Shown piece after piece: positions 1 through 38,824 of a stretch of 38,824 nt of DNA (positions are counted from its first letter, which is position 1; the number at the start of each line of letters is the position of its first letter). The stretch lies in the IMG/VR virus record IMGVR_UViG_3300037231_000218, positions 1-38,824 of that record, one strand, 5' to 3'. This stretch comes from a virus. Made by a program: the position numbers and the translations under genes. Below the pieces are notes generated by a model. The model ran no database searches, was not told the origin of the DNA, and was given only the letters and a program-made list of their open reading frames with translations.

Positions 1-1764
1 AAGATCGAGGCCGGCAAAATGAGCATCACCCCCGAGGAATTTTCCCTCCGCGAAGTCGTGGATGCCGTCCTCGAAAACATCACCCCGCATGCGGCGGCCA
101 AAAAAATCGCCCTCGCCGCCATCGTCTCCTGTGCCGTGCCGCGCCGCCTCAAAGGCGACCCCGCCCGGCTGCGGCAGGTCTTGCTCAATCTCGCCGGCAA
201 TGGCATCAAGTTCACCGAACAAGGCGAGGTCGTCGTCCGCGTCCGGCAACAATTCTTTTCCCAGGGTAGAAGTAATTTGCGCTTTGAAGTCACTGACACC
301 GGCATTGGCTTGACTGAAGAACAGACGCAAAAACTGTTTCAACCCTTTGTGCAGGCCGATACTTCATCCTCGCGCCGTTTCGGCGGCACCGGCCTCGGCC
401 TCGCCATTTCCCGCAAAATTGTCGAATTGATGGGCGGACGGATCGGCATTCGCAGTTCCCCCGGCAACGGCTCGACCTTCTGGTTTGAATTGCCCTTTGA
501 AGTACCCCCGCCAGTTAGCAGCGACTACGGCTTTCCCGGCCTGGTTTTTATTCAATCCATCGTCGCCGTGTCCAATGCCAGCCTGCGCGAATCATTGGTC
601 GAACAAATGCGGAATCATGGGATGCACTGCCATGCCGTTTCCACCCCGGCGGAACTTTCCTTTGCTCTGCGGCGCGATCTGCGTGCCGCCGTGATTCCCG
701 TCGTGGTATATGACGATGAGATGCTCGCCAGCGGCGGCGAGAAATTGCGCCATCAACTCGCGGAAAATCGAGAGCACCTTCACTGCATCATGCTCGCCAG
801 TCCGGCCGGACTGGCCAACGGCGAAGATGGCGCCAGTCCGGCCATCGGCAGCAATGTGTTGCTCAAACCCGTCCGCGAACAGGTGCTGTTCGCCGCCCTC
901 ACCGGTATCTTCTCCGGACTCGCTGCCGGAGCGGATAAAACCGCCGCGCTCGAACCGTCCACCAACCCTGCGCACCCGGAAGCGGAAACCGCCGCCAGCC
1001 GGCGCACCGCCATTTCTGATTTGCGCATCCTCGTTGCCGAGGACCATCCCTTCAATCGCAAGCTTTGCCAGTTGATGCTGGATAATTTTGGCGCGCGTGC
1101 CGACTGGGCCTTCAACGGTCGCGAAGCCGTGGAAAAATTTAAACCCGGTGGCTATGACGCCATCATCATGGATTGCAACATGCCTGAAATGGACGGGTTT
1201 GAAGCCACCACCGGAATCCGCCGGGCGGAAGCCGAAAAAAACACCGGCCGCCGCGTGCGCATCATCGCCCTGACCGCGAACGCGCTCGTCGGCGAACGTG
1301 AACGTTGCCTGGCCGTCGGCATGGATGATTACATCGCCAAGCCTTTCACCACTCAGCAACTGTACGTCGCCTTGCTCGCCGCCGTGCCGCCCGCCGATGT
1401 GGAAAAACAATTCCATCCCGCCCGGCTCGAACAACTTTGCAAAGAACTCGAACGTTCGGCAGTTTTGGCCATGGCCGGGGAATTTTTGGATGCCCTGCCC
1501 GGACGTCTCGTCGAAATCCACCGGCTTCAGGCTGCGGACCAATGGAAGGAACTCGATCGCGCTGCCCACGCCCTCAAGGGCCTCGTCGCCATGTTTGGTC
1601 TCCAACCCCTCGCCGATACTTTCCGCTCCCTGGAGCAGGCCGCCGATGCCGCCGACCGGCAACGCGTGCAATCCCTGGTCGCCAGCCTCGACCAACAGCT
1701 GATGATCGCCACCCAGCAACTCAGCGCCTGGCTCCAGAGCCAGTCCGCCAGTCCCGTCGCCTGA
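1..1764 (+). CDS. Hybrid sensor histidine kinase, 3' part (HATPase-REC-REC-Hpt)
   Basis: The reading frame is open from base 1 and begins KIEAGK, the usual end of a HisKA dimerisation helix, so the gene starts upstream of the window. Counting from the first Met (base 19), the HATPase domain has an N box near 53-65, G1 DTGIG at 93-97 and G2 GGTGLGL at 122-128. A degenerate receiver-like stretch follows (about 177-300). A canonical receiver (about 333-455) has phosphoacceptor Asp385 in the IIMDCNMPEMDG context. A C-terminal Hpt domain carries His517 in HALKG. By family knowledge this is a multistep phosphorelay kinase; its signal is unknown because the sensor part is missing. It is host chromosomal and is followed by a likely terminator and the prophage end. 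Confidence 0.93.
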   Translation, partial: KIEAGKMSITPEEFSLREVVDAVLENITPHAAAKKIALAAIVSCAVPRRLKGDPARLRQVLLNLAGNGIKFTEQGEVVVRVRQQFFSQGRSNLRFEVTDTGIGLTEEQTQKLFQPFVQADTSSSRRFGGTGLGLAISRKIVELMGGRIGIRSSPGNGSTFWFELPFEVPPPVSSDYGFPGLVFIQSIVAVSNASLRESLVEQMRNHGMHCHAVSTPAELSFALRRDLRAAVIPVVVYDDEMLASGGEKLRHQLAENREHLHCIMLASPAGLANGEDGASPAIGSNVLLKPVREQVLFAALTGIFSGLAAGADKTAALEPSTNPAHPEAETAASRRTAISDLRILVAEDHPFNRKLCQLMLDNFGARADWAFNGREAVEKFKPGGYDAIIMDCNMPEMDGFEATTGIRRAEAEKNTGRRVRIIALTANALVGERERCLAVGMDDYIAKPFTTQQLYVALLAAVPPADVEKQFHPARLEQLCKELERSAVLAMAGEFLDALPGRLVEIHRLQAADQWKELDRAAHALKGLVAMFGLQPLADTFRSLEQAADAADRQRVQSLVASLDQQLMIATQQLSAWLQSQSASPVA

Positions 1765-1865
1765 AACTTCCCGGAAAATGGATGTGCCGGGTTAAACACT
1801 CAAAACGATCGCCTTGCCAGACTTTGACGGTGTGTCACCTTCAAAATTAAGCCACGGAAAAAGCA

Positions 1866-1924
1866 GCCTAAAACGGGATGGTCCCGTTTTCTTTTCTTCA
1901 AGGACTGATAAACTCGCGGGTGAT
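1866..1924 (+). repeat. 59-nt modular direct repeat, left copy
   Basis: The module has three parts: GCCT plus the palindrome arms AAAACGGGA/TCCCGTTTT and CTT, an 18-nt spacer, then ACTCGCGGGTGAT. The same parts with the same spacing occur at 38728-38786. The spacer matches at only 6 of 18 positions, close to chance. The palindrome core is TGG here and CCA in the right copy. It lies just outside the candidate left-end sites. It could be a dispersed host repeat or an end structure of the element. Confidence 0.75.
1870..1890. terminator. Bidirectional intrinsic terminator candidate, left boundary
   Basis: A 9-bp perfect stem (AAAACGGGA with TCCCGTTTT) closes a 3-nt loop and is followed by CTTTTCTTC on the plus strand. 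It sits 105 nt after the histidine kinase stop. Because the 5' arm starts with AAAA, the reverse strand also ends in UUUU, so it could also stop minus-strand late transcription leaving the prophage. Function is inferred from structure alone. Confidence 0.5.
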
Positions 1925-1940
1925 ACACAAAGCCGAAAAG

Positions 1941-2076
1941 AACTGAGGGAACGGGACAACCTCGATTTGGCTCGGATTGCCTCGATTTGATTAGGGATAA
2001 CGCCGAAACAGGCAAAAGGGCATTTCAATAAATAAAGTGAAGTAATCGGGACACAACAGCGGCGAAAATCGGGACA
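1941..2076 (+). promoter_or_regulatory. Left-end transposase-binding site cluster (candidate)
   Basis: Three sites share the core CGGGACA: 1951-1959 (ACGGGACAA, preceded by AACTGAGGGA), 2045-2053 and 2068-2076 (both ATCGGGACA, 23 nt apart). Matching sites occur near the right end, one of them inverted. This is what MuA-type end recognition predicts: several short sites at each end. Assignment to the transposase is inference. Confidence 0.55.
1960..1989 (+). repeat. Three tandem 10-bp repeats in the left end
   Basis: The units CCTCGATTTG, GCTCGGATTG and CCTCGATTTG follow each other without a gap, directly after the first candidate transposase site. One unit equals about one DNA turn, so repeated contacts would fall on one face of the helix. 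The binding partner is unknown. Confidence 0.6.
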
Positions 2077-2180
2077 AATAAACTGTAGATTTAGAGAAAA
2101 CACCCACCCCAAAAGCCAGTCAAAATGAGACATTGCAGCCGAGTTGCAACCAGGGTGAAACGCTGTTTCAAAGGAATTGA

Positions 2181-3143
2181 TCATACGGGTGGTAAAGGTG
2201 GGGCTGGTGCGGTGCTGAGGTAGGCTGCGCCGTAGCCGCCGGCGTCGCCGGGACTCATGGGGTATTCACCGGGGGGATCGTTGATGGGTTCGGTGATGGT
2301 GATTTGGTTGGTGATGGGAGTGGTGATGCCAAAACCGGCCGTTATGGGCTGGCCTGGGGTGTAGGTGGATGTGGTTTTGCTTTGGAGGGGGACGGGGGTG
2401 CGGCAGATGGTCTTGGCCACCTGGCAGTAAATATCGAATGCATCGTTCCCGCCGGCGCCGCCGTCGATACCGAAATAGCCGTTGGCGCCCAGGGCAAAGG
2501 TGTTGGGGAGGATTCCTTCGGTGAAATCCCAGGAGCCGATGTTGTTGGTGTAAATGACTTCGCCGTCAGCGGGGTTTCCAAAGAGGGGTGGTTTATAAAA
2601 AACCCACATGACCTGGGTGGAATGAGCATAAGCGGCGGATTCGGAGGCGTAGCAGAGTTGCATTTGGACGGTGGCCGCGCCGGGTGACGGGGTGACGGAA
2701 TAGCTGCCGCCGAATTGGACCATTCCGAGCAAGGCGAGCGCGCGGTTGTTGGCATCGGAAATGGTGTATGGGTTGGACAGGGTATTGATGATCCATCGCG
2801 GGCCATCCGGCCCCCAGCCCGACACTTCGCCGGTTGTGGTGAGGTTGCCGAAATTATCATAGGTCTCGGTTGTGGTCCCAACCAGCGTGCCTTGGTAGAA
2901 CCATTGGATAGTGTTGGTCAAATAGATGGTGTCGGGGATTTGGGTCAGATTTAAAATGACATTCCCGAGGGGGTTGGGGACGACTTCGTTAGCGCCAGGG
3001 GTTTCGGGGTCGTTGGTGGGGACGACTCCGATCCAGCCCATGTTGAAGAGGACGAAGGCAATGACGCATTGGCTGTCGCTAGCACCGCCATTGACGACGG
3101 TATTACGACCGCAACCGCAGCCTCCAAACATTAGAGCGCTCAT
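2181..3143 (-). CDS. Late structural protein of unknown function (last gene of late operon)
   Basis: This 320-residue protein is not recognised. It opens with a cysteine/glycine cluster (GGCGCG near residues 7-12), continues as a Gly/Thr/Asn/Pro-rich, probably beta-rich chain and ends APAPPLPPV. Its ATG overlaps the stop of the upstream tail gene in an ATGA (3140-3143), so translation is probably coupled to it. Position at the distal end of the tail module, downstream of the tape measure and hub-like genes, suggests a tail-tip or receptor-binding component. The N-terminal cysteines could bind metal or form disulphides; no signal peptide is seen. Confidence 0.7.
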   Translation of the reverse strand: MSALMFGGCGCGRNTVVNGGASDSQCVIAFVLFNMGWIGVVPTNDPETPGANEVVPNPLGNVILNLTQIPDTIYLTNTIQWFYQGTLVGTTTETYDNFGNLTTTGEVSGWGPDGPRWIINTLSNPYTISDANNRALALLGMVQFGGSYSVTPSPGAATVQMQLCYASESAAYAHSTQVMWVFYKPPLFGNPADGEVIYTNNIGSWDFTEGILPNTFALGANGYFGIDGGAGGNDAFDIYCQVAKTICRTPVPLQSKTTSTYTPGQPITAGFGITTPITNQITITEPINDPPGEYPMSPGDAGGYGAAYLSTAPAPPLPPV

Positions 3144-5302
3144 GCCGTGTCTCCTTCACCTTGATAAATTCCGCTGGTGAGGGCGAGCAAGGTGCGTTGC
3201 TTCAGGACGCCGTTGACGCTGACGCAGACTTTTTGTTCCTGGATCGTGAGCTGATGCCAATTGCCGTCGCTGCCTTTGGCCTTGCGCGGATCGATGACGA
3301 CGGTGGGGCTCCAATTGGGCGGGCTTTGGCTGATGGCGCCGGTTGTGCCGTCCTGGACAATAAATGGATCAATGCCGTAGACAGCGGAGGGATTACTGGC
3401 GACGACGTGGACTTGATCGTGTCCTTTGCCGGACTGGGCGGCGTGGGCGTGGGTTTTGCGGGTGGCGACGATGGTGCCACCGCCTTGCTTGAGCTGGCCA
3501 CCGAATAGGTAGGCGATGTCCACGCTGGTGACGCGGTAGCGGGTGGCGCGGATGGCGTCAATGAGTTCATGGCCGGTGAGATGGAGCGGTGCACCGAATT
3601 GGACGCTGGTGACGCCGGTGGCGATATCACCGGCGATGCGTTGGACGACGGCGTTGACGTTGGTCCAATTGACGGTGCCAGCGGTTTTAAAATTGAGGCA
3701 GTTTTTGCGGCTGATGGAAATGTTTGAGCCCAGGACCGCTTCGACGTTGGTGAAGTTGCCTTCGAGAGCGAGGTTTTGCCAGCAGGTCCACATTGCTTGG
3801 GCGAGGCCGACGGGAATGGTTTCGGCGGTTTGCTGGATGGTGTTGGTGGTTTCGTTGAACTGAGTGCTGAGGCCGTAGGTGTTTAGATTGACGACGGTGA
3901 AATCCTGGCTGAGGGGAATGATATCGACGGCATTCGGAACACCTTGTCCTTTAGAGCGGACGACTTGCGCATGGGCGGTGGCCTGGACGCGTTGGGCGAT
4001 GACGGGAACGCTCGTGTTGCCAATTTTGGTGGTGATCCAATCGGCCCAGGCGCCATCCGTGATGGCGAAGGTGCAGAGTGGATTATAGGGGACAAGACTG
4101 TAGGACCCGTCTTGGGCCTGGTTCCATTCATCGATGGTGACAATGGCGGGATTGGGAATACCGGGATAATTGTTTAGAATGGTGACGCTGATGATGTCGG
4201 GATCATTCAAATCTGGTTTCCAGTGGTTCCAGCCGATGACCTGGTCAAAACCAGAGAGTCCGTCGATAATAAATGGCAGGCTGGCAAAACTGGCAGACTG
4301 ACTGGTGGCGGTGACTTTCGCGCCGCCAAGATCGCAGAACAAATCCACGCCGGTGAATTGGGCTTCGACGCCGGCGGGAACGGGATTGGGATAGAGGTCC
4401 TCAAAGATGCTGAGGTAGGTGCCGCTGGGTTCGCTGTTGGTTTGATCGTAGCTGATGCTGACGTAGCTTTTTTGCCAATCGGGACGTTCGGAAATTTTTA
4501 CGCGTTCAGTGATGGTGATATCGGTGAGGTCAATCAACAGCGGGGTCAGCGAAGCTATTTTAAGGAAATGGACCGTGGGAAACGGCGTGGTGGTATAATC
4601 CCAATGCATCACAAAATCGGGTTCCAGACGGAACATTTTTTTGATTACGTCCGCGCAGGTAATGCCTTTTTGAAAATCGGAAAAAGGAAGGATGGCCGGA
4701 TCGATCTGGCCGATGTTGATCGGCGCTCCATTCAGGATGGCCCATTCAAGCGCGTCTTCGATCTGCTGGCCCGTAGTGGCATAAGCCCAGCCGAAGGGTT
4801 CATTGACTTCAATGGGCGGTGCGCCGGGGGCCGGGTTGAAGCCTGGCGGAGGCACAAATAAAATATTGAGAATGACGCGGGGACTGCTGTAGGTGGTATA
4901 GGTTTCCGGCTCTGGATTGCCGGTGCCAGGATAATTAGCAAATGTCCCGACGGTGTAGCGTTGCTGATAAATTTTGTTTACGAGATACCACCAGGGATTG
5001 ACGAGGCGGCCGAGATGGTTCTGTTCGCCTGGCTGGCCGTCGCGCGTCCATGGTTCAATGCGGCCGAAGAAGCGGCGGACGCCAGTGGGATCGATCAAGG
5101 CTAGCAACGTGCCGTAAGGCCAGAGCTCGGCGGCGTCAATGGCGAGTCCGCCGACGGTGAAGGTCATCACATCGGCAGCCATGTTGTTCAGGTCATATTG
5201 CGCACTGTCGATGCCGAGGGAGGCGAGTGTCTGTGTGGCGGCTGCGGCTGATCCGTCCGGGTTAAGTTGTTGCAGTGACCATTGGTTTGAAGGTTGGATC
5301 AT
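3140..5302 (-). CDS. Putative tail-tip / baseplate hub protein
   Basis: This 720-residue protein lies directly downstream of the tape measure gene. Its N-terminal about 130 residues (GTLLALIDPTGVRRFFGRIEP, then NPWWYLVNKIYQQRY) have the look of tail hub or distal tail proteins: short beta-strands with a conserved F-x-G-R-I turn. The rest is Thr/Asn/Ile-rich and probably beta-structured, with a His/Ala-rich stretch near residue 615 (ATRKTHAHAAQ). The start is supported by GAGGAG about 10 nt upstream of the ATG, one of the few clear Shine-Dalgarno sites in the late arm. Hub assignment rests on position and general character, not on a diagnostic motif. Confidence 0.6.
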   Translation of the reverse strand: MIQPSNQWSLQQLNPDGSAAAATQTLASLGIDSAQYDLNNMAADVMTFTVGGLAIDAAELWPYGTLLALIDPTGVRRFFGRIEPWTRDGQPGEQNHLGRLVNPWWYLVNKIYQQRYTVGTFANYPGTGNPEPETYTTYSSPRVILNILFVPPPGFNPAPGAPPIEVNEPFGWAYATTGQQIEDALEWAILNGAPINIGQIDPAILPFSDFQKGITCADVIKKMFRLEPDFVMHWDYTTTPFPTVHFLKIASLTPLLIDLTDITITERVKISERPDWQKSYVSISYDQTNSEPSGTYLSIFEDLYPNPVPAGVEAQFTGVDLFCDLGGAKVTATSQSASFASLPFIIDGLSGFDQVIGWNHWKPDLNDPDIISVTILNNYPGIPNPAIVTIDEWNQAQDGSYSLVPYNPLCTFAITDGAWADWITTKIGNTSVPVIAQRVQATAHAQVVRSKGQGVPNAVDIIPLSQDFTVVNLNTYGLSTQFNETTNTIQQTAETIPVGLAQAMWTCWQNLALEGNFTNVEAVLGSNISISRKNCLNFKTAGTVNWTNVNAVVQRIAGDIATGVTSVQFGAPLHLTGHELIDAIRATRYRVTSVDIAYLFGGQLKQGGGTIVATRKTHAHAAQSGKGHDQVHVVASNPSAVYGIDPFIVQDGTTGAISQSPPNWSPTVVIDPRKAKGSDGNWHQLTIQEQKVCVSVNGVLKQRTLLALTSGIYQGEGDTA

Positions 5303-5326
5303 TTTAGAGTCTCCTCACGTAGTGTC

Positions 5327-6829
5327 CTACTGGGGCATGTTGCTGACGTTTTTCAGGCGCGCCACTTGTTGTTTTATTTCTTCGATCTCCTGTTTAAAAC
5401 TCGCGATGTTGGGCTGGATGCCGGCGACTATGGTCCAGAGGTCTTTGTGCGCGCTTAAAATGGCCATGAGGTCTTTAACGGCTTCGAGGGCGGCGAGGGA
5501 GTCTTCCGGTGTGGCTTTGGTGTTTTTGGCGGTTTTAGTGATTTCGTCAACGTCGTGCTTGATCTGCTCATCTTCTTTTGCCTGGGCATCGGTGTCGACG
5601 GTCTGAGTTTTTACAGCGGCGGTTTGTTGTTCGATGGGCCGTGTGGCGGCGATGATGGCGGTGAGCTGTGCGATCTCTTTGGTGAGATCGGCGATGGCCT
5701 TGGTGTTTTCGGTTTGCTGTTGTTCGGCATGGGCGGTGGCGTCTTTTTCTTTTTGTATCGCGGCAGGGTCGTTAGCGGCGCGGGCTTGGGCTTCGCCACG
5801 GCGGAGTAGTTGCATCCGAGCCTGGGCACGTTCAACGGCGAGATCGGCATCGCGTTCGTTCTGGGCCTGGGCGCTGTCGTGGGTGCCGTGGACGCCGAAG
5901 GCTTGCTTGCGAACGGCTTCCTGATTGGCGAGGGCTTCGTCCAATTCTTTTTGGATGTCCGCCTGCAGATCGGTGTCTTTTTTGGTATCGCCGAAGTCGG
6001 CGTTCAGGCCGGCGCGGTGGGCTTCGTCGGCGGTTTCCTTATCGCGGGCGGCTTTGGTGGCGGCGGCGAGGGCGGCGGCCTGGGCTTGGGCATCGGCGAG
6101 GGCTTTTTGATCTTCGGCTACTTTTTTATCCTGGTCGGCTTCGCGGGCGGCCTGCTCATCGGCGATGGCTTTTTTCTCAATGTCGGCGCGGGCTTGGGCA
6201 GCCTGGCCTGGGGTAATTTTACCTGACTCTTCGTCGGCCTGAATTTTGGCGATGGCGAGACCTTTTTGGGCAGAGACGAGTTCGGCGCGGGCGCGTTCGA
6301 TGGCTTCGTCGAGGGCGAGTTCTTGTTTGAGTTTATCGGAGACGGATTGTTCGCCGCTGGCAATGTCAGCGAGCTTGTCAGCATAGCCCTGGGCGGCGGC
6401 GGAAGCATCGCCAAAGACCTTTATTTTATCTTCGATACCGGCAAGGAAATCAGCGTTGGCGGCAGTCTTGGCCATTTCGTCGAGGGCCTGGTTGGTTTCG
6501 GCGATGTAGGATTTCATCTCGACGAAGAGGCCGATGGCGGCGGCAAGGGTGCCACCGATGGGACTGCGCATGACACGGAACGCTTCGCCGAGGCTGGGTG
6601 AAATGCGATCCAGCTCAATGATGATACGGCGCATCTCCGCGCCCTCTTCGTGGAACAGGCGGAATTCTTCCTTGGTATTTTCGGTCTCCTTGCCGAGCTC
6701 CTTGATTTCCGGGGCGGCCTTGCCGGCGGCACCGGCAGTTTTGGACAGGTCGGAATTAGCGGCCTGAGCGCCGGTCCCGTCGTAAGGGGTGGTGATCTTG
6801 ATTTCTAAACTTTTTTGTTCGTCGCTCAT
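5327..6829 (-). CDS. Tail tape measure protein
   Basis: This 500-residue protein is almost wholly alpha-helical by composition (Ala, Lys, Glu, Gln, Asp) with long coiled-coil stretches. The N-terminus (LEIKITTPYDGTGAQ, a short beta start followed by helices) is typical of tape measure proteins. One hydrophobic segment lies near residues 93-112 (GGTLAAAIGLFVEM). If length scales as usual, at about 1.5 Angstrom per residue, the tail would be roughly 75 nm. It is flanked by tail-tip genes downstream. Unusually, exported-protein genes rather than tail chaperones lie just upstream. Confidence 0.75.
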   Translation of the reverse strand: MSDEQKSLEIKITTPYDGTGAQAANSDLSKTAGAAGKAAPEIKELGKETENTKEEFRLFHEEGAEMRRIIIELDRISPSLGEAFRVMRSPIGGTLAAAIGLFVEMKSYIAETNQALDEMAKTAANADFLAGIEDKIKVFGDASAAAQGYADKLADIASGEQSVSDKLKQELALDEAIERARAELVSAQKGLAIAKIQADEESGKITPGQAAQARADIEKKAIADEQAAREADQDKKVAEDQKALADAQAQAAALAAATKAARDKETADEAHRAGLNADFGDTKKDTDLQADIQKELDEALANQEAVRKQAFGVHGTHDSAQAQNERDADLAVERAQARMQLLRRGEAQARAANDPAAIQKEKDATAHAEQQQTENTKAIADLTKEIAQLTAIIAATRPIEQQTAAVKTQTVDTDAQAKEDEQIKHDVDEITKTAKNTKATPEDSLAALEAVKDLMAILSAHKDLWTIVAGIQPNIASFKQEIEEIKQQVARLKNVSNMPQ

Positions 6830-6833
6830 GAAA

Positions 6834-7298
6834 CTATTTGTGAATGGTCAGAATCAATGGGCGTGCCGTATATGAAACCGGCGCACACATCGCGCTCTCG
6901 TCGCCGGCATCGTCAAAGGCATTCGCTGCAAACCAGGTCACCGCTCCTGGCTTCGAAAATATGACCGTGGCGTTGGTCACATCTCCCACCTGCAGGACGC
7001 TCGTCAGATTGGTCGGGGTGGGGCCGGCGTAGAGATCATAGCCGGCCGTCTGGGGATCAGCATCGGGCGACCATGTGAGAACCACTGGTGTGTTTGTGAG
7101 GGTGGCGCGAAAGAATTGCCCGGGATCCTGCGAGCCGATGACGATCTGTCCACCGGTCGGCAGATATCCGACGGGAATCCAAAGTTGAAAATCAATCGTG
7201 CTCTCGACCTCGCACGGCTGGTTCGCCGTCAAGATTTGCGACGGCAGCAGCGTGACGCTGCACCCGATAAGCAAAAGGAATGGGAGGATGAATTTCAT
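6834..7298 (-). CDS. Predicted lipoprotein with FN3-like domain
   Basis: The 154-residue protein starts MKFILPFLLLIGCSV, a short signal peptide with lipobox LIGC (Cys13). Residues about 65-145 resemble a fibronectin type III domain: LTWSPDADPQTAGYDLY, a central N-T-V-F strand and a final AxNAFDDAGDESA strand pair. Its ATG overlaps the stop of the SGNH gene (ATGA at 7295-7298). A lipoprotein between tail genes is odd, since virion parts assemble in the cytoplasm; it may be a host-surface protein made in infected or lysogenic cells. The lipobox call is moderately secure because the charged n-region is only one Lys. Confidence 0.7.
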   Translation of the reverse strand: MKFILPFLLLIGCSVTLLPSQILTANQPCEVESTIDFQLWIPVGYLPTGGQIVIGSQDPGQFFRATLTNTPVVLTWSPDADPQTAGYDLYAGPTPTNLTSVLQVGDVTNATVIFSKPGAVTWFAANAFDDAGDESAMCAPVSYTARPLILTIHK

Positions 7299-9832
7299 TG
7301 CCAGCGCGTGATTGTGAACCAGGTGTTTGTGTTCATCAGCGGCGTGTCGGCCGCAGAATTGACCACTTGATAAACCTGCCAGTTGTATTGGTTGGTTTGA
7401 ACTGTCGTCACTTTAAAATCAAAAATACCGATGTTGTTTGTGACATTGAAAGAATCACAGAAGGCATACCGCCCATTATTTAAAGTGGTGCCCGCACTGA
7501 AGTAGCTCTGGTTCGGTTGATAACCGTTATACCCATCCACAACGTCACTGCCGGAAGTGTAATTGCCGAGGGAAATATAGAATCCGTCAGTGCTGTTCGT
7601 GCATTGACCGCCGATCAAGCCACGAACTTCATAAACACCCGGCGACGCCGGCGATCCGCTCAAATAGAACGACGCGCAGGAATTCGTCACGACCGTGCTG
7701 GTTCCGTTTGTCCAGCCAATGATGTTGGTTGGACAGATGACGCGGATCGTCTGGCCGACTGCAAGGGATTGAATCAGGGAGATAGAAACTCCGTTGGTGG
7801 TCGTGATGCCGAGGGAAAGGTTGTTGCCATTGCCCTGATGAACGCCAGTAAAGCTCGGCGAAATGCCAAAGGCTGAAGACCGTCCACCATAAAGTTGTGC
7901 CTGTAAAATTGGGAACAGTTCGTTCGTGCAAAGTTCCATGTAACCCGCCGGCATAGGATGCACGAAAAGCGGTGATAAGCCGGAAAAGAACAGGTTGGAT
8001 TGAACGACGCACGAACCATTGGTCCCCATCAAGGGGTCTTGATCGTAGGCAACAATCGCGTCCAACAGATTGCTGTTCGCGTAAACGTAGCCATTCATGC
8101 TGGCCCGCGTGGGCACGTTGCTCTCGCCGTTGAACGACGGCAAGGTGCACCAGTCCACGAGGTGTCCTTGCGCATGTTTTAGCGCAACCAGGTTCGTGAA
8201 GTCTTCTTCCCATTGCAATAACGTGCCAGCTTGAAGATTGTTATTCACGCCATCCATGATCACGTCGATTTGCATCCCCGAACCGTAGGGTTTCATGCCG
8301 GAACTCGCCTGCTGAGTCGCAAGAATTGTGGTCGATGTTTGTCCGGGCTGTCCTTGATTGGAAACATTCACGCCAGGAAAAGCGGCGCGGGTGATGCCGT
8401 CAAAATTGGTGGGATACAAACCGATAGTTCCGTAGGTGATGCTATCCCCGATAAAGTTGATCGAAGGACCGCCACCCATGCCGTATTTCTTCATGACGTA
8501 AGCCTGGTAATTCAAGACTGCAGCCGTCGAAGGTGCGTTTGAAGCTGTGATTAAAACTTCTGACATGTCAGCGCAAAGGGAACCCAATTGAGGACTGATG
8601 GTGATGCCAGAGGCCGCCTCGTTGCCGAGCAGGAAAAATGGGTTGGCTACCGTGCCAACAATATGACTCGACGTGTTGGTCCAGCCGTCCTGGACACCGT
8701 TTACGAATTCATCGAGAAAGCCGTTTTGCATTCGGAAGGTCACGACGGTCGGCACGAACTGTGCCGGCGTGGGGCAAATTTGAGCGCTCGATGAGACTTG
8801 ATTGTAGGTCAAAGCGCGTTCGTTTAAGCCGCTCTGGGTATAGAACGGAGATGCCAGGTCGTCAGAGCCGGGAAATCCGTCCTGGAACAAATACTGAATG
8901 ACTCCTGAGCTATTCAATAAAGGCGTCATACCAGCGCCACCATTGTTTAACTTTAAAAGATAGGTGAAGGTTGCGCTCCAGTTCGTGTTCCCAAACATCA
9001 GCGAGTTGGTATAGGCATACCAGACAGTCGGCGCGGCACCCGTCACCGGATTCCAATTTGCTTCCATCGCTAAAGTTGGCCGCGCACCCCACCCATGATT
9101 CGCATCATGCCAGGGAGCAGGCGTGGCTGAGGCGTTAGTCAGCGACCAGCCATTGCCGGAAAAATCTGGGATCGTCAAAATCGTTTGTCCATTCGAAGCC
9201 GACAATTGAGTCATGTCCCACCATGCTGTGGGATTCATGGCCTGCACCTCTGGCGGCATCACGTTGGTGATGCCAAAACCATTCCCGCTGATGATCCCGC
9301 CGACCGACAGAGTGCTTGCGTTGGTCACTGGCCCATTAAAGAGCCAACCGCCATTATCAAACCACCTGGTTTCTACTGCGCTCCCTGCGTTGGCAATCAC
9401 ACCACCGTGGCCAGCTGCCCCGAAAAGGACGATGCCGTAGGTTGGATCAGAATAAAAAGTGTCTTCGCCAGTGAAATTGTGCGCGCCAAACCAGATTCCC
9501 GACTCACCCAGGCTCGGCTCGGCGTAAACAGCATTCGTCGCCAGAACGTAAGTGGTCGCCAGAAAACCAGCGAACTGGTTCGTAACCGCCGGATTCGTTG
9601 ATCCCACTTGGCTGAACACAACGGGAGAATTGGAATTGACGTTTCCGCCCCCGGTGCCGAAGCCGACCGACTTCAGCGTATTGGTCAAATTCGCAATGTT
9701 GGCGGCGAATAAATTCGTCGGCGATTTGAGCACGCCATTGGTATCGGCGAAGAGGCCGACGAAATTGACCTGGGCCGTGACGGACGTCAATAAGGAGGCC
9801 AGGAGAATCGCGCTTAAAAAAAGTTTCTTCAT
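7295..9832 (-). CDS. Exported LamG-like / SGNH-hydrolase protein
   Basis: I start this at the ATG for MKKLFLSAILLASLL (845 residues) because it gives a clean signal peptide ending near VTA-Q; an upstream GTG at 9859 would overlap the previous stop as GTGA but adds nine unremarkable residues. After the signal come a fibre-like N-terminal module (VGLFADTNG), a LamG/concanavalin-like stretch (about 220-445) and an SGNH/GDSL esterase domain: block I GDSIT near 460, block III DGVNNN near 527, and the block V histidine in FVHPMPAGY near 625, where the usual Asp of DxxH is not obvious. The likely role is deacylation of surface glycan. Hairpin CCAGCG-TCA-CGCTGG (9841-9855) lies just before the chosen start. 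Confidence 0.78.
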   Translation of the reverse strand: MKKLFLSAILLASLLTSVTAQVNFVGLFADTNGVLKSPTNLFAANIANLTNTLKSVGFGTGGGNVNSNSPVVFSQVGSTNPAVTNQFAGFLATTYVLATNAVYAEPSLGESGIWFGAHNFTGEDTFYSDPTYGIVLFGAAGHGGVIANAGSAVETRWFDNGGWLFNGPVTNASTLSVGGIISGNGFGITNVMPPEVQAMNPTAWWDMTQLSASNGQTILTIPDFSGNGWSLTNASATPAPWHDANHGWGARPTLAMEANWNPVTGAAPTVWYAYTNSLMFGNTNWSATFTYLLKLNNGGAGMTPLLNSSGVIQYLFQDGFPGSDDLASPFYTQSGLNERALTYNQVSSSAQICPTPAQFVPTVVTFRMQNGFLDEFVNGVQDGWTNTSSHIVGTVANPFFLLGNEAASGITISPQLGSLCADMSEVLITASNAPSTAAVLNYQAYVMKKYGMGGGPSINFIGDSITYGTIGLYPTNFDGITRAAFPGVNVSNQGQPGQTSTTILATQQASSGMKPYGSGMQIDVIMDGVNNNLQAGTLLQWEEDFTNLVALKHAQGHLVDWCTLPSFNGESNVPTRASMNGYVYANSNLLDAIVAYDQDPLMGTNGSCVVQSNLFFSGLSPLFVHPMPAGYMELCTNELFPILQAQLYGGRSSAFGISPSFTGVHQGNGNNLSLGITTTNGVSISLIQSLAVGQTIRVICPTNIIGWTNGTSTVVTNSCASFYLSGSPASPGVYEVRGLIGGQCTNSTDGFYISLGNYTSGSDVVDGYNGYQPNQSYFSAGTTLNNGRYAFCDSFNVTNNIGIFDFKVTTVQTNQYNWQVYQVVNSAADTPLMNTNTWFTITRWQ

Positions 9833-9855
9833 AATTGGGTCCAGCGTCACGCTGG

Positions 9856-11316
9856 TCACTGGGTGTTTTCTTTGACGATGCAGTCAAAATTCAGATTGTA
9901 GGCGTTCGTGGCGAAAGGAATGTAGATCGTGAACCCGCTATTGTTTTTTGAGTTCACCCACCAGGACAAACCGTTTTGCGGCGCGGTCGCTGTGTTCTGA
10001 TCCTGCGGCGTGAGACTGACACTGTAATTGCCATCAGGCATCAGTGGCGTGTTGAAGGCGACGCCAATGCTGGAATAATTGGCGGGCAAGACGGCCGTGA
10101 ACGCTTTGATGGCAGTAAAGCCGGTGATCTGCGCCTGCAGGGTGTTGCTCGAAGTGTTGTTCGCGGTCCACAGATCGTTGCTGACGCTGGCCAAATCAGT
10201 GAGGTCAAGATTGCTGTTGAGGGTGATCTGGGATTGGAGGGCGTTGCTGCCGGTGGTGATTTGCCCCTGCAGATTGTTGGTGGCCGCGATGAATTGGTTG
10301 CCGAGCGTGGTGATCTGGGATTGCAGGCTGTTACTGGTCAGCGTCAGATTGTAATTCCAGATCGCGCTGAGGCCGTTGCTGGTGGCGGTGGTGCTGAACA
10401 GGGTGAAGACATTGGTGCCGCCAATGGTGAGCTGGCCGCCTTCAATGTCCAGGGAGCCGTTCACGAGCATGGCATTCGTGCCAGGGTTGTTGGTATTGAT
10501 GCCGACGCCGCCGGCGGCGTGGACGAGGAATTGATAGTTGGAGGTGGATTCGAATATCCCGGTGGTGCCGTCGGACCAGACGAAGGTATTGTAGTTGTTG
10601 GCGATGGCTTCGGTGCCGGCGGCGAGACTGTCATTCTCGTAGCCATAGGCGTTGCCGACGGCGTTGCTGATGCCGCCGAGGATGATGTTATTATTTCCGG
10701 CGTGAATATAATTGTCGGTGCCCCCGACGATGGTATCGCCGGTGGCAACGTCGATACCGTCGATGGTATTTGCCTGCCCGTTCAGGATCTCTGACCATTG
10801 GGCGTAAACGATGTTGTTCAGGTTGCCGCCGAGAATGCCGTTGCCGATCTGGGCGGTATTAACATTGATGCCGTTGGTGTAGCCGCCGAGGATGAACCCG
10901 CCGGCGCCTCCATAAAGGGCGTTATCCTGGCCACCCAAGAGCGTGTTGTTGATGGTGGCTCCGCCGATGCCGAAGGAATTATTGGTGCCGCCGAGGAGGA
11001 GGTTGTTGGGATTGCCGTTGCCCTGGCTGCCGAGGATGTTGGTCCAGAGGCCCTGAAAGTAATTGCTGGAGGCCCAAGCGACGTTGCTGGCGCTGAGGAA
11101 CAAAGAATTTGTGGCGGAGTTGAACGTCGCGTAATAGACGAAGTTGGAATATCCGTTGGTGCCCCCGACGACCTGGCTAAAGGTGATGGTGAAGCCCGGG
11201 AGGATGGCGTAATTCGAATCGGCGTAAACGCCGTTGTAAACCAGCGCGGAGGCCGGCGAGGCCATTATGCAGAGCAGCGTCAGACCAGCCGCGATTTTTT
11301 TAAAGAGTTTTTTCAT
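9856..11316 (-). CDS. Exported tail-fibre/adhesin-like protein with YadA-type repeats
   Basis: The 486-residue protein begins MKKLFKKIAAGLTLLCIMA and has a clear signal peptide (cleavage near SPASA-L). Residues about 90-260 are short NNxxxGG-type repeats (GGTNNSFGIGG, GGTDNYIHAG, LGGISNAVG) resembling trimeric autotransporter head repeats, followed by FLVHAAGGVGINT, a motif common where fibre shafts begin. About 300-410 is a heptad-like stretch (LQSQITTLGNQF, LQGQITTGSNAL) likely to form a trimeric coiled coil. The N-terminal YNGVYADSN resembles VGLFADTNG in the neighbouring esterase, suggesting a shared module. The family would be a fibre, but the signal peptide argues for export rather than virion assembly. 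Confidence 0.72.
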   Translation of the reverse strand: MKKLFKKIAAGLTLLCIMASPASALVYNGVYADSNYAILPGFTITFSQVVGGTNGYSNFVYYATFNSATNSLFLSASNVAWASSNYFQGLWTNILGSQGNGNPNNLLLGGTNNSFGIGGATINNTLLGGQDNALYGGAGGFILGGYTNGINVNTAQIGNGILGGNLNNIVYAQWSEILNGQANTIDGIDVATGDTIVGGTDNYIHAGNNNIILGGISNAVGNAYGYENDSLAAGTEAIANNYNTFVWSDGTTGIFESTSNYQFLVHAAGGVGINTNNPGTNAMLVNGSLDIEGGQLTIGGTNVFTLFSTTATSNGLSAIWNYNLTLTSNSLQSQITTLGNQFIAATNNLQGQITTGSNALQSQITLNSNLDLTDLASVSNDLWTANNTSSNTLQAQITGFTAIKAFTAVLPANYSSIGVAFNTPLMPDGNYSVSLTPQDQNTATAPQNGLSWWVNSKNNSGFTIYIPFATNAYNLNFDCIVKENTQ

Positions 11317-11319
11317 AAA

Positions 11320-12069
11320 TTAACTGTGGCCGTTTTGGTTGATGGCGAGGACGTATTCGCCGGCTTCAAGTTGAAGGCTCAGATCGCGCCAAAGTCCGTC
11401 CGTGCAAAACAGGGAGAAGATCGCCTGGCCGACGCCGTTGTAGCCGGCCTGGTTGATCGTGGTGATCCAGCCGACGCCGGCGGGACCGGCACCTAGCTGC
11501 AGATCGCGGGTCAAACCATCGCCGCAAATAAAACTCAGCTTCGTGCCTGCCTTGAAATATTGCGGGAGTGTTGGCACGCCCTGGGGAATGCCGGAGTCCT
11601 GGCCGTTGATGTTGGCGGCGAAGAGGAGAATGTCATCGGCGGCGGCATCGGTGCTGACGCCATAGATCACGATCCAATAGGACGTGTTCGCCGGGGGGAC
11701 GATATTTTGCGCGGAGGGAACGGCCAGGGTGATATGAGCTGAGGCGGCGGTGCTATTGTTCCAGGTCTCAACGGTGGCGGCGGCGTTGAAATTGGCGGCG
11801 ACGATGGAGCCTTGATAATAGATGGTGCCGCTGTGGGGATCGGAAGTGTCCTGAAGGGCGAGGACGATTTCGGAATAAATGGACAGGTCCAACAGGTTGG
11901 CATCGATGAGTTGCTGGAAATAAAAAAGGATCTCGAACTGCAACGCGCTGCCGCTGGGCATGGCGAGGGCGGTGCCGTTGATTAGGTTGGTGACGCCGCT
12001 GCCGCCGAAAGGCTTGCTGGTATCGCAGGCGAACCGGATGCGCTGGGCGTTGAGTTGAATTCCAGCCAT
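11320..12069 (-). CDS. Putative virion protein of unknown function
   Basis: This 249-residue protein has no signal peptide and is not recognised. Composition is beta-rich, with two related C-terminal units (LSFICGDGLTRDLQL and IFSLFCTDGLWRDLSL) that look like an internal duplication of about 45 residues. Each has a Cys-Gly/Thr-Asp-Gly-Leu core. The start follows an AT-rich leader (TTTTAATTT) and lies 3 nt after the preceding stop. Position between the tail tube region and the fibre gene suggests a tail or fibre-attachment component; that is inference. Confidence 0.65.
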   Translation of the reverse strand: MAGIQLNAQRIRFACDTSKPFGGSGVTNLINGTALAMPSGSALQFEILFYFQQLIDANLLDLSIYSEIVLALQDTSDPHSGTIYYQGSIVAANFNAAATVETWNNSTAASAHITLAVPSAQNIVPPANTSYWIVIYGVSTDAAADDILLFAANINGQDSGIPQGVPTLPQYFKAGTKLSFICGDGLTRDLQLGAGPAGVGWITTINQAGYNGVGQAIFSLFCTDGLWRDLSLQLEAGEYVLAINQNGHS

Positions 12070-12072
12070 AAA

Positions 12073-12489
12073 TTAAAAGGGTTTGTTGGCGGTCCACGCG
12101 CCACCGATGATGGTGTAGCCAAAGATGACAAGGGCGCTCTTTTTCGCCACCAGCTCAACCTTGGTGATTCCGCACGGTCCCAACCACGCGGTTTGGTTTC
12201 CGGCCATGAAGCTGAGATACGCCAGGCGCGGCACAGAGTTGCGCCAGAGGGCCATATTGATTAAGGCGCTCCCGATATCAGGAAGGCTTTGTCCGGCGGC
12301 GAACTGGAAGTTTTCCATGGTCATGAGCCGGTCGTAGAGGTTCGGGATTGTGGCGTTGATCGGTTTGCTGACCTGGATGACGCGTTCTTGCGAGCTCTTG
12401 AAGCCATCGGTCCAGATGGACTGGGCGATGGCTCCAAGAACAACCGCTTTGGGCGGTTGGGTCGCAAGATTATAGGCGGTGACATCCAC
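12073..12489 (-). CDS. Small late protein of unknown function, GTG start
   Basis: The 138-residue product (VDVTAYNLATQPPK...) is not recognised. It has a mixed alpha/beta composition and a hydrophobic C-terminal strand pair (SALVIFGYTIIGGAW). The start is a GTG; the next in-frame Met is about 55 residues in and would remove the conserved-looking N-terminus. It begins immediately after a TCGTAAATCG-type repeat (12491-12524), which may act as its leader. A tail role is suggested by position only. Confidence 0.65.
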   Translation of the reverse strand: MDVTAYNLATQPPKAVVLGAIAQSIWTDGFKSSQERVIQVSKPINATIPNLYDRLMTMENFQFAAGQSLPDIGSALINMALWRNSVPRLAYLSFMAGNQTAWLGPCGITKVELVAKKSALVIFGYTIIGGAWTANKPF

Positions 12490-12490
12490 A

Positions 12491-12524
12491 AGAATTTACG
12501 ATTGGCGATATACGATTTACGATG
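12491..12524 (-). repeat. TCGTAAATCG-type repeat over a stop codon (copy 1)
   Basis: Read on the minus strand this is a run of ATCG-centred heptad-like units: ATCGTAAATCG, TATATCGCC, AATCGTAAATT. The stop codon of the upstream 149-residue gene (TAA, 12517-12519) is part of the first unit. The next gene starts at its far edge. Related copies occur at 12991-13011 and 15857-15886. Confidence 0.7.
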
Positions 12525-12966
12525 CCTTGATGGATTCGGGTGCGGCGTTCGTTGTAGGGCCTGCCACCTTCGGTGCGGCCGGCGCGGCGGTGGGTGACGG
12601 TGCCTTCGGTGCGGACGGCGCGGCTGCTGGTGCTGCGGCTGGCGACGGCGATTGTGGGGCAGGCTTGAGGATCGCTTGCAGTTCGAGTTCGAATGGTGCG
12701 GCGTCCTGGCCGAGGGTTTTTGCCGCGGCGATTTTTGCCTGAAGATTGTCAATCACGGCTTTGGCGGCGGAGGTTTTCACGAGGTCGGCGTGTCCGTTCA
12801 AATTCGTGATGGCGGTTTGCACGGCGCCGGCGGCGTTGGGGAGCTGGCCGGTGTTGAGGGTGCCGACGGCGGTCTTGAAGACGTGTTCGCCGGCGGTGAT
12901 TGCGGCTTGGATTTTCGCGAGGAGCGTTTGAGCGTCCGCGATGATTTCAGTGATGTTGATGGGCAT
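12517..12966 (-). CDS. Helical late protein with Ala/Pro-rich tail
   Basis: This 149-residue protein has a helical N-terminal part (about 1-100: IIADAQTLLAKIQAAITAG, then LQAKIAAAKTLG) and a low-complexity C-terminal tail of Ala, Pro, Ser and Lys (about 101-149). It follows the tail tube gene, where siphophages usually encode tail assembly chaperones, so a chaperone or linker role is possible, but there is no frameshift pair to support it. The start is an ATG after the leader AAAATAAAAT with no Shine-Dalgarno. Its stop codon lies within a dispersed repeat. Confidence 0.65.
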   Translation of the reverse strand: MPINITEIIADAQTLLAKIQAAITAGEHVFKTAVGTLNTGQLPNAAGAVQTAITNLNGHADLVKTSAAKAVIDNLQAKIAAAKTLGQDAAPFELELQAILKPAPQSPSPAAAPAAAPSAPKAPSPTAAPAAPKVAGPTTNAAPESIKAS

Positions 12967-12990
12967 ATTTTATTTTGGTTGATGGTTGGG

Positions 12991-13011
12991 GTGATTTTCG
13001 ATTTACGATAC
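12991..13011 (-). repeat. TCGTAAATCG-type repeat over a stop codon (copy 2)
   Basis: On the minus strand this reads GTATCGTAAATCGAAAATCAC. The TAA inside it (13003-13005) is the stop codon of the tail tube gene, in the same register (TCG-TAA-ATCG) as copy 1. Confidence 0.65.
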
Positions 13012-13947
13012 GGAGGCGCGTGCAGTAGGTGCACCGCTGGTGAAGGGAACGGTGGTGCGCCAGGTCATATCGCCGATGCGATTGTTTTTGCGTGCCCAGG
13101 CGAAGCCATCGTGATCAGCAATAAAAGCCTGGTTCAGAATCACGCCGTTGCTGCCGAAGGTGATCGATAGATTGCCTCCGTTGACGGATTCGAGAATGCC
13201 GAGCGCCTGCGCCGGAGCCATAGCCGCCGCCGCATCCACTTCCAGGACGCCGATAGGGTTGCCTTTACAACTGCCTTCGAAGCCGTTGATGATGGCATCC
13301 ACTTCGCCGAAGCCATCCACATCGCACGGCTCATAGTCCAAGTCCCACTTCCAATCAATCGCAGCGCCGTTCTTGAAATTGAACGCGGCAAAGGAGGTGC
13401 CGGAATTGGTGAGTGTCCCTGCCCAGGCTGCAGATAAAACAGGCGCTCGGAAATTAGTTTTCGAGAACGCCGGGGCTGCATAAGAGTTCCCGATGGAATA
13501 GGTATAATAAGCACCCGCCTGATCAGGCGTGAACCCTGATTTAAGCAAGCCGGTGAATTCAATGTCGGCGGAAAATAATTCCTTTTCGACCGCAAGCATC
13601 AGGTTCGACACCTTTGTGATCTGTGTGTTGACCACTGTCAATTTGCTGCCGTCCTGCCCATTGGCGACCAAGGGCAGATTGGCGGTGCCGAAAAGTTTAC
13701 CGCCGATGATAGGAGTGAAAGCTGCGCTCGGAAAAATGAGCGGGAGATTTTCCCAGCCACTCCAGAGCTTGCCGGTAACAGCTATGCGGCGTTTGGTCTG
13801 GACGGAATCGAATCGACCAAATTCCTCCGATTCGATTTCGCGGAAGTTTTTTATGAACTTGGCTTTGAAACCGCCGGCAGCGAACCGGAAGTTCCCGGAG
13901 TTGAAGGTCAGGTAGCCTGGACTAATGATGACGGATGCTGAATTCAT
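13003..13947 (-). CDS. Putative major tail tube protein
   Basis: The 314-residue protein is beta-rich and lies between the tail-terminator-like gene and the rest of the tail module, the normal place for a tube subunit. Residues about 30-120 (FKAKFIKNFREIESEEFGRFD, GKLWSGWENLPLIFP) and the C-terminal FAWARKNNRIGDMTWRTTVPF suit a tube-type fold. No sheath gene precedes it, so the phage is likely siphovirus-like. The ATG follows the AT-rich leader CAATAAAAT and CAACCATCCC further upstream, like its neighbours. The assignment rests on position and fold character. Confidence 0.6.
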   Translation of the reverse strand: MNSASVIISPGYLTFNSGNFRFAAGGFKAKFIKNFREIESEEFGRFDSVQTKRRIAVTGKLWSGWENLPLIFPSAAFTPIIGGKLFGTANLPLVANGQDGSKLTVVNTQITKVSNLMLAVEKELFSADIEFTGLLKSGFTPDQAGAYYTYSIGNSYAAPAFSKTNFRAPVLSAAWAGTLTNSGTSFAAFNFKNGAAIDWKWDLDYEPCDVDGFGEVDAIINGFEGSCKGNPIGVLEVDAAAAMAPAQALGILESVNGGNLSITFGSNGVILNQAFIADHDGFAWARKNNRIGDMTWRTTVPFTSGAPTARASVS

Positions 13948-13978
13948 ATTTTATTGAGGGATGGTTGAGTTTTTTTGT

Positions 13979-14707
13979 TCATGGGACGTTTGTGGCCCAG
14001 ACGTCTGAGCCATCGGCGGTGGCGGAATAGGCGGCGGCCAGAATGGTCTGGCCACTGACGACGGCGAATGGCGCGTTGTAGAGGGTGCTGGTATTGGCCG
14101 TGATGCCTTCGGGTGCGACCCATGGTCCTGGGAAACTGCCGTCGCGCGTAAAATAAATGGCCGCGCCTTCAGTGACGGTCGTCAGCGTGGCCATGCCGTC
14201 GGCAATGACACAAGTTGGTGCGCTGCATTTAGGCGGCTGGTCGTCGGCACGACGCACGGCAAGGACCAGCAAATAACCATAGGCGCCTTTTTTATCTTCG
14301 ATGGGATCGAAGCCGGCGACGGTCCAATTGCCGCTGCCGAGGTATTGATTCAAAAACTGGCTGAGATAGCGCCAGACCCAATAGACGATCTCTTCGGCCG
14401 TAATGTTGGCACCGTTGCTGACGACCAGGCTGATTTCGTCTTTGACCAAAATTGAGATCGGGAGCTTGGCGTAGAACTGCGCGCCGGGAATATCATCGTC
14501 AACGGGATCGGCGCTGGGTAGGCCGATGAGGATGCCGGCGCCGGTCTTGCCGTTGCGCAGGCCGAGATGGGGCGCGGTGCGGTTGGCAATGTCCAGGAGG
14601 ACCTGATTGCGTTGGCAGACGATGACGATGTTCTGCAGGGCAGATTCGCACAGCAGCTTTGCTTGTGTGTGATTCTGGAGATCGCGGAGAAAGGTGGCGT
14701 CGTTCAT
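13979..14707 (-). CDS. Tail completion/terminator-like protein with chitobiase-C-like domain
   Basis: Of 242 residues, the first about 160 (DLQNHTQAKLLCESALQNI ... YLLVLAVRRA) resemble tail terminator or completion proteins encoded at this position. Residues about 170-240 form a separate domain matching the CHB_HEX_C pattern: ATLTTVTEGAAIYFTRDG, then STLYNAPFAVVSGQTILAAA. That small Ig-like fold is usually found on secreted carbohydrate-active enzymes. The fusion would add a surface-exposed module at the head-tail junction. The ATG overlaps the preceding stop (ATGA, 14704-14707). Confidence 0.65.
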   Translation of the reverse strand: MNDATFLRDLQNHTQAKLLCESALQNIVIVCQRNQVLLDIANRTAPHLGLRNGKTGAGILIGLPSADPVDDDIPGAQFYAKLPISILVKDEISLVVSNGANITAEEIVYWVWRYLSQFLNQYLGSGNWTVAGFDPIEDKKGAYGYLLVLAVRRADDQPPKCSAPTCVIADGMATLTTVTEGAAIYFTRDGSFPGPWVAPEGITANTSTLYNAPFAVVSGQTILAAAYSATADGSDVWATNVP

Positions 14708-15183
14708 TTTAAATTCAGGATTGTGGCGCTGAACGCCTGGTTGTAGTCGCCGAGCCGGTCGGTGATGCTGCGACGGAAAAGGCCGCGCGCCGGCGTTGAC
14801 CAGGCTTTCGTGGTGGGATGTTTTTTGGCGTAGCTTTTGTTTTGGCTCTTGGTCGCGCGACTGGGGTGATCGGCACCCTCTTCATGAATGATCGCGTAAA
14901 AAACATTTGAGCCGATGGAGGATTCCAGGGCGGCGTCACTGAAAATGGTTTTGGTGGCACGGGCGGAGCTGCGCAGGCGGTTGCTCTGGACGCGCAGGCC
15001 ATCGGGAACGGACGGCCCGCCTTTGGGATAACTCAGGTAATCGCGCTGTAGGTGGGCGATGGTGAGTTGATTCTGATAGTCCATCGCGCGGGCGAGCGCG
15101 GGCAAGACGACTGCGGGATTGGAAATTTTCCGCACATAGTCAAGGGCGTCTCCGGAGATCGTGATGTTGATCGGATCGCTCAT
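14704..15183 (-). CDS. Head-tail connector / virion morphogenesis protein (Mu G or HK97 gp10-like)
   Basis: The start at 15183 (MSDPINITISGD, 159 residues) is chosen because its ATG overlaps the stop of the upstream connector gene. An open frame extends upstream but overlaps that gene by 160 nt with Arg-rich sequence. The protein contains RVQSNRLRSSARAT, FYAIIHEEGADHP and RGLFRRSITDR, in the order seen in Mu gpG and HK97 gp10-type proteins (ligand-free N-terminus, central YAxxHExG, terminal R..FRRS). It should join the portal complex to the tail. Confidence 0.65.
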   Translation of the reverse strand: MSDPINITISGDALDYVRKISNPAVVLPALARAMDYQNQLTIAHLQRDYLSYPKGGPSVPDGLRVQSNRLRSSARATKTIFSDAALESSIGSNVFYAIIHEEGADHPSRATKSQNKSYAKKHPTTKAWSTPARGLFRRSITDRLGDYNQAFSATILNLK

Positions 15184-15854
15184 GTGAGTTGGTAGCGGAC
15201 GAATTGTTCGAGCATGCTTTTGACGGCGGGCAGGAGTTCGAGGTCGCCGAAGACTTGTTGGGCGATGGCGCGCGGGCCGTTGCTGCCCTCGGCGGCGATC
15301 TTTTCGTTTAACGGGTCGAAAATCTGCCACGTCCATTTGCATTGCAATACCCAGGCGAGGAGAAGGTCGGCGGGTAGCGCAAATGAAGTGGGCGGAACGG
15401 GCGTTGGATAGCCGGGAGTTGGGTTGCCGCCGGTGGTGGGTTCAAGTTGTTCCCAGAAAAATCCGCCGGTATAGGTGAACCGGACTTGTTGCCAGGGCTC
15501 GCCGATGTCCACGGTGCCGCAATCTACGATGCCGTTTTGGTAATCAATGATGCGGATGAAGGGACGCGGTTGATTTGTCTGTGCGACGAAGCCACAGGCT
15601 TCATCGCGCTTGACTTCACTCAGGGTGATGGTCTCGACGGGATACATGCGGAGTAGGAATTCGCAGCGGTCGGCGGGCAGGACTTCCTGATAGCCAGGTC
15701 TGCGATTAAAGCCCCGGTTGCAATAGCGTTCGAATTGGCCGGCGATGCCGAGGCCGAGGGTGGTAATCTGGGCATCGTAATCGGTGGCGCCTCGCAAGGC
15801 AGCGGCGAGCAACTGCGATTTGAGAAACGTCAAATTGGAGAAGCCTACGTTCAT
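15180..15854 (-). CDS. Head-tail adaptor (gp6-like connector)
   Basis: The 224-residue protein resembles gp6-type adaptors that form a ring under the portal: an N-terminal helix pair with an ATDYDAQI..LGLGIAGQFERYCNRGF core, then LRMYPVETITLSEVKRD, a beta insert with GIVDCG and VRFTYTGGF, and C-terminal helices. Family members show the same xRxFxR..Y..YP...I pattern. The ATG overlaps the stop of the small upstream gene (ATGA, 15851-15854) and its own stop overlaps the next start, so the connector genes are coupled. Confidence 0.72.
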   Translation of the reverse strand: MNVGFSNLTFLKSQLLAAALRGATDYDAQITTLGLGIAGQFERYCNRGFNRRPGYQEVLPADRCEFLLRMYPVETITLSEVKRDEACGFVAQTNQPRPFIRIIDYQNGIVDCGTVDIGEPWQQVRFTYTGGFFWEQLEPTTGGNPTPGYPTPVPPTSFALPADLLLAWVLQCKWTWQIFDPLNEKIAAEGSNGPRAIAQQVFGDLELLPAVKSMLEQFVRYQLT

Positions 15855-16015
15855 TCGGATTTGCGATTTGCGATATTCGATTTACGCGCGCCCGGTAAAA
15901 TATCTTCGGTTCGGGCGGGGCGGCGTTCGCGAGGAGCCTGGCGGATCATGCGATCTGCGGGCGGCGTTGCGATCTGCCGGTTTTCCGGTTGCTGATTTTT
16001 ATTTTCTTGTGACAT
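15851..16015 (-). CDS. Small basic head-region protein (54 aa)
   Basis: A short frame starting MSQENKNQQPENRQIATPPA follows the leader CATTTAAAT and ends in an ATGA overlap with the connector gene, which supports it being translated. It is Arg/Gln/Pro-rich with no recognised domain. The last about 11 codons are made from a TCGTAAATCG-type repeat and read KSNIANRKSE. It could be a real small head protein or a leader that couples translation after two strong hairpins (16025-16094). Confidence 0.5.
   Translation of the reverse strand: MSQENKNQQPENRQIATPPADRMIRQAPRERRPARTEDILPGARKSNIANRKSE
15857..15886 (-). repeat. TCGTAAATCG-type repeat inside a gene end (copy 3)
   Basis: On the minus strand the units read CGTAAATCG, AATATCGC, AAATCGCAAATC. 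Here the repeat is in a different frame, is read through as KSNIANRKS and supplies the last codons of the 54-residue gene rather than its stop. Confidence 0.65.
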
Positions 16016-16024
16016 ATTTAAATG

Positions 16025-16058
16025 GGGTGCGGGGAACTTATGCGGATTCCCCGCACCC
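16025..16058 (-). other. Strong RNA hairpin (12-bp stem) in late operon
   Basis: GGGTGCGGGGAA (16025-16036) pairs perfectly with TTCCCCGCACCC (16047-16058) around a 10-nt loop. There is no U run on either strand, so it is not a standard terminator. It sits just before the 54-residue gene and may protect upstream capsid RNA or dampen downstream expression. Confidence 0.7.
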
Positions 16059-16065
16059 GCGGGAT

Positions 16066-16094
16066 GAGCCAGGTGGGGACCAGTCCCCTGGCTC
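16066..16094 (-). other. Second RNA hairpin in late operon
   Basis: GAGCCA and GGGGAC pair with GTCCCC and TGGCTC around a CA loop, with a 3-nt bulge. It lies 11 nt after the stop of the 328-residue gene on the minus strand and is the first of two hairpins in an 89-nt gap. Confidence 0.65.
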
Positions 16095-16104
16095 AAAGTT
16101 TTTT

Positions 16105-17091
16105 CTAGGGTTGACTCGCGCTGTCGTAGTGCGCGGAGGCCGAATAGATGTTGTTGGTGGCCAGTGCGGGGGTGAGCTGCACTTGCACGGGTCGGCCGTA
16201 ATTTCCGGAGTAAATATCATCGCCGGAAATGTTGAGGATGGTGTTGGTGGTGCCGCCTGGGAATGAGGTGACGGAACCCATGAGGTAGATTTCATCGCCA
16301 ATCAACGGCAGCACGCCGAAGCCGCCGGAACTCACGGCCACCCAACTGACATTGGTGGACGGGAAGCCGACGGGTCCCTGGCCATAAGCGCCGAGGGTGG
16401 TGGTGGAGTTGGTGAGGACGTAGCCGGCGGAATTGGTCCAGTTGTTGGTGCCACTGTTGCCGTAGGACGTGATGGCGCTGGAATAATCCAGGCCGGCGTG
16501 TTGGAGCATGGCGATGGAGCCGATGAGCAGACCGTTGGTGGCGTCAATGACATTGGTAACTGCCGAGGTCGCTGTATTGGTGGCGGCCAATGAATAGGCC
16601 GTGGTGCCGGAGCTGAAGGCGATCACGGCGGTGTTGGTATCCACCCGATAAAACAAACTCACGAGGCGGACCTGTGCGTTTGGATCAGCCGGGAAGATCA
16701 CCGTGGCTGGCGCGGCGGCATTACCGGCGGCGCTGTAGGTATGATAGTTCGGGATGCCGGCATTAGCCAGTTGTTGCAGTGACATTACGGCCGCCGCAAG
16801 AAGGGTCAGCAATGCCAGGTGCCAGGTGCCACCGGCGAGTTTGATTTTGGGGCGATAGACGGCGGTGACTTTTTGATTGGTGACAACCTCGTCGCCATCC
16901 TTGTTGATTTTCTTGATGGGAACTTCAACGGTGATCAACCGGCCATCGTGTTCCTCGCTGACGGCAGTGACTTTTGCCTTGCTGATGAGGAGTGAGTGGG
17001 GCGCGACGTAGTTGACGGGTTCGCCAACTTTAGGGGCCTCAAATTTAATTTCGGGCTTTTTAGCCTCTTTATTTGTTTCGACGGTTTCCAT
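16105..17091 (-). CDS. Head-region protein with internal membrane segment; possible capsid decoration
   Basis: The 328-residue protein directly follows the capsid gene. Residues 1-85 form a charged, probably small beta domain (VGEPVNYVAPHSLLISKAKV ... KVTAVYRPKI). Residues about 91-112 are hydrophobic (HLALLTLLAAAVMSLQQLA, then NA), like a signal peptide or transmembrane helix placed inside the chain. Residues 113-328 are Thr/Ser/Asn/Gly-rich beta sequence like a secreted or decoration protein. It may be a fusion of a small cytoplasmic domain and an exported protein, or an anchored decoration protein. The start follows AT-rich leader GATAATATAT. Function is unknown. Confidence 0.65.
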   Translation of the reverse strand: METVETNKEAKKPEIKFEAPKVGEPVNYVAPHSLLISKAKVTAVSEEHDGRLITVEVPIKKINKDGDEVVTNQKVTAVYRPKIKLAGGTWHLALLTLLAAAVMSLQQLANAGIPNYHTYSAAGNAAAPATVIFPADPNAQVRLVSLFYRVDTNTAVIAFSSGTTAYSLAATNTATSAVTNVIDATNGLLIGSIAMLQHAGLDYSSAITSYGNSGTNNWTNSAGYVLTNSTTTLGAYGQGPVGFPSTNVSWVAVSSGGFGVLPLIGDEIYLMGSVTSFPGGTTNTILNISGDDIYSGNYGRPVQVQLTPALATNNIYSASAHYDSASQP

Positions 17092-17163
17092 ATATATTAT
17101 CTGGTTTGATTTTTATTTGGTTATGGGAGGGCATCGCGGTCGCGACGCCCTCCCGGGTGTTTT

Positions 17164-18666
17164 TCAGGCGGGCGGCAGTTGGAGGGTGGCCATGGCGTCC
17201 ACGGCCATGGCTTCGACGTCGATGCGTTCCAGGCCGCGCATGGCGAGTTCATCGGTGGCGAAGAATACTTCGCGGCTGACTTCGACGCGGGGCTGGCCGC
17301 GTTCGCCGAGATACCAGTAGCTAAGATCGCCGAAGAAGGCGACCAAGGCGTTGGGCTGGGCGTTGCCGGTGTTGGCGGCACTGATGCCGATCCAGTGGAT
17401 GGGCCAGCCGTCGAGGGTGGCGGGTTGGCCATTGCGCGCCGGGATATAAATCTGCGGCGAGCCGATGGTGTTGAACGTCACGAGGAGAGATTCCAGGGAC
17501 GGGTGCATGTAGTAGGCGGCGTTGGTGGTGCCAGTCTGGGCCATGTTGGCGAGGACGGCTGGGTTCACGAGGCCGCGGAGAGCGCGGAAATGATTGACGT
17601 TCAAATCCGTCACCACCGTGTTGCCGGCAGCCGGCTTGATCAGGTAGGCGGGATTGTTGACGCAATAAGTGCCGACGCCTGTGATATTGGCATAGGTGCC
17701 GGTGCCGTCGGCCAGGAACATGGTTTTATCCTCGATGAGCGCGAATTGGCGGGCGATATACCGGGCGAGGAACTGGCCGAGCTGGATGAATGTATCCTCC
17801 TCGATTTCCGTGGGGATGCGGATGAGTCCGCCGACTTTGTTGGCGGTGAAGGTGACCAGTGTGGCTTGGACTTCTTTCTGGCCGATCTGCTGGCTCATGC
17901 CGGCGGTGCCGGCGCCGAGGAAGGCGAAGGAATCCTCACCAGCCTGCAGACGGGGAAGTTTGACAGTGCCGGCGCCGAGCGGGTAAACGGTCGCGAATTG
18001 GCGGGCCTGGCCGTAGGCGAAGACGAGTTCAACGACCTGCGGCATATAGAGAGTGGGCAACGGGATGTCGCCAGAGCTAAGGGCGCCACCGGCTTTTTCG
18101 ACGATGCCGGCGAAGCCGCGGGCTTCGGTCAGGAATTTCTGGCGACTGGCTTCGTTGCTGATCAGCTTCTCCAACATGTTGCCGGTGACGCTGGCTTGAA
18201 GGATGATGTCGGCGGCGACGGCCTTGGCGGCGGTATCGGTGAGGAAGGGAATGCCGCCGACCCAGCGGATGCGGCCTTCGGAGCCAGCCATGGCGTGTTT
18301 CTTCTGGAGTTTTTTAAACTCCTTTTCCAAGCCATCAACACGGCCTTGCTCTGCCTTGAGCAGTTCGGGCAGTTTTTTGATGGCGGCAAAACCACCGTCG
18401 ACTCCGCTGAGGTCTTTCAGTCCGGGAACGAACGCGCCGAGTTCCTTGCAGATATCGCCGAACTCTTTGATTTGTTCCGGCGTGAGCGCGGTAGTGTAGC
18501 AGTGGCCGCGGCGGGGACGGTACATGGCGAACTGGCTGAGTTGCCAGCAGGCGAAGATGCCCCCACAGATGAAGGCGGGGACGCCGAGCAGGAACAGTGA
18601 GAAGCAGAGGACCGCAACGCTGAACAGAGCCAGCAGGTGACGATACGGTTTAAGAAACGATTTCAT
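17164..18666 (-). CDS. Major capsid protein, HK97 fold, with N-terminal hydrophobic hairpin
   Basis: Residues about 165-500 match the HK97-type coat: LPTLYMPQVVELVFAYGQAR, LVTFTANKVGGLIRIPTEIEED, RYIARQFALIEDKTMFLADGT and the C-terminal AFFGDLSYWYLGERG ... DELAMRGLERIDV. Residues about 65-130 are the helical delta/scaffold region, normally removed by the protease encoded upstream. Unusually, residues about 10-45 hold two hydrophobic segments (LLALFSVAVLCFSLFLLG and AFICGGIFACWQLS) resembling a membrane hairpin. The start at 18666 follows the AT-rich leader AAATAAAAAT seen at other late genes. The next Met (18525) would drop the hairpin but has no such leader. Confidence 0.88.
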   Translation of the reverse strand: MKSFLKPYRHLLALFSVAVLCFSLFLLGVPAFICGGIFACWQLSQFAMYRPRRGHCYTTALTPEQIKEFGDICKELGAFVPGLKDLSGVDGGFAAIKKLPELLKAEQGRVDGLEKEFKKLQKKHAMAGSEGRIRWVGGIPFLTDTAAKAVAADIILQASVTGNMLEKLISNEASRQKFLTEARGFAGIVEKAGGALSSGDIPLPTLYMPQVVELVFAYGQARQFATVYPLGAGTVKLPRLQAGEDSFAFLGAGTAGMSQQIGQKEVQATLVTFTANKVGGLIRIPTEIEEDTFIQLGQFLARYIARQFALIEDKTMFLADGTGTYANITGVGTYCVNNPAYLIKPAAGNTVVTDLNVNHFRALRGLVNPAVLANMAQTGTTNAAYYMHPSLESLLVTFNTIGSPQIYIPARNGQPATLDGWPIHWIGISAANTGNAQPNALVAFFGDLSYWYLGERGQPRVEVSREVFFATDELAMRGLERIDVEAMAVDAMATLQLPPA

Positions 18667-18707
18667 ATTTTTATTTGGATATTGTTGTTGGTTTGGTTTT
18701 TTGCCGC

Positions 18708-19394
18708 TCAGTTGCCTCGGAGCATGCGTGCGAGGTTTAACAGGTGCGCGCCATCTACTCCCTGGCCGGGCGCGCCGCCAGTGGCCGGGGGAGTTGCTTC
18801 ACTGCAAAATTGTTTGAGCCAATCGGCGAGGTCGCGGCGTTCGCTCACATTGAGCACGCTCTTGATCTGGTTTCCGATGGTGGCGCCGGGATTGGCCGGG
18901 ACGACGACGAGGGAAATTTCCAAGAGCTCACACTTGGTATAGGTGCGGTCGGGCTGATCATTGGCCGCTCCGTTGGTCCATTCGAGAGGAATGAAGCCGA
19001 CGCTTTGGGATTTAAGGAAACCACCCTTGGCCATTTTATAGGCCATGTTGCCCATGGGGTTATCGGTGCAAAAGCGGACGCGGTTCACGAGCTGGTTGTT
19101 GACGACGTCCACGCTATCGGCGCGGCCCAGGATTTTTCCGATGCTGGAATAATCGTGGCAATCGGGGATGACGGGGTTGGCGCGGAAGTTATCGAGCTGC
19201 CAGCCAGATTGATTGATTTTTTCGTTGTAGCGATCCACGGTGTCATCGCTGCCGACGAAGTCCATGACCGGATCATCGTCGCCGGCTACGGTCTTGAATT
19301 GGCCGGTGAGGCCGGCGCGGAGGCCGGGGGCGCCGGTGTTGAGGGTGCAAATGCGCGCACCAAATTCCTTAAGGAGTTGATCGAGGGTTTTCAT
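18708..19394 (-). CDS. Prohead maturation protease (HK97/U35-type)
   Basis: I start at the ATG for MKTLDQLLKE (228 residues), preceded by AAAACCACC; an upstream extension to 19520 is Pro/Arg-rich and looks non-coding. The catalytic pattern of the serine prohead protease family is present: His80 in PDCHDYS, Ser131 in SQSVGF and the LLEISLVVVPANP strand. It should cleave the delta domain of the capsid protein encoded next. The C-terminal about 45 residues are Gly/Ala/Pro-rich with a helical end. Confidence 0.85.
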   Translation of the reverse strand: MKTLDQLLKEFGARICTLNTGAPGLRAGLTGQFKTVAGDDDPVMDFVGSDDTVDRYNEKINQSGWQLDNFRANPVIPDCHDYSSIGKILGRADSVDVVNNQLVNRVRFCTDNPMGNMAYKMAKGGFLKSQSVGFIPLEWTNGAANDQPDRTYTKCELLEISLVVVPANPGATIGNQIKSVLNVSERRDLADWLKQFCSEATPPATGGAPGQGVDGAHLLNLARMLRGN

Positions 19395-19411
19395 GGTGGT
19401 TTTATCTAATT

Positions 19412-19433
19412 GTGGTTCGACTACGCTCACCAC
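19412..19433. repeat. REP-like inverted repeat between protease and portal genes
   Basis: GTGGT and ACCAC arms enclose TCGACTACGCTC in the 174-nt gap (19395-19568). The TTCGACTACGCTCA core resembles an intergenic motif I recall from many bacterial genomes; that recollection is unverified. Nothing else is evident in this gap. Confidence 0.4.
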
Positions 19434-19568
19434 TGGTTTGATTTTGGTTACCAGAGGGTAAATTTGCCCATTGCAGCGCGCTGGATAGGCGTTGCAGAGG
19501 CGATGTGGGCCGGGTTCCATGGACGGTGGCCAAAAAACAGAGGGGCCTTAAATCGAAGCGTGGTGAAT

Positions 19569-21968
19569 TCATGGCTTGGCTTCCTTCTGCCAGGTCATCA
19601 GGCCGAGGCCGGGAATCTGGTAGGTGACGGATTTTTCGTCTTCGCTTTTCTTTTCGGCGGCGAGTTGGACGCATTGGCAATTAATTATGTTCTCCGGACT
19701 GGCGCCCAGGGAATCGTCGCCGGGAAACATCAGCTCCTCTTCCATCACCACGAAAGGTTCGGTCAGGGGAATGGGATCATCGAGATATGCTTCCTCGGCC
19801 TCGGCATGGGCCGCACGGACGTGGGGACCGTGGCTCGATAACCATGACTTGTATTCAATGCCGGCATCGGTCATGGCCTGATGCCGGGCGTTGTTGTATC
19901 CAATATTAACCTCGGTGCTGGCTACGCGCTTGGCCTCGCTCTTGGTCATGTTGGTGAAAACAGACCGGACGCGGTCGGCGAGCTGGCTGTTACTTTCACC
20001 GGCAGTCACACCTTCTTCCAAAGTCGTGTTGACCTGGTTGCGCACGGTTTGGCCGCATCCCATGATGGTCTGTTTGCGTCCGGCAATGAATTCGATCAAG
20101 CTCTTGGGCGGATATTTCCAGGCATCATCCGGCGCGCCGATCTCGTTGAGCAGCTCTGTGCCGGCGTTTTGAAGCAGGGATTGCCAGGGAGCTTGCAGTT
20201 CGTCGCCCAATGATTGGCCGAAACTATTGGCATTGAAGATGAGGTCAACGAGGGATTTGATCTCGCCCATCCGTCCGGCTGATTTCTCCAGGTGGATTTC
20301 GTTGAGTTTAGCCAGGGCTTTGCCGCGGTATTGGTTCAAGACTTTGGCGGTCTTGCTCTGAAATAAATTGATGGAGGACCGCCGGGCGGCCATGTGTTTT
20401 TCCCAAAGGACCTTGACGTTTGGCTTGCGCACAATGGGAGATGGCGATGTTGCGGCAGATACCTCGTTGAGCAGCTTAGTCATGCGGATGAAGGGATTGC
20501 TCTTGGCCTCATCATCATCGTGATCGGTATCATCCGGCCCCTCGACCTTGCTCGGGGGAGCATTATTCGGATCGTCTTCGGACGGGAGAGGTTCGGTGGG
20601 CGCGCTGGCGTCTTGCAGGTTAAAGGGCAACCAACCCTTCTTATACCATGGACGTTCCGGCAAACCGAGATCGAGCACGACATTGATATCATCCATTGGA
20701 ACGCCCATGCCAAAGAGTTGCTGGGCGCTGGCCAGGCGCGCGCGGCGCTGGGCCTGCATGATCGGCATGCTGTCGATGTCAAACCAGCCGACTAGACCAT
20801 CACCAAAGGTATCGATGATCGGTTGCACCGCCGTTTCGCAGCGATGACAGACAGCGGACACAGTAGATTCAACGAAGCTGCCTTTGATGGCGTCCAGGCT
20901 GCCCCCGGCCCCGCCGTCGTTGACATCCGACGTGAAGCCGGCCAGGGGTTCCGGCACTTTGAAGATGGCGAAGATTTCCTGCCGCAAAAACTTGCGCGTC
21001 TCCAAAAATTGCATGTCCATCATGGACAGACTGGGTTTTTCGACCTTGGCACCACCCCAAAGGAACATGGGCCGATCCGCCGTGCCGGCCTTGCGCTTGC
21101 GCTCACGCAATGCCTGGAGGATGGATGCCTGCTGTTCTTTAGTAGCCTGTTGATCCGTGGTGACAATGACGCCCGTGTCGGCGTTATTTACCCAGAGACC
21201 TTTCTGAAACTGTTCCCCCGCAAAATCGGTCTGGGCCGGGACCAGCGCCACGATGAGCGGCGATAGCCCGCGCCAGTATAGATACGGATTCGGCGTGCGC
21301 GAATAGCACACTTCCGTTGGCAAAAGGATTTCGCTGGGCACGGGCGAGATCAGCGGACTGCCGGTATAACGCCAACCTTCCAACTCGTAGCCAACGACGA
21401 TATGCCAGAACATGTCCGGACAGAGTGCGACCATGTTGGCAATGCGCGGAGCACGGTCGGCGAGATCAACCGTGTTGCCCAGGCGATCTTGTGGCAGAAT
21501 GAAAAATTCGCCCCTCAACGCGTTCCAGGTGACGACCGTCTCCCAGAACAATTGTTTGTTCATGGAGACGTGCGGCCGTTCAAATAAATCCACCACCGGG
21601 CCATCAGCGATGATGGATTCGTTTAATGCGCCACGCACGAAAGCTTTTTGTCTTGGATCGGCAGAGGCCAGGAATGACCGCACTCGCTTGGCTTTTCCTC
21701 CGCCGACTCGGCTGATGCGAAAGGGAATTTGCGCCACGCTCGAAGCCAGGATGGAGACGGCAGTGAAAATCCAGGCGGACTCAGCGTAAGGGTTATAGAG
21801 CTTGGCACCGCGTTGATCCTGATCCAGATCAGTGCCGGATAGGAACGCCGCAATATCGGGCGAGCTCGCGCCCTTGCGGACCTGGTCAGGATATACCCGT
21901 TGCAAAAAGGGATCGGAAGCCTTGATGTGCTCAAGCACGGCGCCGGTGAGTTGGTTGGTTGGTTTCAT
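19569..21968 (-). CDS. Portal protein fused to MuF-type minor head protein
   Basis: The start (MKPTNQLTGA, 799 residues) is set by the ATGA overlap with the terminase stop at 21965-21968. Residues about 55-450 are a portal: YNPYAESAWIFTAVSILASS, the ETVVTWNALRGEFFIL segment, WRGLSPLIVAL, and a helical FLETRKFLRQEIFAIFKVPEPL wing. A Pro/Asp-rich linker (about 455-490) leads to a helical C-terminal half ending in a phage Mu F domain: ASTEVNIGYNNARHQAM, SSHGPHVRAAH and ENIINCQCV. In Mu these are separate proteins (gp29 and gp30). The fusion would couple the DNA-gating ring to the minor head protein in fixed 1:1 ratio. Confidence 0.85.
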   Translation of the reverse strand: MKPTNQLTGAVLEHIKASDPFLQRVYPDQVRKGASSPDIAAFLSGTDLDQDQRGAKLYNPYAESAWIFTAVSILASSVAQIPFRISRVGGGKAKRVRSFLASADPRQKAFVRGALNESIIADGPVVDLFERPHVSMNKQLFWETVVTWNALRGEFFILPQDRLGNTVDLADRAPRIANMVALCPDMFWHIVVGYELEGWRYTGSPLISPVPSEILLPTEVCYSRTPNPYLYWRGLSPLIVALVPAQTDFAGEQFQKGLWVNNADTGVIVTTDQQATKEQQASILQALRERKRKAGTADRPMFLWGGAKVEKPSLSMMDMQFLETRKFLRQEIFAIFKVPEPLAGFTSDVNDGGAGGSLDAIKGSFVESTVSAVCHRCETAVQPIIDTFGDGLVGWFDIDSMPIMQAQRRARLASAQQLFGMGVPMDDINVVLDLGLPERPWYKKGWLPFNLQDASAPTEPLPSEDDPNNAPPSKVEGPDDTDHDDDEAKSNPFIRMTKLLNEVSAATSPSPIVRKPNVKVLWEKHMAARRSSINLFQSKTAKVLNQYRGKALAKLNEIHLEKSAGRMGEIKSLVDLIFNANSFGQSLGDELQAPWQSLLQNAGTELLNEIGAPDDAWKYPPKSLIEFIAGRKQTIMGCGQTVRNQVNTTLEEGVTAGESNSQLADRVRSVFTNMTKSEAKRVASTEVNIGYNNARHQAMTDAGIEYKSWLSSHGPHVRAAHAEAEEAYLDDPIPLTEPFVVMEEELMFPGDDSLGASPENIINCQCVQLAAEKKSEDEKSVTYQIPGLGLMTWQKEAKP

Positions 21969-23482
21969 CCTACAGCAGCTCCCATATAGGTTGCGCCGGC
22001 ATCTGCCTTGGTGGAGAGGCCGCCGCTCCAGGCGATGTCGCAATGGCTGGCGGGGTTAAGGAGGTTGCGACCTTCAGTGAAGCGCCACTTGTTGGCGGCA
22101 AAGATTTTGCGCAGGGCGAAATAATCCTGGGCAATGTCAGGTTCCGATTTTGGAAAAACTTTTTCGGTGGTGGCCAGTTGATTCATGAGCGCGAAGCCCA
22201 TGGCGTGTTTCTCGCTGGCGAAATTGACCTTGGTGAAAATGCCCGGGAATTTCATTTCTGTCTCCCAGCAAATCTGCCGGCCGAGACCGGTTTCATCGCC
22301 AGCGGATTTCAAAGCGGACAAGTGGCGGTGAAAGGTCCAGAGAACGGTCTGGAGGAAATTCCAATCATTGGTGCGGCAGGTGAAGAGGCTGGCCAGTTTG
22401 AAGCGTCCGCCTTGCTTATGATCAATGTAGATGGAGGCCAGGTCCCCCTGCCCGCTAGCGGCGACGTCGAAGCCGAGGCGGTTTTGCGCGGGGGTGCGGA
22501 TCAGTTCGTTGAAGGTGGTGGTGATGAAATTGGCGATACGAGCTTCGCGGGACAGCCGTTGCATTTCATTGTAGTCGCCAAAGGTTTCAGTGATCTGATG
22601 CGCTTCGAGATGGAGCCGGGTGATCTGGTAATCCTGCTGGCAGAGTTCAATCTGCGACCAGGGCACGATGGCCGAGGTGCTGCCGCTGGGATTGCAGTTA
22701 TATGCCTGCTCGTAAATTTCCGGCAGGCGGGCGCGGTTCTTGCAATCCTGGATAAATCCCTCGCGCGTGAAATGGGTGCCTTGAACGGAATTGATTTTTT
22801 CCACCAGGCCGAGGTCCACCGCATCCTGCATGGTGACACGATAGTAACTCCAGCCGCCCTTGCCGGCTTGCGCCTCCTTGGCGAACTGATAGAACAACGT
22901 ATCGGTGCCGTCATGCGCGGACCAGATGCCGATGTCAAAACCCCAGGTGATGCGGCCTTGGGCGGTCTCCCATAATTTTTCGGCGTTCTGATGCTTGGCA
23001 AATTCATCCAGGCCGACGTCGCCGCCGAAGACGGCCATCGCGTAGGGATTAGAGCTGAAGGCCATGATGCGCGACCCGTTGTCGAACTTCATGTAGTTGA
23101 ATTTTATTTCGGTGGTGAACTTCTGACCGCGCTCATCGATGCCTTCAATCTTTTGCGAGTCTTCCCCGCGTGAAACGATGGACTTGGCAAAATTGAAAAT
23201 GTCCGCGAACTCGGAACACGTCTTCATGTATTCCACGGCGCTGGCCTGGTCCTTGGTGGCGAAGAGATAGTCGCGGTTTTTATTCAGCAGCCGTTTGCGC
23301 ACGTTCTTGAACGCGTCGGCATAGGTCCAGCCGATGCGGACTGATTTCTCGGCGAAGCGCATCCGCGACTCGTCATTGATCCACCTCATTTGATATGGGA
23401 GGAAATAACGCGAAACTTTCGCGTCGCTGCTCTCGACGTTCAATGCTGGTAAAATTGCGGCCATGATAATTGCCCAGATCAT
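21965..23482 (-). CDS. Terminase large subunit (Mu gp28-like)
   Basis: The 505-residue protein has the two terminase domains. The ATPase part shows an atypical Walker A region near 44-55 (AEKSVRIGWTYA), as in Mu gp28-type proteins, and Walker B GGDVGLDEFA with Asp159-Glu160. The nuclease part begins at RLGFDVAASGQGD (Asp339), and the C-terminal HCDIAWSGGLSTKAD holds a likely third acidic residue. It should package DNA by a headful mechanism. The start overlaps the small subunit stop (ATGA, 23479-23482). An ATG six codons later is an alternative. Confidence 0.85.
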   Translation of the reverse strand: MIWAIIMAAILPALNVESSDAKVSRYFLPYQMRWINDESRMRFAEKSVRIGWTYADAFKNVRKRLLNKNRDYLFATKDQASAVEYMKTCSEFADIFNFAKSIVSRGEDSQKIEGIDERGQKFTTEIKFNYMKFDNGSRIMAFSSNPYAMAVFGGDVGLDEFAKHQNAEKLWETAQGRITWGFDIGIWSAHDGTDTLFYQFAKEAQAGKGGWSYYRVTMQDAVDLGLVEKINSVQGTHFTREGFIQDCKNRARLPEIYEQAYNCNPSGSTSAIVPWSQIELCQQDYQITRLHLEAHQITETFGDYNEMQRLSREARIANFITTTFNELIRTPAQNRLGFDVAASGQGDLASIYIDHKQGGRFKLASLFTCRTNDWNFLQTVLWTFHRHLSALKSAGDETGLGRQICWETEMKFPGIFTKVNFASEKHAMGFALMNQLATTEKVFPKSEPDIAQDYFALRKIFAANKWRFTEGRNLLNPASHCDIAWSGGLSTKADAGATYMGAAVG

Positions 23483-24036
23483 TTCAAACCTAAAATTTCG
23501 TCCACCTTGTCCACGATGGCCTTGCGGTCGTCGTCGCTGAGGTCGGCTTTCGGGTCCTTCAGTTTTTGGATTTCCTTTTGTGCGGAGGCGACGGCGTCCT
23601 GGTATTTCCGAAGATCCAAAGCGCCCTTGCTCAATTTCGCCAGGCTGTTGACGATGGCCGCGTAATTTTCCGGCGATTCATCCAGCAAATCTTTCAGGCG
23701 CGTGATATCGAAATCGGTGATGGCTTCGTAAAGCTGCGAGGCGGCGAGGTGCAATGTGGCTTCGTGCAACTGGCTGCCTTGATTATTTTTCACGATCTCC
23801 ATCGCGAACTCGCGCTTGGCGCGCATGTCGTCGAGGCGCTCTTGTTGCTGTTCCCATTCGACGTAGCCGCCGGCGCGCCAGTTGCGAACGTTGTCATCGT
23901 TCACGCCGAAGACGTCCTTGCTCTCGAGGAACTTGATCACCTGCTGCGCGGTCGCGCCGTCGCGCAACATGACATTGACCTGCGTGCGCACTTCAAATGG
24001 TGCGCGGGCGATTTTTCCTTTGCGGGCGTTAGGCAT
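23479..24036 (-). CDS. Terminase small subunit (Mu gp27/DUF3486-like)
   Basis: The 185-residue, mostly helical protein sits just before the large terminase. Its N-terminus (PFEVRTQVNVMLRDGATAQQVIKFLE ... NVRNWRAGG) fits the HTH found in this family, and the middle and C-terminus are coiled-coil (AKREFAMEIVKNNQG ... SAQKEIQKLKDP). Gene order S-L-portal matches Mu. It should bind phage DNA ends and recruit the large subunit. Confidence 0.75.
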   Translation of the reverse strand: MPNARKGKIARAPFEVRTQVNVMLRDGATAQQVIKFLESKDVFGVNDDNVRNWRAGGYVEWEQQQERLDDMRAKREFAMEIVKNNQGSQLHEATLHLAASQLYEAITDFDITRLKDLLDESPENYAAIVNSLAKLSKGALDLRKYQDAVASAQKEIQKLKDPKADLSDDDRKAIVDKVDEILGLK

Positions 24037-24038
24037 GA

Positions 24039-24296
24039 TCAGGCGAAGTTTTGCTCGTAGTGGCGGATGCCATCGCTGGTGATCACAAAATATTTTTCGG
24101 TGATGCCTGGCACAGGAACATCGCGCAAAAGTTTTTCATCGACCAGAAACGGAAGTTCACGGGCGATCTCGATTTCGCTGAAATCGTCCTGATTCTTTTT
24201 ACAGGTGCGATGGATCTTGGCGGCGCTCAATGGCAGCGGCCGCACAGCGTAGGCCTGGAACAGGATTTCCTTGCGGATGGAATCGGCGCGGGTCAT
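24039..24296 (-). CDS. Small winged-helix-like protein
   Basis: The 85-residue protein has the pattern of a small winged helix: helices in IRKEILFQAYAVRPLPL and LSAAKIHRTC, a helix in EIEIARELPFLVDEKLL, and a wing ending EKYFVITSDGIRHYEQ. It occupies the place of Mu gp26-like genes between the lysis region and the terminase. It may be a DNA-binding packaging or regulatory factor. Its ATG overlaps the preceding stop (ATGA, 24293-24296). Confidence 0.6.
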   Translation of the reverse strand: MTRADSIRKEILFQAYAVRPLPLSAAKIHRTCKKNQDDFSEIEIARELPFLVDEKLLRDVPVPGITEKYFVITSDGIRHYEQNFA

Positions 24297-24718
24297 GAGG
24301 ATTTATTTTTGCTTTCACTTTTGAGGACGGCGACATCGATGGCTATCTGGTGAATGTCGTCCGACACTTTTTGCCATTTGCGGGCGAGTTCCATTTGAAT
24401 CTCCTCGATGTGGGTTTCTGATTTTTCCACGCGGTCAATCAGTGGTTCCAACTTGGAGCGCACTTCCTTCAGCACGGAGTTTTTTTCGCGGGCGAGCTCG
24501 GCGGCGGCGCGCTTGCTGGCGGCTTTGATCTCGGCTTCCACATGTTTAACGATGGACTTGAGTTCCTCGTCAAAGGGCGGCCGTCGGCCAAAGAGTTTCT
24601 TGCCGGCGTTGATGACGCCAAATACGAGCCAAAGGACGGCGAGGAAGCCGATGGCGCCAAACAGCCAGGGCGGAAAAAACTTCCAGGGAATATCCAGAGT
24701 AGCTTGAGCGAGCAGCAT
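24293..24718 (-). CDS. Membrane-anchored coiled-coil protein (Mu gp25/DUF2730-like)
   Basis: The start is placed at the ATG for MLLAQATLDIPW (141 residues), preceded by CATAAAAATT like other late genes. A TTG at 24736 overlapping the previous stop is possible. There is one transmembrane helix (about 18-38, LFGAIGFLAVLWLVFGVI) followed by a basic loop and a long coiled coil (about 50-135). The arrangement matches DUF2730-type proteins near phage lysis genes. A spanin- or holin-accessory role is conceivable but not shown. Confidence 0.65.
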   Translation of the reverse strand: MLLAQATLDIPWKFFPPWLFGAIGFLAVLWLVFGVINAGKKLFGRRPPFDEELKSIVKHVEAEIKAASKRAAAELAREKNSVLKEVRSKLEPLIDRVEKSETHIEEIQMELARKWQKVSDDIHQIAIDVAVLKSESKNKSS

Positions 24719-24732
24719 AATTTTTATGGCAG

Positions 24733-25335
24733 TCAATGAGTTTGAAGGAATCGAAGGTTGGGATCGTTTGACAGTTGGGTAATGGAATCAATTCCACCAT
24801 CTGGGTAGAACCGATAAACCCATCCCTCGTGAATGCGAACTGTTTGACCATCGGCAGATTTTCTCACAATGTCCTTTGATAGGTCGGAATCTCCCAGCAT
24901 CAATACGGTAGCGTTTTCAGGTGCTGGAACTTGATTGAATGGAACGCAGGTCCATCCCCAGTCCGGAAGCCAGCCTCCAACGCCATTAGAAATCAATCCA
25001 CCATTAGGTCTCAAATGATCAAGTAGTTCGACCACTGGTCGGTGACAGTTAGGGCAAAGCAGTTGTTCTGGTTTTGGTTTCGTTGCGCATCCGACAAAGC
25101 AGCCACAGCAGACGATTAAAAATAGGAGCGCAATAACTTTTGCCGGTGGGTTCCAAATGAGTTTTCGAATCATCCAGCCGATGCCGCCGCGGCTCTCGAT
25201 ATAATCCGCCACCTTCGCGAGATCAGAACGCAGCCACAACGCCCCAGTCATCAGCGCCGGCCAGTTGAATTGCGTCTGGATGGCCGTGACGGTCTGAGCG
25301 ACTTGGGCCACTTGATTGGTGTCAACGATTGTCAT
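24733..25335 (-). CDS. Membrane protein with CxxC domain, lysis region
   Basis: The start (MTIVDTNQVAQ, 200 residues) is set by an ATGA overlap with the lipase stop at 25332-25335. Features in order are an amphipathic helical N-terminus (about 1-60), a transmembrane segment rich in Cys (about 66-84, VIALLFLIVCCGCFVGCA), then a soluble part with CPNCHRP (about 94-100), which could bind zinc, and a GWLPDWGWTCVPF stretch. VGCA at the end of the hydrophobic segment resembles a lipobox but lies too far in for a standard signal. It may be a holin-like or regulatory partner of the lipase; the function is unrecognised. Confidence 0.6.
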   Translation of the reverse strand: MTIVDTNQVAQVAQTVTAIQTQFNWPALMTGALWLRSDLAKVADYIESRGGIGWMIRKLIWNPPAKVIALLFLIVCCGCFVGCATKPKPEQLLCPNCHRPVVELLDHLRPNGGLISNGVGGWLPDWGWTCVPFNQVPAPENATVLMLGDSDLSKDIVRKSADGQTVRIHEGWVYRFYPDGGIDSITQLSNDPNLRFLQTH

Positions 25336-26183
25336 GCGAGTTTTTCCTTGTAGGCGTTGAGCAAATGGTTGGGGATGAACGCCAGCTTGTGCTGACGCCA
25401 AGCGGCGACCGCGCCGAGAACGTCGTCAAAGATTTGCAGGCCGATCCAGGGATTGAAAACTGCCCGTGGGCAATGCGGGCAATTAGGCCAACCAGCACAT
25501 GGCGTGGGCAGGAAAACTTCGATGCCGGTATCGCGATAGCCGGACAGCAGTGGCGGCAATAACGGAATAGGATCATCAGCATTGGTGACCGCGAAGGTCA
25601 CATCGCCCAGGTGCGCGTTGTAGGTGCGTGCAAATGATTTGTTGCCGACGCGGGGCTGACCGAAAGTATAAACGCCGCCGACGCGAATTTTTCGCACGGA
25701 CAATTCCAGCGCGCAGAGGATCGCCAATGCGCCGCCCAGTGAATGGCCGGTGATAAAGATTTTTCCAGATGGATTGCGCGCCAGATATTTTTCGATCTGC
25801 GAGACAATCTTCGCGGAAATGGTCGCGAAGTCTTGCAGAAATCCGGCATGGACTTTGACACGTCCGTTGGTCCCCAGTCGCCACCAGAGCCGGCGCAGAT
25901 CGAACTTGGCGTCCTGGATGAAGTCTTCGGGTGTGGATGAGCCTTTGAAGGCGATGATTAAACATTGTTCGTCCACGCGCTCGGCGATGAGGGCCGTGGC
26001 GTCAGTGTTTTTGTCACTGATTAAAAATTGACCAACAAATGGTTCGTAAGCCTTCGCCGAATATTCCAGAAGCAAGCGAGCCATGGTCCAAGAAAAACTC
26101 CCCGCCGAGGCTGCGCCCTGTAGGCGCTGGCCTTCCGCCTGCGCAGGAACAGGCACATTGGCGGCGGGAAGTTTGTTGGGCAT
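25332..26183 (-). CDS. Class-3 lipase (alpha/beta hydrolase)
   Basis: The 283-residue protein matches the Lipase_3 family: LIIAFKGSSTPEDFIQDAK, VHAGFLQDF, nucleophile elbow GHSLGGALA (Ser148), YTFGQPRVGN, a likely Asp204 in NADDPIPLLPP and a candidate His273 in NHLLNAY. A CAGWPNCPHCP insert (about 229-239) is unusual and might bind metal or form disulphides. No signal peptide is visible, so it would need a holin or lysis to reach membranes. Position where Mu-like phages keep endolysin and holin suggests a lysis role: membrane or outer-membrane lipid hydrolysis. Confidence 0.85.
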   Translation of the reverse strand: MPNKLPAANVPVPAQAEGQRLQGAASAGSFSWTMARLLLEYSAKAYEPFVGQFLISDKNTDATALIAERVDEQCLIIAFKGSSTPEDFIQDAKFDLRRLWWRLGTNGRVKVHAGFLQDFATISAKIVSQIEKYLARNPSGKIFITGHSLGGALAILCALELSVRKIRVGGVYTFGQPRVGNKSFARTYNAHLGDVTFAVTNADDPIPLLPPLLSGYRDTGIEVFLPTPCAGWPNCPHCPRAVFNPWIGLQIFDDVLGAVAAWRQHKLAFIPNHLLNAYKEKLA

Positions 26184-26225
26184 GGGTGCGGGGGTAAGGA
26201 GTTTAAAGTTCAGGGTTCAGGGTTC

Positions 26226-26837
26226 TCAAAAGGCGACGCCGACGTAGGCGTGGAAAACTTTGTCCAGATCAGCCGCGCCGGCGGTGATGCCGGTGATTTG
26301 GAGTTCGACGTTCGCGCCGACGTAAGTGAACAGATTGTTGTTGCCGAGGAAGCCGGCGCCGGTGCCGGCCGTCAGGTTGTAATTGATCTCGGCGACGACA
26401 TCGCCGTAGATGGCCTGGTTGGAATCAATGTAACCGCCGACGCCGGCCTTGCCGATGAACTCGAAGTTGCTGAATCTTTTAATCAGCTCACCGTCAAGCT
26501 CGGCGCTGTGCAGGCCGGCGCCGCTCCCACTCAGTGTGGCCTCGGCACCGAGGCCGAGATCAACCGCGCTGCCGTGATAGAGATCGGCGTTGAACTGGAG
26601 ATACGTGAGCGCGCCGCCATTGGCGGCATATTCAAGGCCGCTGGCGACTTCGTAATTGACGTTGGTAAAGTCTAGGCCGTTGGTATTGAAGGCTGCCACA
26701 GATGCGCCTACCGGAATCTGTTCGGCGACGATTGGCGGCAATGGCGGCAGTTGATCGGGGACGTTGGTGGTCTGCGCGAAGCCGCACAGTGGCAGTGACG
26801 CAGTCGCCGCGAGGATGGATAATAGTTTCAGTTTCAT
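26226..26837 (-). CDS. Predicted outer-membrane beta-barrel protein
   Basis: The start at MKLKLLSILAATASL (203 residues) gives a clear signal peptide with cleavage near GFAQ-T; the upstream Met lacks it. The mature chain is an alternation of short strands and Gly/Asn/Asp turns (YLQFNADLYHG, VDLGLGAEATLSG, FEFIGKAGVGGYID, VVAEINYNL) and ends in the C-terminal HAYVGVAF with a terminal Phe, the usual outer-membrane assembly signal. It resembles small phage-encoded barrels such as Lom-type proteins in general design only. It may change host surface properties or block superinfection. It is the first gene of the late arm and has a 315-nt leader region. Confidence 0.72.
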   Translation of the reverse strand: MKLKLLSILAATASLPLCGFAQTTNVPDQLPPLPPIVAEQIPVGASVAAFNTNGLDFTNVNYEVASGLEYAANGGALTYLQFNADLYHGSAVDLGLGAEATLSGSGAGLHSAELDGELIKRFSNFEFIGKAGVGGYIDSNQAIYGDVVAEINYNLTAGTGAGFLGNNNLFTYVGANVELQITGITAGAADLDKVFHAYVGVAF

Positions 26838-26883
26838 GGGATGATTTGGGTTGAGGTGGAATAAACAGGGACGTATCCACAAA

Positions 26884-26904
26884 GCCGTGAGCTTAATTCA
26901 CGGC
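26884..26904 (-). promoter_or_regulatory. Inverted repeat upstream of the late arm
   Basis: GCCGTGA and TCACGGC flank a 7-nt A/T-rich centre 47 nt upstream of the barrel gene. It could be an activator or repressor half-site pair, or an RNA hairpin in the leader. No partner protein can be assigned. Confidence 0.4.
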
Positions 26905-27030
26905 GGTGGTTTGTTGGAGTGGTCCCAAACATTACGATGAAGACACTACCTATCGGACTTAGACAATTTCGGGGGTATCATCAAAATTAGTGAAAATAGT
27001 TTTCGGCGCGGCCAGTGAATTGAGACAAAG

Positions 27031-27056
27031 AAAAAACCCGCTGTTTAAGCGGGTTT
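27031..27056 (-). terminator. Rho-independent terminator after the lipoprotein gene
   Basis: On the minus strand a stem AAACCCGCT/AGCGGGTTT with a 5-nt loop runs into TTTTTT. It lies about 97 nt past the lipoprotein stop and would isolate that gene from the late arm. It lacks a U run in the other direction. Confidence 0.8.
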
Positions 27057-27152
27057 GAGCGAGGTGCAAATGCACCATGTGGTAATTTTGAATCTAAATT
27101 AGAGAAGATTTATCTAATTTTGATGCCAAACTTCCCACATGCGACGATTGGG

Positions 27153-27593
27153 TCAGGCCGGGCGTTTGAAGATCAGAATGATTTTTCCAGTGCGGATATT
27201 GGTGAATTTTATAGTCGAAAACGTTTTGGTTTCGGCGTCATATTCATCTCCATCTGCCTCTGCATTGGGAACGGCTTCAATTTGGGGAACGGCAGAGACG
27301 AGTTCCCATCCGTCTTTGCCGAGGGCTTGAATATTGACGCTGTATTTTCCGGTTGCATCCCCCAAATCCAAATAAAAATCGCCATAATCAGCATCAGCAG
27401 TGCGGACCTGTTTCAGTCCCAGATCGCTATTTGTCTGCATCACTGTATAAGCATCTTCCTTCATGGAATGCTCAATGTTTTCGACGGTGACCACTTTATA
27501 TTCCCAATGCTGAGGAGTGAAGGTCTGCGGCGGCTTGCTGCACCCGGTGAGAAATATGACGGCGATGATGATTGATACGAGTTGCTTATTCAT
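27153..27593 (-). CDS. Lipoprotein with DUF4177-like domain
   Basis: The 146-residue protein has a lipoprotein signal (MNKQLVSIIIAVIFLTGCS, lipobox LTGC with Cys18). The mature part matches the DUF4177 layout: HWEYKVVTVENIEHS at the start, the GKDGWELVSAVPQ core near 91-103 and a final IILIFKRP strand. The role of the family is unknown. It has its own terminator and lies next to the repressor on the same strand, so it may be expressed in lysogens as a surface-modifying moron gene. The leader is AT-rich with no clear Shine-Dalgarno. Confidence 0.75.
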   Translation of the reverse strand: MNKQLVSIIIAVIFLTGCSKPPQTFTPQHWEYKVVTVENIEHSMKEDAYTVMQTNSDLGLKQVRTADADYGDFYLDLGDATGKYSVNIQALGKDGWELVSAVPQIEAVPNAEADGDEYDAETKTFSTIKFTNIRTGKIILIFKRPA

Positions 27594-27889
27594 AATTCAA
27601 AGGACTTGTTCACATTTTAATTTTAGGCACACTTCCCGCTGTCGCTTTTGCGACGGACTTGTTGGGCCAGAAAACGGCGAATTTTCAATCACCAACCAAG
27701 TGCCGGACGCGCCTTTTGGCGCGGCTCGGTGCATTTGGTGAAAGGCGCTTCGCCGTGCCTCTGGCCTGGTGTGTCGAGTCCGCGCCATTATGTTCCCGGA
27801 TAAGCACGATGCAGAGAGAATCATGGCTGGCATGACCGCAGCGGAGCGCCGCCAGTTTTTAGACAAGCTGATCATTTGTTTGACAGACT
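27594..27889. other. Hairpin-rich non-coding stretch
   Basis: This 296-nt gap between the lipoprotein and repressor genes has two compact GC hairpins: CGCGCC-TTTT-GGCGCG (27710-27725) and GGCG-CTT-CGCC (27746-27756). Neither is followed by a U run. The open frames crossing it on both strands are Arg/Ser-rich and lack plausible starts, so I leave them out. It may be a host-type repeat or a moron boundary. Confidence 0.45.
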
Positions 27890-28495
27890 TCATTGAGGTT
27901 TCTCACCAGGCCGATTTAAATGATCAGAAAAATCCTGTCCCGCCTTTTCAATTTTGGAAGAATTAATAATTGCTGATGCGCTCTTTTTTAAAAGACGAGA
28001 GGAGGGACTATTTACTTGTGGTTGCTGCCGCACTTCTGGCGCCGGGGCTTTGAGTTCACGGTTTTCGAGTTCTCCCAGGACTTCAGCAATGTTGCCGAGT
28101 AAATGTTTTCGTTCGCTGGGTGAGCATCTTTGAAGTTGGTGGGCAAGATCGGCAAGTGATTTTTCGAGAGTATTGACAGACATCCAACCGAAACGCGCAC
28201 CGCCGCTCTCCATTGGCTTTCTGACTGGTAATTCATGAAGGGCATCTTCGGATGATTCACCGAGGAGCCACTGGACCGGAACATCTAAAGCGCCGGTCAA
28301 TTTTGATAAATTAATTCCTTGAGGGATATTATCTTGCCCGGATTCCCAAGCGACGACAGATCGGGGTGAAACCTTGGCACGCTCGGCGACATCCTCTTGC
28401 GTCATCCCCAGGCGAAGCCTTCGGGACTTCAGCCTTTCGGCAAAAATCTGCAACTTCTTGCGCTTTTCATCTTGACTGGCTGCCGGAACTTGCAT
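27890..28495 (-). CDS. Prophage repressor, XRE-type HTH
   Basis: The 201-residue protein has a classical HTH_3 domain at about residues 17-75 (FAERLKSRRLRLGMTQEDVA, ERAKVSPRSVVAWESG), followed by a helical middle (about 107-145) and a Pro/Ser-rich C-terminus. There is no S24 peptidase domain, so induction would not be by RecA-stimulated self-cleavage. It is transcribed divergently from the Ner-like gene with only 22 nt between start codons, the normal switch arrangement. Its predicted promoter leaves a leader of about 6 nt, so the message would be almost leaderless. Confidence 0.85.
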   Translation of the reverse strand: MQVPAASQDEKRKKLQIFAERLKSRRLRLGMTQEDVAERAKVSPRSVVAWESGQDNIPQGINLSKLTGALDVPVQWLLGESSEDALHELPVRKPMESGGARFGWMSVNTLEKSLADLAHQLQRCSPSERKHLLGNIAEVLGELENRELKAPAPEVRQQPQVNSPSSRLLKKSASAIINSSKIEKAGQDFSDHLNRPGEKPQ

Positions 28496-28507
28496 AATCT
28501 TTCTGCA
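28472..28507 (+). promoter_or_regulatory. Early promoter (sigma70-like)
   Basis: TTGACT (28472-28477), a 17-nt spacer and TAATCT (28495-28500) lie upstream of the Ner-like gene; the start of transcription would be near 28507. The -35 box and spacer are within the repressor coding sequence, and the -10 box adjoins the repressor start codon. Confidence 0.7.
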
Positions 28508-28508
28508 A
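28490..28508. promoter_or_regulatory. Operator candidate over both -10 boxes
   Basis: TTGCA (28490-28494) and TGCAA (28504-28508) form an inverted repeat with a 9-nt centre. It covers the early -10 box and touches the repressor -10 box, so one bound dimer could block both promoters. The binding protein, repressor or Ner-like, is not determined. Confidence 0.5.
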
Positions 28509-28536
28509 CAATACGGAATGAAATCACAACCGTCAA
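28501..28536 (-). promoter_or_regulatory. Repressor promoter (sigma70-like)
   Basis: On the minus strand TTGACG (28536-28531), a 17-nt spacer and TATTGT (28513-28508) point toward the repressor. Transcription would begin near 28501, about 6 nt before the ATG. It faces the early promoter, and the two cannot be occupied together. Confidence 0.7.
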
Positions 28537-28712
28537 TGGAATACTTGAATCTGCGCGTTGCCGTGCAGCAGCGTGGGTCCTCTATTCGTCGGTGGGCTGA
28601 TTCGGAAAAACTGCCGGTTGGCTTGGTTTACAATGCGGCGCGGGGCGAGCGACGCAGCAAGCGCGCGCGACAAATCTTAAGAAAATTAAGGGCTTTTGCC
28701 TATGCGAAGTGA
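28518..28712 (+). CDS. Ner-like small HTH regulator
   Basis: The 64-residue protein is first in the rightward arm. YLNLRVAVQQRGSSIRRWAD, then SEKLPVGLVYNAARGER, has the helix-turn-helix layout of Ner/Nlp proteins (L..A....GxSxxxxA....LP...V..AxxG), with a basic C-terminus. Ner in Mu represses the repressor promoter and tempers early transcription. The start may be ATG 28518 or ATG 28536; neither has a clear ribosome site, and the predicted leader is only 11 nt for the first. Confidence 0.72.
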   Translation: MKSQPSMEYLNLRVAVQQRGSSIRRWADSEKLPVGLVYNAARGERRSKRARQILRKLRAFAYAK

Positions 28713-28917
28713 ACATCAAAAAGCGGTGATGGATTTTTGTTTGGAGAATGCGGAGCAGGCTCCCGTCAGCCGCCGGGTTTTATTGTATCGCGGACTAGCA
28801 GAAATATGCGGAGACTTGCGTGAGCAGAAAAATTTAAAGCAGATGGCTGCCGATCTGGAAACTGCTGACCGCCGATGCCGTGAGTTCCGCTTCAACTTTC
28901 TTAGCAACAACCAATGA
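28702..28917 (+). CDS. Small early protein of unknown function
   Basis: The ATG at 28702 (MRSEHQKAVMDFCLENAEQA, 71 residues) overlaps the end of the Ner-like gene and has AAGGG about 10 nt upstream. The protein is helical and charged (LREQKNLKQMAADLETADRR), with no recognised domain. Its position right after the regulator is typical of small early phage genes. Confidence 0.6.
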   Translation: MRSEHQKAVMDFCLENAEQAPVSRRVLLYRGLAEICGDLREQKNLKQMAADLETADRRCREFRFNFLSNNQ

Positions 28918-28939
28918 CAAACCCCACCCACAAAAAAAT

Positions 28940-29101
28940 ATGAGCCTGGAAATTTACCTTTTCGACATTGGCCGCGCCCGAGATCGGGCGACGGTCGAAA
29001 AACTGGTCACTGATGCCCGTTGCGATGACTCGCTGCATACGGATGAGAAAGAAACGATCAGCGAGATTGGCGCTGCCCACATTCGTAAATTCCTTTCCTG
29101 A
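28940..29101 (+). CDS. Small acidic early protein (53 aa)
   Basis: The frame starts MSLEIYLFDIGRARDRATVE after the leader CACAAAAAAAT. It is acidic and probably helical (KLVTDARCDDSLHTDEKETI). The function is not recognised. A longer frame beginning at 28880 is rejected because it overlaps the preceding gene with unrelated sequence. Confidence 0.55.
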   Translation: MSLEIYLFDIGRARDRATVEKLVTDARCDDSLHTDEKETISEIGAAHIRKFLS

Positions 29102-29110
29102 TTACCGATA

Positions 29111-29773
29111 ATGAGCAAGCCCCACTGGAAAAAACCTACCGCGCCTGTTGCTGAAAGAGCCGTCGACCTTCCTAAAACGACTGCCGAAAAATGGCTGATT
29201 GAGGCCATTGCGTTTCACGAGAAGTTCCGGCGCACCTTTGAACTTGCAAAGGAATGCGCGCTTAAGGCTGGAATCTTTTTTAATCATGCTCAAACCGCCT
29301 GCGCGCACGGTGAATGGCTCCCTTTGATTGAAAAATTTGAGGGTGTGATCTCGCGGACCACGATCTATCGCTACATGAGTTTTGCCAATGAGGTTTTTGA
29401 ATGGGTGAAGGCTGAGCACCCTAAGCTTGCTGGCGACGACAAAATGATAGCTGCGGCGCAGAAGCTGGTCCTACGTTCGCCGAAGGGTTACATCGCGCTG
29501 TGCCGGCAGTTGGAGCTGATGCGCAAATTCGGCGAATACGACGAGGTCAAGTATCGCATGAAGAAGCTCGGCACGAAGCAGATGGAATTCGAGTTCGCCG
29601 ATCTGGCGATGTCAATTGACCACCTCACGCACCTGGGCGATGCGCATTACAACTTCAAATTTCCGGAGGGACAGGACCAGGCCGAGTTCATTGAACAGGT
29701 CGAGACCAAACTGGAAACCGCACTCAAGCGCGTTCGCGCCATGAAACACAAATCCACAGTGACCAACGTATGA
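29111..29773 (+). CDS. Early protein resembling DUF3102 (HTH-containing)
   Basis: The 220-residue protein contains AKECALKAGIFFNHAQ, then HGEWLPLIEKFEGVISRTTIYRYMSFANE, a pattern like DUF3102 proteins (AL..G..L...K....HGxWxxW....xxS..T..RYM..A), which include a helix-turn-helix. The C-terminal third is a coiled coil (FIEQVETKLETALKRVRAMK). DNA binding is likely. The stop overlaps the next start in an ATGA. Confidence 0.65.
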   Translation: MSKPHWKKPTAPVAERAVDLPKTTAEKWLIEAIAFHEKFRRTFELAKECALKAGIFFNHAQTACAHGEWLPLIEKFEGVISRTTIYRYMSFANEVFEWVKAEHPKLAGDDKMIAAAQKLVLRSPKGYIALCRQLELMRKFGEYDEVKYRMKKLGTKQMEFEFADLAMSIDHLTHLGDAHYNFKFPEGQDQAEFIEQVETKLETALKRVRAMKHKSTVTNV

Positions 29774-29931
29774 GCGTTCCCAATTACCTATTTGAAATCG
29801 GCGAAGCGAATATCAACACCATCTTGCGCGTGGCGTTGAATGTGTCGCTCGACACCAGCCCGACCACTCAGGAGCGCCTGAAACTGACTGACGCGTTGCG
29901 GGCGCGCTACCACCAACTCCAGGGATCATGA
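29770..29931 (+). CDS. Small early protein (53 aa)
   Basis: A 53-residue frame (MSVPNYLFEIGEANINTILR ... ARYHQLQGS) is linked by ATGA overlaps to the genes on both sides (29770-29773 and 29928-29931), which supports it despite its size. It is probably helical, with no recognised domain. Confidence 0.6.
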   Translation: MSVPNYLFEIGEANINTILRVALNVSLDTSPTTQERLKLTDALRARYHQLQGS

Positions 29932-30164
29932 GCAACCGCCGCCAACGCCAACTTTCGCAATGCGCCCTGATCCTGGCGCGGCTGAAGACCGCGCGCGGCG
30001 GGTGGGTGACGATGCCGGAATTGTCGCGCTGCAGCCGGTCGCTGAATGTGCATACGCGCATTGATGAGCTGCGGTCGCAATGGGGCGTCACAATCGAAAA
30101 CCACACAGATGTGAGCGTGCGTCCGCATGTCTCCAAATACCGGCTCACGAAAGGAAAAGTATGA
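29928..30164 (+). CDS. Winged-helix early protein
   Basis: The 78-residue protein fits a small winged helix: LSQCALILARLKTARGGWVT, MPELSRCSRSLNVHTRIDEL as helices 2-3 and a wing VTIENHTDVSVRPHVSKYRL. Similar single-domain proteins occur in early regions of many phages. It is overlapped by both neighbours (ATGA). Confidence 0.68.
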   Translation: MSNRRQRQLSQCALILARLKTARGGWVTMPELSRCSRSLNVHTRIDELRSQWGVTIENHTDVSVRPHVSKYRLTKGKV

Positions 30165-30607
30165 AGGACCAATTGACCAATGAGCAGCTTGATCAGGAGA
30201 TTGCCTCGCTGCTGGAACGTCGGAAAAAGTTATTTACCCTTTCCTTATTGCGGCGGGAAGTGAACGCGCTTGAACAAGGCAAACGTCCGGTGACGCAAAT
30301 CCTCGCGGCGATGAATGTCATCATCGAGGCGGTGGCGCAAGATTTTGGGATTGACCGCGAATTGATGATGTCCCGCGACCGGCATGCTTACGTTGCGTAT
30401 CCGCGAATGACGGTTTTTTATATTGCTCTTCGCCTTACTTCGATCAGGCCCTGTCATCTAGCCCGTGAATATAAATTTGACCACAGCGCGATTTCTTACG
30501 CATCGCGCGCCATCGGCGACAAGATTGATACCGACATGGAATTCAGGTTGCGCGTCGAAAATCTCGTTCTGGCCTGTTCTGAACAATTGGAAACCATCAA
30601 TCAATAA
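30161..30607 (+). CDS. Stand-alone DnaA domain IV-like DNA-binding protein
   Basis: The start at 30161 (MKDQLTNEQLDQE, 148 residues) overlaps the preceding stop. Residues about 1-50 are helical. Residues about 53-135 match the C-terminal DNA-binding domain of DnaA: VAQDFGIDRELMMSRDRHA, YPRMTVFYIALRLTSI and EYKFDHSAISYASRAI, with the Asp107-His108-Ser109 box that corresponds to the DH(S/T) base-contact motif. There is no AAA+ domain. It lies just before the transposase and may bind DnaA-box-like sites to direct replication or compete with host DnaA. Confidence 0.8.
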   Translation: MKDQLTNEQLDQEIASLLERRKKLFTLSLLRREVNALEQGKRPVTQILAAMNVIIEAVAQDFGIDRELMMSRDRHAYVAYPRMTVFYIALRLTSIRPCHLAREYKFDHSAISYASRAIGDKIDTDMEFRLRVENLVLACSEQLETINQ

Positions 30608-30612
30608 CCACC

Positions 30613-33030
30613 ATGAATACTGTCGCCCCACAGTCTTTCGAAACCGTCGTCCGCGAATCCTCCGATTGCCCGTCCGGATCGGACCAATACTTCTGCGCGC
30701 GCGATATTGCCCGCGCGCTGGGATTGTCTGGCGGTGGCGGGAAGAAAAAAATCCATCGCACAGCCGTCATTGAACAATGGCCGAGCAAATTTATCGGCAA
30801 CAAACTCGTTTTCATTCCGCCGGCGTCCATTGCGGAATTGATCGTCGAGCCGCCGACGTCTGAGTCCGCGCCAGCCGCACCGATGGTTCGTTTCAGCGAT
30901 CTGATTCATGATAAGGCCGCGCGGGACACCGTGCTGCTGCGGGAAAAATCCGTTCTGATGGTCCGTGAGAATACGCATCTGGGCAAGGAAGTGGCGCTCA
31001 AGCTGGTCGCAAGCCACATGGCCATCGAGCATTTGACTTTTCGCATTTCCGTTTCCTCGCTGCGTCAATGGTGTGTGAAGTATGCCGCGCATGGCATTGA
31101 CGGCCTGGTCGAGCAGAAACGCGGTGTAGTGGGGCGTAAACCTTTCGCGGCACAGTTGGACGAACATCATTTACTGGCGGCGGCTGCCGGCAGCGTGGAG
31201 CGCGGCATCAAGGGACGGTTGAACGCCGCGCGCGGATATCGCGATGCTCTGTTGAACAATCCCACCATCAACGGGCCTGCGCGTCTCTGGATGCACGGTG
31301 AACACGCGACTAAATCCTACGTGCCGCCCAGCGTGCGCGAAGCGATCAAGCAGCGCGCCTCGCCATTGGCCACGTCGCTGATCCAGATCGGCCCCAAGGC
31401 CGCGAAGCTCGCCGGTCCCTATACCGAATGCACCTACGACAATATCAAGGCCGGCGATGCTTTCACGGCGGACGATATGACGGCCAATTGCTATGTCTGG
31501 TGTGAATGGCCGAATGAAGACGGGTTCATCCTGATCCGCCCGCAAATTCTCGCGGCGATGGACATTGGCAGCATGGCGTGGCTGAACATCCGCGCCGTGA
31601 TGCGTCCGAAGGGTCAATACAACCAGGATGACGTCTGGGGCCTGATCGGCGACGTATTCGACGAATACGGTTTGTTCAATACCGCGATTCTTGAAGGTGG
31701 CACCTGGCAGAGCCGGGTAGTGACAGGCCATCAGACTGGCGTGGATGATGAGGCGCGCTTCGGCGGGTTGAAATCGCTCGGCGTGAAACTGATCCACACC
31801 CGCACGCCGCGCGGCAAGATCATCGAGACGGCCTTCAACTCGCTGCAGCACGCGGCGGATAACGTGCGCGGTTTTTGCGGTCGCATGGAGATGAAGGATT
31901 GCCCGGAGATCGTGCGCCAGCAGCTCGCCCAGGTGAAAGCCGGTCATGCGCATCCGCGCCAGTTTTTTCTGCATGTCAGTGAATACACCCGGCACCTGGA
32001 AGGCGTGATGAACGCGCTGAACCACGAGCGCAATGACGGGAAGATTTTGAAGGGCCTCGCGCCGGTGGATAAATGGGCTGAGGACGCACCGCAGATGCGC
32101 GTGATGCCGGACAGCCACAAGTGGATGTATCGCGCGGCGTATCGCGTGCTGGCGGTGACCAGGAACGGCCTGCGCATTGCGGTCGGCACCGGCAAGTATC
32201 AATCCACCTACACTTACAGCAATCCAGAGAAACTGGAGAACCATCGCGGGCGCAAGGTGGTGGTTTTTTGGAACGATTACGATCCGGATACGGACGCCGT
32301 GGTTTACACGCTGCGCAACGGCCAGCCGGATCAATTCATCTGTGTCGCTTCGCGCGTGACAGGTCCTTCGAGGCTAGGGGCCAGCGCGGAGGAACTGCAC
32401 GGCGAGGCGACACGCAAAAAACTGTCCATGCAGCACGCGCGCACGCAAAAGGCCAGCCTGGCGCCATTCCTGCAACGCAGCGAACGCGTGATTGCCCCGC
32501 CGGCCAGCGAGGTCGGTAAACGCATCGCCCAGGCGAAGACGGATAACACCGTGCGGCAACGCGCGCGCAAGACGCTGCGCGATTTTGTCGGCGGGGCTGA
32601 GGTGTTGCTGGGCCGTGGTGCTGATGTCAGCCCAGCGGACAACGTCGCGCCGGCGCAGCCGCCTGTGGAAGCCGTGCCGTCCCTGGAAGAAAATGCCGGC
32701 AAGTTCACCTATCACTTGAAGTCGAGCGGCAGCGACCAGGCACAATACGTTGATTACCTCCTGACTCGTCTGACGGAATTTCGCAAGTCCGGTGCCAGCT
32801 TCGGCCAGCAGTATCACGCTAATGTCACCGTTGCCATCACCAAAAAGATCGCCGCCGGCCAGCTCAAATGCGACCTGCATGACGCCGCCCGCTTTGACGA
32901 AATCTGCGAGCATCTGAAATCTAAAATAGACGCGACGATCCTCGGCAAACGCAACACTGCCAAAGGATCGCCCAATTACCACGCGTTTGAAACCACTTCC
33001 AACCTGAGCGCTGAAGCGCTCCTCGGCTAA
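30613..33030 (+). CDS. MuA-like DDE transposase
   Basis: The 805-residue protein starts with a winged-helix enhancer/end-binding domain (about 25-80: YFCARDIARALGLSGGGGKK ... NKLVFIPPASIAELI). An HTH region follows (about 125-175), then the catalytic core. The expected first Asp is in AGDAF (Asp282), the second acidic position is Glu361 in AILEGGTWQS, where MuA has Asp in TIDNTRG, and the third is Glu405 in GKIIETAF, aligned with MuA Glu392 in VERAF. A beta-barrel and a C-terminal MuB-contact region should follow. The gene begins six bases after the previous stop with leader AATAACCACC. Confidence 0.9.
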   Translation: MNTVAPQSFETVVRESSDCPSGSDQYFCARDIARALGLSGGGGKKKIHRTAVIEQWPSKFIGNKLVFIPPASIAELIVEPPTSESAPAAPMVRFSDLIHDKAARDTVLLREKSVLMVRENTHLGKEVALKLVASHMAIEHLTFRISVSSLRQWCVKYAAHGIDGLVEQKRGVVGRKPFAAQLDEHHLLAAAAGSVERGIKGRLNAARGYRDALLNNPTINGPARLWMHGEHATKSYVPPSVREAIKQRASPLATSLIQIGPKAAKLAGPYTECTYDNIKAGDAFTADDMTANCYVWCEWPNEDGFILIRPQILAAMDIGSMAWLNIRAVMRPKGQYNQDDVWGLIGDVFDEYGLFNTAILEGGTWQSRVVTGHQTGVDDEARFGGLKSLGVKLIHTRTPRGKIIETAFNSLQHAADNVRGFCGRMEMKDCPEIVRQQLAQVKAGHAHPRQFFLHVSEYTRHLEGVMNALNHERNDGKILKGLAPVDKWAEDAPQMRVMPDSHKWMYRAAYRVLAVTRNGLRIAVGTGKYQSTYTYSNPEKLENHRGRKVVVFWNDYDPDTDAVVYTLRNGQPDQFICVASRVTGPSRLGASAEELHGEATRKKLSMQHARTQKASLAPFLQRSERVIAPPASEVGKRIAQAKTDNTVRQRARKTLRDFVGGAEVLLGRGADVSPADNVAPAQPPVEAVPSLEENAGKFTYHLKSSGSDQAQYVDYLLTRLTEFRKSGASFGQQYHANVTVAITKKIAAGQLKCDLHDAARFDEICEHLKSKIDATILGKRNTAKGSPNYHAFETTSNLSAEALLG

Positions 33031-33063
33031 CCATCAACCACAACAACCAAAAGCAGGACCACC

Positions 33064-33297
33064 ATGAGCAAAGCAAAACAACAGACAGAGAAATGGGTTA
33101 CGTATTTCGATGACGGCCCAACCACCCCGTTTCCAGGCTATAAAATCAAAGTTGCCGATCACGTTCAATCGCCCATCGCCATTCTTCCCGTTCAAACAGA
33201 GGAGGGAAAGAAGCTCCAAGGTAAGCGCGCGCGTCTGATAGTGCGCCTGGCTAACCGTCATTTTGTCAGCCGCAGTTTCGAACAACGAGTTGATTAA
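33064..33297 (+). CDS. Small protein between transposase and MuB genes
   Basis: The 77-residue basic protein (MSKAKQQTEKWVTYFDDGPT ... RLANRHFVSRSFEQRVD) is not recognised. The leader TAACCATCAACC...AGGACCACC is shared in part with other early genes. Placement between A and B genes suggests a link to transposition, but nothing in the sequence shows one. Confidence 0.6.
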   Translation: MSKAKQQTEKWVTYFDDGPTTPFPGYKIKVADHVQSPIAILPVQTEEGKKLQGKRARLIVRLANRHFVSRSFEQRVD

Positions 33298-33319
33298 CCC
33301 ACCCATCAAAGGCCCCTTT

Positions 33320-34534
33320 ATGGAAACCATCGAACTTCCCTCCACGCGTGCCGTGGCCACCGAATTAAACGGTGCCGATCATCACCTTGATCTCACGCTG
33401 CCGGACCGCGCCGGCAACGTGCGCGGCTCCTGGCGATTCTCCCTGGACGCTGTCCGCGCCGGCATCGCGCATTATCCACTTGAGGCCAAGGAAAAGCTGC
33501 TCACGGCATTTCAGTGGTGCATTGATTCTGCGCACCTGGTCAGCCTCGAATCGTTCGCCTCGCGCGTCCAATCCAGCGCCAATACGATCTATAAAATCTA
33601 TACCGGAAAATATCTATACCCCAACAGCAAGAAACAAATCTTGCCCTCGGCTGAGCTGCTCGCCGCCATCGATAATTTTCTGAACATTGAACGCATCCGC
33701 TTTGAAGGCGCGCATGCCAAAATCGTGATGACGCCGACGCTCAAGCAGATCGTCACCCTGTGCGATCTGGCGCGCGAGAGCCAGACCATCTGCGTCGTCA
33801 AGGGACCGAGCCACATCGGCAAAACCAAGGCGGCGGAGCATTACAAAAACGACACAAAGAAGGGCGTGACCTTCTATACCCGGATGCAGTCCGGCTGCGG
33901 TTACAATGACATGGTCCGCAACCTGGCCAGCAGCGTCGGTCAAAGTCCCAACGGTGGCAACGTGCGCGGAATCATGGATGCCATCCTGGGCGGCGTAACC
34001 GGCGACATGCTGTGGCTGTTCGATGAAATGAGCCTTCTGGCCCATACCTATCGCAAGGGCAATTTCTTCCGCTGTATCGAGGCGCTGCGCGAGGTTCACG
34101 ACCGCAACAAGGTGCCGATGGTGTGGTTCTTCACGCAGCTCGATCCCTTCCAGGCCGCGCGCAACGGCGAGCTGCAGCAAGCCTGGCGGCGTGGTGTTCA
34201 CAAGCTGATCCTGCCGGACATGCCCACGGTCGGCGATCTGACCGCCATCCTGGAGAATCGCGGCCTGGAATTTCCCGACAAGGGTTTGGAGGTGGAAATT
34301 CGTTATGAGGATGCCAAGGGCAAACCGCAAACCATCGTTCAAAATCCGCGCAATATCTTGTTTGAAGTCGCGCGCGATGAGGCGCTACTGGCCATCAACG
34401 AACGCCTGCGCTATGCCGAAAAACTGGCCAAGCAGGACGGCGACAAGCTCAACTGGTCTCACTTCATTACCGCGCACCTGATCATCGCCAAACAAGCCAT
34501 GCCGGCTGAACGGGAACAGGCTTGGAATAACTAA
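33320..34534 (+). CDS. MuB-like AAA+ target-DNA activator
   Basis: The start at 33320 (METIELPSTRAV, 404 residues) has AAAGG upstream. Residues about 75-125 form an N-terminal HTH (FASRVQSSANTIYKIYTGKY). The AAA+ core has Walker A GPSHIGKT (162-169) and Walker B LWLFDE (231-236), then VWFFTQLDPF as a sensor I region and LQQAWRRGVHK with candidate arginines. By family knowledge MuB polymerises on target DNA with ATP, delivers target to the transposase and protects phage DNA from self-insertion. Confidence 0.87.
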   Translation: METIELPSTRAVATELNGADHHLDLTLPDRAGNVRGSWRFSLDAVRAGIAHYPLEAKEKLLTAFQWCIDSAHLVSLESFASRVQSSANTIYKIYTGKYLYPNSKKQILPSAELLAAIDNFLNIERIRFEGAHAKIVMTPTLKQIVTLCDLARESQTICVVKGPSHIGKTKAAEHYKNDTKKGVTFYTRMQSGCGYNDMVRNLASSVGQSPNGGNVRGIMDAILGGVTGDMLWLFDEMSLLAHTYRKGNFFRCIEALREVHDRNKVPMVWFFTQLDPFQAARNGELQQAWRRGVHKLILPDMPTVGDLTAILENRGLEFPDKGLEVEIRYEDAKGKPQTIVQNPRNILFEVARDEALLAINERLRYAEKLAKQDGDKLNWSHFITAHLIIAKQAMPAEREQAWNN

Positions 34535-34540
34535 GGAATT

Positions 34541-34840
34541 ATGAGCGAAAAACCATTCAATCAATTAACACCTGCAGAAGCGGAGCGCCTTGCAATTCTG
34601 GCTGAAGAATGCGCAGAGGTTATCCAGGTCGTTGGCAAAATCCTTAGGCATGGATATGAGTCAACTCACCCAGCCTCGCCGGAAGGCCCGACGAATCGCG
34701 AATTGCTTCAAATGGAGTTAGGTCACATTGGGTCTGCACTGGCGCTCATGTTGTCAAAATGCGATCTATCAAACCTCCTGATTTTTGAAGCCGAAGTCAC
34801 CAAGACGAAAACAATCCGTGAATATCTGCACCATCAATGA
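34541..34840 (+). CDS. MazG-like nucleotide pyrophosphohydrolase
   Basis: The 99-residue all-alpha protein has LAILAEECAEVIQVVGKILR (EExxE metal site at Glu22, Glu23, Glu26), then HGYES and LLQMELGHIGSALALM, the second acidic helix of MazG-type enzymes. The likely activity is hydrolysis of NTPs or dNTPs to monophosphates, as in nucleotide-pool or alarmone control. The stop overlaps the next start in an ATGA. Confidence 0.7.
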   Translation: MSEKPFNQLTPAEAERLAILAEECAEVIQVVGKILRHGYESTHPASPEGPTNRELLQMELGHIGSALALMLSKCDLSNLLIFEAEVTKTKTIREYLHHQ

Positions 34841-35130
34841 TCTCCCTCATCGAACATTTTACGGCTGGCGATTCCGATTACACCTTTGAAGTCACTTGGC
34901 GTTATTCCAGTGGCACCAATATTGCCCGGTGCAATGGCAAGACCGCCAGTTGCACTGGTTCATCAGCGGAGGCCATCAGATCAGCCGCGCGCAAACATTT
35001 CGCTGCCATGTGCGCCAGCACTGGATTGAACTTCGAGAGCTACCGGATTTCGAAGGTGGAAGAAATTTTGTCCGACAGTGTCAAAGGCGCATCCAACGTC
35101 ACCTTTTCACTCAAACCGGAGGAATCATGA
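34837..35130 (+). CDS. Early protein of unknown function
   Basis: The 97-residue product starts MISLIEHFTAGDSDYTFEVT with an alternating, strand-like N-terminal half, then a helix (SSAEAIRSAARKHFAAMCAS), and ends in a strand. It is coupled on both sides by ATGA overlaps. No domain is recognised. Confidence 0.6.
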   Translation: MISLIEHFTAGDSDYTFEVTWRYSSGTNIARCNGKTASCTGSSAEAIRSAARKHFAAMCASTGLNFESYRISKVEEILSDSVKGASNVTFSLKPEES

Positions 35131-35516
35131 CTCTGCTCGAAGCCATTTCGCCCACATCGCGCGCGATCCTCAAGGAAGCCAATCCGGTGGTTATTTGTTT
35201 CCGGCATCGGTATTACAAGCTGACGCAGGATAGGTTCACCACCATCCGTGGAAAGGCACAGTTCAAAAAGCTCAAGATCGGACAGAAAGTGACTGTCGAA
35301 ACTCCGGACAAGACTTTCCCGGCGGAAATCAAGGTACTCGAATTGTTGACCGTCAACCGGCTGCCAATCGCTTTTCTGAAACGCGACGCGGAATATCCCA
35401 CGTTCACCATCGGCCAGCGTCAGGATTTCGTGGATCTGTTGAACAGTTTCCGCGCGCCGGCGTGGGCTCAAGTCACGCTGGATTCTGAATTGACCGTTAT
35501 CCCCTCCAAAAACTAA
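35127..35516 (+). CDS. Early protein of unknown function, beta-barrel-like core
   Basis: The start at 35127 (MTLLEAISPTSRAILK, 129 residues) overlaps the preceding stop; an extension to 34896 would lie over that gene. The sequence KLKIGQKVTVETPDKTFPAEIKVLELLTV is consistent with a small OB- or SH3-like barrel. No function can be assigned. Confidence 0.6.
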   Translation: MTLLEAISPTSRAILKEANPVVICFRHRYYKLTQDRFTTIRGKAQFKKLKIGQKVTVETPDKTFPAEIKVLELLTVNRLPIAFLKRDAEYPTFTIGQRQDFVDLLNSFRAPAWAQVTLDSELTVIPSKN

Positions 35517-35525
35517 AGGACCAAA

Positions 35526-35702
35526 ATGCAACCTGTGATTAAACATTTGCCGCTGGTGGATACGGTCAGTGGCGTTGACCAACTCGATCATCGCCGCGCC
35601 TGGCATGAACGGGGGCCAGGTGGATTGGGCGTGGCAGCGCTGGTCATTGCCTTCGCCGCCGGCGTGCTGATTACTCTGATCGTTGTCTGCTTTTCCCTCT
35701 AA
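35526..35702 (+). CDS. Small single-pass membrane protein (58 aa)
   Basis: The frame MQPVIKHLPLVDTVSGVDQL leads to one transmembrane helix (about 36-56, VAALVIAFAAGVLITLIVVC) at the C-terminus. AAAGGACC precedes the ATG. Early phage membrane proteins of this size often modify the host envelope or block superinfection; that role is only a possibility here. Confidence 0.6.
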   Translation: MQPVIKHLPLVDTVSGVDQLDHRRAWHERGPGGLGVAALVIAFAAGVLITLIVVCFSL

Positions 35703-35722
35703 CCATCAACCCAAAGGACCAA

Positions 35723-36046
35723 ATGAAAACCAAAGAAGAATTGACCGAGGATGTCGGCCTGGTGCGCGACATCGAAGCCTGGTGCGCTGCGCATGCCGCC
35801 AATGACAAGGAACGCGATTTCCGTGACGCCCTGTTTCGCAAGGCGATCCAGGAATTGCCCAAGCTGGAAATGCCGCACGTTCGCCGCATCAATGAAGCGG
35901 TGTGCGCGATGGAATTTCCCACGCAGATCACGCTCTGCCTGCGCGACGTGTTGCTGACGCGCCTGTCCCAGCATCACAACCTGAAACAATACCGGAACGT
36001 GAAACTGCCAGTCGTCCAACTACCCTCAACCCCGCTGGCCAAATGA
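35723..36046 (+). CDS. Early helical protein of unknown function
   Basis: The 107-residue protein (MKTKEELTEDVGLVRDIEAW) is helical and charged, with no recognised domain. Its leader TAACCATCAACCCAAAGGACC repeats elements found before other early genes. The stop overlaps the next start (ATGA). Confidence 0.6.
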   Translation: MKTKEELTEDVGLVRDIEAWCAAHAANDKERDFRDALFRKAIQELPKLEMPHVRRINEAVCAMEFPTQITLCLRDVLLTRLSQHHNLKQYRNVKLPVVQLPSTPLAK

Positions 36047-36321
36047 AAAAAGGTGCCGAACTCATCGCTGAAGCACGGGCCACGCACGAGGCAAAAGGAT
36101 GGACAGCGTTGCATGACGATCAGCACACATCCTTGGACATGCCGCCGGTGGCTATTCACCTTATTATGGACCACTGCGACCCGGCTCGTGACTGGGGCCT
36201 GGTTGAGAAAACAAAACGCGAAGGCGGACGAATTCGTCAACTTGTTGTGGCCGGGGCATTGCTTGCAGCCGAAATAGACCGTCTTCAACGGGCGTTTAAT
36301 CGTGGCATTGAGCCCAAATGA
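36043..36321 (+). CDS. Conserved small phage protein of unknown function
   Basis: The start at 36043 (MKKGAELIAEARATHEAKGW, 92 residues) is set by the overlap with the previous stop. The pattern LIAEAR..HEAKGWTALHDDQH and the C-terminal RQLVVAGALLAAEIDRLQRA is one I recognise from a widespread small phage protein (GW....HD....and LVKAGALxxAEIDRLxR), whose function is unknown. Confidence 0.65.
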   Translation: MKKGAELIAEARATHEAKGWTALHDDQHTSLDMPPVAIHLIMDHCDPARDWGLVEKTKREGGRIRQLVVAGALLAAEIDRLQRAFNRGIEPK

Positions 36322-36542
36322 GCAACTTGCCCGATCAAACTGTGACTGGCACCTGCCGATGTGGAAAAGCGTTCCGCATCCGTGTCAGTCACTATGATCG
36401 GGTGATTCTGTCTTGCCAGCATCCCTATTGGGCGTTGCAGCCCCGCCGCAATGGCCCCTTGGTGATGTTTCCCTGGCCAGGCCCAGCCCTAACCCGCGCT
36501 GAATACCGCGCGAAATATCCAGACGAGGACCAAAGCCAATGA
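36318..36542 (+). CDS. Small Cys-containing early protein
   Basis: The 74-residue protein has CRCGKAFRIRVSHYDRVILSC near the N-terminus: three or four Cys/His residues that could bind one zinc ion as a ribbon, followed by a Pro-rich end. It is coupled to both neighbours by ATGA overlaps. The function is unknown. Confidence 0.6.
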   Translation: MSNLPDQTVTGTCRCGKAFRIRVSHYDRVILSCQHPYWALQPRRNGPLVMFPWPGPALTRAEYRAKYPDEDQSQ

Positions 36543-37363
36543 ACCATGGCCTGATCCCATATATCGGCGGCAAGCATCGCCTTGCAAACCGGCTGGTCGA
36601 GATTTGCGCCGGCGCCGGCGCTGACACCTTTGTGGATGTCTTCGGTGGCTCGGCTGCTGTCATGTTGGCTGCAGCGGGCAAATTCTCAAAACTGATTTAC
36701 AACGATATTGATGGCGACTTGGTAAATTTATTCCGCGTGATTTCCGACGACAAAAACCGGCGTGAATTATTCCGCATTCTTCGTTGGCTGCCGCCGTCCC
36801 GTAAAATCTTCAACGATGACCATGAAAAATATGTCAGCGGAGGCTTTAGCTTCGCTGCTTGCGCTGATCCAGTCGAACGTGCTAGGCGGACATTTTATCG
36901 GCATCTGTTCGCCTTCGGCGGCAAAGTCCGTTGTGGTGGATTTGCCATTTCCACCGGCGATGAAAACCGCATTAAAGAGGTTAGCCGGTATCGGAACACA
37001 CTGCGTAAGCTCGTTAAAGTCGGTGATATTTTTCGCGCGGCCATGATTGAGAATCTTCATTACTCTGAGCTGATCCGAATCCACGGACGGAACAAGGCTC
37101 ACATTCTGTATATTGATCCGCCCTATCATGGGACCGAAGATTGTTACAGTCGATCCTTCAGCGCTGGTGATCATACGTTTCTTGCAGAGCAGTTGGCATC
37201 CGCGCCGGCACCAGTGGTCTGCACATATTATGACACGCCACTGATCCGCTCCCTTTATCCGGAATCATGTTGGACATGGCAGAGTATTGCCGCCACCAAA
37301 AATTCATGTCTGACCAGAGGCAATAAGGTCATTACCAGCGAATTCGTAATCACCAAAAAATGA
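36539..37363 (+). CDS. DNA adenine methylase (D12 class, Dam-like)
   Basis: The 274-residue protein has the D12-class order: YIGGKHRLANRLV near the N-terminus, SAM motif FVDVFGGSAAV (31-41), YNDIDGDLVNLF and catalytic DPPY (193-196) followed by HGTEDCYS. It should transfer methyl to N6 of adenine in phage or host DNA. In Mu-like phages methylation can guard against restriction or control late genes. The target sequence cannot be read from the protein. The start overlaps the preceding stop. Confidence 0.87.
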   Translation: MNHGLIPYIGGKHRLANRLVEICAGAGADTFVDVFGGSAAVMLAAAGKFSKLIYNDIDGDLVNLFRVISDDKNRRELFRILRWLPPSRKIFNDDHEKYVSGGFSFAACADPVERARRTFYRHLFAFGGKVRCGGFAISTGDENRIKEVSRYRNTLRKLVKVGDIFRAAMIENLHYSELIRIHGRNKAHILYIDPPYHGTEDCYSRSFSAGDHTFLAEQLASAPAPVVCTYYDTPLIRSLYPESCWTWQSIAATKNSCLTRGNKVITSEFVITKK

Positions 37364-37839
37364 AAACAGTCGCCGAACTCATTGAATTGCTCCTGGGCGC
37401 GATCCGTCGAGATTTTTACGGTGATCGGCACCAGGACTTTTTTCGCGACAAACGCGCGCTGACCAAGGCCATCGCCCGTTATGGCGTTGAATGCCATTCT
37501 CGCGGTTGGGAATTTTCCGTCGAATCCATCCGCAACGAGCTTTTGACGTTGCTCCAACAAATCCGCGACCAGAAAGCCGACGTTAAATATTTGCCGGCAT
37601 ATCTCGAAGGCGCGGTGGATCGGCATATCCGCTTTTGCGCCGATGATCTGGCTGAACGGAACAAAATGGTTCGCAACCTGGTCGAAGCCAAAATCTCGAC
37701 CATCAAGCCGGCCGCTGTTCGCCTCCCGACGCCGGTTGAAATTCTGGATGCGCTGCACAAGGACATGTCCAAACAGCGCCGGCGCAGGAAAGCCATCAAA
37801 GCGGCCGCTAAAAAAACTGCGCAGAGGGAATTGTTGTGA
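37360..37839 (+). CDS. Early helical basic protein of unknown function
   Basis: The 159-residue protein is helical, with a strongly basic C-terminus (SKQRRRRKAIKAAAKKTAQR) that may bind nucleic acid. The N-terminal half (IELLLGAIRRDFYGDRHQDF ... ALTKAIARYGVECHSRGWEF) resembles no family I can name. It is coupled by overlaps on both sides. Confidence 0.6.
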   Translation: MKTVAELIELLLGAIRRDFYGDRHQDFFRDKRALTKAIARYGVECHSRGWEFSVESIRNELLTLLQQIRDQKADVKYLPAYLEGAVDRHIRFCADDLAERNKMVRNLVEAKISTIKPAAVRLPTPVEILDALHKDMSKQRRRRKAIKAAAKKTAQRELL

Positions 37840-38096
37840 ACGAAGAGCGAATTGGTGCCACGCGCCCCATTTTCGAGCGGTTTTTCCTCATTGTGCGGCT
37901 CCTGCGCATGGATCGGCCAGTTACGATCCAATCCCTTTCCGAAAAGCTCGAAGTGAACCGAAAAACTGTCGAGCGCGATCTGGATTTCATGCAGGACCGG
38001 CTGGAGTTGCCCATTGGCCGTTCGAGCAAAGGGGTTCAACTGCTGATGCCCATTAAACTGTGTCCCACCTGCTGCAAACGTCTCACTGACGATTGA
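37836..38096 (+). CDS. DeoR/WYL-type HTH protein with CxxC end, GTG start
   Basis: The 86-residue protein is a single winged HTH (RFFLIVRLLRMDRPVTIQSL, SEKLEVNRKTVERDLDFM) like the N-terminus of WYL or DeoR regulators, without their sensor domain. It ends in KLCPTCCKRLTDD, a possible zinc knuckle. Start GTG overlaps the previous stop (GTGA, 37836-37839). It stands near the end of the early arm, where Mu encodes the middle activator Mor, so a role in late switching is possible but not shown. Confidence 0.68.
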   Translation: MNEERIGATRPIFERFFLIVRLLRMDRPVTIQSLSEKLEVNRKTVERDLDFMQDRLELPIGRSSKGVQLLMPIKLCPTCCKRLTDD

Positions 38097-38097
38097 T

Positions 38098-38571
38098 ATG
38101 AGCAGCCGCGACCAACAAATCATGATCAAGCGTGCGCAGACCCAGGCCGCTCTGTCTGATGACGAATACCGCGATGCCATCGCCATGGTCAGCGGTATGG
38201 CGGATTGTCGGTCCAGCAAAGACCGCAGGCTCACTGATGGCCACATTGACAACCTGCTGGCATATATGGAGGCGATCTACTGGCGGAAAGTTGATTTGCA
38301 GCAGCCTTGCAAAGCTGGTGCAATATTCCAGCAACGCGGGTATTGGGCCAATAAAAACCAGCGTGGCAACACCAGCCGCGACCGCTATGTCGCCAAAGAG
38401 AAGAGCGACGAGGCAACTGCCTTGGAGAATGAACTGCACGCCTTGGGCTTTGGCCTGGCTTACGTGGCGGCGATCCAGCGCAATATTCAGCCCTTCTGCA
38501 TGCTGGTATACGTCGCGGCCCTGAAACGCACGCTGAAGGCCAAACAGCGCGCAGTGGATCAGCCGTTCTGA
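38098..38571 (+). CDS. Mu gp16-like protein (DUF1018)
   Basis: The 157-residue protein matches DUF1018: an N-terminal QQIMIKRAQTQAALSDDEYRDAI, then SSKDRRLTDGHIDNLLAYME, with a C-terminal extension (AYVAAIQRNIQPFCMLVYVA). In Mu the gp16 gene lies in the semi-essential early region; its function is unknown. Here it is the last gene of the rightward arm. Confidence 0.72.
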   Translation: MSSRDQQIMIKRAQTQAALSDDEYRDAIAMVSGMADCRSSKDRRLTDGHIDNLLAYMEAIYWRKVDLQQPCKAGAIFQQRGYWANKNQRGNTSRDRYVAKEKSDEATALENELHALGFGLAYVAAIQRNIQPFCMLVYVAALKRTLKAKQRAVDQPF

Positions 38572-38643
38572 GTGTATATGGCTCCGCGCTGGCGTTTGTC
38601 TGATTTTGGCCCCTTTTCCCATGTCCAATTCTGACTCTTCCAA

Positions 38644-38682
38644 ATCGGGACAGAACTTCACTTTATTGTCCCGACTTCAGTT
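38644..38682 (-). promoter_or_regulatory. Right-end transposase-binding site cluster (candidate)
   Basis: ATCGGGACA occurs at 38644-38652. The inverted sequence at 38666-38682 reads, on the minus strand, AACTGAAGTCGGGACAA, matching AACTGA..CGGGACAA at the left end (1941-1959) with a 2-nt gap. This gives an inverted pair at the two ends of the element plus extra sites inside, as expected for a MuA-type system. Confidence 0.55.
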
Positions 38683-38727
38683 TTTTTTGGAAAGATACAA
38701 AAAGTCCGCTCAAAATGAAAAAATCTG

Positions 38728-38786
38728 GCCTAAAACGGGACCATCCCGTTTTCTTCTAAACCGGTGCCGTCATACTCGCGGGTGAT
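38728..38786 (+). repeat. 59-nt modular direct repeat, right copy
   Basis: Same modules and spacing as 1866-1924: GCCT, palindrome arms AAAACGGGA/TCCCGTTTT, CTT, an 18-nt unrelated spacer and ACTCGCGGGTGAT. The core between the arms is CCA, the reverse complement of TGG in the left copy. Confidence 0.75.
38732..38752. terminator. Bidirectional intrinsic terminator candidate, right boundary
   Basis: A 9-bp stem with 3-nt loop is followed by CTTCT on the plus strand, 160 nt after the last early gene. It could end rightward early transcription, and in the other direction shield the prophage from host reading. Confidence 0.5.
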
Positions 38787-38824
38787 GAAAATACAATTAT
38801 TGTTGTCGTCGCCCCTGGCTGGTG

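Follow-up and report, generated by a model that had tools for sequence, protein, structure and literature searches.

Predicted export signals on fibre-type tail proteins of a Mu-like prophage and its relatives in Verrucomicrobiota

Tailed viruses normally build their fibres and tailspikes inside the cell, in the cytoplasm, so export signals on such parts are odd. SGNH-esterase spikes are known in tailed phages, G7C gp63.1 being one example, and because particles in extracts can acquire P22 tailspikes or T4 fibres, export would be no bar to virion membership. To our knowledge no tailed phage has exported fibres, and the literature searched held no report of signal peptides on the tail fibres of tailed phages, which is weak evidence. 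Virion proteins with cleaved leader peptides have been described in inoviruses, where the coat proteins pIII and pVIII are assembled at the membrane (PMC3185693). In T4, prohead assembly takes place on the inner membrane with membrane-associated heads, and according to the same 2011 review T4 was the sole phage for which an association between prohead and membrane had been shown (PMC3185693). The literature searched likewise described no HK97 capsid protein with a membrane hairpin, which is again weak evidence, and the search returned no experimental work on virion assembly in Verrucomicrobiota phages.

The window analysed here, which is the whole stretch of 38,824 nucleotides, carries a Mu-like prophage, recognised by a DDE transposase together with Phage_portal, Phage_Mu_F and Phage_capsid matches (an HK97 head), with its tail genes on the minus strand (Table 1). 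The labels "tube" and "tape measure" for the genes flanking the cassette described below reflect position and composition, with no family match. A sensor histidine-kinase/receiver/Hpt protein (HATPase, receiver and Hpt domains) is encoded in bases 1-1764, which are probably host DNA at the prophage end. Relatives of the capsid protein in named genomes all belong to Verrucomicrobiota (Pedosphaera and Limisphaerales MAGs), and the capsid family is present in 28 of 293 genomes drawn from that order and in 1 of 388 drawn across the phylum. Elsewhere in the window, a Class 3 lipase lies in the lysis region (25332-26183; Pfam E=2e-31), as an unusual lysis or cargo enzyme, and an outer-membrane-like protein with a signal (26226-26882) and a lipoprotein (27153-27593), both exported-looking, are encoded upstream of the terminase.

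Table 1. Features of the prophage in the window, with positions counted from its first base
Feature	Position	Strand	Basis and remarks
DDE transposase	30613-33030		phrog_310, E=3e-28
Portal fused to Mu F	19569-22043		Phage_portal, Phage_Mu_F
Prohead protease	18708-19520	minus	Peptidase_S78
HK97-fold major capsid protein	17164-18666	minus	Pfam Phage_capsid; N-terminal hydrophobic hairpin at about residues 8-48
Post-capsid gene	16105-17091	minus	SH3/tudor-like N-domain (cytosolic), TM helix at residues 89-111 (about 16759-16827), beta C-domain
Non-exported pre-cassette tail protein	11320-12069	minus	homologous in L008, L003, L017
Fibre-type protein 1, 486 aa	9856-11316	minus	Sec signal, residues 1-24 (about 11245-11316)
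Fibre/spike-type protein 2, 845 aa from ATG 9832	7295-9832	minus	Sec signal, residues 1-20 (about 9773-9832)
Small predicted lipoprotein, 154 aa	6834-7298	minus	lipobox LLIG^C, Cys13; FN3-like look
Coiled-coil protein, putative tape measure	5327-6829	minus	position and composition; no export signal
Putative tail hub	3140-5302	minus	no export signal
Distal tail protein, N-terminal Cys cluster	2181-3143	minus	no signal; possible ordinary receptor-binding protein

The cassette consists of three consecutive late genes, at the place given in an earlier sequence-only reading of this DNA (9856-11316, 7295-9859 and 6834-7298, minus strand), with the ATG at 9832 being the better start of the second ORF (7295-9859). 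Export signals were scored by a simple signal-peptide rule (n-, h- and c-regions, with a -3,-1 cleavage site or a lipobox), from which cleavage is predicted. This rule flags all three cassette genes, with cuts at ...SPASA^LVYNG and ...TSVTA^QVNF and a lipobox LLIG^C, which agrees with that reading in giving the first two proteins ordinary Sec signals with predicted cleavage and the third a lipobox. Of the 15 further virion proteins of the window that were tested, the rule flags a single one, the capsid protein, at its hydrophobic N-terminus, and in the control phages Mu, B3, D3112 and lambda the rule flags 3 of 84 virion-module proteins, one of which is Lom, a true export protein. The fibre and tailspike proteins of crAss001 show no signal. 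Among random sequences 2.8% pass the signal rule and a lipobox arises at 0.08%, while three consecutive flagged genes would be expected by chance at about 2e-5.

Two trivial origins were considered. A chance origin of the three signals was rejected on the rates in control phages and random sequences, and a start-codon artefact was rejected because independent relatives conserve the signals. As far as sequence can tell, the export signals of the cassette are real and not a product of chance.

Protein 1 is laid out as a Sec signal, a GVYADSNxxILPG module, YadA-like LxGGxxN repeats (approximately residues 92-240), a "FLVHAAGGVGINTNNP" module and a conserved C-terminal tip domain. The motif behind its signal, LVYNGVYADSN (11212-11244, minus strand), places NGVYADSN just past the cut, and its counterpart in protein 2, QVNFVGLFADTN (9737-9772, minus strand), places VGLFADTN in the same position. 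This N-terminal motif recurs in both fibre genes of the relative L008, which bears out the proposal of a common module in the first two proteins. Since many of the cleavage sites are of AxA type and conserved modules start right behind them, the idea that simple signals stay uncleaved and serve to attach the proteins to the virion is disfavoured. Protein 1 and its L008 counterpart share their N- and C-modules and have different centres, as in fibre mosaicism.

The domain names given to the cassette proteins fared unevenly. Protein 1 of the window has no Pfam match to YadA, though its LxGGxxN repeats are clear and the syntenic L003 protein matches YadA_head (E=1e-7); in the Pfam search it also gave no match to the YadA C-terminal membrane anchor barrel, its C-terminus being the tip domain common to L008. 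In protein 2, the SGNH hydrolase domain (approximately 7940-8455) is recovered above cutoff by Pfam Lipase_GDSL_2 (E=7.8e-9), with the Ser block (GDSI at 471) and the Asn block present. The catalytic Asp of the DxxH motif is absent (LFVH instead), so activity is uncertain; the SGNH proteins of L007 and L054 keep Asp-x-x-His (DTVH and DGVH). "LamG" for protein 2 and "FN3" for the third protein found no profile match in the cassette proteins and remain visual guesses. No match to known fibre families was found for the window cassette proteins, for which the relatives give weak PHROG matches and classic motifs instead; tblastn searches of 50,697 phage records with the hub and the two fibres had no matches, scans of close relatives with the three cassette proteins and the hub gave no matches, and PDB sequence searches with fibres 1 and 2 were empty. 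AlphaFold modelled the fibre N-domain poorly (pLDDT 50), and this model was not used.

Relatives were reached through searches with the capsid protein and not with the cassette proteins. In the Limisphaerales/Pedosphaera clade, export-type N-termini are found on fibre-type proteins at the same slot, which has small tail genes on one side and the tape-measure-like gene on the other. In the ten loci covered on both sides of this slot (the window, L003, L008, L017, L022, L023, L024, L056, L108 and L109), all 13 large proteins there start with an export-type segment, ten having simple signals and three, in the relatives L024, L108 and L109, having two hydrophobic stretches in place of a clean signal. 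The contents of the slot vary in the manner of tail fibres, with YadA-type repeats in the window, L003 and L022, an SGNH hydrolase in the window and, by eye, in L056 and L013, and a possible beta-helix spike in L023; exported or membrane-anchored small genes occupy the place of the small lipoprotein in L003, L023 and L024. Signal-bearing fibres are also found at a second site at the right end (L028, L030, L032, L056, L108 and L109) and at a third directly after the capsid gene (L007, L021, L054, L058, L064-L066, L071 and L114), and the trait extends to relatives with diverged heads.

In these same contigs, none of 151 homologs of TerS, TerL, portal, protease, connector, tail (tube and tape-measure) and hub proteins passes the rule. 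The earlier remark that such signals are unexpected in a tail module is right. Taken with the flagged fibres, this confines the signal to fibre-type proteins, the post-capsid protein and the capsid hairpin. The rule is passed by 32 of 33 listed fibre proteins, a list partly assembled by eye with start codons partly chosen by eye, so that firmer ground is given by the 13 slot proteins and by the comparison within genomes. The observation is sound, and the cassette is not an isolated one: it belongs to a family-wide fibre trait at three positions, joined by a head-module protein.

Several of the relatives tie these signals to recognisable fibre sequences. In L109 the signal of the right-end protein is followed by NVFIGTTPNDGTGDTLPVAFTKLNYN, which we take to be a classic phage-fibre N-terminus, and in L028 it is followed by a weak match to phrog_677, a tail-fibre connector (E=0.014). 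L058 carries NKGQTNGYPALDGSAHVPTTQLGSGTAGTNTFLRGDGAWV, another set of fibre motifs, and L064 has weak tail-fibre PHROG matches. It appears very improbable that the signals are functionless remnants of fibre modules acquired from secreted host proteins, a view for which the central module that protein 1 shares with host proteins would speak. Several lineages keep a signal in all their fibre-type proteins, with signal sequences that are unrelated, even ahead of a phage-specific N-domain, and a signal-bearing fibre gene is under purifying selection (dN/dS 0.15).

Three short islands, L064 1-3996, L065 47-4131 and L066 1-4160 (G495, G409 and G465), consist of protease, capsid, signal-bearing fibre and head-tail connector genes with no detectable portal, terminase or tail. 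Comparison of L064 with L065 indicates purifying selection (dN/dS 0.10-0.15), and the islands are possibly a maintained capsid remnant or satellite.

The reading preferred here, to which we give about even confidence, is that the cassette encodes exported tail fibres or tailspikes, which would bind receptors and deacylate glycans and come together with the virion at lysis. Its products would be a YadA-like trimer-type fibre, an SGNH-esterase spike and a small lipoprotein, and the Mu-like prophage would be one of Limisphaerales-type Verrucomicrobiota. These proteins would be made late in infection, alongside those of the virion genes, and routed through Sec, their signals would be cut, and they would fold outside the cytoplasm. 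They would most probably join finished particles when lysis breaches the inner membrane, as attachment of fibres is usually the final step of assembly and needs no energy. Before lysis, the esterase and fibres would be correctly placed to modify the surface glycans of the host itself, and the putative esterase may strip receptors from the producing cell.

The main competing explanation is that the exported proteins stay off the virion, as adhesins and esterases on or from the infected cell that strip or mask surface glycans, preventing superinfection as well as re-adsorption to debris. The lipobox and the clean Sec signals would suit such a role, an SGNH esterase recurs in exported-type proteins (the window, L007 and L054), and lambda Lom is a precedent for an exported protein among tail genes. 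In addition, the YadA-like centre of protein 1 is also found in host proteins of 71 of the 293 genomes of the order, at least one of which has its own signal (L091), and this makes an exported non-virion role plausible. A separate distal tail protein with no signal (2181-3143, with longer counterparts) occurs in all genomes read at their right end and could be the true receptor-binding protein. Because of that protein and the host-shared YadA-like centre, surface use by infected cells is kept as a serious rival, which we rate as less likely than the preferred reading. It is opposed by the fibre N-modules, classic fibre motifs and fibre mosaicism, by signals at three different fibre slots, and by the rarity in host genomes of the fibre N-domain A5, which occurs in 1 of 388 genomes of the phylum draw (beside a capsid gene) and in 15 of 293 of the order, several of these being shown prophages. 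Counted without correction for relatedness, the A5 N-domain (10 loci) and the non-exported pre-cassette tail protein (4 loci) are perfectly mutually exclusive, as if a docking partner had been swapped.

Gene arrangement bears on this point as well, because the cassette is part of a tightly packed late operon, beside tail genes and in the same slot in relatives, and no promoter-like site was found directly upstream of it, so that it would have no promoter of its own. For this reason display by a quiet lysogen, one form of the surface system first proposed, is not favoured, and display or secretion by the infected cell is what survives of that proposal. As a separate observation, the distal tail protein has N-terminal cysteine clusters (CGCGRN, CRCQ, CGCRC, CCCC and CCAKC; window 2181-3143, L028 2987, L030 3594, L031 5029 and L032 3574) that possibly bind metal.

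On the head side, the HK97-type capsid N-terminus of the window and relatives has a double hydrophobic stretch and a WQLxQxAMS[KR] signature ahead of a scaffold-like region. The post-capsid gene product is predicted to be exported or membrane-anchored, and of its 17 homologs 12 have a simple Sec signal. A soluble SH3/tudor-like domain, which is separate in L021, L023, L024 and L026, is fused to the front of the post-capsid protein in the window, L002, L008 and L011, where the signal has become an internal TM helix. A structure model of this protein (pLDDT 68, pTM 0.51) gave no confident PDB match. It could be argued that the hydrophobic N-termini are anchors that gather the capsid protein (by its hairpin), the post-capsid protein (by its TM helix) and the fibres at the inner membrane and are later cut or discarded, which would make full export of the fibres unnecessary. 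The hairpin is conserved in 19 of 19 aligned capsid proteins, with mere hydrophobicity kept in several diverged ones, the post-capsid protein combines a cytosolic domain, a TM helix and a beta domain, and three fibres have two hydrophobic stretches. We nevertheless hold this to be improbable, as the fibre signals resemble ordinary SPase I signals with AxA sites, the post-capsid signal is mostly a simple Sec signal, and other diverged capsids with no hairpin (for example L058 and L064) are still accompanied by exported-type fibres. If exported fibres that dock at lysis are combined with the head-side features, the particle might be built across the inner membrane, with heads on a membrane-anchored capsid protein, an exported capsid partner opposite, and periplasm-folded fibres attached when the membrane opens; this is doubtful, and would be a possible route of tailed-phage assembly that has not been described before.

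The clade-wide fibre signal would mean either a different order of assembly, in which fibres reach the virion from the periplasmic side at lysis, or a surface system of infected cells that derives from fibres. Both readings are testable and both concern Verrucomicrobiota phages, and the annotation rule by which a signal peptide means that a protein is not a virion protein may be unsafe.

Compared with known systems, the cassette proteins are like the tail fibres and tailspikes of Mu-like and other tailed phages in their late-operon position, conserved ends and variable centre, YadA-like and SGNH content, and the fibre motifs of their relatives, while they differ from the fibres of Mu, B3, D3112, lambda and crAss001, none of which is signal-bearing as far as annotated, in having Sec signals. 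Like lambda Lom-type export proteins (morons), they are phage-encoded, have signal peptides and lie among tail genes, whereas Lom is a single outer-membrane protein and here there are several fibre-type proteins at three slots with shared phage-specific N-domains; these fibre modules and the absence of an upstream promoter-like site argue against a Lom-type moron. Inoviruses are filamentous and extruded from living cells, unlike the HK97-fold tailed phage described here, and in T4, with which the capsid hairpin may be compared, the membrane link is a separate chaperone and not a hydrophobic hairpin on the capsid protein itself. The secreted YadA-like proteins of the hosts share the repeat module, at least one of them with a signal peptide, and lie outside the virion operon as far as seen, without the phage N-modules and tip domain. 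On the preferred reading, the cassette encodes tail fibres or tailspikes of a known kind, on which the export signals would be a new feature.
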